64,000 nucleotides of DNA. Source: Phytophthora colocasiae. Taxonomy: Eukaryota > Oomycota > Peronosporomycetes > Peronosporales > Peronosporaceae. The stretch spans positions 124,001 to 188,000 of the forward strand of contig JAGKQI010000026.1 in NCBI GenBank assembly GCA_018806915.1, read 5' to 3'. Numbering within the stretch: the first letter of the stretch is position 1; each line of letters starts with the position of its first letter. A program made the position numbers and the translations under genes. This document shows positions 1 to 64,000 of this stretch, one piece after another. The notes beneath the pieces are model-generated. The model searched no databases and was not told where the DNA came from. It saw only the letters and a list, made by a program, of their open reading frames with translations.

Positions 1-1007
1 TTGGAAATAGGTTTGCAGCCTGTTGGTGGATGTATGCGGCGGATCCATGGCACGGGGCTGATCACGCGAGGTGTCCCGCGTTCGGGCTGGCTTGATCTCC
101 GGGACATCCGTCGGCATACGGGCTGCCAGCATCGCAGCACCTGTAGGCCCGAGCGCCATACGTCGGGGTTCAGACGGACTGTCGGATCCTGCCTCCAGAC
201 TCGCCGAGGCGTATCAAGAGGATCCAGTCTGATACTCTGGGACTGCGCCTAGCTTGGACACCAGATCCCGGGTCGCTCGTCGTTCACCAACGAGGGGCTT
301 CAGTCGGTCGAATAATGAAGCCGCTGCGATACGGATCCTGTCGTGGTCCAAGCGGAAAAGTGAGTCCCCATCGAAAGCTCCTGCCGCGAAACCAGCTTCC
401 TCTAACAGGCGGAGGAGGTCCAAGGCTGTTCGTAGACTGCGCCGGCGCCGTGATCGGGCCGGTGAGGGATCCAACCAACTGGGGTTGTAGGATCCTCATC
501 ACAGGGTCTTCTCGGAGGAAGTCCTCGAGCGCGATCCGGCGATACGAATCCTCCAGCTGGGTCGACGACCACTCCGATTTCACCACCGGCTTCTCGTCGA
601 CATCAGATCCTGGTGCCCTCAGCTTCTTCCGCGCAGTCTTCATTCTTCTTCGACGTTTTACCACCTGAGATCTGCGCGGGGGTGGTGGTGGTGGATGAAG
701 ATCCAACAGCTTTCGCTGATGAATTCACCCGGCGGATCAGAACTCGCGTTCCGATCCGCGGGGGTCCCCGAAGGGACCTGGGGAGGAGGGGGAGGTTTTT
801 CTTCCGAGTCTGTTGCCAGACTCGCCTCCTTCCTGTCGGCAGAGCTCCTCCCAGGGCTCCGCCGATCCGTGGATATAGCGTTCAGCGGTGCTGACGGCGA
901 TCCAACGACCGTCGGCACTTCTTCTCCCGGTTCTTCCTTCACTTGTACAGTCTCTTCGGACTCACGGTGATATCCGCCGTCCCCAAAGATCCGGGCACGC
1001 GCACCAT
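1..1007 (-). pseudogene. Family A gag, 5' part, frameshifted
   Basis: The ATG (complement of 1005-1007) sits one base from the LTR end, and the predicted protein starts MVRVPGS as in every A and B copy. A one-base loss in a T run near 985, relative to the intact family A start at 23472, puts the next block (GDGGYHRESEETVQ, acidic, PEST-like) in another frame. Further shifts near 710 and 480 break it again. Recognisable blocks (ARKKLRAPGSDVDEK, EDFLREDPVMRIL) match 23800-24000. The capsid and zinc-knuckle parts lie outside the window. It is a decayed Gag, not translatable as it stands. Confidence 0.8.
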
Positions 1008-2349
1008 TGTGGTGTAGTGGATCCGCTGGAATGAGCAGGGATCCAACGTTCACACACGGCGCCCAGACACTGACTAACGGAGGGGGTACTCCGATAACCG
1101 TGGGGGTTGCTGAGGCTCACCTTGTGTACCCGTCAGTGGGCGGGATCTGCTCTCTCAGGAACGGGAGACTGTACACAGGCGTGAGGGCTTGAACGTCCTT
1201 GGCGGGACTTGGGAGGTTGGACTTGCGTGGGTATTCCTGCACACGGGTCCTGGTTGGGGGGATCTTGGTCTTGGACTCGAAGATCTTGTGGATCCTTGGA
1301 TCCGGAGTTGCCTTGGTGGGTGTGGGGTCCTTTTCCTTTCCTTTACTGTCTTGCTTGCCGCCTCCTGTAGCGGTTGGTCTTGAGGGTGTTGAGAGGTCGA
1401 GGGATCCTGCGGTTAAGCAATCAACACCGTTGGATCCGGGGTCTTCACTAGCGTAAGGTAAGCCGGCCAAATCGGGGATCCGGTCTTAGCTGTAGCTAGG
1501 TATGCGAAGAAACTTGCAGGAAGACTAAGGGGAGGCCAATACACTATCCTCTTCCCTTGACTTAAGTCCCGAAGAAAACCACTTGCGCACTAGAAGGTAA
1601 ATTCGACTCTCTGATTTATGGTTATCCAGTTCCTCATCCTGTACCCTATCTTGCCCATCGCAAATCTCTATCTTAGATCATGCTGGCTCTCCTGCAACTT
1701 CTCCACTATGTCGATGTCTTGGATCTTGAGGATCCGAGTTCGGATCCGAGGATCCAGCTTCAGGATCCAAGGATCCGACTTCAGGATCCGAGGATCCTGG
1801 ATCTGGATCCGAGGATCCTGGATCTGGATCTCTGGATCTTGGATCTTGGGGATCCGGCTTCAGGATCCGAGGATCTTGGATCTGGATCTCGGGATCTTGG
1901 ATCTTGGGGATCCGGCTTCGGGATCCGAGGATCTTGGATCTGGATCTCGGGATCTGGGGGTTCGAAGGATCCGCACTTAGGACCGCGGGATCTGCACTTA
2001 AGACTGCCGGATCTGCACTTAAGACCGCCGGATCCGCACTTAAGGACTGCCGGATCCGCACTAAAGACTGCCGGATCCGCACTTAAGGACTGCCGGATCC
2101 GCACTTAGGACTGCCGGATCCGCACTTAAGGATTGCCGGATCCGCACTTAGGATCACCGGATCCGCACTTAGAACTGTGGGATCCGAACGTAGGTAAGCT
2201 AGGCCAAGTGGGTCCTAACTTAGGGTCCGCCCTAGAATAGGTATCCAGTTCCAGGGACCTGTCCTTATCGTAGCACCACTGTCGCACGTCACCCATCATC
2301 GTGGTCGTTCTGCGTCGTATCCGGTTTGATTTGAATCCACTTTACCACA
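1008..2349 (-). repeat. Family A LTR (5' LTR of remnant)
   Basis: Begins TGTGGTGTAGTGG and ends TACCACA (read on plus). The end opposite gag carries the family-specific block beside CCACTT. The LTR holds the GGATCC minisatellite at 1730-2195. A second copy of the last 16 bases (2350-2365, ending CACCACA) follows directly, so the true outer end is either 2349 or 2365. Confidence 0.85.
1730..2195. repeat. GGATCC minisatellite in family A LTR
   Basis: Two blocks. At 1730-1965 irregular units are built from GGATCC, GGATCTTGGATCTGG and similar. At 1966-2195 there are 20-21-base units containing GGATCC and ACTTAGGAC or ACTTAAGAC. Long frames across it on both strands are repeat artefacts. Confidence 0.9.
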
Positions 2350-2364
2350 AATCCACTTCACCAC

Positions 2365-3792
2365 AAGACCTCGCGGGCGGAGCCTCCCCCGACCGATCAC
2401 GACGCGGCCCCACCTGATGTTCCCGCTGGAGACCAACCCGGTGGCCAGGCCCAGGCGACCGAGCTCGAAGAAAAGCACGAGGAAGGCCCAGACCCCTTCG
2501 ATCTGGGTCCTGAACCCGCGATCCCGACTGGGCCGGATGCGGAGGAAGCAGATCGCACCCAGGCCACCTCGCAAGTGACCGTGGAAGCACCTTCCCCGAA
2601 GAAGGGTGGCTCGGATCGGTCCAAACGTAAACCCGATCCGGAGCATGACGATGACGCGGAGGATTCTGGCGCTGGATCCGACGACGCTCTTCGGGCTACG
2701 ATACTCCGATCGCTGTCGTGGCACCGCCGGCATGGAAATCCCCCTCCAGCATCCGGTGATCAAGGGGGGCCTGCTCCATCGACGCCTCCGGCGCAGCCGA
2801 CACCTCCGGGCGGCAGTTCCCCACAGACTCCGATCACTTCTCCTCAGGGGTCCCCGAGGGGTAGTCCAGCTGGCGGGAGCCCTCCCGGTGGGGGATCTCC
2901 GGGTGGCGGCTCTCCCGGCGGCTCGCCGCGCCCCCAGCTGCACCCTCCTCTGTTCGCGATCAGCTCGTCTATTCCCGGGTATGCGAACGTCCGGCAGTTT
3001 GCGGCTGGTGATGTCTTCCCGTGGGATCCGATGTTCGTCGGAACTTTGGCGATCGTCGGTATGATCCTCTCCACATTGTCCAAGAGGCTACTGCTACCTC
3101 CCGGGTTCCTTTACCCAGCGAGATCACCAGCTAATCGCCCTTCCCGAGCTGGGGTCGGTTGGTTGGTTAGCCTGATCACTGGGCCCAACGTGCAGGCCCT
3201 ACTTGCTACCCGACCTTGGGAGGTGCTCCGCAACCGACCGGCCCCCCTCACCTTCGATCTCGGTCTACATCGTCGTTCTGGGACTCTGCTGGGGCAGATC
3301 GCGGATGCCTACGCCGCCTTCGAGTCAGATCACCTGCAGGCCTACTGGGAATCGACCCATTATCTCGAGATCACGAAGGCGATGTATGAAGCTGATCCTG
3401 ATCTCCGTCGGTATTACCTCGAGCGTCGGCAACGGCGTAGCCGTACCGGAGAACGTTGGCGGCTGCTGTTGGGACGATTCCTGCCCATGATGCGGGCGAT
3501 GTGGGCGGACATCGATCTTCTGCTCGATCCCTACTTCCTGCACTTCCCTACTATCCGTGATCGGGTATACTGGTACCCCGGATCGGCCTCCCGAATGGCT
3601 AACCTGGCCCAGCCGACTCTGAACCGACCGGAGCCCACCGATCTGATCTCTGCGTTGGCAGAATGCGATCAGGAGGACCTTTGGCGCAACCATTACCGCG
3701 ATCGGCCGGCAGATCACCCGTCCCGGCAGATCCCACGGCTCGAAAACAAGTTTAACCCGCCTGCTCCACCTACACCTCCTGGGACTCCCTGA
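2365..3792 (+). pseudogene. Antisense gene of family B, exon 2, 5'-truncated
   Basis: Open frame of about 475 codons, convergent with pol and cut at its 5' end by the family A junction. The first in-frame ATG is at 2575. It parallels exon 2 of the full antisense gene at 51092-52731 with a handful of differences. N-terminal half: acidic and Pro/Gly/Ser-rich low complexity (SPGGGSPGGS type repeats, 2820-2935). C-terminal half: a compact domain of about 270 residues with conserved motifs (FESDHLQAYWESTH, YWYPG, CDQEDLWRNHYRDRP). I recognise no known family. Family A codes a related domain at 33845-35542, which argues for a real protein. Confidence 0.7.
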
Positions 3793-4166
3793 TCTCGCGA
3801 TCTCGACCAGTCCGGAGGTGATCAGCCGAGCCTGGAGTCGGTCAGCACGCTTACATATTCTCTATCACGATCCGGTACTTCGCCACGCGATCCCGACTCC
3901 AGCCTAGCCTCTTTTCAATTCCACGTAATCTTTCCAGCTTCAGAAATCAGCGTTCTTCTCCATACTTACTCCACAGTTTCGATCCCACTTAGCATCCTCG
4001 AAATCTCCATATCTTCCTTCCGATCACTCCGGTTTCACATGCATATACAAGAAAAATATAAAATCTCCACGAAAAACATAAAATCTCCACATCCGATCCA
4101 GATAGACATCCAGATCAGCATCCGCGATCTCGGCGTTGTGACCCGTTCACGTCGCCTTCTCTGCGT
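3793..4166. other. Convergent spacer between antisense gene and pol
   Basis: 374 bases with no gene, lying between the 3' ends of the two opposed genes. It contains a local AT-rich direct repeat (ATAAAATCTCCAC twice, 4055-4090) that stands out from the GC-rich surroundings and is kept in all three B copies (52995-53028; reverse at 43555-43610). A role as a two-way 3'-end or polyadenylation region is inference. Confidence 0.5.
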
Positions 4167-7100
4167 CTACACCTCTTCGTGCGACTGCATCACGCCAAAC
4201 CGATTTCGGTTAGCATGATCACGTAGGAACGCGCTCAGTATGGCTCCACAGTTAAGATCAGCTTCGTCGACCCAAGTTGGTTCATCATAACCGACCCAGT
4301 GCACCAGGAATTCACGATAGATCCGGCCGTAGCGAGTCCGTTTCCCACTTCGCATGTCCGAGATCCGTTCGACCTCGTACTCGTCGGCATCCAGATCTGG
4401 GACCCAACTGTCCTCCGGAAGGAGGATCTCATCGAAATCTAGCCGATCTGCTTCATCCACAGTCAACTCGATCCGCGGTCGATCCGGAAAATTCCGCACC
4501 AGCTTTAGCTTAGAAACATGGACCACTGGGAAGATATGGTAATCAGATCCCGCGATCTCCAGCTTGATCGTGAATTCGTTGAGCTTCTCTGCAACACGGA
4601 ACGGGCCGTGCCAAAGGTGAGCGAGTTTACGTGCATACCCTTCCTTCACACGATCTAGGTATAGCCAAACTCGTGATCCAGCTTCGATCTGATGCGGATC
4701 GACATCCTCATTGTGCCGATCGGCTCGATCTGCAATCGCCTCTCGTAGTCTAGCGTTGACCTGTTCTCGCGACTGCTGGTAGTATCTCTGAACCCGATAT
4801 CTCCACCGTCTTGGATCGCGATCGTGGCGTCTGGTCGATCCGATCGGGATCGTTGCCTCCAACGTCGATCTCGGATCCCATCCATGTACCAGGTAATGAG
4901 GGGTATGTCCCCGAACCCGATCGTGAGCCGTGTTAATGGCGAACGTCAGTCTCTCCGCGTATTCATCCCAGTCCTTCTGATCGAGATCTTGAACATACAT
5001 CTTGATCGCCCTAGTCGCCGTTTGCACCATCCGTTCCGCAGTCCCGTTGGCTTGTGGCCGGTAGGCCATCGTCGCCCGTTGTCGCTGTCCCAGGATCTTA
5101 TTGAACGATCTGAAGAAGTCGGACATGAAACCCGGTTCTCGATCGTGCCTGATCATCTCGCTAGCACCAAATCTGCGGAACACGCATTCTTCATAAGATT
5201 CCGCGACGGTCTGGGCCGATCGGGAGGAACTGGCCTTTGCGATCACATATCCCGTGAACAGATCGACCCAGATCAGTAGTTCGGTGTTGCCTTTGTTGGA
5301 TCTGGGCAGAGAAGGTATGTGATCCATCGCTATGATCTGGAATGGGTATGTCGCCTGCAGATTCCCCGGCGACTCGCCCCGGATCGTGGGTCTCCCCTTC
5401 CCGGTCTCACAATCTACACACTCGCCTACGTATCGCTGCACGCTCCGATATAATCCCCTCCAGTGGAAATGATCTCGGATCCGCTGATAAGTGCGTCCGA
5501 TCCCCTGATGTCCTCCTTCCAGAGTCGTGTGATAATGGTGGAGGTCATCCTGCTGTAGGGTTTCGGGGACTACAAGTCTCATCAGGCGATCGCGATCACC
5601 ACTTGATCTCGGCCCTGGTGGGCAGTAAAACAGCAGATCTTGTTCATCTACCTCATACTCGGAGGCGATCTTGGCGTAGGATCCGGATTCGGCTCGAGTA
5701 AGATCCGCGATCTGCCCAGCCAAGTACTTCTTTAGTCCTGCGATCCAGACCTCCTCGTCCTGGGCTCGCCTGATCCGATCAACCCGCATCTCCCGGATCA
5801 GTTCCTCTCGCAAGACAGCGGCGCCAGGTCGCGCTCGGGCTGCACGCGTGGCTACTGCCGACACTTGCACAGATCGATCTTCAACTCGAGGGATCAACAC
5901 CTCATTAAGCCGATTCAGGGTGATCAGATCGCATCGATCTGCCTCATCGTGGACTTCGATCCCGCCTCCTCGCTGCAGCGCGGCACTCGCCAAGCTATCT
6001 GCGCTCCCATTCCAGTCTCTCTTCACATGGACCAGCTCATGATCCCCCCAATTTCGCAAGTGATCTAGCACCTTCTGCTTCAGTAACGTCAATCCTGGCG
6101 CCTTGCAGTCGATCTCGCCCCGGACTTGTCGGATCACCAGATTCGAATCGCCACAAACAACCAAACGGCGGCGTTCTAACTGTGCGATCATGCCAAGACC
6201 TAGCAAGAGTCCACGGTATTCCGCTTCATTGACAGTAAGGCTTTCAGCATAATCCGATCTAGCCTTGATCACTTTCCACTCTGGCAAACTCCACACGATC
6301 GCGCTGAAAGTGCCCCCTCCTCGTTTCACGCGTGCCGATCCGTCGAAACTTATAACCCACAGCTCCTCATCTGGGTCTACGGTGGGGATCGGCATCTGGA
6401 TCCGACGTTTTGGTTCCTTTCGAGGCGCGATCGCGATCAGGGCTTCATCGATCTCCGATCTGGGCGTTATGTTAGCTGCGTTTGCCCCCAGTATTTCGTC
6501 CTCTCCCTTCGTACACTTCGTGATCTCGAGTGTCCACGGGGACAGAAGAGCAGACCATTGTCCCAGACGTCCTTGGAGGCCGGCAGACTTGAACAGCCAG
6601 GCAAGCGTGGAGTGTCTGGTTAGGACCTTGATCCGACGTCCCACCAACAAGGTGTAGTGTAGATCCAAGATTCGAAGTAGAGCCAACACCTCCTTTTCGG
6701 CAACATTATAATTCAGCTCGTTGGTCTTCAAGGTTCGGCTGGCAAACGCGACTGGGTGGTAGATCTGGTCGTGTTCCTGCATTAGTGCGGCGGAAATCGC
6801 CCAGTCACTAGCGTACACGATCACCACGGGTAACCTCGTCGTGTCGAAGTGACGAAGGATCGGGGTCGACGCGATCTTGGTCTTCAAGGCTGTAAACGCC
6901 CTGTATGCCCTACCCCACCTCTCGTCACCAGTCTTTAGGCCCAGGTTGGCTCCGATCTCGCTTGAACAGGGTGAAGACATCGCCCCCAAGTCAGGATCTG
7001 GTGTACTATCGCGTCTTTGAGTCGGGATATCTAGTGATCTATCCCGATCCGACTTAAGCGCGACGGGATCTTGAGTGATCAGGTCCATGCTATCCATGAT

Positions 7101-9041
7101 CTTTCGCAGATCTGGTCGCTTCTTCAGTTCTGCGAACTCCACCTCACGTAGTTCATATAGGACCGATGCATAGATCGCATAATCCTCGATGAACCGACTA
7201 TAGTAATTCAAACTTCCAAGGAACGATTGCATAGATCGGAGTGATCCAGGGAATGGTAGATCCGTCAGAGACTTCAGGTCTTTCGGGTTTGCTTCCAATC
7301 CATCGATCGACACTTTGTGTCCGAGATATTCCACCTTATCCATGCCCCAGAAGCTCTTTGCCACACTGATCGAGAGATTCCACTTATCACAGGCCTCCAA
7401 TAGGTCTTCCACCCGATCGCACATTTGATCCCATGATCCAGCCGTGATCAGGATATCGTCGATGTATGATCTCCGTCCTAGCACCGACGGGCGACCGGGA
7501 TCTTCCGGGATTCCTGACTCGAACACATCCGCAGCGCCTTCCACATCTCCGGACTGGGAGATCTTCAAAAATCCATATAGGGCATTGTCCACAAGGCGTT
7601 GATAGATCCGAGGGGCGTTCTTCAGCCCGAACGGCATGCGATTCCACTCGAAAAGACCAAATGGAGTGATGAAAGCCGAGATCGCGCGAGCTCGATCGGT
7701 CATTGATACGACCCAGAATCCACTCGCCATGTCTAATGAACAATACCAAAGAACCTTGTCAAGATCTTTTAGCAGGTCACTGATCAGGGGCATCGGGTAG
7801 ATCATCAGCCTTGTGAGACCGTTCACCAACCGATAATCGATACATAGTCGGATGTCTACACCGTTCTTCTTGATGATCACCACGATCGGAGATGCCCATG
7901 GCGATGTCGATGGCCGAATGATCTTGGCAGCTAGGAGTCCTTTGATAAGATCTGATACTTTCTCGCGAAACTGTGGCGCCACCTTTCGGACTCGTTGTGC
8001 GATCGGCTTTGCATCACCCACGTCGATATCGCATATAACACCCTTGGCCGCTGGAGGAAGTGCGTTTCCCTTTCCGATCAGGAGATGTCGCTTCTTCCAA
8101 ATAATCTGTCGAAGTTTCTCGATCTCCTCCGGGGTAGCCGATCCCGGATTCCCTACTTGCAGATCTTCAATCCTGACTTCTTCGGTGGTGGAGATCTGGA
8201 TCTCTGGTACTACTGCGAGATTATCGGCTAGATCTTCGGCCGAAAAATCGCCACTTTCGTGTAAGTGGGTCTGATCGGCGTTCTCGATCCCTTCAGGAGA
8301 TGTCGGATCCGGTTCATCCGTTGATTGATCACGCAGCCTATCGTCCTTGGCTGTCAAGATCGGGGTGTCTTTAACCATGGGGACGGCATCGGCGTCGGAT
8401 TCATGTTTGATCTCGATTTGAAAATCTGGTTTTTCTGTTTTTTCCTCGATCTCTTCTTCGCATGTCCGATCTGTCCGATCTGGGGCCTGATCTGGCAAGC
8501 TCTCATTCGTCTCAGTCTCACCGCCCCCAGCTTCGCCACTCGGGGTCTTGTCGGAACTGATCGTAATCGGTGGGGTATCCATGGGATCCGGTTGGGGATC
8601 GATGAATGCGACCTTGACTTCGGCTGTATCGGTTGGTGATCGCGGTTCCAGTGTCGATATTGGTGCAGGATCAGGGTCGGTCCTGGTTGCCCCACCTCGG
8701 CGGAGTATGGATCGCGGCGTAACGTAGGTCGGCCGTTCGACCGACGGTAAGGGGATCTCCACGGATTCCTGAGGTTCTGGTCTTGCGTCCACAGTCGCTT
8801 CTAGAGCTAGATTCTGCCACTCCATGTAACGTCGGGATCCGATCGACACAAACCCGGGGAATCGAGGCACTTTTTCCTGATCAAGTACCATTCCAACATG
8901 TAATCTGTGATCCAGTCGTAAAATCTTCTCGCTCAAATTCGTGATCACTAAGTACCGAGTTCGGCCGGGTCCATTCACCACTGTAGGTACCCATTGGTCG
9001 CCTCTGGTCACCCACAATTTCTCTGTCGCCGATAATCTCAC
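4167..9041 (-). CDS. pol: Pol: RT, two RNases H, integrase, chromodomain (B copy 1)
   Basis: An uninterrupted 1624-codon frame. Approximate residues: protease-RT linker 1-310, acidic and low complexity from 110; reverse transcriptase 315-600 with YIDD at 526-529; resident RNase H 735-860, in which the usual TDH is TRH (LTRHSTLAWL), so a catalytic Asp is absent; second RNase H 893-1025 with FDGSARV, NEAEYRGLLLG, GDSNLVI and SADSLASAAL giving a D-E-D-D set; integrase zinc finger 1168-1215 (HHYH...CVDC); integrase core with D1240, D1300 and E1339 (NGTAERM); chromodomain about 1530-1610 (YEVERISDMR, HWVGYDEPTWV). It copies element RNA and inserts the DNA; the chromodomain would guide insertion to chromatin. 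Normally this is the tail of Gag-Pro-Pol, but a one-base loss near 9066 separates it from the protease here, so the ATG at 9041 is not the natural start. Confidence 0.9.
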   Translation of the reverse strand: MRLSATEKLWVTRGDQWVPTVVNGPGRTRYLVITNLSEKILRLDHRLHVGMVLDQEKVPRFPGFVSIGSRRYMEWQNLALEATVDARPEPQESVEIPLPSVERPTYVTPRSILRRGGATRTDPDPAPISTLEPRSPTDTAEVKVAFIDPQPDPMDTPPITISSDKTPSGEAGGGETETNESLPDQAPDRTDRTCEEEIEEKTEKPDFQIEIKHESDADAVPMVKDTPILTAKDDRLRDQSTDEPDPTSPEGIENADQTHLHESGDFSAEDLADNLAVVPEIQISTTEEVRIEDLQVGNPGSATPEEIEKLRQIIWKKRHLLIGKGNALPPAAKGVICDIDVGDAKPIAQRVRKVAPQFREKVSDLIKGLLAAKIIRPSTSPWASPIVVIIKKNGVDIRLCIDYRLVNGLTRLMIYPMPLISDLLKDLDKVLWYCSLDMASGFWVVSMTDRARAISAFITPFGLFEWNRMPFGLKNAPRIYQRLVDNALYGFLKISQSGDVEGAADVFESGIPEDPGRPSVLGRRSYIDDILITAGSWDQMCDRVEDLLEACDKWNLSISVAKSFWGMDKVEYLGHKVSIDGLEANPKDLKSLTDLPFPGSLRSMQSFLGSLNYYSRFIEDYAIYASVLYELREVEFAELKKRPDLRKIMDSMDLITQDPVALKSDRDRSLDIPTQRRDSTPDPDLGAMSSPCSSEIGANLGLKTGDERWGRAYRAFTALKTKIASTPILRHFDTTRLPVVIVYASDWAISAALMQEHDQIYHPVAFASRTLKTNELNYNVAEKEVLALLRILDLHYTLLVGRRIKVLTRHSTLAWLFKSAGLQGRLGQWSALLSPWTLEITKCTKGEDEILGANAANITPRSEIDEALIAIAPRKEPKRRIQMPIPTVDPDEELWVISFDGSARVKRGGGTFSAIVWSLPEWKVIKARSDYAESLTVNEAEYRGLLLGLGMIAQLERRRLVVCGDSNLVIRQVRGEIDCKAPGLTLLKQKVLDHLRNWGDHELVHVKRDWNGSADSLASAALQRGGGIEVHDEADRCDLITLNRLNEVLIPRVEDRSVQVSAVATRAARARPGAAVLREELIREMRVDRIRRAQDEEVWIAGLKKYLAGQIADLTRAESGSYAKIASEYEVDEQDLLFYCPPGPRSSGDRDRLMRLVVPETLQQDDLHHYHTTLEGGHQGIGRTYQRIRDHFHWRGLYRSVQRYVGECVDCETGKGRPTIRGESPGNLQATYPFQIIAMDHIPSLPRSNKGNTELLIWVDLFTGYVIAKASSSRSAQTVAESYEECVFRRFGASEMIRHDREPGFMSDFFRSFNKILGQRQRATMAYRPQANGTAERMVQTATRAIKMYVQDLDQKDWDEYAERLTFAINTAHDRVRGHTPHYLVHGWDPRSTLEATIPIGSTRRHDRDPRRWRYRVQRYYQQSREQVNARLREAIADRADRHNEDVDPHQIEAGSRVWLYLDRVKEGYARKLAHLWHGPFRVAEKLNEFTIKLEIAGSDYHIFPVVHVSKLKLVRNFPDRPRIELTVDEADRLDFDEILLPEDSWVPDLDADEYEVERISDMRSGKRTRYGRIYREFLVHWVGYDEPTWVDEADLNCGAILSAFLRDHANRNRFGVMQSHEEV

Positions 9042-9756
9042 TCTCGATGCGATCTCTTCAGATCCCCAACTGGGATATGTAGATCTTCCTCCAATTTTAC
9101 CGATCTCACCTTCTCCCCGTATAATCTCTTGCGACCACTAAGTGGGATCCCCACTTCATTAGGTAAGCACATCGATCCCTTTGCAAGATCCATCCGGACC
9201 CCAGCCGGGATCATGAAATCCATACCCAGGATCGCATCTTGCCCGGATAGGTCCCCGATCCAAATATCGAAAAAGTAGACCAGGTATCCCGCAAGCGTGA
9301 TCTTGATCCTCGTTCTTCCCTCGGTGGTGTACACATTATCACCGATCCCAACACACTCCTGTCTCTGACTAGTGTCAAAGTGGCACCCAACCTTACGAGC
9401 AAAGGTGGTATCCAAGATGGATACCTCGGCGCCAGTGTCCAGGAGCAAGATCGCTCTTTCGTGATTGATCTTGCCTGAGATCTTGGCTTGGCGGAACCAT
9501 TTTCCTGGTGCGTGGTATTTCCAGTACCCCCTGGATTCTCCTTCCTTGAGATCCAGAGCCACTTCCGCACCAGATCGAGAGAACTCATCGATCCGGGGAA
9601 GACTCGCGATCTTAGCAGTATACGAATGCAACTTACATGTATTACCGCGCAGATCCGAATTCTCCCTATCTTGATCTCTCGATTACTTGTTCACATATGC
9701 ATAGATGCAGTACTCAGAACGCTCGGCTCGTACCGGTTTTCAAACCGGCGAGCGTC
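9038..9756 (-). pseudogene. pro: Aspartic protease part of Gag-Pol (B copy 1)
   Basis: Retroviral-type aspartic protease that would cleave Gag-Pol. The active site LLDTGAEVS lies in the frame 9631-9038, with the flap-side block AILGMDFMIPAG downstream. It lies in the -1 frame relative to gag and should be reached by frameshifting at 9760-9766. In this copy the -1 frame carries a TGA inside the hairpin (about 9736) and a TAA near 9685, where copy 2 reads TGG and AAA, and it ends early after the one-base loss near 9066. The fusion product is therefore blocked at three places. Catalytic residues themselves are intact. Confidence 0.8.
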
Positions 9757-9766
9757 CTAGTTTAAC
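9718..9766 (-). promoter_or_regulatory. -1 frameshift site and hairpin (B copy 1)
   Basis: The end of gag reads ATG TTA AAC TAG. GTTAAAC (9766-9760) is a slip heptamer in the correct phase, and pol is in the -1 frame. Directly downstream lies a strong hairpin: arms ACGCTCG/CGAGCGT outside and CCGGTTT/AAACCGG-type inside. GUUAAAC is the heptamer I recall from equine arteritis virus. The same arrangement occurs in A and in the other B copies. Confidence 0.75.
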
Positions 9767-12084
9767 ATCTTTTCCACCTTCTCGGGGAACAATCCGGCGT
9801 GTCGGGTCGGGTCGTACCACTTGCGGATCTGGTTGTAGAATTCTTCCATGGGGCATTCTCCAGCTTCATGGATCTCCCCACAACCACGGCAGGTATACAG
9901 ACAGCGATCCGTTGGGTGACCCCTCTTCCCGCACTTATCACAGGTTAGACGTCTCCAGCAGTCTAGATCCGTGTGCTTCCGCGATCCGCAGTGCGAACAG
10001 CGACCTCGATCGCGATCGGATCCCCCGCGATCCGTGATCCGGCCTCGATCTTGCGCGTTCACCTGCGATCGCGACTGATCCTGTTGGTGGGGAACGCCCC
10101 CAGTACCGATCTGCTTTTCTTCCGACGCGGCAAGATATATCGTTCGGAGATAGCCTTCAGAATCGGATCCGTCCGATCCGGATATTTCTTCTGATTCCGA
10201 GCTCGGATCTTGGGTTTGGATCGCCCGCACCACCGCTCGGGTGGGTGCTGCCGGGGCGCTGGCCGGTGCCTTTTGTCTGTACTTCGATCCGAACGCAGAT
10301 TTACGCTGCCTGCTTTTCGCCCGTTCCCGGGCACGAAGTACTTCCTCCAGTTCATCGACGTCGCTCAGCCGGAGTAGGGTCAGCCGATCAGCTAACTCCG
10401 GATCTCCCAATGTCTCGATGTAGTGGTCTACATGTTCCCGGCGGGCCTTAGGGCTCCCATCTTTGATCTTCAGCCTAGCCCGTAAAGCCGCCACGTTGAG
10501 CCGGTAGAGATAATCGAGAGGAGTCTCTTCTGATCGCTTGCGAGCGTGATAGTATTGCCACGCGACCGACATACCCAACCCACAATACTGGGTCTGGAAA
10601 CTGTCCAACAGATCTGCCCACTTGGTTTTCGTCGTTCGACTGAGCTGCCTGTACCAATTCTTTGCCGGTCCCACCATCAGATCTGCAAATGTGAGGCATT
10701 TCTCTTCTTCCGTAGCCTGATCGCGCTGAAAGGCTGACTTGACCTTACCGATCCAGGCCCGAGCGCGATCTTCGTCCAGATCTTTACCCGCAAAGTCTTT
10801 TAGATCAGAAATCGCTGAGATCCGGACCCGCTGGATCATCGACGATCCTCCTTGACCGATCGTTGCGGATGCGATCGCTGCTCGGCTCGACATCTGTCCA
10901 CCGGAACTCGGTATGCCCAGATCGTCCGGATCGTATTCCCATGCATCGGGATCTGATGCGGTAACGGACTCCATATCAACATCCAACTCCCCTTTGATCG
11001 GCGATCGGGGTGTCACGAGACTCCGTTCTTTTAGGAAACGATCCATCGCCATCTGGAAGTAGTCGTCCAACTTGTTGCTCGATCCCGTGGAATTAGTCGT
11101 CGGCGCGGTCTGGTCTGTCCGGGTCCGGCGATTTTCTTGCTGATCAGGCATCTTGACCTCCAGCTTCGCAGCCACCGATCGTGTATCTTGTTTCTTCATA
11201 CGCGATTTCAGGAATTTGGCACCAGAGGGGCCCAACGACATGCGTTGCAGCCTTCTCGGGCTGTCGGAATCTGGTTCCGAGGTCGCTGACGCGTAGCATG
11301 ACGATCCAGTCTGATAACCTAGATCGGGCGTCAGTGGGCGTTCGCCGACCAAGACTTTGAGAGAGTTGAATAGGTCATGGGTTGCATACTGAATCGCTTC
11401 CAGTTCCAGGTCAAATAGAGAGTTTGGGTCGAATTCTCCAGCCACTAAACCAGCCTCTTGGAGCAGATCAAGTAGAATCTTCACCGCGTTCAGGCGGTCC
11501 GAGCTAGTCCGGGGTTTCGACACTGGGCCGGTGAGGTTACCGATCTGGCGGACTTGTATGATCGTAAGAACGGGATCGTTAAGCAAGGTTTCGCTTAGCA
11601 TCTTCCTGTAATAGGCCTGCTCGATCGCGTCCTTGGTAATCGTCGATCCCGGGCTGATCATATCTTCTGGCTCTGAGTCTGGAGCTTTCAATTTCGTCCG
11701 GGTGCTCTTGATCTTCTTTTTCTTGGTCGATCTTGAGGCAACAGTGGACTTGGTGAGCAGATTAGGTTTCAGCTTTGCTGATTCCTTATCGCTCGTGTGC
11801 GGATCTCGATTCTCATCGAGATCCGCGGTGGCCCTCGAAGGGGCCTTGGGAGGAATTCAAGGTTTTTCTTCAAGATCTGGATTGCGATCCAGGTCTGCCT
11901 CGTGCCTGTCAGTAGAGATCCTCCCAAAACTCTGCTGATCTGTGGATCTTTCCGTTTTAAGCGATGCCTCCGTCGATCCAACATTCGTAGGCACTTCTTC
12001 CCCTTGTTCTTCTTTTATCTTGACATCTTCTTGGGACTCACGGTGATATCCGAAGTCACCAGAAGATCCGGGCACGCGCACCAT
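9757..12084 (-). pseudogene. gag: Gag (B copy 1), one nonsense codon
   Basis: Structural protein of the virus-like particle. The frame runs from ATG 12084 (next to the LTR, overlapping the primer site) to TAG 9757, 775 codons as in the intact copy 2. A TGA at 11859-11857 replaces a CGA (EEKPR in copy 2). Order: acidic charged N-terminus; Lys/Arg-rich stretch; conserved helical block (EQAYYRKMLSETLLNDP); capsid domain of Retrotrans_gag type (GPAKNWYRQLSR ... YCGLGMSVAWQYYHARKR); Arg-rich stretch; three zinc knuckles, CX2CX4HX4C twice and CX2CX3HX4C once (CSHCGSRKHTDLDC, CDKCGKRGHPTDRC, CRGCGEIHEAGEC); C-terminal tail ending KMLN at the slip site. Confidence 0.87.
12065..12083 (-). other. Primer-binding site inside gag start (B copy 1)
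   Basis: TGGTGCGCGTGCCCGGATC starts one base after the LTR. Its complement ends CCA and fits a tRNA 3' end: T-loop end GATC, T-stem CCGGG, acceptor CACGCGC, discriminator A, CCA. The same 19 bases encode Gag residues 1-7 (MVRVPGS). Confidence 0.75.
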
Positions 12085-13458
12085 TGTGGTGGAGCGGATC
12101 TGGCCAAAATCTGGTTGAGGCCGATCGCGATCGCCACTTGCGCCCAGACACCGACTAACGGAGGGGGTCCCCCGATGATCCGTGATCTTGTTGCGTGTAG
12201 TGTTCACCTTGTGTACCCGTCGGTAGGCGGGTTACGCTCTTCCAGGTAACTTCTGAAGATGTCTTGGGACGAGAAGAATGTCTTGGGTGACGCAGGGGTG
12301 ATGAGATAGCGTGGGAATACTTCACTCTACCTCGGAGGGGTTGATCCGGGTCACAGGCGAATACTCGAGCCTTGATCCGGTCGCCTGATCTTCGATCTAG
12401 GTCTTCCAAAGGTCCAATGTTGGGGATCTGGTCCCTTCCTTTACGATGCTTGCCGCTTCCTATAGCGGGTGTCTTGATGGGTTGAGAGTCGACGAGATCG
12501 TCAGGCCAAGCAGCCAATTCCTTCCGATCCGTAGTTCGCACGTAAAGGATAGATCACTAGATAGGGTAAAACTGGCCAATGTATTATCCAGAATTAACCT
12601 CTATGCTAGATCTCTTCTCCTTACCTTCTTGATGCTGGTAGGCCAATGTAATTCCCGGTTCCAGTCTTGGATGAAGGCACTTGTGAGGTCCAGAGCAAAT
12701 TCGATTCTGTTTATGGTTATTCCTATGTCTACTAGTCCCATCCTCATCTGCTATCCTACGATTACCTGACATCCGGCTACACAGCTGCCCCTCCGATCTT
12801 CGATCTCGATCTCACCTAACCCCTGATCGCGATCTCGGTCTGCCGATCTGGCGATCAGCCGATCTGTCGATCTGGCGATCTGGCGATCAGCTGATCTGGC
12901 GATCAGCCGATCAGCCGATCTCGATCAACCATCTCGGTCATCGATCTTGGTCCACCGTCTTGAACAATGATCTCGATCAGCAGCCTTCATACTTGATCTC
13001 GCGTGCCTGTGTCGTCGACATTTCAGGTCTTGAGCTTCCCGGACTTGATCACCACTCCCCATGCGACTAACACTGCCATCAGGTCCCCTCGGCAACATCT
13101 CACGGTTATGTTGTCACCGGCCCACCATAGATCGCACCGGTCCCGACCCTCTGCTGCCTTGATCGCCTTCTCATGCGATCTCAGGCAAGGCGCCCTTTTC
13201 TCCTCCGACCCTGAGCCGCCACGCGGGACCGCACGGCGGGTTCTCCAATCACTTAGTCTCACTCGACCAAGACGCCATCCATTCATCGCTGGCGAGATCC
13301 AGACGAACATCGATCTGGATCCATTCGTCAGCCATCGTTCGCGCAATCTGGGGTCATCAACTGACATCTTGCTTCGCCAGAGGCCCCTGTCGCTTGATCC
13401 GACTCTCTCTGGGCCTGACGTTGCCTTTTCTCGGATTTCTTATTCGCGCTTCACCACA
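12085..13458 (-). repeat. Family B LTR, 5' LTR of copy 1
   Basis: 1374 bases, TGTGGTGGAGCGG at the gag side and GCGCTTCACCACA at the outer side (plus reading). The terminal inverted repeat is TGTGGTG/CACCACA. It is of the subtype seen in 5' LTRs (TTTTCTCGG, ATTCGCGC near the outer end). The right flank TTCACACTG is gag sequence of B copy 3. No obvious TATA box was recognised. Confidence 0.88.
12823..12930. repeat. GATC array in family B LTR
   Basis: Near-tandem array of GATC spaced mostly 8 bases apart with alternating spacers such as TGGC, AGCC and TGTC (for example GATCTGGCGATCAGCC). The copy number differs among LTRs (compare 49390-49470 and 61760-61860). Confidence 0.85.
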
Positions 13459-13699
13459 TTCACACTGTGGATCGCGGAAGCATACGGATCTGGACTGCTG
13501 GAGACGTCTAACCTGTGATAAGTGCGGGAAGAGGGGTCACCCAACGGATCGCTGTCTGTATACCTGCCGTGGTTGTGGGGAGATCCATGAAGCTGGAGAA
13601 TGCCCCATGGAAGAATTCTACAACCAGATCCGCAAGTGGTACGACCCGACCCGACACGCCGGATTGTTCCCCGAGAAGGTGGAAAAGATGTTAAACTAG
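13459..13699 (+). pseudogene. gag: Gag C-terminal fragment with zinc knuckles (B copy 3)
   Basis: The fragment begins in the first knuckle (HCGSRKHTDLDC), whose first Cys is cut off by the junction with the copy 1 LTR at 13458, and continues through CDKCGKRGHPTDRC and CRGCGEIHEAGEC to the KMLN end. The open frame upstream of 13459 is LTR sequence and not part of Gag. As a Gag it is truncated and non-functional. Confidence 0.85.
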
Positions 13700-13738
13700 G
13701 GCGCTCGCCGGTTTGAAAACCGGTACGAGCCGAGCGTT
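13690..13738 (+). promoter_or_regulatory. -1 frameshift site and hairpin (B copy 3)
   Basis: GTTAAAC at 13690-13696, stop TAG at 13697-13699, then the conserved hairpin with arms GCGCTCG/CGAGCGT (one base changed on the outer arm) and CCGGTTT/AAACCGG. The -1 frame meets the same TGA in the loop as in copy 1. Confidence 0.7.
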
Positions 13739-14256
13739 CTGAGTACTGCATCTATGCATATGTGAACAAGTAATCGAGAGATCAAGATAGGGAGAATTCG
13801 GATCTGCGCGGTAATACATGTAAGTTGCATTCGTATACTGCTAAGATCGCGAGTCTTCCCCGGATCGATGAGTTCTCTCGATCTGGTGCGGAAGTGGCTT
13901 TGGATCTCAAGGAAGGAGAATCCAGGGGGTACTGGAAATACCACGCACCAGGAAAATAGTTCCGCCAAGCCAAGATCTCAGGCAAGATCAAACATGAAAG
14001 AGCGATCTTGCTCCTGGACACCGGCGCCGAGGTATCCATCTTGGATACCGCCTTTGCTCGTAAGGTTGGGTGCCACTTTGACACTAGTCAGAGACAGGAG
14101 TGTGTTGGGATTGGGGACAATGTATATACCACCGAGGGAGAACGAAGATCAAGATCACGCTTGCAGGATACTTGGTTTACTTTTTCGATATTTGGATCGG
14201 GGATCTATCCGGACAAGACGTGGATTTCATGATCCCGGCTGGGGTCCGGATGGATC
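13700..14256 (+). pseudogene. pro: Protease fragment (B copy 3), split by element A
   Basis: Carries LLDTGAEVS and FARKVGCHFDTSQ, but with a TAG replacing a Trp codon near 13958 (PGK then stop), a one-base change of frame near 14145, and a short deletion near 14218. It shares the TGA in the hairpin and the TAA after VNK with copy 1, so both descend from a source that already had these stops. It ends at the GATC where element A is inserted; the gene resumes at 38594. Confidence 0.82.
14253..14256. other. Target-site duplication GATC, left of element A
   Basis: The copy 3 protease reads ATGGATC, then the LTR TGTGGTG; on the far side CACCACA is followed by GATCTAGCG. Uninterrupted copies read GGATCTTGCAAAG, so the duplicated bases are GATC, 4 bp. 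Confidence 0.85.
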
Positions 14257-14456
14257 TGTGGTGAAGTGGATTCAAATCAAGCCGGATATGACGCGGAATG
14301 GCCACGATGATGGGTGACATGCGACATGGTGCTACGATAAGGACAGATCCCGGGAACTGGGTACCTACTCTAGGGCGGACCCTAAGTTGGGATCCACTTG
14401 GCCTGGCTGACCTAAGTTCGGATCCCACAGTCCTAAGTGCGGATCCGGTAGTCCTA
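14257..14456 (+). repeat. Family A 5' LTR, first part
   Basis: Begins TGTGGTGAAGTGGATTC, identical to the 3' LTR start at 37100 except for one or two bases. It runs into the first two 21-base GGATCC units and is cut at TCCTA by element C; it continues at 22319. Confidence 0.9.
14452..14456. other. Target-site duplication TCCTA, left of element C
   Basis: TCCTA precedes the left LTR and recurs at 22319-22323 after the right LTR. It lies within a 21-base minisatellite unit (AGTCCTAAGTGCGGATCC) of the A LTR. Confidence 0.93.
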
Positions 14457-14869
14457 TGTAACGGGGTTACACGGCGCTGCGCGCCTTGGCTACAGTAGGT
14501 GTGGTATACACCATCCAAGTCACAAGTCACAGATCTGTGTACGACACATAGTGTTTCTCACACGTCACATATGTAGCCAGTTGCTGGCAGTTAGCTCAGA
14601 GCCACACATTGCATTTTAATTAGGATTTAGTATGTTAGATACTAAATCCGTTACATTCAGGATTAGGGCAATAAAATAAATAAAAATCAGTTTGCATTTT
14701 ACATAATTAGTGTTAGTTCCTTTATTATAGGGACACTGATTGTGTGAGTCCCGTATTTAGTGGACAACTTGGTTCTTGTATTGAACCGAAGGCTAGTGCC
14801 TTGCAAGCAGGACTCTACGAGTCAACTTAACTTCCTCTGTGCCGTGCACACCTACGCAGCCCCGCTGCA
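14457..14869 (+). repeat. Family C 5' LTR
   Basis: 413 bases, TG...CA ends. AT-rich centre (14615-14720), unlike the surroundings. It differs from the 3' LTR at 10 positions, about 2.4 percent. Confidence 0.95.
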
Positions 14870-14871
14870 TC

Positions 14872-14889
14872 TGGTAGCACTCGTAGTCA
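14872..14889 (+). other. Primer-binding site of element C
   Basis: TGGTAGCACTCGTAGTCA begins two bases after the LTR. The TGG start pairs with a tRNA CCA end. The tRNA is not identified. Confidence 0.6.
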
Positions 14890-14926
14890 ATCCAACTCCT
14901 GAGTTGAAGACTGTTTCTCTGTGAGA

Positions 14927-15894
14927 ATGGAGCCAGAAGCATACGCTCACTTGACTCCGAGTCAGCGGGACACGCTTAACAAGCTTACGTCCTTGCTGGG
15001 CCCCGAAGGTATGGCGCACCTTGCGTCTCAAGGGCCGGAAGCCGTCAACGCGCGCCTGGAGGCATTTGCCTCGTACGAAAACGCTCTCGTTGAGCACATC
15101 CAACGGAATGTAAAAGGGGTTAATCCCGCTCCGAGAGCTAAGCCCGTCACGCTCAGCGTGAAGACCTTTCACGGGCACGAAGGAGAGAACCTCCTGTTGT
15201 GGACCCGAGAGGTCGAAATGGCCATGGGGGCTGCTATGCTTCAGTTAGAGGGGCAACGCGTGGCGTTTGCCATCTCTAAGCTCGAAGGACGAGCACGAGA
15301 ATGGGCTTTGACGTCTGGGACGTCGGTGGAAGCGGCCTTCCCTACTTGGGGCGAGCTAAAGGCCAAGCTTACGCAAGTGTTTGCTCCGCCTAACCAGGCG
15401 TATCGCGTGCGTTCACGCTTCCTTGCTTGCCGACAGGGCAAGAAGGACCTGGTGGACTATGTCCAAGAGCTGCGCACGCTCATTGCCGGTATGGCTGCCG
15501 ACCCTCTACCTGAGGTGGTCACCGTGACCATCTTCATGGAAGGTTTGCGAGCTGGCGTGGCCAGGACGGAGGCATTCCGTCAGAATCCTCGCACCTGGAC
15601 GCTGTCAGCGTGGCACTGAATGCCGAACACAACTTTAAGTTGTCGAGGGTCGGTGCTAACAGCACAGGGTCCGGGGGACCCGAGCCCATGGATCTCAGCT
15701 ATGCTGAAGATGAGGTAGCCGAGCTACGAGCTGCGGTGCAGCGTATGAGCACCCGCCGGTGCTACACGTGTGGTAGTCCCACACATCTGAGGCCCAACTG
15801 CCCTCTGCGCAAAGAGCGCGCCGGCCAGAATGGCCGCAACCCTGCCGCGGGCCCCGCTTTGGGCTCTGCCCAGGGAAACGACGGCTCCCAGTAG
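14927..15894 (+). pseudogene. gag: Gag of element C, one frameshift
   Basis: Structural protein. The ATG at 14927 was chosen over upstream GTG because it is the first ATG after the leader. The first frame (to 15619) holds the capsid domain of Retrotrans_gag type ([46 protein letters not shown]). Near 15596 one base appears lost, and the protein continues in the next frame ([17 protein letters not shown]) to TAG 15894, with one zinc knuckle CYTCGSPTHLRPNC. Intact length would be about 322 codons, usual for chromodomain Gypsy Gag. The end overlaps the slip site. Confidence 0.85.
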
Positions 15895-15914
15895 ACGCGG
15901 GGCGGTCTACTGGG
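15873..15914 (+). promoter_or_regulatory. -1 ribosomal frameshift signal of element C
   Basis: Zero-frame codons CAG GGA AAC give the canonical heptamer GGGAAAC (15873-15879). A 7-base spacer follows, then a perfect 10-bp hairpin CCCAGTAGAC/GTCTACTGGG (15887-15896 and 15905-15914) with an 8-base loop. The gag stop TAG lies inside the hairpin. The -1 frame is open straight into the protease frame. Confidence 0.88.
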
Positions 15915-17672
15915 GAAGAACTGAGTTCTGCAGTGCGTGAGAGGCACTGGGGCTCAGCCCCGAAGAGCTCCGTGCTCTTGAACACGGAACGTGTGAGCAA
16001 GCAGGGCTTGTTGGTCGTCCATGTGGACGTGAAGGGCTTCGAGAAGCCGTGGATCGTGTTGATCGATTCGGGAGCGTCTGGCAACTACGTCAGACGCTCC
16101 ACCGTTGAGGGTAGTCAGCAATATGCTGAGGCGCTTCGAGCGCGAAGAGGTGACACCGTCACTGTCCGTCTAGCGACGGGCGTCCGTGTCACGGCAGCCA
16201 AGGTCCCCATGGACCTGCGGCTGAAGTTCTTGGACTTCGACAGCGTAGAACGCTGCTTGGTCTTGGACCTGGATTCGAGGTACGACCTCATCCTTGGTAT
16301 GGCGTGGCTGGAGCGCCACGAGCCATGGATCGACTGGAGGTCGAAGACCTTAGGTGCTACGCACTTCTCTCCTAGTGGAGCTTTGGCGAGTCATGAACCC
16401 ACCTCTGCTAGGAAGCAGAAGCGCTATTGGCGCGAGCATCGAGCCGAGTCGGCAATGATGCTGGAAGTCGGTGTGTCCGAGTTAGTGGACAGCACCGAGT
16501 GCGAGGATCGCAGCCCTGTTGAGCGCATAGCGCTGGTTGGCAGTGAGTCAACGTGTGGGCAAAGCTCACGTAACCCGAGTGACGCCGGTCATGGACCGTC
16601 ACTGGATGCCGATGGCATCGGGCCTTACCAGGCCGTGAACTGTGGGGCGGCACGTACTCCGTCGAGTGATACTGGTCGTGGACCAAGTCGATCGCTGAAT
16701 GTCTCTGACATTAGACCAGCTACGGTCGTTGATTGTGCAGCGGCACGTACTCCGTCTAGTGACGTCGGCGGTAGACCGAGTCAGTCGCTGAGTGTCTCCG
16801 ATACTGGGCCTGGTGAGGCCGAAACTTGTGCGACGGCACGTACTCCGTCGAGTAGACGTTCTTCGGCTAGGCGAAGACGTCGTAAGGCCCTTCAGGCGAG
16901 ACGCTCTGCATCTGAGTCATCCGTGCCGTCAAGTGCCGACGCACAGGAGGGCTGTGGGCAGCTATACACTCTGGTTGATGGAGTGGGCGGCAGTGCCGAA
17001 GGCAGCGTCCTGCTGGACGACTTGCCGAGTGTTGACAAGCTCCTTGAGCTAGAGGAGATGTCCTTCGCCGACTTTGGCGATGCCTTGAAGGCTGGCGAAC
17101 TCGCCGAGGTGGTCATCGTTCGACCTGAAGAGGAGTTAAACTCATCGTCCCTCGTTGACGAGTCCGTCTTGGCCGAAGTCAAGAAGGCGTTGAACGCCAG
17201 GAGTGGATCAGAGATCCTCAAGAATCCCTCGGATCCCTTCTACTCCTTGCTGAAGGAATATGGAGACGTTGTCTCGAAGGAGCCACCGAGTGGCCTGCCT
17301 CCTGACCGAGGCGTTCGTCACGAGATAGACTTAGTTCCTGGAACTAAATACTGCGTGACCCGGCAGTGGCCTCTTCCTAAAGAGCAATGCGACGTCATTG
17401 ACGCCTTCTTCCGTGCGAAGCACGCGGCGGGTCTCGTGCGCGAGAGCAAGTCTCCGCACTCCGCGCCTACGTTCTGTGTCAGAAAGCCGAATGGCAAGTG
17501 GCGTATCGTTCACGCTTTTAACAAGCTCAACGCTGCCACGATCCCGGCGCAGACGCCGATTCCTAGGAAGGATGTACTTCAGAACAACATGGTAGGTTGC
17601 ACCATGTACAGTGCGCTCGACTTAGTCGATGGCTGCTCATGCGAGCCAGTGATATCCCGCTTACAGCGGTGA
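15880..17672 (+). pseudogene. pol: Pol of element C, part 1: protease and start of RT
   Basis: The -1 frame after the slip site. Protease active site LIDSGASGNYV (about 16060-16095) and the partner block DLILGMAWLERHEPWIDW. A linker follows (16400-16960) with four degenerate repeats of about 46 codons (ARTPSSD, GPSRSLNVSD and similar), Ser/Arg-rich. The RT N-terminus follows (GVRHEIDLVPGTKYCVTRQWPLP, FCVRKPNGKWRIVHAFNKLN, YSALDLVDG). The frame is lost near 17634 where the residues normally following VDG (usually a YYQ-type motif) are missing, an apparent deletion of about 10 bases. Confidence 0.85.
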
Positions 17673-19087
17673 GCACCCCGAGCGGTATGCTCTGGGAGTG
17701 GCTCGTCATGCCCCAAGGGCTGTCGAATGCGCCTGCAACATTCAATCGTCTAGTGACGCAGTTGTTCAGGCCCCTGCGGGCATTCGCACAGACGTACTTT
17801 GACGACGTGTTCGTCCACAGTCAGGCCGAACACGGCAAGACTGACGTCGAGGTACACGTGGAACACGTGAGAGCTGTGCTCGAGTGCATGCACACGAACA
17901 AGTTGTACGCCAACGCAGACAAGTGCGTCTTTGGCGCGGAAGAAATCCCTTTCCTAGGGTGCTTCATTGGGAAGCATGGCCTTCGTGCTGATCCAGCAAA
18001 AGTCAAGGCCATTGTGGACTGGCCGGTTCCCTTGAACCAGAAGGACTTGCGTAAGTGGCTGGGCTTGGCCAACTACTTGCACAAGTATAGCGAGAACTAC
18101 GCTGAGTTGGCTCGGCCACTGACGGATCTCCTTAAGAAGGATGCCGAATGGGTATGGCGTGCCGAGCACGAGAATGCGTTCACTTGTATCAAGGATAGCC
18201 TGCTTCAGGCACCGATACTGGCGTTGCCAGACCCCGATCGTCCGTTTATCGTCGTCTGTGACGCCTCGAACTTTGCCATCGGCAGTGCTTTGCTACAAGC
18301 GGACGCCGACGGGCGCGAACGCGTCATTGCGTTTGAGTCTCGGCAGCTCAAGGCTGCTGAGAAGAACTATCCAGTTCATGACAAGGAGCTACTTGCGATG
18401 AAGTACGCTCTCGTCAAATTCAGGGTTCACCTGCTCGGCTCCAAGCCGTTTGTGATCTACACGGATCATGCGTCACTACGCACAGCGAAGCAGTCGCCTC
18501 ACCTCTCGCAGAGGATGGCCCGATGGCTCTCCTTCTTTGCGGAGTATAACTTCGAGGTGAAGTACAAGCCTGGCAGGCAGAACGTCCTCGCTGACGCGTT
18601 ATCACGTCGCCCGGACTATGAGTTATCTCATGTCACCTCGGTGACGTCGTCTGTGACGGACATGGTTCGAGCAGCGTACGCTCAGGACGACTCTTGTGTC
18701 GCGCTGCTTCAAGCTCTGGGGAGCGATGAGTTTAAAGACTCAAAGGTGACTCTGTCACGACGCCTAAAGGCGAGACTCCAACGCTACAGCCTGGAAGGCG
18801 GTCTGCTGTACTACAGCACGGGTCAGGATGACCCACCACGGGTGGTGGTTCCTCACGATGAGGATCTGAAGTACCGTATCCTCTACGAGGCCCATGACAC
18901 ACCCACAGGCGGCCACCTCGGTCGCGAGAAGACGTACGGCTCGGTGAGCTCCATGTACTGGTGGCCGAAGATGTACAAGTGGGTCAGCACATATGTGCGC
19001 ACGTGCGAGACGTGTCAGCGGGTTAAACCCTCGCCGCATGCGGCTGCGCCTTTGGCGAGCTACCCTCTGGGTGTTGGCAGTCCATAA
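17635..19087 (+). pseudogene. pol: Pol of element C, part 2: RT, RNase H, integrase zinc finger
   Basis: Continues RT in a second frame (MRASDIPLTAVSTPSG, MPQGLSNAPATFNRL, catalytic YFDDVFVHS). A single, classic RNase H follows with all expected residues (VVCDASNFAIGSALL, DKELLAM, YTDHASLR, NVLADALSRR), then the integrase HHCC zinc finger (HDTPTGGHLG ... CETCQRV). Unlike families A and B it has no second RNase H. The frame closes at TAA 19085-19087 because of an indel about 20 bases earlier; the true continuation CWQSISMDF is in the next frame. Confidence 0.85.
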
Positions 19088-20586
19088 GTATGGACTTTGT
19101 GTTTGGCTTGCCGAAGGACTCGGCAGGCAACACAGGCGTGGTGGTCTTTGTTGACCGTCTGAGCAAGATGGCTCATCTCGCGCCTGTGCCGGACACCGTC
19201 GATGGCGCTGGTACAGCGACGATCTTTATCGATCGGGTCTTCCGCCAGCATGGGCTGCCAGAGACCATTGTCTCGGATCGAGATCCCCGTTTCACGGGTC
19301 ACTTTTGGACGTCCGTCTTCAAGGTGCTTCGCACTCGACTGGACATGTCCACGGCGGACCATCCGCAGACCGACGGTCAGACTGAACGCGTGAACCGCGT
19401 CCTGGAGGACATCCTCCGCAGCGTATGCGCTGAAACGCCGAAGCGTTGGAGCGCTATGCTCCCTCTCGTTGAGTTCTCAATGAACAATGCGGTGCATGCC
19501 TCGACAGGCTTCACCCCGTTCTACGTGAACGGCCTTGCGCATCCGCACGTCCCGCTCACCCCGCCACGCGGTGGCCTCGGGCTTAGTGGGGGAGAGGCTG
19601 TGCCGTCGCTCGACTCCGAGCTTGCTGATATCAGCCCTTCTGCTGTGCGTAAACAAGTCGATGACTTCCTCTCGGTGAGATTGAGCGTATTGCGCCGTGT
19701 GCGTGACGCGATGGCTGAAAGCCAAGACGTTCAGAAGGAACAAGCTGATGCAAAAGGTAGAAGCAATGTATGGGAATTTAAGGTCGGTGACCAGGTTTTA
19801 TTAAACGCTAAGAACCTACCTACACATGCAGTGTCAAGTGTCTTTAAGACGAAATTGCGTCCGCGTTTCATCGGACCATTTACGGTCGTGGCCAAGAAGG
19901 GCCTGGCATACACGCTTGACTTGCCAAAGCGGATGCGAACACACCCGGTGTTCTACGTCGGCTTGCTTAAGCCATATCGGGACCCCGCGGGGGTGAGCGC
20001 GGAGGCGCTGGCGCCGACGACACGTGCCCAGGCTGCGTCATCTGCAGCAGCAACGTCACCTGACCCCGCAACTCAGCGAGCTGAAGCTCCTGCTGGTGCA
20101 GGCGAGCAGTCAGGGACTGAGGACCTTCGAGCCAAGCCATCCGGCTTTCAATCTCCTCTATGTCATGAGCGAGACGGGCATGCGAATGCCAAACGCTCTC
20201 CAGGTTCCCCTGAAGAGACTGAGTCTGACTCTGGAGAGTACCGATCGAGTGATCGAGTTGATACCAGGCGCGCTGCGACAAATAGCGCTCATAACACTCG
20301 TCGAGTACTGCGTCCCGCAGCGAATCGGCCTCCTCCGCCGTTGCTCGATGAGCAGGGGACTCCCCATTACCACGTGGAGCGCCTGATGGCGCGGCGTCGC
20401 CACCGCAGTCAAAACCAGTATCTGGTGAAGTGGCGTGGGTATCCTCATTCCCAAAACTCGTGGGAGTTTGAAGGGCCCCTGAGGCAGGACTGCCCTGACG
20501 TCGTGGACGCTTTTGATCGCGAAGATCGGGGGCGCCCGAAGGGCTCGAGGTCGACCACTCGGTCGACACCCGCTTCTCACCACTAG
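19065..20586 (+). pseudogene. pol: Pol of element C, part 3: integrase core and chromodomain
   Basis: Integrase core with MDFVFGLPKD, SDRDPRFTGHFW and DGQTERVNRVLED (the D, D, E residues). A C-terminal DNA-binding part follows (FKVGDQVLLNAKNL, PRFIGPFTVV, HPVFYVGLLKPY), then a low-complexity Ala/Pro/Ser linker of about 130 residues, and a chromodomain (YHVERLMARRRH, YLVKWRGYPHSQNSWEF) near 20360-20500. The linker and chromodomain coding DNA is also read on the other strand as the antisense frame 21496-19967. This segment has no stop after 19090. Confidence 0.87.
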
Positions 20587-21496
20587 TGTGAGAAGCTGAC
20601 GGACTAGCAGCCGAGCTCAGGCTCTGGTCCGTGGCTGGCACAGCCAGCGAGTCTCCCTCGGAGACTGAAGGAGCGTCCTGCGAAGCAGGGATAGTGGCCT
20701 GAGAGGCGGGAGCCACTGCCGTCGTGTGACGAGGAAAGCGGCCGGGCCGCACGCGTATCTTCGCGTACTGGAAGAGTAGACCTCGAGCGAGGCGGACGTC
20801 CACCTCGGCGCAGCTCTCCATGAGCCGATCGAACGACGCAAGCTTCCGTGAAGCCTCGGCCCAAGTGGCCACATGGACCATGTAGTCCCGGGTAGTCTCT
20901 TCGGTTTGGAGAAGGAGTGGATACGTCCTCATCTGAGGCACCGACTCCCGTCGTCGTTGCTTATCTAAGCGTTGCCTATACTCAGCGAGTGTGCACACCT
21001 GCGGGGTCAGGAAACGCTCATGGAGCCCCTGTCGCTGCTGAGTCTCAGCCACCGTACGAGGAGGATCGCCTATGGCGTAACCATGCAGGTTTGGCTGCGC
21101 CATCAACTGCTTCACCTGCTCGGCGGGGTCACGAGGCTCGAAGCCGTAGTCGCGCCGCGACGAAGTCCCCACGATGTCCCGTTGGACCGGTCGACGTGAC
21201 TCTGGAGCACCGCTCATGGAGGCCTCCTGTGCCTCATCCAGAGGGTTGGTGATCGCGTCTTCGACGTCCTTGAGTGACTCTGGCTCATCGCGAGCAGGAA
21301 GTGGTGGTGCGTTGCGCAACGCGTTGCGCACGAGGCTCGAAGGTCCCTCCGGGAATGGATTGGGCTGACGCAGCTGCCGAGGAATTGAGTACCGACGCGG
21401 ATCACGTGGAGAGCGCAGCTCAGATCGAGTCGTCCGAGGGCTCGCAGGAGCAGGAGACGCATGGGCATCGCCCTGTTCGGACTCCTCGTAGTCCAC
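19967..21496 (-). CDS. Antisense coiled-coil protein of element C
   Basis: A 509-codon frame on the strand opposite to pol, reading inward from the 3' LTR and overlapping the last 620 bases of pol. No family recognised. Residues about 1-150 are Pro/Arg/Ser-rich; about 160-255 form a compact block (YMVHVATWAEASRKLASFDR, VDVRLARGLLFQYAKIRVRPG); about 260-380 are low complexity, Ser/Pro/Gly; about 385-490 show heptad-like Leu spacing (IGTLQSQTQSLQGNLES, IEEIESRMAWLEGP, LQLAELRGQVTLLLQM). The same frame is open further upstream to 21979 except for one TGA at 21569-21571, so the original protein may have been about 670 residues, starting near or inside the LTR. Position parallels the antisense genes of A and B, but I see no sequence similarity to them. 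Confidence 0.6.
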   Translation of the reverse strand: MDYEESEQGDAHASPAPASPRTTRSELRSPRDPRRYSIPRQLRQPNPFPEGPSSLVRNALRNAPPLPARDEPESLKDVEDAITNPLDEAQEASMSGAPESRRPVQRDIVGTSSRRDYGFEPRDPAEQVKQLMAQPNLHGYAIGDPPRTVAETQQRQGLHERFLTPQVCTLAEYRQRLDKQRRRESVPQMRTYPLLLQTEETTRDYMVHVATWAEASRKLASFDRLMESCAEVDVRLARGLLFQYAKIRVRPGRFPRHTTAVAPASQATIPASQDAPSVSEGDSLAVPATDQSLSSAASPSASHTSGEKRVSTEWSTSSPSGAPDLRDQKRPRRQGSPASGALQTPTSFGNEDTHATSPDTGFDCGGDAAPSGAPRGNGESPAHRATAEEADSLRDAVLDECYERYLSQRAWYQLDHSIGTLQSQTQSLQGNLESVWHSHARLAHDIEEIESRMAWLEGPQSLTARLHQQELQLAELRGQVTLLLQMTQPGHVSSAPAPPRSPPRGPDMA

Positions 21497-21905
21497 TTCG
21501 ACCTCGCCTTCCTCCGTAGGAGAGCGACGTGGGTCGCGCGTCGGCGACGCTGTCGTGTACTCGAAGGGTCAGCCACCGCTACCACTTGAAGACGGGCTGG
21601 CCTTGAACATCGCTCCGTAGCGAAGGCGAGACGCCGCGAAATACTCCGAGACGGAGAGCGTGAGAAGAGCCGAGGGCTCAGTCCGGGAAGCGCTGAGGCG
21701 CTGAGGCGTAGACGCCTGGACACGGGACACCTCAGGAGCGGTTGGCTCGCTGGGGAGAATTGGAGAATGTGCTCGTTGAGCCAGCGCGCACGCGCACTCT
21801 CGTTGAGAGATTTCTTTTATCGGAAAGTCGCCGGTGACAGGCCTTGACAAGGCAGTTATGTCTGCTGCTGTAGATACTCCGTATCTACGGTTTGGTGGGG
21901 GAGGG
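21497..21905 (-). other. Leader or N-terminal extension of antisense frame; purine tract
   Basis: In frame with the 21496 start, codons for SEYFAASRLRYGAMFKASP lie upstream of the TGA at 21569-21571, suggesting a broken N-terminus. The last 13 bases (21893-21905, TTGGTGGGGGAGGG type) are the polypurine tract for plus-strand priming, directly before the LTR. Confidence 0.5.
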
Positions 21906-22318
21906 TGTAACGGGGTTACACGGCGCTGCGCGCCTTGGCTACAGTAGGTGTGGTATACACCATCCAAGTCACAAGTCACAGATCTGTGTACGACACATAG
22001 TGTTTCTCACACATCACATATGTAGCCAGTTGCTGGCAGTTAGCTCAGAGCCACACATTGCATTTTAATTAGGATTTAGTATGTTAGATACTAAATCCGT
22101 TACATTTAGGATTAGGGCAATAAAATCAAAAAAAATCAGTTTGCATTTTACATAATTAGTGTCAGTTCCTTTATAATAGGGACACTGATTGTGAGAGTCC
22201 CGTAATTAGTGGACAACTTGGTTCTTGTATAGAACCGAAGGCTAGTGCCTTGCAAGCAGGACTCTATGAGTCAACTTAACTTCCTCTGTGCCGTGCACAC
22301 CTACGCAGCCCCGCTGCA
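21906..22318 (+). repeat. Family C 3' LTR
   Basis: 413 bases, TGTAAC...GCTGCA, same length as the 5' LTR. Followed by target duplication TCCTA 22319-22323. Confidence 0.95.
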
Positions 22319-23471
22319 TCCTAAGTGCGGATCCGGCGTTCCTAAGTGCGGATCCGGCAGTCCTAAGTGCGGATCCGGAAGTCCTAAGTGCGGATCCGGT
22401 AGTCCTAAGTGCGGATCCGGTAGTCCTAAGTGCGGATCCGGCGTTCCTAAGTGCGGATCCGGCAGTCCTAAGTGCGGATCCGGCGTTCCTAAGTGCGGAT
22501 CCGGCAGTCCTAAGTGCAGATCCTTCAGACCCAAGATCCTCGGATCCTGAAGCCGGATCCTCAAGATCCAAGATCCCAAGATCCGGGATCCAAGACTCAG
22601 GATTCGGGTTCCCCAAGATCCAAGATCCCAAGATCCAGATCCAAGATCCTCGGATCCTGAAGCCGGATCCTCAAGATCCAAGATCCCAAGATCCAGATCT
22701 AGGATCCTCGGATCCGGAGACCGGATCCTAGGATCCAGGCTCGGATCCTCACGATCCAAGACATCAACGAGGTGAAGCAGTTGCCGGAGAGCCAGCATGA
22801 TCTAAGATAGAGATTTGCGATGGGAAAGATAGGGTACAGGATGAGAAACTGGATAACCATAAATCAGAGAGTCGAATTTACCTTCTAGTGCGCAAGTGGT
22901 TTTCTTCAGGACCTAAGACAAGGGAAGAGGATAGTGTATTGGCCTCCCCTTAGTCTTCCTGCAAGTTCCTTCGCATACCTAGCTACAGCTAAGACCGGAT
23001 CCCCGATTTGGCCGGCTTACCTTACGCTAGTGAAGACCCCGGATCCAACGGTGTTGATTGCTTAACCGTAGGATCCCTCGACCTCTCAACACCCTCAAGA
23101 CCAACCGCTACAGGAGGCGGCAAGCAAGACAGTAAAGGAAAGGAAAGGGACCCCACACCCACCAAGGCAACCCCGGATCCAAGGATCCACAAGATCTTCG
23201 AGTCCAAGACCAAGATCCCCCCAACCAGGACCTGTGTGCAGGAATACCCACGCAAGTCCAACCTCCCAAGTCCCCGCCAAGGACGTTCAAGCCCTCACGC
23301 CTGTGTACACTCTCCCGTTCCTGAGAGAGCAGATCCCGCCCACTGACGGGTACACAAGGTGAGCCTCAGCAACCCCCACGGTTATCGAAGTACCCCCTCC
23401 GTTAGTCAGTGTCTGGGCGCCGTGTGTGAACGTTGGATCCCCGCTCATTCCAGCGGATCCACTACACCACA
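22319..23471 (+). repeat. Family A 5' LTR, second part
   Basis: Resumes at TCCTA in the same minisatellite and ends TCCACTACACCACA immediately before the gag ATG. Its unique portion (22760-23471) matches the 3' LTR (37880-38593) with about ten changes, six of them clustered within 16 bases near 22770. Confidence 0.92.
22320..22760. repeat. 21-bp GGATCC minisatellite in family A LTR
   Basis: About ten tandem 21-base units (CCTAAGTGCGGATCCGGCAGT and variants with GCGTT, GAAGT, GTAGT) at 22320-22530, then irregular AAGATCC/CGGATCC units to 22760. The long frames seen here on both strands are repeat artefacts. Confidence 0.92.
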
Positions 23472-23472
23472 A

Positions 23473-23491
23473 TGGTGCGCGTGCCCGGATC
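23473..23491 (+). other. Primer-binding site inside gag start (family A)
   Basis: TGGTGCGCGTGCCCGGATC, identical to the family B site, one base after the LTR. It predicts a host tRNA whose acceptor stem begins GCGCGTG. Confidence 0.75.
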
Positions 23492-24682
23492 TTTTGGGGA
23501 CGGCGGATATCACCGTGAGTCCGAAGAGACTGTACAAGTGAAGGAAGAACCGGGAGAAGAAGTGCCGACGGTCGTTGGATCGCCGTCAGCACCGCTGAAC
23601 GCTAGATCCACGGATCGACGGAGCCCTGGGAGGAGCTCTGTCGACAGGAAGGAGGCGAGTCTGGCAACAGACTCGGAAGAAAAACCTCCCCCTCCTCCCC
23701 AGGTCCCTTCGGGGACCCCCGCGGATCGGAACGCGAGTTCTGATCCGCCGGGTGGGGATTCAGCGGCGAAAGCTGTTGGATCTTCATCCACCACCACCAC
23801 CACCCCCGCGCAGATCCCAGGTGGTAAAGCGTCGAAGAAGAAGACGAAGACTGCGCGGAAGAAGCTGAGGGCACCAGGATCTGATGTCGACGAGAAGCCG
23901 GTGGTGAAATCGGAGTGGTCGTCGACCCAGCTGGAGGCTTCGTATCGCCGGATCGCGCTCGAGGACTTCCTCCGGGAAGACCCTGTGATGAGGATCCTAA
24001 AACCCCAGTTGGTTGGATCCCTCACCGGCCCGATCACGGCACCGGCTCAGTCTACGAACAGTTTGGACAGCGCTTTGGATCTCCTACGCCTGCTCGAGGA
24101 AGCTGGTTTTGCTGCGGGTGTTTTCGACGGGGATACCCTCTTCCGCTTGGATCACGACAGGATCCGTATCGCAGCGGCCTCGCTCTTCAGCCGACTGAAG
24201 CCCCTCGTCGGTGAGCGACGAGTGATCCGAGATCCGATGTCCAAGCTGGCGCAGTCCCCAGAGTACCAGACAGGATCCTCGCGATACGCTTCGGCGGAGT
24301 CCGAAGCAGGATCCGACAGCTCGTCGGAACCCCGACGTATGGCACTCGGCCCTACAGGTGCTGCGATGTTGGCAGCCCGTATGCCAACTGATGTCCCGGA
24401 TGCCAAGCCAGCGCGAACGCGGGACACCTCGCGTGATCAGCCCCGTGCCATGGATCCGCCGCATGCATCCACCAAGGGACTGCAAGCCTACTTCCAATCA
24501 GCAATGGACAAGTTCTTGAAGTAGCGGCAGATGATTACGGTCCCAAGAGCCACGACGCGCGCTTCGGATCCAGTATATCGGGACGTCGAGATGGAGTCAG
24601 TAGGATCACACCCCGAGAACTGGGAGTATGACCCTGACGACCTTGATGAATTGGCTCTCCGGCGTACGGCGACGACCACTGA

Positions 24683-25428
24683 GTGTTCCAACCGCATGCC
24701 AAACCAGTTCCGTGTCTTTGACAAATCGCTTCATTGCTGCCATCGTGAGAGAAATGCTGTTGCTATCGATGAAAGTTGCTGTGATTGGAGCTACAAGCCG
24801 GATTCAGTAATGAGATATGGTAGTTTACAATGATCCTACCGTTTGTGACGAGAAACCCCAAAGGAATTAAAACTGCTTTGCAAACTTGAAGACTGTGATC
24901 GTAACGCTTGAGCAAGCCCAACAATTCCATCACGAGATCTGGTGACGACACAGATTCTTTCACGAGATCTACATGCAGTAAAATTGTTAACTTAGAAACG
25001 TCTTTGCATTCAGACTCAAGCTCGTACCATTCATCACGAGACTGCCAAGCGCCCGACAAGCGGAAGCGATGACGTCGTGTTTGTTGTCATGGAACCGTAC
25101 GCACTTCATTAAAATCTCTTTAGCGTCGTCCACTGCCAAGAACTCCAATGCACCATCGACTAGCAGCAATTTCGTCAGTAAAAAAACTCCTTCTGGTTAC
25201 AGTTTCTTCCACCCTCACCATGCAACTTGGAGTAAATGTCAATGCAGTCCAGAACTGGAACGAGTAAGTGTTCATTGTGAACAAACTTATGCAGTGCAAA
25301 GATGGCAAGTTGCATCCCATTAGCACCGAAGAAATCCAAGCCTGGATTGTATCCGAAGGTCTCGCTGCCACACGCGAAGTAAAAGTTGCCCACATTCGCC
25401 AATGTTTTGAATCCGGATTGCACTGCAT
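24683..25428 (-). pseudogene. Captured host gene fragment, armadillo-like repeats
   Basis: AT-richer, GATC-poor DNA lying inside gag between residues that are adjacent in family B Gag (EYDPDD... and ...SSTIQRIRIS). On the minus strand it codes repeats of armadillo character in three successive frames: GFKTLANVGNFYF, GMQLAIFALHKFVHNEHLLVPVL (from 25450 down); LVDGALEFLAVDDAKE, DVIASACRALGSLVMNG (25169 down); MELLGLLKRYDHSLQV, CKAVLIPLGFLVTNG (25059 down). Frame changes occur at a T run near 25190 and near 25010, so it is decayed. The armadillo assignment is from the pattern (helix-rich, AC.ALGSL.MN) and is moderate. Orientation is opposite to gag. No clear target duplication or poly(A) was found. 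Confidence 0.55.
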
Positions 25429-26530
25429 CCGTTACGGCAGGATCCAGCACGATTCAACGGATCCGGATTTCTGCGATATCGGACCTGAAGGAGTTCACGG
25501 GCAAGGATCACGACGAGGAACGAGCAAGATCATGGATTAGTAAAGTCAAGTCAGCCTTCACGAGAGATCAAGCATCGGATGAAGAAAAGTGCCTTACCTT
25601 CGGAGATCTCCTCACAGGTCCAGCACGAAACTGGTACAGACAACTCAGTCGATCCACAAGGCTGAAGCGGAGTGATCTGCTGAAAGCCTTCCAGACGCAG
25701 TACTGCGGCCTCGGAGTCTCGGTGGCGTGGCAATACTACCACGCCCGCAAGAGATCTGATGAGTCGCCACTGGAATACCTGTACCGGTTGAACGTAGCAG
25801 GTCTTCGTGCGAGAGTGATGATCAAGGATGGAGATGCCAAAGCTCGCCGCGAGCACGTCGAACACTTCATCGAGACGCTCGGGGATGCGGATCTGGCAGA
25901 CCAACTTACATTACTCCGACTTGCGGACGCGGATCAACTCGAAGACGTACTGCGGGCCTGAGATCGCGCGAGATCCAGACAGAAGAAGCCGTCGTCAGGA
26001 TCCAGTAAGTTCCGGCCGAAGACCACGACGGCCCCGCAGCCAACCGGTCCAACGCGTGCGATCCGTTCCATGCAAGTTATAGAATCGGAGGGATCCGACT
26101 CCGAGGACTCCGGATCCGATGGTGAGCTTCGCAGAGCATACGTAGCAGCCTCGAGTGAACGACCGATTACCTCGACGACAGCCGGATCAACAGAGACCAA
26201 GACGGGAATTTCGGATCCTAAGAAGGATCCGGATCCAACCCAAGCCAGCTCGGATCCAACGCCACAAGATCGTCGACCACGTTTCTCCAACGAAGGACAG
26301 CGCTGCTCGCACTGCGGATCCAGGAAACATTCGGATCTTGGCTGCTGGAAGCGCCTCACCTGCCAGGAGTGCGGCAAGAAGGGTCATCCGTCGGACCGCT
26401 GCTTCTTCGTATGTCGCGGCTGCGGAGAACTTCACGATCACGGCAAGTGCCAGATGGAGGAGTTCTACAACCTCATCCGACAGTGGTTCGATCCAAGTAA
26501 ACACATGCTTCCAGAAGCTGCCGAGAAGAT

Positions 26531-26579
26531 GTTAAACTAGAACGCTCGCCGGGTTTGAATCCGGTACGAGACGAGCGTT
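26531..26579 (+). promoter_or_regulatory. -1 frameshift site and hairpin (family A)
   Basis: GTTAAAC at 26531-26537, gag stop TAG 26538-26540, hairpin 26541-26579: outer arms AACGCTCG/CGAGCGTT (8 bp), inner CCGG/CCGG with a G-T pair and loop TTTGAA. Relative to family B the inner stem is rebuilt (GGGTTTGAATCC against GGTTTGGAAACC) while the outer stem is extended, which supports a selected RNA structure. The -1 frame is open directly into the protease. Confidence 0.8.
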
Positions 26580-27889
26580 CAACGTCTTACATCTATGCAT
26601 TTGTGAACAAGAAGGCCATGGATCAAGTTAGCAACAAGCGAACGGATCTATTGGATAATACATGTGAACTTCAAGGGAAACGTACAGCTAGAGTTGCAAG
26701 CTTCCGCTCTACAGACGATGAATACCAGAGATCCGAGATCGCTATGTCCTTGGATCTCATGCCTGGAGAGTCACGCGGGTACTGGAAGTACCATGTCCCC
26801 AGCAAACACTTCAAGCAGGCCAAGGCAACGTGCAAGATCAACAATGCCAAGTCCACTGTGCTTCTTGACTCGGGATCCGAGGTGTCGATCATCGATGCCG
26901 CCTTTGCTCGTAAGATTGGATCCCAGATCGACACTAGTCAAACACAAGAATGCCTCGGAATTGGTGAGCAGCTGTACATTGCAGCAGGCAAAACAAGGAT
27001 CAAGGTTACCTTGGCTGGATACTTGGTATACTTCTGCGATGTCTGGGTCGGCGAGGATCTTCCACCCGACTGCGACGCGATCCTCGGTATGGACTTCATG
27101 GTACCAGCCGGGATCCGACTCGACTTGGGCGACGGATCCGTGTGCTTGCATGACGAGATCCGTGTGCGCCTCCATGGACGACGGCAGATCTTCAGCGGCC
27201 GGGCCCGCCCGCTACTCCTCCAAGAAGGCATACGGCTGGAACCCGGCGAGATCTTCGAGCATCCGGATCGGATCCATCTCAAGGAGTACGAGAAGCTGTG
27301 GCTACGCAGAGGCAAGCAATGGGTACCAACGTTAGCTCAAGGTCCAGGCAAGATCCGCTATCTACAACTTACCAATGTCGGTGAGAAAGCGGTCTCCCTC
27401 AACCACAATGAGGAGATCGGCATGTGGCTGGCCGGGGATCACGTTCCTCGCACCCCGGGCTTCATTTCCGTCGGATCCCGGCGCTACAACGAGTGGCAGA
27501 ACCTTGCCATGAGCGCCACGACGGAGATCCCGCCGCCACCGCGTCCGAAGGAGCCTTGGGAGCTTGAGCCGGCGGTGGATCGGCCGAAGTACGCAGAGCC
27601 GAGAGGGATCCTGAAGCGCCCGTCCGCACCGCTGTCGTGTCACGCTGCCCCGGCTCGCCACCTACGTCGGACCGGATCCTTGAAGGAACGGTCGACTGGC
27701 GAGACAGGATTCAGTCCGACGGATCCGATCCGACGACGTCTAAGCTCCAAGCGCACCGCCGTGTCCAGTTTGGACCAGAGGCCGCAAAGGATGCTGCGCC
27801 AGGCTTATCGGATCGAGGGGCGTCCTCACACGCCCGGATCCGAGATCCACAGGCTCAAGGATCCTCCGGATCCCCTTCAGCTTGTCTGA
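26541..27889 (+). CDS. pro: Protease region of Gag-Pol, family A
   Basis: -1 frame relative to gag, open from the slip site; the nominal start at 26555 is a TTG and not an initiation codon, since translation would enter by frameshifting. Aspartic protease motif LLDSGSEVSIID near 26860-26900 and AILGMDFMVPAG near 27080. Downstream a conserved 150-residue block (YEKLWLRRGKQWVPTLAQG, RTPGFISVGSRRYNEWQNLA) is shared with family B. The frame stops at TGA 27887-27889, well before RT, which resumes in the same frame at 28688. The stop interrupts what is one continuous frame in family B. Confidence 0.82.
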
Positions 27890-28687
27890 TTGAAGATCCG
27901 GCAACGTGTATTGTCTCTGGCCAGAGACTGGACGCCACCGTTGAGGATCGGCAGCATGTCTGCGACGGGCGACGACCATCACTCCGACAAATCAGTCGGA
28001 GATGACATTTTGGGGCGCCCTGGGGCGAATATGAATGCCCCGCTGCCGAGGTTGGTATGGACATGCAGCGCGAGGCGCGTCTAACGAGCCATCGCATGCC
28101 TCAAACGGGGCCCTAGAAGCCGAAGGGCCCATGTCGACGCGCCTCCTTGAAGATCCGGAGGGCTGCCCTGTATCTGCGCAGAGCCGGGACAATGATGTCG
28201 AAGGGTCGCCCCGTAATCATGAGACAGGTGACCATCACTCAGATGGCACAGTCGGATCAAAGCTTTCGGAGTGCCCTGAAGCTCACAGGAATGCCCCGGA
28301 GCTCGGAGAGCGCCCATTATACGCGCCTGCTCAAGACCTTTCCAATGAGGTACCCCACGCCCCCCACCGACGCCTACAAGCAAAGTCGGATCCCAACCTG
28401 ACACAGCTTGAAGATCGGTGTCGCGTATGCGATAGGGGTCAGGGACGGGGCAAGCCTGAACGGTCGTCTGATTCCGCACTTAGTGGGATCTGAGCTCCTC
28501 ATGTTCACCCAAATGCGAGCAAGCGGCGGAGACGGCCCGCAGGAAGGGCGCTGCCAACTGCAAGACACCCAGGGCGATCTACGCGTGTACCAAGGGTGCT
28601 ACGGATGCGCCTCCGCAAGACGAAGATGATGGTGCGCGCCAAGGCAAGATTGAAGGCTCAGGGGCGCCAGGAGATCCGGATCAAGGC
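27890..28687 (+). other. Broken protease-RT linker of family A
   Basis: About 800 bases equivalent to the acidic linker of family B pol but carrying stops in the pol frame. It contains two or three diverged units of roughly 250 bases sharing TTGAAGATCCGG, CTCTGGCCAGAG or CTGCGCAGAG, GACCATCACTC and GAATGCCCC (starting about 27890, 28145 and 28405). No independent gene is recognised. Confidence 0.6.
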
Positions 28688-31600
28688 GTGACGGCACAAG
28701 AAGAGCTGGACCAAGGGACGGCGACGTACGTGGACGCGGTGAAGATCCCAGAAGACGATCCGAGAACTGGACGTGGTGCGCCGAAGGGTGATCCTGCTGT
28801 TGAATCCGGTTTGGAAGCGGGGAGCGAAGTCGGAAGATCTGCCGAGGGAGGTGCCGCTCGTGGACCGGATCCGGCCACAAGAAAGCTGGATCCTGGTAGC
28901 CATGTAGCAGCCAGTGATCCGCCCAGAGTGGAGACAAGTGGGGATCCGTCACCGGCGTCAGGACCTGGAGATTATAAGTTCGCCTCAGACAAGGATCTCG
29001 TGGTTGGATCCCGACCGGATCTCGTGGCTGAGTCCCAGTCGGATCTCGAGGTTGGTGCCCGGCCGGATCCTGGATCCGCTACCCAGTCAGAACATGCCGT
29101 CAGGACAGCGGATCCCGTTGCTGAGACTCGACCGGATCCCAGCACCGCAGGAGATCACGTCGACGACGGAGTGTTTGTCCACGAGAATGGTGGATCCTAC
29201 GCGGAGGATCTCGAGAAGGAAATGGCGGTGTTGCCAGAGGTGGTGACGGCGACGGTCGAAGTGAAGATCGAGGATCTCCAAGTGGGGGATCCAGCCTCCA
29301 ACACACCCGAGGAGATCCAACGATTGGCGAATGAGATCTGGAAGTACAAGCACTTGTTGATTGGGAAGGGTAATGCCCTGCCCCCTCCTGCCGTGGGCGC
29401 GATCTGCGATATTGACGTGGGAGACGCGAAGCCAATTGCCCAGCGAGTGCGTAAGGTGGCGCCGCAGTATCGCGAGAAGCTCTCGGATCTAATCAAGGGA
29501 TTGTTGCAAGCGAAGATCATCCAAGTCTCTACGTCACCATGGGCCTCGCCAATTGTAGTGATCATCAAGAAGAATGGCGTTGACATCAGGCTCTGCATCG
29601 ACTACAGGCTGGTGAATAGCTTGACGAGGCTGATGGTATATCCTATGCCTCTCATCAATGATCTACTGGAGGATCTCGACGCCGTGTTGTGGTACTGTTC
29701 TCTCGATATGGCTAGTGGTTTTTGGGTCGTCTCTATGACGGATCGCGCAAGGGCCATCTCGGCATTTATCACCCCGTTCGGATTGTTTGAGTGGAACCGG
29801 ATGCCGTTTGGTCTCAAGAATGCCCCGCAGATCTACCAGCGTTTGTTGGACAACGCACTGTATGGTTTCCTACGGATCCCGCCCACAGCCGGATCCGGAT
29901 CCGCGTTGGATCTCTTCCGAGATGGGATCCCGGAGACGAACGGTGAACAGTCTGTACTTGGACGAAGATCGTACATCGACGACATCTTAGTGACCGCCGG
30001 ATCCTGGGATCACCTGTGTGAGCGAGTGCATTTACTGCTGGAAGCCTGTGACAAGTGGAACCTGTCGATTAGCGTGGCCAAGAGTTTCTGGGGTCTGAAG
30101 AAGGTCGATTACCTGGGACACCGAGTGTCTAGCGAAGGACTAGAGGCACATCCGAAGGACCGAGAAGCGCTGGTGGATCTTGCGTTCCCGAGATCGCTGC
30201 ACGCTATGCAATATTTCCTGGGTAGCCTAAACTACTACGCTCGATTCATCGAGGACATGGCGATCTACGCGTCGGTACTCTACGAACTGAGGGAGGTCAA
30301 CTTCGCGGAGTTAAGGTCTAGCCGCAAGATCCTGCGGCCAACCGACTCTGTGATCAAGGATCCCGAGGATCCGTCGAGCCCGAGAGATCCGGATGAGAAG
30401 TGGATCCGTGCTTCAGCCGCCTTCGAGGCCCTGAAGAGGAAGATCGCTACGACTCCTACACTTCGGCATTTCGATCCCGACAAGCAACCGGTGGTGATTG
30501 TCTACGCCAGTGAATGGGCCATTTCTGCTTCCCTGACGCAGGATCACGATGGAATCTACATGCCGGTGATGTTCGTTAGCAGATCCCTGAAACCGAACGA
30601 AGTAAACTACGGAATCGTGGAGAAAGAAGTGCTAGCCCTGCTAAGGATCCTGAATCTCGGGTATTCCATGCTGGTTGGACGACGGATCCGGATCCTGACC
30701 AGGCACTCTACCCTCCGGTGGCTGTTCCGCTCCACTGGATTGCAAGGAAGATTGGGCCAATGGGCAGCGCTGTTATCGCCTTGGGCCTTGGAGATCATGA
30801 AGTGTACGAAAGGGGAGGACGAGATCCTCGGATCCCTCGCCGCAAGTATCACCCCGAGATCCGAGGTGGATCAAGCTCTAGTGAACATTGCCCCGAGGAA
30901 GGAGCCGCGCCGAGCGATCCAGATGCCAGTTCCGACCGTAGGGCCGGAGGAAGAGTTGTGGGTGGTTAGTTTCGACGGGTCCGCCAGGGTGAAACGTGGC
31001 GGAGGATCTTTCAGTGCGATCGTCTCGAAGTTACCCGAATGGAAGGTGATTAAGGCGGCGTCTAAGTACGCAGAGAACCTGACGGTCAACGAAGCAGAAT
31101 ACAACGGACTTCTATTATGTTTCGAGTTACTCGAGGATCTGGCTAGGGGGCGACTTGTTATCTGCGGAGATTCGAATCTGGTGATCCGCCAGATGCGCGG
31201 CGAGATCGACTGTAAGGCGCCGGCCCTGACGTTACTGAGACAGAAGGCGCTAATGCGGCTTCGGGATTGGCCGGATCACGACCTGCTACATGTGAAACGA
31301 GCGTGGAACGCAAGCGCCGACAGCTTGGCCAGTGCAGCATTGCAACGAGAGAGCGGGACTACAGTCGACCAAGGGGCGGACCACGAGGATCTCGTCACTT
31401 TGAATCGGTTGGATGAGATTCTGACCTCGGGATCCGAGGATCCGACACCACGGATCAGTGCAGTGGCTACTCGAAGACAAACCAGAGAAGGGCGACCCCG
31501 AGTACTCGACGAGGAGTCCGTGCAACGGCTGAGGATCGACCGGATCCGACAAGCCCAAGACAAAGAAACATGGATCTTCAACCTGAAGTCGTTCCTGCGG

Positions 31601-32515
31601 GGACAGCTGACGGATCTGACTGCGGCCGAAGCCAAGACGTGCCGTCTGCTAGCAGACAATTTCGAGTTGGACGAGGATGAGCTGTTGTTCTATTGCACGC
31701 TGTCACGAAGGGCCGAAGCCGATCGAGATGGATTGTTACGACTGGTTATACCGGAGACGCTCCAGGCGGACCTGCTGCATCATTATCATAGCAGTCTAGA
31801 AGGAGGACATCAAGGGATCGGCCGTACGTACCAGAGGATCAAGGACCATTTCTACTGGAGAGGACTTTTCAGATCCGTGCAACAGTTTGTCGGAGAATGC
31901 GTGGACTGTGAGACGGGCAAGGGGCGACCTACGATCCGTGGAGTGTCGCCAGGCAACATTCAAGCCACCTACCCGTTTCAGGTGATTGCCATGGATCATA
32001 TACCCTCGCTACCTAGATCCGAGAACGGGAACACCGAACTTCTAGTATGGGTGGACCTCTTCACTGGCTACGTGATCGTCAATGCTAATAACTCACGAAC
32101 AGCTCGAGCTGTGGCGGAGTCTTATGAGATCTGTGTGTTCCGTCGTTTCGGCGCCAGCCAGGTGATCCGGCACGACCGAGAACCCGGGTTCATGTCCGAT
32201 TTCTTTCGTGCTTTCAACCGGATCTTAGGCCAGCGCCAGAGAGCCACTATGGCTTATCGACCACAGTCGAACGGCACGGCTGAGCGGATGGTGCAGACGA
32301 TTACTCGAGCGATCAAGATGTACGTCCAAGATCCCGACCAACGCGATTGGGACGAGTATGCCGAACGCTTGACCTTCGCCTTGAACACTGCGCAAGATCG
32401 AACTAGGGGCGACACGCCGTTTTACCTCGCCCACGGCTGGGATCCCAAGACCACTCTGGAGGCAACGCTATCCGTGGGGAATACTGGACGCCGTGACATA
32501 GATCCACGACGTTGA
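28688..32515 (+). CDS. pol: Pol of family A: RT, two RNases H, integrase
   Basis: 1275 codons open. Acidic linker to about residue 195 with repeats (DLVVGSRPDLVAESQSDLE); RT with KAKPIAQRVRKVAPQ-type start, WYCSLDMASGFW, MPFGLKNAPQIY and YIDDILV; resident RNase H with VVIVYASEWAISASL but LTRHSTLRWL in place of TDH; second RNase H with FDGSARVKRGGG, NEAEYNGLLL, GDSNLVI and NASADSLASAAL; integrase zinc finger (HHYHSSLEGGHQG ... CVDC) and core (AMDHIPSLPRS, HDREPGFMSDFF, NGTAERMVQ). The frame ends at TGA 32513-32515, produced by loss of one base in a codon that reads Trp in family B (PRRWRYR). The start given is not natural; the frame is fed from upstream. GGATCC is frequent in all three codon phases. 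Confidence 0.88.
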   Translation: MTAQEELDQGTATYVDAVKIPEDDPRTGRGAPKGDPAVESGLEAGSEVGRSAEGGAARGPDPATRKLDPGSHVAASDPPRVETSGDPSPASGPGDYKFASDKDLVVGSRPDLVAESQSDLEVGARPDPGSATQSEHAVRTADPVAETRPDPSTAGDHVDDGVFVHENGGSYAEDLEKEMAVLPEVVTATVEVKIEDLQVGDPASNTPEEIQRLANEIWKYKHLLIGKGNALPPPAVGAICDIDVGDAKPIAQRVRKVAPQYREKLSDLIKGLLQAKIIQVSTSPWASPIVVIIKKNGVDIRLCIDYRLVNSLTRLMVYPMPLINDLLEDLDAVLWYCSLDMASGFWVVSMTDRARAISAFITPFGLFEWNRMPFGLKNAPQIYQRLLDNALYGFLRIPPTAGSGSALDLFRDGIPETNGEQSVLGRRSYIDDILVTAGSWDHLCERVHLLLEACDKWNLSISVAKSFWGLKKVDYLGHRVSSEGLEAHPKDREALVDLAFPRSLHAMQYFLGSLNYYARFIEDMAIYASVLYELREVNFAELRSSRKILRPTDSVIKDPEDPSSPRDPDEKWIRASAAFEALKRKIATTPTLRHFDPDKQPVVIVYASEWAISASLTQDHDGIYMPVMFVSRSLKPNEVNYGIVEKEVLALLRILNLGYSMLVGRRIRILTRHSTLRWLFRSTGLQGRLGQWAALLSPWALEIMKCTKGEDEILGSLAASITPRSEVDQALVNIAPRKEPRRAIQMPVPTVGPEEELWVVSFDGSARVKRGGGSFSAIVSKLPEWKVIKAASKYAENLTVNEAEYNGLLLCFELLEDLARGRLVICGDSNLVIRQMRGEIDCKAPALTLLRQKALMRLRDWPDHDLLHVKRAWNASADSLASAALQRESGTTVDQGADHEDLVTLNRLDEILTSGSEDPTPRISAVATRRQTREGRPRVLDEESVQRLRIDRIRQAQDKETWIFNLKSFLRGQLTDLTAAEAKTCRLLADNFELDEDELLFYCTLSRRAEADRDGLLRLVIPETLQADLLHHYHSSLEGGHQGIGRTYQRIKDHFYWRGLFRSVQQFVGECVDCETGKGRPTIRGVSPGNIQATYPFQVIAMDHIPSLPRSENGNTELLVWVDLFTGYVIVNANNSRTARAVAESYEICVFRRFGASQVIRHDREPGFMSDFFRAFNRILGQRQRATMAYRPQSNGTAERMVQTITRAIKMYVQDPDQRDWDEYAERLTFALNTAQDRTRGDTPFYLAHGWDPKTTLEATLSVGNTGRRDIDPRR

Positions 32516-33150
32516 GGTATCGGATCCAACGACACTATCAACTGGCCAGAGCTGAGGTGAATGACCGCCTGAAGCAAGCGATCTCGGATCGTGCCGACAG
32601 GCAAAACGAGGCGGCGACTCAACACCCCATCGAGGCCGGATCCCAAGTGTGGCTGTTCTTAGATAGAGTCAAGGAAGGGTACGCCAAGAAACTGGCTCAC
32701 CTGTGGCATGGACCGTTCCGTGTGGCGGAGATGACAAACGAGTATGCAGCTCGCTTGGAAATCGTTGGTACAGACTACCACTTGTTTCCGGTGGTGCACA
32801 TCTCCAAGTTGAAGCCGGTCAGGACGTTCCCAGACCGACCGAAGGTCCAGTTGACGGTGGACGAAGCGGAGCGCTTAGACTTCGACGAAGCCTTGTTACC
32901 GGAGGACAGCTGGGAGCGTGATCTGGAAGACGGCGAGTTTGAAGTCGAACGGATCGCGGACGTCCGGGCCGGACGACCCACTCGGTATGGCCGGATCCGA
33001 CGAGAATTCCAAGTTTTCTGGAAGGGGTACGAGGACCCTACCTGGGTAGATGAAGCAGACCTGAACTGCGGCGCGTTACTGCATGAGTTCCTCCAAGAAC
33101 GGAGCAAAAGGGACCGATTCCAAGCGATGCAGTCACATGAGGAGGAGTAG
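32512..33150 (+). pseudogene. pol: Pol C-terminus with chromodomain, family A
   Basis: Continuation of pol after the one-base loss near 32514, in the next frame: integrase C-terminal part (EAGSQVWLFLDRVKEGYAKKLAHLWHG split over 32630-32710; VAEMTNEYAARLE; FPVVHISKLKPV) and chromodomain (FEVERIADVRAGRP, FQVFWKGYEDPTWVDEADLN) ending TAG 33148-33150. With the base restored the two frames make one protein ending like family B (MQSHEEE against MQSHEEV). Confidence 0.85.
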
Positions 33151-33844
33151 CCGAGGTGGTGGAGCTTCTATTGGTGAGGGCGCTCGCCAATGTGGAAGAA
33201 GAAGACTGGCAGCCTACTGCGAGTGGACGCACTGTGTATTTACATGTGAAGAAAAGAAGGGTGACCTCTGAGTGGGGATCGGATGCCAGCTAGGTCGATG
33301 CCCGATCACTTACTCAGATCTCAAGCGGGATTCTCGGATCTCCAAGCTGGATCCTTGGGTTCTGAAGTCGGATCCTCGGGTTTTGAAGTTGGATCCTTGG
33401 GTCCTAAGGCGGGATCCTCGGTTGGATCCTTGGGTTCTGAAGTCGGATCCTTGGGTTTTGAAGTTGGATCCTTGGGTTCTGAAGTCGGTTCCTCGGGTTT
33501 TGAAGTTGGATCGTTGGGTCCTAAGGCGGGATCCTCGGGTTTTGAAGTTGGATCCTTGGGTCCTAAGGCGGGATCCTCGGATCTCCGAGTTGGATCCTTG
33601 GGTTCTGAAGTCGGATCCTCGGGTTTTGAAGTTGGATCCTTGGGTTCTGAAGTTGGATCCTTGGGTCCTAAGGCGGGATCCTCCGATCTCCGAGTTGGAT
33701 CCTTGGGTTCTGAAGTCGGATCCTTGGGTCTTCTGACAATGGGCCCCACTATCGTTTCTTGGAAGATTGAAGTTAGAGTGTGCGGATCCTGAGTGAAAAA
33801 AGCCTGAGTGGACGAGAAGAATATATGGAGTTAAGTAACGCAGC
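33151..33844. other. Convergent spacer of family A
   Basis: Lies between the pol stop and the antisense stop. Mostly filled by the minisatellite at 33340-33735; the rest shows no gene. Long frames on both strands (33272-33792 and 33310-33900) come from the repeat, whose 21-base unit is a multiple of three. Confidence 0.7.
33340..33735. repeat. 21-bp GGATCC minisatellite between pol and antisense gene
   Basis: About 19 tandem units of 21 bases, GGATCCTTGGGTTCTGAAGTC with variants (TTTTGAAGTT, CCTAAGGCG, TCTCCGAGTT). Each unit has one GGATCC. The period equals that of the LTR minisatellite, although the remaining bases are unrelated. Confidence 0.93.
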
Positions 33845-35542
33845 CTACAGAGGTTGGGATCTGGCAGCGTCGGGATCGAACCCCGGCAGCGAGCGGACAA
33901 ACTTCATGGAGAGTCGACTGGCACCGAAGCTGGGATGGGAAGATCCGGAACGATAGTGGGTACGCCAAGGATCCTGACGATCGCAGTCTTTAAGGGCAGC
34001 AATAAGGTTTTGCGGAGGATCCGCCCCAGCGGCGACAGCTTCAGCTCCCGGGTACCAGGTGGTATCTTCCAAAGGCAGTGGGAAGTGAATGAAGTGTGGG
34101 TCCAACCAGAGATCCAAGTCACAACACCCGGTTAAGCGCATCCTCTCAAATATCTTGGTCTGCAGCTTGCGATAATTATCCCGCGCGTGAGATCCACGAT
34201 TCTTCCTGCGGCGATAGAAGCCTGCGAACCAGCTATCCGCCTCGCGTAGCTCAGTGGAGATAGGGAATGAATGCGTGGATTCCCAAATCGCTTGGAGATT
34301 GGCAGACTCAAACACGTCATACCAACTCAAGATCTCCGCAAGTTGAGGCGACAGATCCTCCTGGAAGGTGAAAGGGGGCGGGGCTTGAGACTGGAGATCT
34401 TTCCACGGCTCCGTCGCGTACAGCTGAATAATATGGGCCTGGGAGATGAGCTCAGGGGCGTAACTACCCCGATCCAACGCACCACGGCCGATACGGAGCG
34501 GGAACAACCACCCAGGACGACGACAAGCGGTCAAACCACTGGCGGAAAGCGTTCGGAGACTCAGCTGGCTAACTTCGTTCGCGATCCAAGGGGCCACCTC
34601 TTCGGAAGCCATTGGGCGAGGATCTCGGGCGGCAGGAACAAACTCCTTCAGCGGACCAAAAGCTTCAAACTGCAGGTCTTCTATGTTTCCCCGAGAGCCC
34701 GTCTCAGGAGCTACTGGGGACGTAGGTGACGAACGGCTGGACCCGTTATCGGGCTGAACAGTAGAAGCATCGCCGATCTCGATGGGAGCGGACACTGATC
34801 CCTCCCCAGATGAACGCCGACGTAATTCTGACCGGGAGCGCGACTTGGCGACCCGTATCTGCTCGTCCTCGGATCCCTCCGACTCCCCATCTGAGCTGGC
34901 TTCTCGGTCGTCTTGTACGGCTGATCCGGGCGAATTCCCCTCGCCGGAATCTTGCGGCTTCTTGCGGGTTTTGATAGCGGGATCCTCGGAAACCACTGGA
35001 CCGGGAACCTTCGTTTTCTCAATTGAAGGAGGCTCTCCGGTTGACTGGCTCGTAGGTTCTCCGGGTTCGGACTCGGCGGAGTCTGGATCCTGCCCCGGAT
35101 ACTCATCCCTTGCGTCCCCGACGTCAAAATCCGGATGGTTCCCCGTGTCGCCTACCTCTGTGTGGACGGGAGCAGGCGCGGGTTGGGACGCGGCAGTGGG
35201 GGACTTCACAGGGCTAGTGTAGCGCGGGACCTTGGGCGGGGGTTCTTCTGTTGAAGAAGAAACGTCGCTGTGCCGACGTTTGGAAGAAGAAGACTCTTTG
35301 GCAGTAGACGTCTCCGACTGTACGGTCGGCGCATTCGACGAGCTGCGCATCGCCATAGAGACAATCGACGCCAGATTGCGAAGAGCTGCGGTACGCTCGT
35401 CAATAACGCTACGGTGCTCTTCCTCCAGGGCAGTATGCTCCTGTCTGAGTGCGTCATGCTTCGTCTTGAGGTCTTGATGACTTCCGCGGAGACGCCTAAG
35501 ATGTTCTTGGTCGACCGATGCTTGCGCCAACGACGCCGTCAA
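33845..35542 (-). CDS. Antisense protein of family A, C-terminal part
   Basis: 565-codon frame opposite to pol; its first codon is TTG, and coding continues upstream in the same frame (ARQVFAGKDQIIRD, VEIQRLKGEYEQL) into the region of the 478-codon frame. Order: short coiled coil; long acidic Ser/Pro/Glu-rich stretch (about residues 70-290) with basic clusters (SSKRRHS); compact C-terminal domain of about 250 residues that parallels family B: FESANLQAIWESTHSFPIS, DLWLDPHFIHFP, WYPGAEA, LIAALKDCDRQDPWRTHY. Function unknown. Conservation of residues while the DNA has diverged indicates coding. Together with 35560-36996 it probably forms one protein, split by one indel. Confidence 0.68.
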   Translation of the reverse strand: MTASLAQASVDQEHLRRLRGSHQDLKTKHDALRQEHTALEEEHRSVIDERTAALRNLASIVSMAMRSSSNAPTVQSETSTAKESSSSKRRHSDVSSSTEEPPPKVPRYTSPVKSPTAASQPAPAPVHTEVGDTGNHPDFDVGDARDEYPGQDPDSAESEPGEPTSQSTGEPPSIEKTKVPGPVVSEDPAIKTRKKPQDSGEGNSPGSAVQDDREASSDGESEGSEDEQIRVAKSRSRSELRRRSSGEGSVSAPIEIGDASTVQPDNGSSRSSPTSPVAPETGSRGNIEDLQFEAFGPLKEFVPAARDPRPMASEEVAPWIANEVSQLSLRTLSASGLTACRRPGWLFPLRIGRGALDRGSYAPELISQAHIIQLYATEPWKDLQSQAPPPFTFQEDLSPQLAEILSWYDVFESANLQAIWESTHSFPISTELREADSWFAGFYRRRKNRGSHARDNYRKLQTKIFERMRLTGCCDLDLWLDPHFIHFPLPLEDTTWYPGAEAVAAGADPPQNLIAALKDCDRQDPWRTHYRSGSSHPSFGASRLSMKFVRSLPGFDPDAARSQPL

Positions 35543-35559
35543 CTGCTCGTACTCCCCCT

Positions 35560-36996
35560 TCAGGCGTTGGATTTCGACCCCTTGATCCCGAATGATCTGG
35601 TCCTTCCCGGCGAAGACTTGTCTCGCTTGGTGGAGACCTTCTGTGTGGCCTTGTCCAGAGCTTGGGTCGCCTGATCTCGCACACGAAAAGCTTGATCTCG
35701 CTCGTCGGACACGCGATCCAATTCCTTGGAGACCGCGGCGGACTTCCGCGCAGGCTCGTCACGCTCGAGGCGGATCCGATCGAGATCCGCACTCATCTTC
35801 CTCTGCTCCGACGTCTGGCTCCGGATCCTGTCAAGTTCGCGCTTGACCCTCTCTCTGGCTTGATCCGCACGATCCCGTCGGTCATTCGCTTCCAGCAGAT
35901 CCTCCTCAGCTCTTTTGAGACGTTTTTCAGCGGTCAGACGCTTGAGCGCGTTGTTCTCAGCCCGTCTCTGCTGACGTTCCATCTCTTCCCGGGCGTTGAG
36001 GTTCTCCGTTTCGAAGCGCACAAGGTCCTCTTGGGCTCGGTCAAGCTTCTGAAGGGTATGTGCATATACCCGGTGAAGATCTTCACGTCTACGCTCTGAC
36101 TTGGCGAGAAGCCCTTCCAACTCAGTGATCCTCTCCTTCCGGACATGAAGTTCCAGCTTGAGCGTTTCGACAGTCTTGGCGAGGTTCGGCTGGGAGAGAT
36201 GCTTCAGCGATTCGCGCAACCGATCCCGGTGGGCCCGGAGGTCTTCGATCTTATGCGCCTGTTGATCGCAACGGATAGTGGACTCTGCGAGCTGGACGCT
36301 GGTGCGATTGCGTTCGAGCTCAGCCGCATCTCGTGCGGCCTCCACCGCCCGCAACCGAGTTTCCAGATCGGTCGCACGCTCCAATAGCTCCGAGGACTCT
36401 TCGCGCTGATCCTCGAGATCTTGGACCAATCGGACTACCGAAGGATTCTCCACTGAGACATCTTCCCCAGCAATCTGCTGCTCGAGCCCCACCGTATAAT
36501 CTTGCAAAACGGCGTAGGCTTCTGCCGAAGATACCTCCAGATCGGAATACCGGACCTTGAGAGTGTCCAATTCGCGCAAGCGATCCTTGAGCCGATCCAG
36601 ATCCTGCACCGCTTCCGCTTCTTTTTGTTTCGCTAACCGAAGAGCAGCTTGGGATACATCGTACCGGCGCTGCGTGAAATCAATGAAGGCTTGGGCAACG
36701 CTCAGGCGGGGTTGCAGCATGTTGTGGAGTTCTTCATTATGCCGGCGCACTGCGGTCAGATCATGGAGCACTTGTTGGTAGCTGTCCTGCATCTCGTTAT
36801 ACCCAGCAGCGAGAGACTGGAGCGAGGCAATGGTATCATACACTGGATCCAGATCTGGAACCGTGGGGGTCGTAGCCGCAGCGGGGTCGGAAGGGGCTTG
36901 GTCACAATGAGGGCAAGGGGGCTGGGCCGCAGAACGATCTTGGCCGAAGAACACCGTGGTGCACGCGGAAGAACTGGCGTCGGCGGACCGATCCAT
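35560..36996 (-). CDS. Antisense coiled-coil protein of family A, N-terminal part
   Basis: 478 codons from ATG 36996, 103 bases inside the 3' LTR, reading toward pol. A short N-terminus with CPHCDQAP is followed by an almost continuous coiled coil (residues about 50-450) rich in Glu, Arg, Leu and Gln (LRRLKD-like heptads; VKRELDRIRSQTSEQRK, DRVSDERDQAFRVRDQA). Family B exon 1 (50144-51028) is a shorter coiled coil in the same place with similar terminal phrases (RVTSERDRLFVERNQAFADRD). Database matches to generic coiled-coil proteins would not be informative. It ends 17 bases before the nominal start of the next frame; the two frames overlap by continued coiled-coil coding, so one base change likely separates them. 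Confidence 0.68.
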   Translation of the reverse strand: MDRSADASSSACTTVFFGQDRSAAQPPCPHCDQAPSDPAAATTPTVPDLDPVYDTIASLQSLAAGYNEMQDSYQQVLHDLTAVRRHNEELHNMLQPRLSVAQAFIDFTQRRYDVSQAALRLAKQKEAEAVQDLDRLKDRLRELDTLKVRYSDLEVSSAEAYAVLQDYTVGLEQQIAGEDVSVENPSVVRLVQDLEDQREESSELLERATDLETRLRAVEAARDAAELERNRTSVQLAESTIRCDQQAHKIEDLRAHRDRLRESLKHLSQPNLAKTVETLKLELHVRKERITELEGLLAKSERRREDLHRVYAHTLQKLDRAQEDLVRFETENLNAREEMERQQRRAENNALKRLTAEKRLKRAEEDLLEANDRRDRADQARERVKRELDRIRSQTSEQRKMSADLDRIRLERDEPARKSAAVSKELDRVSDERDQAFRVRDQATQALDKATQKVSTKRDKSSPGRTRSFGIKGSKSNA

Positions 36997-37099
36997 TTTC
37001 GCTGAAGTGATGATTTGAAGAAGTGGTGGATCGGACTGAGAATTTGTATGGAAACGACGTGATGCCGTCGTGCGGCAACAACCTCGTCCCAGGGGCGAT

Positions 37100-38593
37100 T
37101 GTGGTGAAGTGGATTCAAATCAAGCCGGATATGAAGCGGAATGGCCACGATGATGGGTGACATGCGACATGGTGCTACGATAAGGACAGATCCCGGGAAC
37201 TGGGTACCTACTCTAGGGCGGACCCTAAGTTGGGATCCACTTGGCCTGGCTGACCTAAGTTCGGATCCCACAGTCCTAAGTGCGGATCCGGTAGTCCTAA
37301 GTGCGGATCCGGCGTTCCTAAGTGCGGATCCGGCAGTCCTAAGTGCAGATCCGGCAGTCCTAAGTGCGGATCCGGAAGTCCTAAGTGCGGATCCTTCAGA
37401 CCCAAGATCCTCGGATCCTGAAGCCGGATCCTCAAGATCCAAGATCCCAAGATCCGGGATCCTTAAGATCCAAGATCCCAAGATCCAGATCCAAGATCCT
37501 CGGATCCTGAAGCCGGATCCTCAAGATCCAAGATCCCAAGATCCGGGATCCAAGACTCAGGATTCGGGTTCCCCAAGATCCAAGATCCAGATCCAAGATC
37601 CAAGATCCAGATCCAAGATCCTCGGATCCTGAAGCCGGATCCTCAAGATCCAAGATCCCAAGATCCGGGATCCAAGACTCAGGATTCGGGTTCCCCAAGA
37701 TCCAAGATCCAGATCCAAGATCCTCGTATCCTGAAGCCGGATCCTCAAGATCCAAGATCCCAAGATCCGGGATCCGAGACTCAGGATCCGGGATCCTCAA
37801 GATCCAAGATCCCAAGATCCAGATCTAGGATCCTCGGATCCTGAAGCTGGATCCTCGGATCCGAACTCGGATCCTCAAGATCCAAGACATCGACATAGTG
37901 GAGAAGTTGCCGGAGAGCCAGCATGATCTAAGATAGAGATTTGCGATGGGAAAGATAGGGTACAGGATGAGAAACTGAATAACCATAAATCAGAGAGTCG
38001 AATTTACCTTCTAGTGCGCAAGTGGTTTTCTTCAGGACCTAAGACAAGGGAAGAGGATAGTGTATTGGCCTCCCCTTAGTCTTCCTGCAAGTTCCTTCGC
38101 ATACCTAGCTACAGCTAAGACCGGATCCCCGATTTGGCCGGCTTACCTTACGCTAGTGAAGACCCCGGATCCAACGGTGTTGATTGCTTAACCGTAGGAT
38201 CCCTCGACCTCTCAACACCCTCAAGACCAACCGCTACAGGAGGCGGCAAGCAAGACAGTAAAGGAAAGGGAGCCCCACACCCACCAAGGCAACCCCGGAT
38301 CCAAGGATCCACAAGATCTTCGAGTCCAAGACCAAGATCCCCCCAACCAGGACCTGTGTGCAGGAATACCCACGCAAGTCCAACCTCCCAAGTCCCCGCC
38401 AAGGACGTTCAAGCCCTCACGCCTGTGTACACTCTCCCGTTCCTGAGAGAGCAGATCCCGCCCACTGACGGGTACACAAGGTGAGCCTCAGCAACCCCCA
38501 CGGTTATCGGAGTACCCCCTCCGTTAGTCAGTGTCTGGGCGCCGTGTGTGAACGTTGGATCCCCGCTCATTCCAGCGGATCCACTACACCACA
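37100..38593 (+). repeat. Family A 3' LTR
   Basis: 1494 bases, TGTGGTGAAGTGG...CCACTACACCACA. The GGATCC minisatellite (37257-37880) has fewer 21-base units (about six) but a longer irregular part than in the 5' LTR. A weak purine-rich stretch (CCAGGGGCGAT) precedes it. Confidence 0.93.
37257..37880. repeat. GGATCC minisatellite in family A 3' LTR
   Basis: 21-base units at 37257-37400, then irregular units such as AAGATCCAAGATCCCAAG and CGGATCCTGAAGCC, including a higher-order block of about 120 bases repeated from 37485 and 37615. Confidence 0.9.
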
Positions 38594-38597
38594 GATC
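38594..38597. other. Target-site duplication GATC, right of element A
   Basis: GATC directly follows CACCACA and is the same as 14253-14256. Confidence 0.85.
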
Positions 38598-41500
38598 TAG
38601 CGAAGGGATCGATGTGCTTACCTAGTGAAGTGGGGATCCCACTTAGTGGTCGCAAGAGATTATACGGGGAGAAGGTGAGACGGTGAAATTGGAGGAAGAT
38701 CTACATATCCCAGTTGGGGGATCTGAAGAGACTGCATCGAGAGTGAAATTATCGGCGACGGAGAAATTGTGGGTGACCAGAGGCGACCGATGGGTACCTA
38801 CTGTGGTAGATGGACCCGGCCGAACTCGGTACTTAATGATCACGAATTTGAGCGAGAAGATTTTACGATTGGATCACAGATTACATGTCGGAATGGTACT
38901 TGATCAGGAAAAAGTGCCTCGATTCCCCGGGTTTGTGTCGGTCGGATCCCGGCGCTACATGGAGTGGCAGAATCTAGCTCTAGAAGCGACTGTGGACGCA
39001 AGACCGGAACTTCAGGAATCCGTGGAGATCCCCGTACAGTCGGTCGAACGGCCGACCTACGTTACGCCGCGATCTATACTCCGTCGAGGTGGGACGGCCA
39101 AGACCGATCTTGATCCTGCACCGATATCGACATTGGAATCTCGATCATCAACCCGATCGACCGACGCAGCCGAAGTCAACGTCACTTTCCTCGAACCCAA
39201 CCAGGATCCCATGGATACCCCACCGATCACGATTATTTCCGACAGGACCCCGAGTGGCGGAGCTGGGGGCAGTGAGACTGAGACGAATGAGAGCTTGCCA
39301 GATCAGGCCCCAGATCGGACAGATCGGACATGCGAAGAAGAGATCGAGGTACAAACAGAAAAACCAGATTTTCAAATCGAGATCAAACATGTATCCGACG
39401 CTGACGCCGGCCCCACGGCTGAGGGCACCCCGATCCTGACGGCCAAGGACGATAGACTCCGTGAGCCATCGACGAACGAACCCGATCCGACATCTCCTGA
39501 TGGAATTGAGAATGCCGATCAGACCCACTTACATGAAGGCGGTGATTTTGCAGCCGAAGATCTAGCCGATAATCTCGCAGTAGTACCAGAGATCCAGATC
39601 TCCACCACTGAAGAAGTCAGGATCGAAGATCTGCAAGTAGGGAATCGGGGATCAGCTACCCCGGAGGAGATCGAGAAACTTCGACAGATTATTTGGAAGA
39701 AGCGACATCTCCTGATCGGGAAGGGAAACGCACTTCCTCCAGCGGCCAAGGGTGTTATATGCGATATCGACGTGGGTGATGCAAAGCCGATTGCACAACG
39801 AGTCCGAAAGGTGGCGCCACAGTTCCGCGAGAAAGTATCGGATCTTATCAAAGGACTCCTAGCTGCCAAGATCATCCGGCCATCGACCTCGCCATGGGCA
39901 TCTCCGATCGTGGTGATCATCAAGAAGAACGGTGTAGACATCCGACTATGCATCGATTATCGACTGGTGAACGGTCTCACAAGTCTGATGATCTACCCAA
40001 TGCCCCTGATCAATGACCTGTTAGAAGATCTTGACAAGGTTCTGTGGTATTGTTCATTAGACATGGCGAGTGGATTCTGGGTCGAATCAATGACCGATCG
40101 AGCTCGCGCGATCTCAGCTTTCATCACTCCATTTGGCCTTTTCGAGTGGAATCGTATGCCGTTCGGGCTGAAAAACGCCCCTCAGATCTATCAACGTCTT
40201 GTGGACAACGCTCTATATGGATTTTTGAAGATCTCCCGGTCAGGGAATACGGAAGACTCTGCAGATGTGTTTGAATCAGGGATCCCGGAGGATCCGGGTC
40301 GCCCATCGGTTCTAGGTCGGAGATCATACATCGACGATATCTTGATCACGGCTGGATCATGGGATCAGATGTGCGATCGGGTGGAAGACCTATTGGAGGC
40401 CTGTGATAAGTGGAATCTCTCGATCAGTGTGGCAAAGAGCTTCTGGGGCATGGATAAGGTGGAATATCTCGGACACAAAGTGTCGATCGACGGATTGGAG
40501 GCGAACCCAAAAGACCTGAAGTCTCTGACGTGAGGTGGAGTTCGCAGAACTGAAGAAGCGACCAGATCTGCGAAAGATCATGGATAGCATGGACCTGATC
40601 ACTCAAGATCCCGTCGCGCTTAAGTCGGATCGGGATAGATCACTAGATATCCCGACTCAAAGACGCGATAGTACACCAGATCCTGACTTGGGGGCGATGT
40701 CTTCACCCTGTTCAAGCGAGATCGGAGCCAACCTGGGCCTAAAGACTGGTGACGAGAGGTGGGGTAGAGCATACAGAGCGTTCACAGCCTTGAAAGCCAA
40801 GATCGCGTCGACCCCGATCCTCCGTCACTTCGACATGGCGAAATTGCCCGTGGTGATTGTGTATGCTAGTGACTGGGCGATTTCCGCCGCGCTGATGCAG
40901 GAACACAAACAGATCTACCACCCAGTCGCGTTTGCCAGCCGGACTTTGAAGACGAACGAGTTGAATTATAATGTTGCCGAAAAGGAGGTGTTGGCTCTAC
41001 TTCGGATCTTGGATCTACACTACACCCTGCTAGTGGGACGCCGGATCAAGGTCCTTACTCGACACTCCACGCTTGCCTGGCTGTTCAGGTCTGCCGGCCT
41101 CCAGGGACGTCTAGGACAATGGTCTGCACTTCTATCCCCATGGACACTCGAGATCACGAAGTGTACGAAGGGAGAGGATGAAATACTGGGGGCGATCGCA
41201 GCTAGTATAACACTCAGATCGGAGATCGATGAAGCCCTGATCGCGATCGCGCCACGAAAGGAGCCAAAACGTCGGATTCAGATGCCGATCCCTACCGTAG
41301 ACTCAGATGAGGAGCTGTGGGTTATAAGTTTCGACGGATCGGCACGCGTGAAACGAGTGAGAGGCGCTTTCAGCGCGATCGTGTGGAGTTTACCGGAGTG
41401 GAAAGTGATCAAGGCTAGATCGGATTACGCTGAAAGCTTACCGTCAATGAAGCGGAATACCATGGACTCTTGCTAGGTCTTAACCTGATCGCACAGTTAG

Positions 41501-43481
41501 AACGCCGCCGTTTGGTCGATTGTGGCGATTCGAATCTGGTGATCCGACAAGTCCGGGGCGAGTTCGACTGCAAGGCGCCAGGATTGACGTTACTGAAACA
41601 GAAGGTGCTGGATCACTTGAGGAATTTCATGAGCTTGTCCTTGTGAAGAGAGACTGGAATAGGAGTGCAGATAGCTTGGCAAGTGCCGCGCTGCAGCGAG
41701 GAAGCGGGATCGAGGTCCACGATGAGGCAGATCGATGCGATCTGATCACCCTGAATCGGCTTAATGAGGTGTTGATCCCTCGAGTTGAAGATCGAACTGC
41801 ACAAGTGTCGGCAGTAGCCACGCGTGCAGCCCGAGCGCGACCTGGTGCCGCTGTCCTGCGAGAGGAACTGATCCGGGAGATGCGGGTTGATCGGATCAGG
41901 CGAGCCCAGGACGAGGAGGTCTGGATCGCCGGACTAAAGAAGTACCTGGCTGGGCAGATCGCGGATCTTACTCGAGCCGAATCCGGATCCTACGCCAAGA
42001 TCGCCTCCGAGTATGAGGTAGATGAACAAGATCTGCTGTTTTACTGCCCACCAGGGCCGAGATCAAGTGGTGATCGCGATCGCCTGATGAGACTTGTAGT
42101 TCCAGAAACGCTACAGCAGGATGTCCTCCACCACTATCATACGACTCTGGAAGGAGGACATCAGGGGATCGGACGCACTTATCAGCGGATCCGAGATCAT
42201 TTCCACTGGAGGGGATTATATCGAAGCGTGCAGCGATACGTAGGCGAGTGTGTAGATTGTGAGACCGGGAAGGGGAGACCCACGATCCGGGGCGAGTCGC
42301 CGGGGAATCTGCAGGCGACATACCCATTCCAGATCATAGCGATGGATCACATACCTTCTCTGCCCAGATCCAACAAAGGCAACACCGAACTACTGATCTG
42401 GGTCGATCTGTTCACGGGATATGTGATCGCAAAGGCCAGTTCCTCCCGATCGGCCCAGACCGTCGCGGAATCTTATGAAGAATGCGTGTTCCGCAGATTT
42501 GGTGCTAGCGAGATGATCAGGCACGATTAGGAACCGGGTTTCATGTCCGACTTCTTCAGATCGTTCACTAGGATCCTGGGGCAGCGACAACGGGCGACGA
42601 TGGCCTACCGGCCACAAGCCAATGGGACTGCAGAACGGATGGTGCAAACGGCGACTAGGGCGATCAAGATGTACGTTCAAGATCTCGATCAGAAGGACTG
42701 GGATGAATACGCGGAGCGACTGACGTTCGCTATTAACACGGCTCACGATCGGGTTCGGGGAGATACCCCTCACTATTTGGTACACGGATGGGATCCGAGA
42801 TAGACGTTGGAAGCAACGATCCCGATCGGATCGACCAGACGCCACGATCGCGATCCAAGACGGTGGAGATATCGGGTTCAGAGATACTACCAGCAGTCGC
42901 GAGAACAGGTCAACGCTAGGCTATGAGAGGCGATTGCAGACCGAGCCGATCGGCATAATGAGGATGTCGATCCGCATCAGATCGAAGCTGGATCACGAGT
43001 TTGGCTGTATCTAGATCGTGTGAAGGAAGGATATGCGCGCGGCCCGTTCCGTGTTGCAGAGAAGCTCAATGAATTCACGATCAAGCTGGAGATCGCGGGA
43101 TCCGACTACCATATCTTCCCGGTGGTCCATGTTTTTAAGCTAAAGCTGGTACGGAATTTTCCGGATCGACCGCGGATCGAGTTGACGGTGGATGAAGCAG
43201 ATCGGCTAGATTTCGATGAGATCCTCCTTCCGGAGGACAGTTGGGTCCCAGATCTGGATGCCGACGAGTACGAGGTCGAACGGATCTCGGACATGCGAAG
43301 TGGGAAACGGACTCGCTACGGCCGGATCTATCGTGAATTCCTGGTGCACTGGGTCGGTTATGATGAACCAACTTGGGTCGACGAAGCTGATCTTAACTGT
43401 GGAGCCATACTGAGCGCGTTCCTACGTGATCATGCTAACCGAAATCGGTTTGGCGTGATGCAGTCGCACGAAGAAGTGTAG
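38594..43481 (+). pseudogene. pol: Pol of B copy 3, multiply broken
   Basis: Resumes the protease end and runs to the chromodomain stop at 43479-43481. RT is readable to 40530 (YIDDILI present), where about 120 bases covering the FLGSLNYYSRF region are deleted and the frame changes. Resident RNase H follows (LTRHSTLAWL), then a frameshift in the second RNase H near 41440, loss of bases near 41625, TAG at 42528-42530 replacing an Arg codon beside the integrase Asp, further stops near 42801 and 42922, and a 21-base deletion near 43037. The chromodomain (43200-43420) is readable. It cannot make a functional enzyme. Confidence 0.88.
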
Positions 43482-43856
43482 ACGCGAAGTGGGCGATGTG
43501 ACCAGGTCACAACGCCAAGATCGCGGATGCAGGTCTGGATGTCCATCTGGATCGGATGTGGAGGTTTTATATTTTTCGTGGAGATTTTATATTTTTCTTG
43601 TATATGCATGTGAAACCGGAGTGATTGGAAGGAAGGTGTGGAGATTTCGAAGATGCTAAATGGGGATCGAAACTATGGAGCAAGTATGGAGGAGAACGCT
43701 GATCTTTGGAGTTGGGAAAATTGCGTGGAATTGAAAAGAAGCTAGGCTGGAGTCGGGATCGCGTGGCGAAGTACCGGATCGTGATAGAGAATATGTAAGC
43801 GTGCTGACCGACTCCAGGCTCGGCTGATCACCTCCGGACTGACCGGGATCGCGAGA
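43482..43856. other. Convergent spacer of B copy 3
   Basis: Inverse of 3793-4166, with the same AT-rich pair of GTGGAGATTTTAT repeats (43558-43605). No gene. Confidence 0.5.
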
Positions 43857-46390
43857 TCAAGGAGTTCCAGGAGATGTAGGCGGAGCAGGCGGATTAAACT
43901 TGTTTTCGAGCCGTGGGATCTGCCGAGACGGGTGGTCTGCCGGTCGGTCGCGATAATGATTGCGCCAATGGTCCTCTTGATCACATTCAGCCAACGCAGA
44001 GATCAGATCGGTGGGCTCCGGTCGGTTCAGAGTCGGCTGGGCCAGGTTGGCCATTCGGAGACCGATCCGGGATACCAGTGTACCTGATCACGGATAGTGG
44101 GGAAGTGCAGGAAGTAGGGATCGAGCAGAAGATCGATGTCCGCCCACATCGCACGCATCATGGGCAGGAATCGCCCCAGCAGCCGCCGCCAACGCTCTCC
44201 GGTGCGGCTACGCCGTTGCCGACGTTCGAGGTAGTACCGATGAAGATCAGGATCGGCTTCATACATTGTCTTCGTGATCTCGAGATAATGGGTCGATTCC
44301 CAGTAGGCCTGCAGGTGGTCTGACTCGTAGGCGGCGTAGGCATCCGCGATCTGCCCCAGCGGAGTTCCAGCACGACGATGTAGACCGAGATCGAAGGTGA
44401 GGTGGGGCCGGCCGGTTGCGAAGCACCTCCCAAGGTCGGGTAGCGAGCAGGGCCCGCACGTTGGACCCAGTGATCAGGTTGGCCAACCAACCGACCCCAG
44501 CTCGGGGAGGTCGGTTAGCCGGAGATCTCGCTGGGTAGAGGAATCCGGGAGGTAGCAGCAACCTCTTGTCCAGTGTGGAGAGGATCATACCGACGATCGC
44601 CAAAGTTCCGACAAAGATCGGATCCCACGGGAAGACATCACCAGCCGCGAACTGCCGGACGTTCGCATACCCGGAAATGGACGAGTGGATTGCGAACAGA
44701 GGAGGGTGCAGCTGGGGGCGCGGCGAGCCGCCGGGAGAGCCGCCACCCGGAGATCCCCCACCGGGAGGGCTCCCGCCAGCTGGACTACCCCTCGGGGACC
44801 CCTGAGGAGAGGTGATCGTGGTCTGTGGGGAGCCGCCCCCCGGAGGTGTCGGCTGCGCCGGAGGCGTCTGAGGAGCGGGGCCCCCTTGATCACCGGATGC
44901 CGGAGGAGGATTTCCATGCCGGCGGTGCCACGACAGCGATCGGAGTATCATAGTCCGAAGAGCGTCGTCGGATCCAGCGCCAGAATCCTCTTCGTCATCG
45001 TCATGCTCCGGATCGGGTTTGCGTTTGGACCGATTCGAGCCATCCTTCTTCGGGGGAGGTGCTTCTACGGTCACTTGCGAGGTGGCCTGGGTGCGATCTG
45101 TTTCCTCCGCATCCGGCCCAGTCGGGATCGCGGGTTCAGGACCCAGATCGAAGGGGTCTGGGCCTTCCTCGTGCTTTTCTTCGAGCTCGGTCGCCTGGGC
45201 CTGGCCACCGGGTTGGTCTCCAGCGGGAACATCAGGTGGGGCCGCGTCGTGATCGGTCGGGGGAGGCTCCGTCCGCGAGGTCTTGTGCGGGGGCGATGTA
45301 GCAGGAGATGGGGGCGGACTGAGAGCACGTTTGACCCCCCGTTCATCTTGAGCGGCGCGGAGCCGAGAAACCATTTCGGTCAGGACGTTGGTGGTCGCCC
45401 ATACGTTATCTTCCGCCTGATCGTAGCTCTCCTGCAATGTTTGAAAACTGCACTTCGGCATGGGTACCGATCAGATCGTCCTCTACGACAAACAGGACAT
45501 AAGTGATCGTGGTCAGGTGGAGAGGGATCTAGACTATATACGTACCTAGGCGAGTGGATCGCTGTCGCTCGGTGCTGAGATCCGTCTGTGCCCTGTCGCG
45601 ATCTGCGAACGCTTGGTTTCGTTCCACGAATAGGCGATCCCGCTCCGAAGTGACTCGGTTCAGTTCGGAGTTAGCGTGGGCGAGTTGATCGAGGATCTGG
45701 TCGCGTTCGGCAACAATGTTGGTCAGGGAAGAGGTCGCTCGGGCGAAGTCCGCCAAGGCTCGATCTCGCTCAGCCAGAGCCAGTCGGGTGGGAGCCCCGG
45801 TCGAAGGCGTGGGGCTAGAATCCAGTTGGAGATGCGCAAGATCAGCCGAGATCCGGTTGTAGCTGGCTTTGGCGGTGACGGATTCCTGCTTCGCCTCGGC
45901 TAGATTACAAGCATCAATCCGAGCTTCCGCCTGCAGATCTTGGATCTCATCGGTGGCTTGTTCTACCTCACCTGTCAGGCGATCCCGATCCTCGGTGACT
46001 TGATCGAGCTCAGCCTGAGCGGAGTCGAGACGCCGCTCGAACCGACCGGAGCTGGTGAACTTGCGAGCGCAATCCATCGAGATCGGAGGCCTCATCTGCG
46101 AGATCAGCGATCTCGCGCTCCAGACGCGAGACGTTCTGCTGGTCCGCCCGGAACCGCTCCATGGCTTCACGACTTAGCTGATCGCGTTCGCGTACCAGGC
46201 GATCCCGCCCTGGGCTGCCCGGCATCGGCCCAGCCTCATCGGATGAGAGCGGGCGCGCGTGATCCGGAGCCAGACCGGATGGACGCCGCGAGGTACCGGA
46301 GTAGGGAGATGACGGACCGTCGGAGGATCTTGGGGAATCGGGAGGTGTAGGCAAATAATCGCTCCCGGGATCACTTCCTTGCTGACTCAT
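43857..46390 (-). pseudogene. Antisense gene of family B, copy 3, frameshifted
   Basis: Exon 1 runs from ATG 46390 to 45546, then the 63-base intron, and exon 2 from 45482 to 43857. Exon 1 is a coiled coil (LDQLAHANSELNRVTSERD) after a Ser/Pro-rich N-terminus (SQQGSDPGSDYLPTPPDSP). It has lost bases near 46150, including the residues WAHVDAMER. Exon 2 has a 14-base loss near 45452 and shifts near 44340 and 44040. The conserved C-terminal motifs (WESTHYLEI, CDQEDHWRNHYRDRP) remain. Its splice sites are still good. Confidence 0.7.
45483..45545 (-). other. Intron of antisense gene, B copy 3
   Basis: 63 bases. 5' site GTACGT, branch-like CACCTGAC, 3' site TTTGTCGTAG. Joining the flanks continues the coiled-coil frame (codon GAG across the junction). 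Read through, the frame stops at TAG inside the intron. Confidence 0.7.
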
Positions 46391-46516
46391 GGAGACTGGA
46401 AGGGGTCAGTTGATGGTGGTCGAGGTGTTGTCGGGGTGACTTGTGCCTTGGGCTGAATATTGGAGAATGAGACCTGAAGTGGACCGAGACGGACCAACTT
46501 GCAGGCTGGGGGCGGA
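46391..46516 (-). other. Leader between 3' LTR and antisense start (B copy 3)
   Basis: 126 bases without a gene. Next to the LTR it holds the purine-rich stretch GGCTGGGGGCGGA (46504-46516), the likely plus-strand primer tract of the element. Confidence 0.5.
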
Positions 46517-47850
46517 TGTGGTGAAGCACGAATAAGAAATCCAAGAAAGGCAATGTCAGGCCCAGAGAGAGTCGGATCAAGCGACAGGGGCCTCTGGCGA
46601 AGCAAGATGTCAGCTGATGACCCCAGATTGTGCGAACGACGGCTGACGAATGGATCCAGATCGATGTTCGTCTTGATCTTGCCAGCGGGCAGGGGAATGA
46701 TGGATGACGTCTTGGTCGAGTGAGACTAAGCGATCAGAGAATCCCGCCGTACGCTCCCACGTAGCGGCTCAGGATCGGAGGAGAAAAGGACGCCTTGCCT
46801 GAGATCACATGAGAAGGAGATCAAGGCAGCGGCGGATCGGGACCGGCGCGATCTATGGTGGATCGATGACGACGTAACCGTGAGGTGCTGCCGAGAAGAC
46901 ATGGTGGCAACATTGGTCGCATGGGGAGCGGTGTTCAAGTCCAAGAAGATCAAGACCTGGAATGTCGACGACACAGGAATTCGAGATCAAGTATAAAGGT
47001 TGCTGATCGAGATCATTGTCCAAGACGGTTGACCAAGACTGTTGACCAAGATCGATGATCGAGATCGACAAATCGGTAGATCGGTAGATCGGTAGATCGA
47101 GATCGCGATCAAGGGTTAGGTGAGATCGAGATCGACGATCGGAAGAGCAGCTGTGTAGCCGGATGTCAGGTGATCGTAGGATAGCAGATGAGGATAGGAC
47201 TAGTAGACATAGGAATAACCATAAACAAAATCGAATTTGCTCTGGACCTCACAAGTGCCTTCATCTAAGACTGGGACAGGGAATTACATTGGCCTACCAG
47301 CATCAAGAAGGTAAGGAGAAGAGATCTAGCATAGAGGTTAATTCTGGATAATACATTGGCCAGTTTTACCCTATCTAGTGATCTATCCTTTAAGTGCTTA
47401 TTACGGATCGGAAGGAATTGGCTGCTTGGCTGGACGATCCCGTCGACTCTCAACCCATCGAGACCCCCGCTATAGGAAGCGGCAAGCATCGCAAAGGAAG
47501 GGATCAGATCCCCAACATTGGACCTTTGGAAGACCTGGATCGAAGACCAGGCGACCGGATCAAGGCTTGAGAACTCGCCCACGACCCGGATCAACCCCTC
47601 CGAGGTAGAGTGAAGTATTCCCACGCTATCTCATCACCCCTGCGTCACCCAAGACATTCTTCTCGTCCCAAGACATCTTCAGAAGTCACCTGGAAGAGCG
47701 TAACCCGCCTACCGACGGGTACACAAGGTGAACACTACACGCAGCAAGATCACGGATCATCGGGGGACCCCCTCCGTTAGTCGGTGTCTGGGCGCAAGTG
47801 GCGATCGCGATCGGCCTCAACCAGATTTTGGCCAGATCCGCTCCACCACA
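46517..47850 (+). repeat. Family B LTR, 3' LTR of copy 3
   Basis: 1334 bases, TGTGGTGAAGCACG...GCTCCACCACA. The outer 60 bases match the 3' LTR of copy 2 exactly and differ from the 5' LTRs. Its central part (46830-46990) is more diverged than in the other LTRs. A shorter GATC array lies at 47050-47110. Confidence 0.9.
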
Positions 47851-48636
47851 GTTTCTTAACACAGAACGTTGGGGCACCGTGCGGGGACTTCGTCGATCAC
47901 TTAAACTTGTTCACGCGGCAGTGGCCACTGCCGTGTAACACAGTACTTCGTTCCCGGCACGAGATCAATCTCGTGCTGTACGCCCTTGTCTTTCGGAAGC
48001 CCCGAAGGAATCTCGTAATAGGGACTCGACTTCAACGAGCCCCAACTCTGCCCCTCAAAGCGTTGCTTCTTGGTCTTCGCACTGAGGGGCCATCGCCCCC
48101 AGTGATGCCATCGACGACGAGCTGCTTCAGCTCCTCGGCTTCGCGATCCACTCTCTCGATATCCGAGAGAATGCCAATTTGTTCGATGTGTCCATCGTAC
48201 AAGTCCCGCGCGAAGCGCTTCCAACTCATCGTTGGAAGTGCGGTCAACGCCGACGCACACGTCGGCGGATTCTCCAACTGCATCCTCTGGTACTGTAATT
48301 TAGTACCAGTACGTGTCAAGACGTTCAACGTCTCGACACTCGGTGTCTGCACTGCAGATACACCCGTTTCAGTCCCGGACTGAGACTCGCGCAGCTCCCT
48401 GAGCTTGCGCCGCGAAGGTCTACCATGGAGCCCGGCTCCAGGTGCTCCACGTCCAAGGCATCACAGCTAGGACGGGACGTTATCGCAATCGTCAGCGGAT
48501 TCCTTCCGCTGACTCGCACATCCAAGCACTGCTTGTGTGCCGCTCATCGCGTGCAGCGCTGCTGCACGTGAGCACGCAGGTTCTTTGGGTGCTGGACGTT
48601 TGCAACCGGCAGCACCTCCTGCCGCGCAGTCGGTTC
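47851..48636 (-). pseudogene. pol: Fragment of a C-like Gypsy pol
   Basis: Minus-strand fragment wedged between two B LTRs. It codes the RT N-terminus (SGLPKDKGVQHEIDLVPGTKYCVTRQWPLPREQV, split at 47930-48030) closely resembling element C (GLPPDRGVRHEIDLVPGTKYC), then, past a deletion and stop, KSPHGAPTFCVKK. Upstream is a pol linker (ETGVSAVQTPSVETLNVL). Similarity to C is clear in protein but not identity in DNA, so it is a different family of the same clade. No LTR is visible. Confidence 0.75.
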
Positions 48637-50017
48637 TGTGGTGGAGCGGATCTGGCCAAAATCTGGTTGAGGCCGATCGCGATCGCCACTTGCGCCCAGA
48701 CACCGACTAACGGAGGGGGTCCCCCGATGATCCGTGATCTTGTTGCGTGTAGTGTTCACCTTGTGTACCCGTCGGTAGGCGGGTTACGCTCTTCCAGGTA
48801 ACTTCTGAAGATGTCTTGGGACGAGAAGAATGTCTTGGGTGACGCAGGGGTGATGAGATAGCGTGGGAATACTTCACTCTACCTCGGAGGGGTTGATCCG
48901 GGTCACAGGCGAATACTCGAGTCTTGATCCGGTCGCCTGATCTTCGATCTAGGTCTTCCAAAGGTCCAATGTTGGGAATCTGGTACCTTCCTTTACGATG
49001 CTTGCCGCTTCCTATAGCGGGTGTCTTGATGGGTTGAGAGTCGACGAGATCGTCCAGCCAAGCAGCCATTTCCTTCCGATCCGTAGTTCGCACGTAAAGG
49101 ATAGATCACTAGATAGGGTAAAACTGGCCAATGTATTATCCAGAATTAACCTCTATGCTAGATCTCTTCTCCTTACCTTCTTGATGCTGGTGGGCCAATG
49201 TAATTCCCGGTTCCAGTCTTGGATGAAGGCACTTGTGAGGTCCAGAGCAAATTCGATTCTGTTTATGGTTATTCCTATGTCTACTAGTCCCATCCTCATC
49301 TGCTATCCTACGATTACCTGACATCCGGCTACACAGCTGCCCCTCCGATCTTCGATCTCGATCTCACCTAACCCCTGATCGCGATCTCGGTCTGCCGATC
49401 TGGCGATCAGCCGATCTGTCGATCTGTCGATCTGGCGATCAGCCGATCAGCCGATCTGGCGATCAGCCGATCTCGATCAACCATCTCGGTCATCGATCTT
49501 GGTCCACCGTCTTGAACAATGATCTCGATCAGCAGCCTTCATACTTGATCTCGCGTGCCTGTGTCGTCGACATTTCAGGTCTTGAGCTTTGCGGACTTGA
49601 TCACCACTCCCCATGCGACTAACACTGCCATCAGGTCCCCTCGGCAACATCTCACGGTTATGTTGTCACCGGCCCACCATAGATCGCACCGGTCCCGACC
49701 CTCTGCTGCCTTGATCGCCTTCTCATGCGATCTCAGGCAAGGCGCCCTTTTCTCCTCCGACCCTGAGCCGCCACGCGGGACCGCACGGCGGGTTCTCCAA
49801 TCACTTAGTCTCACTCGACCAAGACGCCATCCATCATTCCCCTGCCCGCTGGCAAGATCAAGACGAACATCGATCTGGATCCATTCGTCAGCCATCGTTC
49901 GCGCAATCTGGGGTCATCAACTGACATCTTGCTTCGCCAGAGGCCCCTGTCGCTTGATCCGACTCTCTCTGGGCCTGACATTGCCTTTCTTGGATTTCTT
50001 ATTCGTGCTTCACCACA
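48637..50017 (-). repeat. Family B LTR, 3' LTR of copy 2
   Basis: 1381 bases. Mosaic: the 180 bases nearest the internal region (49840-50017) are the 3' subtype shared with copy 3 (CATTCCCCTGCCCGC, TTCTTGGATT), while the rest resembles the 5' subtype. A GATC array lies at 49390-49470. Confidence 0.9.
49390..49470. repeat. GATC array in family B LTR (copy 2, 3' LTR)
   Basis: GATC at mostly 8-base spacing with spacers TGGC, AGCC, TGTC. Confidence 0.85.
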
Positions 50018-50143
50018 TCCGCCCCCAGCCTGCAAGTTGGTCCGTCTCGGTCCACTTCAGGTCTCATTCTCCAATCTTCAGCCCAAGGCACAAGTCACCC
50101 CGACAACACCTCGACCACCATCAACGGATCCCTTCCAGTCTCC
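50018..50143 (+). other. Leader between 3' LTR and antisense start (B copy 2)
   Basis: 126 bases, no gene. It begins TCCGCCCCCAGCC, the complement of the probable polypurine tract. Presumed 5' untranslated part of the antisense transcript. Confidence 0.5.
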
Positions 50144-52731
50144 ATGAGCCAGCAAGGAAGTGATCCCGGGAGCGATTATTTGCCTACACCTCCCGATTCC
50201 CCAAGATCCCCCGACGGTCCGCCATCTCCCCATTCCGACATCTCGCGACGTTCGTCGGGTCCGGCTCCAGACCACGCACGCCCGCTCTCATCCGATGAGG
50301 CTGGGCCGATGCCGGGCAGTCCAGGGCGGGATCGCCTGGTGCGCGAACGTGATCAACTAAGTCGTGAAGCCATGGAACTTTGGGCGCATGTCGACGCCAT
50401 GGAGCGGTTCCGGGCAGACCAGCAGGGCGAGATTGCGCGTCTGGAGCGCGAGATCGCTGATCTCGCGGAGGAAGCCTCTGATCTCGATGGATTGCGTATG
50501 CAGGTTCACCAGCTCCGATCGGAACGCGACGAGTTCGCGCGGCGTCTCAACTCTGCCCAGGCAGACCTAGATCGAGCTACAGAGGACCGGAATCGTTTGA
50601 CTGAAGAGGTGGAACAAGCCACCAACGAGATCCAGGATCTCCAGGCGGAAGCCCGGATCCATGCTTGCGATCTGGCTGAGGCGAAGCAAGACTCCGTCAC
50701 TGCCAAGGCCAGCTACAACCGGATCTCGGCTGATCTTGCACATCTCCAACTGGATTCCAGCCCCACGCCTTCGACAGGGGCTCCCACCCGATTGGCCCTG
50801 GCTGAGCGAGATCGTGCCTTGGCGGACTCCGCCGAGCGATCGCTTCCCTGACCAGTATCGCTGGTGAACGTGACCTAGCCACCGATCAACTCGCCCACGC
50901 TAACTCCGAACTGAACCGAGTCACTTCGGAGCGGGATCGCCTACTCGTAGAACGAGACCAAGCGTTCGCAGATCGCGACAGAGCACAGGCGGATCTCAGC
51001 ACCGAGCGACAGCGATCCACTCGTCTAGGTGCGCATATAGTCTAGATCCCCCTCCACCTGACCATGATCACTCATATTCTGTTTGTCGTAGAGGACGATC
51101 TGATCGGTACCCATGCCGAAGTGCAGGAGTTAGAAGCGAGTCTTCAAGCACTGCAGGAGAACTACGATCAAGCGGAAGATAACATATCGGCGACTACCAA
51201 CGTCCTGACCGAAATGGTGTCTCGGCTCCGCGCTGCTCAAGATGAACGGGGGGTCAAACGTGCTCTCAGTCCGCCCCCATCTCCTGCTACATCGCCCCCG
51301 CACAAGACCTCGCGGACGGAGCCTCCCCCGACCGATCACGACGCGGCCCCACCTGATGTTCCCGCTGGAGACCAACCCGGTGGCCAGGCCCAGGCGACCG
51401 AGCTCGAAGAAAAGCACGAGGAAGGCCCAGACCCCTTCGATCTGGGTCCTGAACCCGCGATCCCGACTGGGCCGGATGCGGAGGAAGCAGATCGCACCCA
51501 GGCCACCTCGCAAGTGACCGTGGAAGCACCTTCCCCGAAGAAGGGTGGCTCGGATCGGTCCAAACGTAAACCCGATCCAGAGCATGACGATGACGCGGAG
51601 GATTCTGGCGCTGGATCCGACGACGCTCTTCGGACTATGATACTCCGATCGCTGTCGTGGCACCGCCGGCATGGAAATCCTCCTCCGGCATCCGGTGATC
51701 AAGGGGGGCCTGCTCCATCGACGCCTCCGGCGCAGCCGACACCTCCGGGGGGCGGCTCCCCACAGACTCCGATCACTTCTCCTCAGGGGTCCCCGAGGGG
51801 TAGTCCAGCTGGCGGGAGCCCTCCCGGTGGGGGATCTCCGGGTGGCGGCTCTCCCGGCGGCTCGCCGCGCCCCCAGCTGCACCCTCCTCTGTTCGCGATC
51901 AGCTCGTCTATTCCCGGGTATGCGAACGTCCGGCAGTTTGCGGCTGGTGATGTCTTCCCGTGGGATCCGATGTTCGTCGGAACTTTGGCGATCGTCGGTA
52001 TGATCCTCTCCACATTGTCCAAGAGGCTGCTGCTACCTCCCGGATTCCTCTACCCCGCGAGATCACCGGCTAATCGCCCTTCCCGAGCTGGGGTCGGTTG
52101 GTTGGTTAGCCTGATCACTGGGCCCAACGTGCAGGCCCTACTTGCTACCCGACCTTGGGAGGTGCTCCGCAACCGACCGGCCCCCCTCACCTTCGATCTC
52201 GGTCTACATCGTCGTGCTGGGACTCTGCTGGGGCAGATCGCGGATGCCTACGCCGCCTTCGAGTCAGATCACCTGCAGGCCTACTGGGAATCGACCCATT
52301 ATCTCGAGATCACGAAGGCGATGTATGAAGCTGATCCTGATCTCCGTCGGTATTACCTCGAGCGTCGGCAACGGCGTAGCCGTACCGGAGAACGTTGGCG
52401 GCTGCTGTTGGGACGATTCCTGCCCATGATGCGGGCGATGTGGGCGGACATCGATCTTCTGCTCGATCCCTACTTCCTGCACTTCCCTACTATCCGTGAT
52501 CGGGTATACTGGTACCCCGGATCGGCCTCCCGAATGGCTAACCTGGCCCAGCCGACTCTGAACCGACCGGAGCCCACCGATCTGATCTCTGCGTTGGCAG
52601 AATGCGATCAGGAGGACCTTTGGCGCAACCATTACCGCGATCGGCCGGCAGATCACCCGTCCCAGCAGATCCCACGGCTCGAAAACAAGTTTAACCCGCC
52701 TGCCCCACCTACACCTCCTGGGACTCCCTGA
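50144..52731 (+). CDS. Antisense gene of family B (copy 2), two exons
   Basis: Reads inward from the 3' LTR, opposite to pol. Exon 1 50144-51028, intron 51029-51091, exon 2 51092-52731, predicted about 841 residues. Exon 1: Ser/Pro-rich N-terminus (YLPTPPDSPRSPDGPPSP), then a long coiled coil from about residue 65 (RDRLVRERDQLSREA, LERLEREIADL-type heptads). One base is lost near 50838 relative to copy 3, and 885 bases plus one gives exactly the phase the splice needs. Exon 2: more coiled coil, acidic stretch with basic cluster (KKGGSDRSKRKPDPEHDDD), Gly/Ser/Pro repeats, then the C-terminal domain with WESTHYLEITKAMYEADP, DLLLDPYFLHFP, YWYPGSAS and CDQEDLWRNHYRDRP. Homologous domain in family A (33845-35542). 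Biochemical role unknown; a regulatory or Gag-like structural role are both open. Confidence 0.72.
51029..51091 (+). other. Intron of antisense gene, B copy 2
   Basis: 63 bases: 5' site GTGCGC, branch-like CACCTGAC (about 51053-51060), 3' site TTTGTCGTAG. Unspliced reading stops at TAG 51042-51044. Exon 2 is open from its first base. Copy 3 has the same intron, same length, with a stronger GTACGT donor. Confidence 0.72.
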
Positions 52732-53103
52732 TCTCGCGATCTCGACCAGTCCGGAGGTGATCAGCTGAGCCTGGAGTCGGTCAGCACGCTTACATATTCT
52801 CTATCACGATCCGGTACTTCGCCACGCGATCCCGACTCCAGCCTAGCCTCTTTCAATTCCACGTAATCTTTCCAGCTTCAAAACCAGCGTTCTTCTCCAT
52901 ACTTACTCCACAGTTTCGATCCCACTTAGCGTCCTCGAAATCTCCATATCTTCCTTCCAATCACTCCGGTTTCACATGCATATACAAGAAAAATATAAAA
53001 TCTCCACGAAAAACATAAAATCTCCACATCCGATCCAGATAGACATCCAGATCAGCATCCGCGATCTCGGCGTTGTGACCCGGTCACGTCGCCTTCTCTG
53101 CGT
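52732..53103. other. Convergent spacer of B copy 2
   Basis: Same as 3793-4166 with few changes, including the AT-rich direct repeats at 52990-53028. No gene. Confidence 0.5.
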
Positions 53104-56100
53104 CTACACCTCTTCGTGCGACTGCATCACGCCAAACCGATTTCGGTTAGCATGATCACGTAGGAACGCGCTCAGTATGGCTCCACAGTTAAGATCAGCT
53201 TCGTCGACCCAAGTTGGTTCATCATAACCGACCCAGTGCACCAGGAATTCACGATAGATCCGGCCGTAGCGAGTCCGTTTCCCACTTCGCATGTCCGAGA
53301 TCCGTTCGACCTCGTACTCGTCGGCATCCAGATCTGGGACCCAACTGTCCTCCGGAAGGAGGATCTCATCGAAATCTAGCCGATCTGCTTCATCCACAGT
53401 CAACTCGACCCGCGGTCGATCCGGAAAATTCCGCACCAGCTTTAGCTTAGAAACATGAACCACCGGGAAGATATGGTAATCAGATCCCGCGATCTCCAGC
53501 TTAATCGTGAATTCGTTGAGCTTCTCTGCAACACGGAACGGGCCGTGCCAAAGGTGAGCGAGTTTACGTGCATACCCTTCCTTCACACGATCTAGGTATA
53601 GCCAAACTCGTGATCCAGCTTCGATCTGATGCGGATCGACATCCTCATTATGCCGATCGGCTCGATCTGCAATCGCCTCTCGTAGTCTAGCGTTGACCTG
53701 TTCTCGCGACTGCTGGTAGTATCTCTGAACCCGATATCTCCACCGTCTTGGATCGCGATCGTGGCGTCTGGTCGATCCGATCGGGATCGTTGCCTCCAAC
53801 GTCGATCTCGGATCCCATCCATGTACCAGGTAATGAGGGGTATCTCCCGAACCCGATCGTGAGCCGTGTTAATGGCGAAAGTCAATCTCTCCGCGTATTC
53901 ATCCCAGTCCTTTTGATCGAGATCTTGAACATACATCTTGATCGCCCTAGTCGCCGTTTGCACCATCCGTTCCGCAGTCCCGTTGGCTTGCGGCCGGTAG
54001 GCCATCGTCGCCCGTTGTCGCTGCCCCAGGATCCTAGTGAACGATCTGAAGAAGTCGGACATGAAACCCGGTTCTCGATCGTGCCTGATCATCTCGCTAG
54101 CACCAAATCTGCGGAACACGCATTCTTCATAAGATTCCGCGACGGTCTGGGCCGATCGGGAGGAACTGGCCTTTGCGATCACATATCCCGTGAACAGATC
54201 GACCCAGATCAGTAGTTCGGTGTTGCCTTTGTTGGATCTGGGCAGAGAAGGTATGTGATCCATCGCTATGATCTGGAATGGGTATGTCGCCTGCAGATTC
54301 CCCGGCGACTCGCCCCGGATCGTGGGTCTCCCCTTCCCGGTCTCACAATCTACACACTCGCCTACGTATCGCTGCACGCTCCGATATAATCCCCTCCAGT
54401 GGAAATGATCTCGGATCCGCTGATAAGTGCGTCCGATCCCCTGATGTCCTCCTTCCAGAGTCGTATGATAGTGGTGGAGGACATCCTGCTGTAGCGTTTC
54501 TGGAACTACAAGTCTCATCAGGCGATCGCGATCACCACTTGATCTCGGCCCTGGTGGGCAGTAAAACAGCAGATCTTGTTCATCTACCTCATACTCGGAG
54601 GCGATCTTGGCGTAGGATCCGGATTCGGCTCGAGTAAGATCCGCGATCTGCCCAGCCAGGTACTTCTTTAGTCCTGCGATCCAGACCTCCTCGTCCTGGG
54701 CTCGCCTGATCCGATCAACCCGCATCTCCCGGATCAGTTCCTCTCGCAAGACAGCGGCGCCAGGTCGCGCTCGGGCTGCACGCGTGGCTACTGCCGACAC
54801 TTGCACAGATTGATCTTCAACTCGAGGGATCAACACCTCATTAAGCCGATTCAGGGTGATCAGATCGCATCGATCTGCCTCATCGTGGACTTCGATCCCG
54901 CCTCCTCGCTGCAGCGCGGCACTCGCCAAGCTATCTGCGCTCCCATTCCAGTCTCTCTTCACATGGACCAGCTCATGATCCCCCCAATTCCGCAAGTGAT
55001 CTAGCACCTTCTGCTTCAGTAACGTCAATCCTGGCGCCTTGCAGTCGATCTCGCCCCGGACTTGTCGGATCACCAGATTCGAATCGCCACAAACAACCAA
55101 ACGGCGGCGTTCTAACTGTGCGATCATGCCAAGACCTAGCAAGAGTCCACGGTATTCCGCTTCATTGACAGTAAGGCTTTCAGCATAATCCGATCTAGCC
55201 TTGATCACTTTCCACTCTGGCAAACTCCACACGATCGCGCTGAAAGCGCCCCCTCCTCGTTTCACGCGTGCCGATCCGTCGAAACTTATAACCCACAGCT
55301 CCTCATCTGGGTCTACGGTGGGGATCGGCATCTGGATCCGACGTTTTGGTTCCTTTCGAGGCGCGATCGCGATCAGGGCTTCATCGATCTCCGATCTGGG
55401 CGTTATGTTAGCTGCGATCGCCCCCAGTATTTCGTCCTCTCCCTTCGTACACTTCGTGATCTCGAGTGTCCACGGGGACAGAAGAGCAGACCATTGTCCC
55501 AGACGTCCTTGGAGGCCGGCAGACTTGAACAGCCAGGCAAGCGTGGAGTGTCTGGTTAGGACCTTGATCCGACGTCCCACCAACAAGGTGTAGTGTAGAT
55601 CCAAGATTCGAAGTAGAGCCAACACCTCCTTTTCGGCAACATTATAATTCAGCTCGTTGGTCTTCAAGGTTCGGCTGGCAAACGCGACTGGGTGGTAGAT
55701 CTGGTCGTGTTCCTGCATTAGTGCGGCGGAAATCGCCCAATCACTAGCGTACACGATCACCACGGGTAACCTCGTCGTGTCGAAGTGACGAAGGATCGGG
55801 GTCGACGCGATCTTGGTCTTCAAGGCTGTAAACGCCCTGTATGCCCTACCCCACCTCTCGTCACCAGTCTTTAGGCCCAGGTTGGCTCCGATCTCGCTTG
55901 AACAGGGTGAAGACATCGCCCCCAAGTCAGGATCTGGTGTACTATCGCGTCTTTGAGTCGGGATATCTAGTGATCTATCCCGATCCGACTTAAGCGCGAC
56001 GGGATCTTGAGTGATCAGGTCCATGCTATCCATGATCTTTCGCAGATCTGGTCGCTTCTTCAGTTCTGCGAACTCCACCTCACGTAGTTCATATAGGACC

Positions 56101-58688
56101 GATGCATAGATCGCATAATCCTCGATGAACCGACTATAGTAATTCAAACTTCCAAGGAACGATTGCATAGATCGGAGTGATCCGGGGAATGGTAGATCCG
56201 TCAGAGACTTCAGGTCTTTCGGGTTTGCTTCCAATCCATCGATCGACACTTTGTGTCCGAGATATTCCACCTTATCCATGCCCCAGAAGCTCTTTGCCAC
56301 ACTGATCGAGAGATTCCACTTATCACAGGCCTCCAATAGGTCTTCCACCCGATCGCACATTTGATCCCATGATCCAGCCGTGATCAGGATATCGTCGATG
56401 TATGATCTCCGTCCTAGCACCGACGGGCGACCGGGATCTTCCGGGATTCCTGACTCGAACACATCCGCAGCGCCTTCCACATCTCCGGACTGGGAGATCT
56501 TCAAAAATCCATATAGGGCATTGTCCACAAGGCGTTGATAGATCTGAGGGGCGTTCTTCAGCCCGAACGGCATGCGATTCCACTCGAAAAGGCCAAATGG
56601 AGTGATGAAAGCCGAGATCGCGCGAGCTCGATCGGTCATTGATACGACCCAGAATCCACTCGCCATGTCTAATGAACAATACCAAAGAACCTTGTCAAGA
56701 TCTTCTAGCAGGTCATTGATCAGGGGCATCGGGTAGATCATCAGCCTTGTGAGACCGTTCACCAACCGATAATCGATACATAGTCGGATGTCTACACCGT
56801 TCTTCTTGATGATCACCACGATCGGAGATGCCCATGGCGATGTCGATGGCCGAATGATCTTGGCAGCTAGGAGTCCTTTGATAAGATCTGATACTTTCTC
56901 GCGAAACTGTGGCGCCACCTTTCGGACTCGTTGTGCGATCGGCTTTGCATCACCCACGTCGATATCGCATATAACACCCTTGGCCGCTGGAGGAAGTGCG
57001 TTTCCCTTTCCGATCAGGAGATGTCGCTTCTTCCAAATAATCTGTCGAAGTTTCTCGATCTCCTCCGGGTAGCCGATCCCGGATTCCCTACTTGCAGATC
57101 TTCAATCCTGACTTCTTCGGTGGTGGAGATCTGGATCTCTGGTACTACTGCGAGATTATCGGCTAGATCTTCGGCCGAAAAATCGCCACTTTCGTGTAAG
57201 TGGGTCTGATCAGCGTTCTCGATCCCTTCAGGAGATGTCGGATCCGGTTCATCCGTTGATTGATCACGCAGCCTATCGTCCTTGGCTGTCAAGATCAGTG
57301 TCTTTAACCATGGGGACGGCATCGGCGTCGGATTCATGTTTGATCTCGATTTGAAAATCTGGTTTTTCTGTTTTTACCTCGATCTCTTCTTCGCATGTCC
57401 GATCTGTCCGATCTAGGGCCTGATCTGGCAAGCTCTCATTCGTCTCAGTCTTACCGCCCCCAGCTTCGCCACTCGGGGTCTTGTCGGAACTGATCGTAAT
57501 CGGTGGGGTATCCATGGGATCCGGTTGGGGATCGATGAATGCGACCTTGACTTCGGCTGTATCGGTTGGTGATCGCGGTTCCAGTGTCGATATTGGTGCA
57601 GGATCAGGGTCGGTCCTGGTTGCCCCACCTCGGCGGAGTATGGATCGCGGCGTAACGTAGGTCGGCCGTTCGACCGACGGTAAGGGATCTCCACGGATTC
57701 CTGAGGTTCTGGTCTTGCGTCCACAGTCGCTTCTAGAGCTAGATTCTGCCACTCCATGTAACGTCGGGATCCGATCGACACAAACCCGGGGAATCGAGGC
57801 ACTTTTTCCTGATCAAGTACCATTCCAACATGTAATCTGTGATCCAGTCGTAAAATCTTCTCGCTCAAATTCGTGATCACTAAGTACCGAGTTCGGCCGG
57901 GTCCATTCACCACTGTAGGTACCCATTGGTCGCCTCTGGTCACCCACAATTTCTCTGTCGCCGATAATCTCACTCTCGATGCGATCTCTTCAGATCCCCC
58001 AACTGGGATATGTAGATCTTCCTCCACTTTTACCGATCTCACCTTCTCCCCGTATAATCTCTTGCGACCACTAAGTGGGATCCCCACTTCATTAGGTAAG
58101 CACATCGATCCCTTTGCAAGATCCATCCGGACCCCAGCCGGGATCATGAAATCCATACCCAGGATCGCATCTTGCCCGGATAGATCCCCGATCCAAATAT
58201 CGAAAAGTAGACCAGGTATCCCGCAAGCGTGATCTTGATCCTCGTTCCCTCGGTGGTGTACACATTATCACCGATCCCAACACACTCCTGTCTCTGACTA
58301 GTGTCAAAGTGGCACCCAACCTTACGAGCAAAGGTGGTATCCAAGATGGATACCTCGGCGCCAGTGTCCAGGAGCAAGATCGCTCTTTCGTGATTGATCT
58401 TGCCTGAGATCTTGGCTTGGCGGAACCATTTTCCGGGTGCGTGGTATTTCCAATACCCCCTGGACTCTCCTTCCTTGAGATCCAGAGCCACTTCCGCACC
58501 AGATCGAGAGAACTCATCGATCCGGGGAAGACTCGCGATCTTAGCAGTATACGAATGCAACTTACATGTATTACCGCGCAGATCCGAATTCTCCCTATCT
58601 TGATCTCTCGATTTCTTGTTCACATATGCATAGATGCAGTACTCAGAACGCTCGGCTCGTACCGGTTTCCAAACCGGCGAGCGTCCTA
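53104..58688 (-). pseudogene. pol: Protease-pol of B copy 2, several small indels
   Basis: Same order as copy 1: protease (LLDTGAEVS near 58355), linker, RT (YIDDILI), resident RNase H with TRH, second RNase H, integrase, chromodomain. The -1 frame from the slip site is open (TGG in the hairpin, AAA after VNK), unlike copies 1 and 3. Losses relative to copy 1: one base near 58203 and three near 58246 (protease), one near 57684, two near 57295 and one near 57068 (linker), one near 53845 (integrase tail). The largest open stretch is 56957-53592, RT to integrase. Most losses fall in runs of G or A, so consensus errors in the assembly are possible. Confidence 0.88.
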
Positions 58689-58695
58689 GTTTAAC
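58647..58695 (-). promoter_or_regulatory. -1 frameshift site and hairpin (B copy 2)
   Basis: GTTAAAC (58695-58689), TAG, then the hairpin ACGCTCG-CCGGTTTGGAAACCGG-TACGAGC-CGAGCGT. Here the -1 frame is open: GTT AAA CTA GGA CGC and onward into protease, giving a continuous Gag-Pro-Pol entry. Confidence 0.82.
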
Positions 58696-61013
58696 ATCTT
58701 TTCCACCTTCTCGGGGAACAATCCGGCATGTCGGGTCGGGTCGTACCACTTGCGGATCTGGTTGTAGAATTCTTCCATGGGGCATTCTCCAGCTTCATGG
58801 ATCTCCCCACAACCATGGCAGGTATACAGACAGCGATCCGTTGGGTGACCCCTCTTCCCGCACTTATCACAGGTTAGACGTCTCCAGCAGTCTAGATCCG
58901 TGTGCTTCCGCGATCCGCAGTGCAAACAGCGACCTCGATCGCGATCTGATCCCCCGCGATCCGTGATCCGGCCTCGATCTTGCGCGTTCACCTGCGATCG
59001 CGACTGATCCTGTTGGTGGGGAACGCCCCCAGTACCGATCTGCTTTTCTTCCGACGCGGCAAGATATATCCTTCGGAGATCGCCTTCAGAATCGGATCCG
59101 TCCGATCCGGATATTTCTTCTGATTCCGAGCTCGTATCTTGGGTTTGGATCGCCCGTACCACCGCTCGGGTGGGTGCCGCCGGGGCACTGGCCGGTGCCT
59201 TTTGTCTGTACTTCGATCCGAACGCAGATTTACGCTGCTCGCTTTTCGCCCGTTCCCGGGCACGAAGTACCTCCTCCAGTTCATCGACGTCGCTCAGTCG
59301 GAGTAGGGTCAGCCGATCAGCTAACTCCGGATCTCCCAATGTCTCGATGTAGTGGTCTACATGTTCCCGGCGGGCCTTAGGGCTCCCATCCTTGATTTTC
59401 AGTCTAGCACGTAAAGCCGCTACGTTGAGCCGGTAGAGATAGTCAAGGCGAGTCTCTTCTGATCGCTTGCGAGCGTGATAGTATTGCCACGCGACCGACA
59501 TACCCAACCCACAATACTGGGTCTGGAAACTGTTCAGCAGATCCGCCCACTTGGTTTTCGTCGTTCGACTGAGCTGCCTGTACCAGTTCTTTGCCGGTCC
59601 CACCATCAGATCTGCAAACGTGAGGCATTTTTCTTCTTCTGTAGCCTGATCACGCTGGAACGCTGACTTGACCTTACCGATCCAGGCCCGAGCGCGATCT
59701 TCGTCCAGATCTTTACCCGCAAAGTCTTTTAGATCCGAAATCGCTGAGATCCGGACCCGCTGGATCATCGACGATCCTCCTTGACCGATCGTTGCGGATA
59801 CGATCGCTGCTCGGCTCGACATCTGTCCACCGGAACTCGGTATGCCCAGATCGTCCGGATCGTATTCCCATGCATCGGGATCTGATGCGGTAACGGACTC
59901 CATATCAACATCCAACTCCCCTTTGATCGGCGATCGGGGTGTCACGAGACTCCGTTCTTTTAGGAAACGATCCATCGCCATCTGGAAGTAGTCGTCCAAC
60001 TTGTTGCTCGATCCAGTGGAATTAGTTGTCGGCGCGGTCTGGTCTGTCCGGATCCGGCGATTTTCCTGCTGATCAGGCGTCTTAGCCCCCAGTTTCGCAA
60101 CCACCGATCGTGTATCTTGTTTCTTCATACGCGATTTCAGGAATTTGGCACCGGAGGGGCCTAACGACATGCGTTGCAGCCTTCTTGGGCTGTCGGAATC
60201 TGGTTCCGAGGTCGCTGACGCGTAGCATGACGATCCAGTCTGATAGCCCGGATCGGGCGTCAGTGGGCGTTCGCCGACCAAGACTTTGAGAGAGTTGAAT
60301 AGGTCATGGGTTGCAGACTGAATCGCTTCCAGTTCCAGGTCAAATAGAGAGTTTGGGTCGAATTCTCCAGCCACTAAACCAGCCTCTTGGAGCAGATCAA
60401 GTAGAATCTTCACCGCGTTCAGGCGGTCCGAGCTAGTCCGGGGTTTCGACACTGGGCCGGTGAGGTTACCGATCTGGCGGACTTGTATGATCGTAAGAAC
60501 GGGATCGTTAAGCAAGGTTTCGCTTAGCATCTTCCTGTAATAGGCCTGCTCGATCGCGTCCTTGGTAATCGTCGATCCCGGGCTGATCATATCTTCTGGC
60601 TCTGAGTCTGGAGCTTTCAATTTCGTCCGGGTGCTCTTGATCTTCTTTTTCTTGGTCGATCTTGAGGCAACAGTGGACTTGGTGAGCAGATTAGGTTTCA
60701 GCTTTGCTGATTCCTTATCGCTCGTGTGCGGATCTCGATTCTCATCGAGATCCGCAATGGCCCTCGAAGGGGCCTTGGGAGGAATTCGAGGTTTTTCTTC
60801 AAGATCTGGATTGCGATCCAGGTCTGCCTCGTGCCTGTCAGTAGAGATCCTCCCAGAACTCTGCTGATCTGTGGATCTTTCCGTTTTCAGTGGTGCCTCC
60901 GCCGATCCAACATTCGTAGGCACTTCTTCCCCTTGTTCTTCCTTAATCTTGACATCTTCTTGGGACTCACGGTGATATCCGAAGTCACCAGAAGATCCGG
61001 GCACGCGCACCAT
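58686..61013 (-). CDS. gag: Gag, intact (B copy 2)
   Basis: 775 codons without interruption. Start ATG 61013, chosen because it abuts the LTR and begins the MVRVPGS stretch shared by both families; an upstream in-frame ATG lies within the LTR and is not shared with family A. Domains in order: acidic N-terminus (about 1-60); Lys/Arg-rich block near 135-150; conserved helical block (EQAYYRKMLSETLLNDP); capsid domain about 430-600 (SMIQRVRISAISDLKDF, GPAKNWYRQLSRTTK, YCGLGMSVAWQYYHARKR); basic stretch (ARERAKSEQRKSAFGSK); three zinc knuckles at about 690-740 (CLHCGSRKHTDLDC, CDKCGKRGHPTDRC, CHGCGEIHEAGEC); tail KMLN at the slip site. It would assemble particles and package element RNA. The best Gag of the window. 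Confidence 0.9.
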   Translation of the reverse strand: MVRVPGSSGDFGYHRESQEDVKIKEEQGEEVPTNVGSAEAPLKTERSTDQQSSGRISTDRHEADLDRNPDLEEKPRIPPKAPSRAIADLDENRDPHTSDKESAKLKPNLLTKSTVASRSTKKKKIKSTRTKLKAPDSEPEDMISPGSTITKDAIEQAYYRKMLSETLLNDPVLTIIQVRQIGNLTGPVSKPRTSSDRLNAVKILLDLLQEAGLVAGEFDPNSLFDLELEAIQSATHDLFNSLKVLVGERPLTPDPGYQTGSSCYASATSEPDSDSPRRLQRMSLGPSGAKFLKSRMKKQDTRSVVAKLGAKTPDQQENRRIRTDQTAPTTNSTGSSNKLDDYFQMAMDRFLKERSLVTPRSPIKGELDVDMESVTASDPDAWEYDPDDLGIPSSGGQMSSRAAIVSATIGQGGSSMIQRVRISAISDLKDFAGKDLDEDRARAWIGKVKSAFQRDQATEEEKCLTFADLMVGPAKNWYRQLSRTTKTKWADLLNSFQTQYCGLGMSVAWQYYHARKRSEETRLDYLYRLNVAALRARLKIKDGSPKARREHVDHYIETLGDPELADRLTLLRLSDVDELEEVLRARERAKSEQRKSAFGSKYRQKAPASAPAAPTRAVVRAIQTQDTSSESEEISGSDGSDSEGDLRRIYLAASEEKQIGTGGVPHQQDQSRSQVNAQDRGRITDRGGSDRDRGRCLHCGSRKHTDLDCWRRLTCDKCGKRGHPTDRCLYTCHGCGEIHEAGECPMEEFYNQIRKWYDPTRHAGLFPEKVEKMLN
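60994..61012 (-). other. Primer-binding site inside gag start (B copy 2)
   Basis: TGGTGCGCGTGCCCGGATC, identical to the other A and B sites, one base inside the LTR boundary. Confidence 0.75.
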
Positions 61014-62391
61014 TGTGGTGGAGCGGATCTGGCCAAAATCTGGTTGAGGCCGATCGCGATCGCCACTTGCGCCCAGACACCGACTAACGGAGGGGGTCCC
61101 CCGATGATCCGTGATCTTGTTGCGTGTAGTGTTCACCTTGTGTACCCGTCGGTAGGCGGGTTACGCTCTTCCAGGTAACTTCTGAAGATGTCTTGGGACG
61201 AGAAGAATGTCTTGGGTGACGTAGGGGGTGTGAGATAGCGTGGGAATACTTCACTCTACCTCGGAGGGGTTGATCCGGGTCACAGGCGAATACTCGAGCC
61301 TTAATCCGGTCGCCTGATCTTCGATCTAGGTCTTCCAAAGGTCCAATGTTGGGAATCTGGTACCTTCCTTTACGATGCTTGCCGCTTCCTATAGCGGGTG
61401 TCTTGATGGGTTGAGAGTCGACGAGATCGTCAGGCCAAGCAGCCAATTCCTTCCGATCCGTAGTTCGCACGTAAAGGATAGATCACTAGATAGGTAAAAC
61501 TGGCCAATGTATTATCCAGAATTAACCTCTATGCTAGATCTCTTCTCCTTACCTTCTTGATGCTGGTAGGCCAATGTAATTCCGGTTCCAGTCTTGGATG
61601 AAGGCACTTGTGATGTCCAGAGCAAATTCGATTCTGTTTATGGTTATTCCTATGTCTACTAGTCCCATCCTCATCTGCTATCCTACGATTACCTGACATC
61701 CGGCTACACAGCTGCCCTTCCGATCTTCGATCTTGATCTCACCTAATCCCTGATCGCGATCTCGATCTGGCGATCAGCCGATCTGGCGATCAGGGATCTG
61801 GCGATCAGCCGATCTGGCGATCTGGCGATCAGCCGATCAGCGATCAGCCGATCTCGATCAACCATCTCGGTCATCGATCTTGGTCCACCGTCTTGAACAA
61901 TGATCTCGATCAGCAGCCTTCATACTTGATCTCGCGTGCCTGTGCGTCGTCGACATTTCAGGTCTTGAGCTTCCCGGACTTGATCACCACTCCCCATGCG
62001 ACTAACACTGCCATCAGGTCCCTCGGCAAGCATCTCACGGTTATGTTGTCACCGGCCCACCATAGATCGCACCGGTCCCGACCCTCTGCTGCCTTGATCG
62101 CCTTCATGCGACCTCAGGCAAGGTGCCCTTTTCTCCTCCGACCCTGAGCCGCCACGCGGGACCGCACGGCGGGTTCTCCAATCACTTAGTCTCACTCGAC
62201 CAAGACGCCATCCATTCGTCGCTGGCGAGATCCAGACGAACATCGATCTGGATCCATTCGTCAGCCATCGTTCGCGCAATCTGGGGTCATCAACTGACAT
62301 CTTGCTTCGCCAGAGGCCCCTGTCGCTTGATCCGACTCTCTTAGGGCCTGACGTTGCCTTTTCTCGGATTTCTTATTCGCGCTTCACCACA
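61014..62391 (-). repeat. Family B LTR, 5' LTR of copy 2
   Basis: 1378 bases, 5' subtype. It carries CTCTTAGGG where the other LTRs have CTCTCTGGG, a change shared only with the LTR at 63115, which suggests that these two are sister copies. A GATC array lies at 61760-61860. Several small losses (for example near 61494 and 62015). Confidence 0.9.
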
Positions 62392-63114
62392 AAGGCACTT
62401 GAGTGGTTCAGGGCAAATTCGATTCTGTTTATGGTTATTCCTATCGCTTTGACGACGCTTAGATTCAGTGAGATTTTGCTTGATCCAGTGCCGTAAACCC
62501 ATGATCACTGCAGATATGGGTGGATATTTCTCGATCACGCTTCGAGTGTATACTCAGTCCAAGCCAAAGTGTGATCTCTGATGATCACGGTTAATCAAGT
62601 GTAATCGGTGGCAGTGGGTGATTGATCTCAAGTCATATCGAGTGGCAAGAAGGAAGGAGCTTGATCTCGCACGTGATCGGCTTTGGCTGGTCCTGATCGG
62701 GATACGATCTTGCGTGATCGGTCCAGCCTGGCGTCCTCGCGACCCTCCCATTAGCCTGATCCTGATGGGAGGATGACTGCCGGGATCACGCCAAGATCGT
62801 ATCCACCTAGGATCAGGCAGCGATCAAGTCCTGATCACGTGGCAAAGTCCTGATTAAGTCTCAAGTCCACTGATTACGAGACTGCTTCGTTGCTACGAGA
62901 TCACCAGCTTCGGTTAAGTACGAGATCAAGCTTCAGCAGATCGGAATCGGCTCAAGATCAGGTATAGGGGAACCGAAGCGTGATCGAGAAATATCCACCT
63001 ATATCTGCAGTGATCATGGGTTTACGGCACTGGATCAAGCAAAATCTCACTGAACTAGCGTCGTCCAAAGCGATCGGAAGCAGCCATCGGTCCACCATAC
63101 TAATCCCATGTATT
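62392..63114. repeat. Foldback spacer between two inverted B LTRs
   Basis: 62392-62446 resembles an internal LTR piece (AAGGCACTTG ... GGTTATTCCTAT). Then come inverted arms 62447-62554 and 62967-63082 (GCAGATATRGGTGGATATTT, TCGATCACGCTTCG), a diverged middle with further inverted pairs (GGATACGATCTTG at 62698, its complement at 62785), and a central hairpin CCTCCCAT/ATGGGAGG (62743-62775). No gene. It could be a foldback or MITE-like element. Confidence 0.65.
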
Positions 63115-64000
63115 TGTGGTGAAGCGCGAATAAGAAATCCGAGAAAAGGCAACGTCAGGCCCTAAGAGAGTCGGATCAAGCGACAGGGGCCTCTGGCGAA
63201 GCAAGATGTCAGTTGATGACCCCAGATTGCGCGAACGATGGCTGACGAATGGATTCAGATCGATGTTCGTCTGGATCTCGCCAGCGATGAATGGATGGCG
63301 TCTTGGTCGAGTGAGACTAAGTGATTGGAGAACCCGCCGTGCGGTCCCGCGTGGCGGCTCAGGGTCGGAGGAGAAAAGGGCGCCTTGCCTGAGATCGCAT
63401 GAGAAGGCGATCAAGGCAGCAGAGGGTCGGGACCGGTGCGATCTATGGTGGGCCGGTGACAACATAACCGTGAGATGTTGCCGAGGGGACCTGATGGCAG
63501 TGTTAGTCGCATGGGGAGTGGTGATCAAGTCCGGGAAGCTCAAGACCTGAAATGTCGACGACACAGGCACGCGAGATCAAGTATGAAGGCTGCTGATCGA
63601 GATCATTGTTCAAGACGGTGGACCAAGATCGATGACCGAGATGGTTGATCGACAGATCGGCTGATCGCCAGATCGGCAGACCGAGATCGCGATCAGGGGT
63701 TAGGTGAGATCGAGATCGAAGATCGGAGGGGCAGCTGTGTAGCCGGATGTCAGGTAATCGTAGGATAGCAGATGAGGATGGGACTAGTAGACATAGGAAT
63801 AACCATAAACAGAATCGAATTTGCTCTGGACCTCACAAGTGCCTTCATCCAAGACTGGAACCGGGAATTACATTGGCCCACCAGCATCAAGAAGGTAAGG
63901 AGAAGAGATCTAGCATAGAGGTTAATTCTGGATAATACATTGGCCAGTTTTACCCTATCTAGTGATCTATCCTTTACGTGCGAACTACGGATCGGAAGGA
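63115..64000 (+). repeat. Family B LTR, partial, inverted to copy 2
   Basis: Begins TGTGGTGAAGCGCG and runs off the right edge. Near-identical over the first 200 bases to the reversed 5' LTR of copy 2. It may be the 5' LTR of another plus-strand B element or an arm of an inverted duplication. Confidence 0.88.

What the first reader, a model, noticed from the sequence alone, without database searches (positions are those of the whole stretch)
50144..52731. Convergent antisense gene at the 3' end of a GATC-rich Gypsy family
Seen: every B copy, and family A, has a long frame on the strand opposite to pol, reading inward from the 3' LTR and ending just before the pol stop. The product is a coiled coil followed by an acidic/Pro-rich linker and a compact C-terminal domain I cannot assign. 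Known: Ty3/Gypsy elements normally end with pol; antisense 3' genes are rare exceptions (some plant Tat elements, HBZ of deltaretroviruses). Inference: an accessory protein made from a promoter in the 3' LTR.
Basis: partly seen in the sequence, partly recalled or inferred. Interest (0 to 1): 0.9.

Follow-up and report, generated by a model that had tools for sequence, protein, structure and literature searches.

The report
Antisense gene in oomycete retrotransposons
Mobile elements in this oomycete-like genome carry, at their tail end and on the opposite strand, a conserved extra gene that seems to be exchanged between elements together with their promoter region, which hints that the elements encode a regulator of themselves.

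Summary
At 50144-52731 (+) an apparently two-exon gene converges on the pol of a 13.8-kb Ty3/Gypsy element with dual RNase H and a chromodomain, the layout of oomycete "Chronos" elements. The window copy's first exon is frameshifted; other copies are open. The gene is real: dN/dS is 0.17-0.30 in exon-scale stretches of two element families. Protein hits with a named source are all Phytophthora or Nothophytophthora. Of 150 pol ends at least 97% identical to this one, 120 have a listed antisense gene within 2.5 kb; all 120 are convergent, 46 of type B and 74 of type C. B and C share R-U5, gag and pol (pol dS about 0.2) but differ in antisense gene (C-terminal domain dS 1.9) and U3, as template switching would leave them: the two seem to move as one cassette. 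Product: coiled coil, basic and acidic linker, C-terminal domain of about 270 residues without Pfam or PDB relatives. Most likely a nuclear regulator of its own U3 (inferred). Antisense pol-3'LTR genes are known in plants; my searches found no oomycete one in print. Structure prediction never ran; no RNA data were available.

The parts
48637..50017 (-). 3' LTR of B element copy 2 (TGTGG...CCACA); U3 about 50017-49340, R-U5 about 49339-48637 (the split is inferred from where B and C stop aligning)
   Evidence: 95.7% to 61014-62391; split
50018..50036 (-). purine-rich stretch next to the LTR, putative polypurine tract
   Evidence: read directly from sequence
50064..50079 (+). initiator/FPR-like oomycete core promoter site upstream of the antisense ATG
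   Evidence: YCAYTYY exact, FPR with one mismatch; INR intact in 18 of 20 B copies; motifs from PMC3599244 passages
50144..51030 (+). antisense gene exon 1 (Ser/Pro-rich N-terminus, coiled coil); open in the window copy only to 50851 because of a frameshift; intact in other copies
   Evidence: dN/dS 0.17 over 50144-50830 in 13 of 20 copies
51031..51090 (+). 60-nt segment read as an intron: GT..AG with an in-frame TAG
   Evidence: GT in 19 of 20, AG in 20 of 20, TAG in 20 of 20 copies; families C and A' have one unbroken frame
51091..52731 (+). antisense gene exon 2: end of coiled coil, basic patch, acidic/Pro/Gly linker, C-terminal domain
   Evidence: dN/dS 0.26 over 51094-52728; 0.30 over 51094-52299 with loci chosen by exon 1
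51865..52728 (+). conserved C-terminal domain, no Pfam or PDB sequence relative found
   Evidence: dN/dS 0.18
53104..53799 (-). 3' end of pol: SH3-like and chromodomain
   Evidence: PF00385; PF24626 just below its cut-off
53592..56957 (-). pol: RT, Gypsy RNase H, second (RVT_3) RNase H, integrase
58144..58785 (-). aspartic protease region
   Evidence: PF13975 below its cut-off
58686..61136 (-). gag-like frame
   Evidence: weak PF03732, E 0.023
61014..62391 (-). 5' LTR of B copy 2
2350..3789 (+). B copy 1, partial antisense exon 2 (residues 77-555)
   Evidence: C92:126350-127789
44403..45455 (-). B copy 3, broken antisense exon 2 (residues 24-374)
   Evidence: C92:168403-169455
35560..36996 (-). 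family A antisense gene, N-terminal coiled-coil part (frame change to the next part in this copy)
33845..35542 (-). family A antisense gene, linker and C-terminal domain
   Evidence: dN/dS 0.26 over 12 copies
28688..32515 (+). family A pol
32512..33150 (+). family A chromodomain end of pol
33344..33729 (.). GATC-containing tandem array (21/42-nt unit) between family A pol end and antisense stop

Best explanation
This is a genuine protein-coding gene of a Chronos-like Ty3/Gypsy retrotransposon, transcribed towards pol from a start site just inside the 3' LTR (shown: frame, selection, conservation; inferred: transcription). In family B the transcript is probably spliced. The intron lies on the antisense strand, so the sense genomic RNA would not lose it and it can survive retrotransposition (inferred). 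The product is a coiled-coil protein, so probably self-associating, with a basic patch, an acidic linker and a conserved C-terminal domain. The most likely job is to enter the nucleus and regulate transcription or copy number of its own element through U3, much as HBZ does in deltaretroviruses (recalled). The reason is that antisense gene and U3 differ together between elements whose R-U5, gag and pol are nearly the same. My confidence by step: real gene 0.97, antisense transcription 0.9, B intron spliced 0.8, initiator site 0.55, cassette exchange with U3 0.85, regulator acting on its own U3 0.45.
For: Selection: dN/dS exon 2 0.264 (20 copies), exon 1 0.170 (13 of 20 copies; 7 dropped for indels or rearrangement), intergenic 0.53-0.78, pol end 0.064 (19 copies); exon 2 positions 51094-52299 in 24 of 30 loci chosen by exon 1 0.30, codon bootstrap 0.20-0.44; family A, 12 copies, 0.262, its C-domain 0.160. 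Orientation: 150 pol ends (of 1348 candidates) were compared with 88 B and 132 C places; 120 have one within 2.5 kb, 120 of 120 convergent, 104 of 120 at 350-430 bp. Families A' and C have one unbroken frame of 1037 and 948 codons from the ATG in the one copy of each read through. Intron: GT 19 of 20, AG 20 of 20. Cassette: B vs C chromodomain 99.1% aa, dS 0.22; RH-IN 98.2% aa, dS 0.20; antisense C-domain 52.4% aa, dS 1.87; R-U5 85.4% and gag 93.1% nt, U3 alignable over only 74 of 678 nt. A vs A': RT-IN dS 0.25, antisense C-domain dS 1.3. INR-like sites upstream of the ATG in 4 of 4 families at a background of 0.12 per 125 nt.
Against: No RNA or protein data. No DNA-binding family beyond generic coiled-coil matches in Pfam, NCBIfam or PDB sequences, some lists capped; the fold was never predicted. 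Nuclear entry is inferred only from basic motifs, found by pattern in 6 of 7 proteins. Antisense gene and U3 are 126 nt apart, so their joint exchange may be mere linkage. The A/A' boundary is mosaic rather than sharp. Alignment of exon 1 and exon 2 ends to family C leaves 15 or 57 C residues between them, depending on the alignment, so it does not prove the intron. Coiled-coil periodicity is absent in C. Selection is weaker than on pol, and the linker is loosely held (dN/dS 0.42).
Confidence: 0.5

Rival explanations
1. The protein is real but not a transcriptional regulator: it works in the particle, in transport, or as a tether (coiled coil for assembly, C-domain for partner binding).
For: Coiled-coil plus separate C-domain suits a scaffold; no DNA-binding family found.
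Against: Would not by itself explain synthesis on the antisense strand or inheritance with U3; basic patch after the coiled coil in 6 of 7 proteins scanned.
Confidence: 0.3
2. The antisense RNA, not the protein, matters: convergent transcription or dsRNA silences the element.
For: Convergent layout in 120 of 120; P. infestans small RNAs map to both strands of Gypsy elements (PMC3522703, passages).
Against: dN/dS well below 1 in many copies and long frames in several species; an RNA function does not need codons.
Confidence: 0.07
3. In B the 60-nt segment is not an intron: its single in-frame TAG is read through, or the two parts are two separate proteins.
For: Length is a multiple of three, with the same in-frame TAG in 20 of 20 copies; exon 2 has its own ATG (51064). 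Alignment to family C leaves 15 or 57 residues between the exon ends, so an extra stretch there is not excluded.
Against: GT in 19 of 20 and AG in 20 of 20 copies. Retention would put a hydrophobic stretch into the coiled coil, whereas family C reads coiled-coil-type residues there (sequence).
Confidence: 0.13
4. B and C antisense genes differ because the gene evolves fast in place, not because it was exchanged.
For: dN/dS is higher than for pol.
Against: Synonymous divergence also jumps, from 0.2 to 1.9, and U3 becomes unalignable while R-U5 stays at 85%.
Confidence: 0.05
5. A captured host gene carried passively.
For: Part of the product resembles generic host coiled-coil proteins.
Against: Found beside pol at a near-constant distance in 104 of 120 cases, in four families here and in several species; no host family matched the C-domain.
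Confidence: 0.03

Closest known systems
Chronos Ty3/Gypsy elements of oomycetes (PMC5348765: abstract, section 5 and passages seen)
   Same: Gypsy RT, Gypsy RNase H plus second RNase H, integrase, chromodomain at the pol 3' end; reported from Peronosporales and Pythiales
   Different: no antisense gene in what I saw; the word antisense does not occur in the main text; supplements not seen
Retand/Grande/RIRE2 antisense ORFs of plant elements (PMC11963269 and PMC7264820, passages)
   Same: antisense gene between pol and 3' LTR; tandem repeats in that stretch in about half of active Retand elements, as in family A here; a regulatory role proposed; Grande product nuclear
   Different: the Retand protein has a TRP28 domain (PF04195), not seen here; this one has another C-terminal domain, an apparent intron in one family, and exchange together with U3
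HBZ of HTLV-1 (recalled; mentioned in PMC11963269 and PMC7264820 passages)
   Same: antisense gene read from the 3' LTR side; nuclear regulator with a coiled coil; spliced (recalled)
   Different: much shorter bZIP protein (recalled); retrovirus with env; no sequence compared
Boty of Botrytis, antisense ORF (PMC7264820 passages)
   Same: antisense ORF between pol and 3' LTR outside plants
   Different: fungal; no sequence compared here

Membership tests
Chronos (oomycete Ty3/Gypsy) | Gypsy RT with Gypsy RNase H and a second, plant/archaeal-like RNase H | tested here: met
   PF00078, PF17917, PF13456 in order; active-site type and phylogeny of the second RNase H not tested
Chronos (oomycete Ty3/Gypsy) | chromodomain at the 3' end of pol after integrase | tested here: met
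   PF00385 in B and A
Chronos (oomycete Ty3/Gypsy) | RT groups with Chronos in phylogeny | not tested
   no Chronos RT sequence held
Chronos (oomycete Ty3/Gypsy) | host in Peronosporales or Pythiales | tested here: inconclusive
plant Retand-type antisense gene | antisense ORF between pol and 3' LTR | tested here: met
   120 of 120 pol ends with a listed antisense gene nearby are convergent; 30 of 150 had none listed
plant Retand-type antisense gene | TRP28 domain (PF04195) | tested here: not met
   no such hit in 7 full or long proteins at E 0.001, in both family A parts at E 0.01, or in B exon 2 at E 0.5; not among the 25 of 37 families shown for 24 members
HBZ-like antisense retroviral gene | basic leucine zipper | tested here: not met
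   no bZIP family in the 7 proteins or the two A parts; for B exon 1 only 25 of 56 weak families were shown, none of them bZIP
HBZ-like antisense retroviral gene | antisense transcript started at the 3' LTR, spliced | not testable with these tools
   no RNA data; the sequence has an INR-like site and an intron-like segment

The most novel reading that the evidence does not exclude
Antisense gene and U3 form a self-recognition cassette. Each antisense protein binds only the tandem-repeat array of its own U3 and limits its own family's transcription, giving a repressor-type immunity, and template switching swaps cassettes so that a recombinant escapes the resident regulator. The extraordinary GATC density of these elements (LTR, gag, pol and antisense gene alike) would mark element DNA for that protein or for adenine methylation, which Phytophthora enzymes can place on GATC in vitro (PMC6211444, passages).
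Probability: 0.17. Interest if true: 0.88.

Novelty: new variant of a known kind. Interest (0 to 1): 0.7.

Why it matters
Oomycete dual-RNase-H Gypsy elements would join plant elements and deltaretroviruses in carrying an antisense 3' gene: a further convergence on top of the RNase H and chromodomain gains already reported. Because nearly the same pol backbone carries either of two antisense-plus-U3 sets in one genome, the old question of what antisense retroelement genes do becomes testable, by matching each protein to its own or the other U3. It also means that a number of 'hypothetical proteins' in Phytophthora gene sets are probably element genes.

Tried and rejected
Sense-strand coding (env-like) in the same stretch: rejected; all three minus frames carry stops in 20 of 20 copies over exon 2 and 13 of 13 over exon 1. 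A single 50144-52731 frame: rejected. TRP28 kinship: no sequence hit. Known domain in the C-terminal part: none found (the NCBIfam hits are coiled-coil families such as SMC; the PDB search gave 6 hits at E 0.16-0.88, none significant). Fold: never obtained. Relatives outside Phytophthora/Nothophytophthora: none with a named source in three protein searches; P0047 has no source name. The first sight of L063 suggested a type C gene in the same direction as gag; a nested insertion explains it. A target-site duplication for B copy 2 was looked for and not found (GGTTC / AAGGC). Coiled-coil periodicity is significant in B exon 1 and A' but not in C (249 of 300 shuffles as high). Selection estimates come from loci ranked by similarity to the window's protein, which favours well-kept copies; the cross-check used loci ranked by the other exon, some of them the same copies. 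Rows dropped: 7 of 20 copies for exon 1 (two of the 13 kept also have small indels); 1 of 20 for the pol end; 6 of 30 loci, 11 of the 94 rows (second pieces of places already listed), while 5 places seen only were counted as B because B exon 1 lies beside them. The 30 of 150 pol ends without a listed antisense gene are not evidence of absence; the lists are lower bounds.

Full report
What is there. The window lies in an unnamed 92.5-Mb genome. Between LTRs at 61014-62391 and 48637-50017 (95.7% identical) lies a Ty3/Gypsy element read on the minus strand: gag-like frame, protease, RT, Gypsy RNase H, a second RVT_3-type RNase H, integrase and a chromodomain (gag and protease matches are below Pfam's cut-offs). 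Family A, read on the plus strand, has the same order from protease to chromodomain and a pol 72% identical. This order is that of Chronos elements (PMC5348765, abstract and section 5 read).

Gene structure. 126 nt separate the LTR edge from the ATG at 50144. The P. megakarya protein P0007 aligns with B from its own first residue. In the window copy exon 1 runs into a stop at 50851 after a frameshift; other genomic copies are open, and in one natural copy the frame has 300 codons up to the TAG inside the 60-nt segment, 295 of them before the GT. The segment, 51031-51090, starts with GT in 19 of 20 copies, ends with AG in 20 of 20 and holds an in-frame TAG in 20 of 20. Splicing would join the frames in phase and keep the coiled coil running. 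Family A' (L064) and family C (L063) have one unbroken frame from the ATG (1037 and 948 codons), so the segment looks like a B feature; but local alignment of exon 1 and exon 2 ends to the C protein leaves 15 or 57 C residues between them, so I cannot show residue by residue that C lacks it. What C has there is coiled-coil-type sequence, not the hydrophobic stretch that the B segment would encode. An antisense intron can persist in a retroelement because the sense genomic RNA does not present it as an intron (inference from the retrotransposition cycle).

Is it coding? Among 20 B copies the variable sites in exon 2 fall 53/42/100 on codon positions 1/2/3, and dN/dS is 0.264; the other forward frames give 1.06 and 1.59, the minus frames 0.81, 0.41 and 1.88. 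The 0.41 frame shares its third positions with the annotated one, and all three minus frames have stops in 20 of 20 copies. Exon 1 (50144-50830) gives 0.170 in the 13 copies kept; the C-terminal domain 0.176; the linker 0.423; the intergenic stretch 0.53-0.78; the pol end 0.064. The 20 loci were ranked by similarity to the window's exon-2 protein, which could favour low dN; with 30 loci ranked by exon 1, of which 24 cover the part used (51094-52299), exon 2 gives 0.30 (bootstrap 0.20-0.44). Twelve family A copies, also ranked by protein similarity, give 0.262, and 0.160 for their C-domain. Between A and A' the C-domain gives 0.092.

Product. N-terminal Ser/Pro-rich part, coiled coil (generic coiled-coil Pfam hits; hydrophobic period 3.5, reached by 0 and 1 of 300 shuffles in B exon 1 and A', but by 249 of 300 in C), a basic patch by pattern in 6 of 7 proteins, an acidic stretch, an RSRSxxRR-type motif in 4 of 7, a Pro/Gly linker and a C-terminal domain of about 270 residues with motifs such as QAxWESTH, RRSHAGxRW, CDLDLLLDPFF and WYPG. 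No Pfam, NCBIfam or PDB sequence relative of the C-domain was found (searches show capped lists). Three protein searches returned 34, 1 and 20 proteins, the last overlapping the first; those with a named source are Phytophthora (megakarya, sojae, fragariae, cinnamomi, rubi, nicotianae, ramorum, palmivora, citrophthora, fragariaefolia) and Nothophytophthora. Structure prediction was answered as busy on every one of 30 tries.

Arrangement in the genome. Exon 2 of B has 94 matches, the family A protein 85, some of them the more distant families, the C-domain of type C 132; all are lower bounds. I compared the 150 scored pol ends (of 1348 candidates; 97% or more identical to the window's B chromodomain region) with 88 B and 132 C places. 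120 of 150 have one within 2.5 kb; 120 of 120 are convergent; 46 are B and 74 are C; none has both; 104 of 120 lie at 350-430 bp. A first pass with shorter lists gave 71 of 150, all convergent. The 30 without a listed gene are not evidence of absence.

One backbone, two cassettes. Three fetched C copies with pol attached carry a chromodomain 98.7-99.1% identical to B's. B against C: chromodomain dS 0.22, RH-IN dS 0.20, antisense C-domain dS 1.87 and 52% identity. By nucleotide, R-U5 is 85.4% and gag 93.1% (L063), while U3 aligns over only 74 of 678 nt and the antisense gene only in short pieces; two B copies as control give 96.5% for U3 and 99.0% for R-U5. These C parts come from different copies: U3, R-U5 and gag from L063, whose LTR matches at 91% that beside the C antisense gene on C57 (L068), and pol from L065-L067. 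In a genomic RNA the order is R-U5-gag-pol-antisense-U3-R, so one template switch between pol and the antisense gene during reverse transcription gives this result, and the new U3 is then copied into both LTRs (retroviral replication, recalled). A and A' show a similar but mosaic pattern: pol pS 0.09-0.49, highest at the 3' end (a last short bin left out), antisense gene 0.49-0.63. In a small DNA tree of pol ends the three C copies lie next to one B copy and the A outgroup, so I make no claim on the number or direction of exchanges.

Promoter. Oomycete core promoters use INR (YCAYTYY) and FPR (MWTTTNC) (PMC3599244, passages). B has TCATTCT at 50064 followed by an FPR with one mismatch. A pattern relaxed after the fact to allow that mismatch occurs once in the window on both strands. 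INR matches lie within 125 nt upstream of the ATG in B, A, A' and C (for A' 106 nt were held); expected 0.12 per 125 nt; an exact FPR follows only in C. This is suggestive, not proof.

How it most likely works. Shown: a selected protein, a fixed convergent place, joint difference with U3 on a shared backbone. Inferred: transcription from the LTR-proximal site, nuclear entry, self-association, action on U3. Comparable plant antisense proteins are argued to be regulatory, and that of Grande is nuclear (PMC7264820 and PMC11963269, passages). The main weakness is that antisense gene and U3 are neighbours, so joint exchange may be linkage alone.

Novelty. [quoted passage not shown] In an open-access library, the listings of searches show no paper that by title or abstract start describes one in oomycetes, and the main text of the Chronos paper does not use the word antisense. 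Supplements, Repbase notes and closed journals were not searched. I rate it a new variant of a known kind.

GATC. These elements carry GATC at 4 to 12 times the base expectation in the stretches tested. With protein and codon usage held fixed, B pol has 104 against 56.9 (z 9.9), gag 69 against 39.7, A pol 92 against 52.7, antisense exon 2 36 against 24.2, exon 1 16 against 10.3 (z 2.9); two frames of an unrelated Gypsy in the window show no clear excess (z 1.1, 1.2), and among 16 palindromic 4-mers only GATC is clearly raised in B pol. Cause unknown.

Noticed in passing
48637-62391, 28688-38593, L063-L065: GATC is far in excess in all four element families, beyond codon usage and protein (z 8-10 in pol and gag, 3-5 in antisense gene), not in an unrelated Gypsy at 17597-20586. 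Phytophthora adenine methyltransferases act on GATC in vitro (in an assay that sees only GATC), and 6mA is enriched in LTR elements (PMC6211444 passages).
   Followed up: partly
49391-49473; 22319-22523 and 37254-37394; L068:1736-1895: LTR or LTR-near stretches of each family carry their own short tandem array, each containing GATC, with different units in A, B and C: candidate binding arrays.
   Followed up: partly
33344-33729: A tandem array sits between the pol end and the antisense stop of family A; about half of the active Retand elements are reported to have arrays in that stretch (PMC11963269 passages).
   Followed up: no
48632-48636 / 62392-62396: B copy 2 has no matching target-site duplication, so its LTRs may come from a rearranged or recombined insertion.
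   Followed up: no
1-2362: The promoter side of B copy 1 is replaced by sequence matching family A (22311-24497 inverted, 91%): nested insertion or recombination.
   Followed up: no
L063:3453-8001: A type C element (C U3, then R-U5 and gag much as in B) seems inserted right behind the antisense gene of another type C copy.
   Followed up: partly
P0041, P0049 (public proteins): Relatives of the antisense protein are named (P0041) or scored (P0049) as autophagy protein ATG16; probably a coiled-coil artefact that mislabels element genes as host genes.
   Followed up: no
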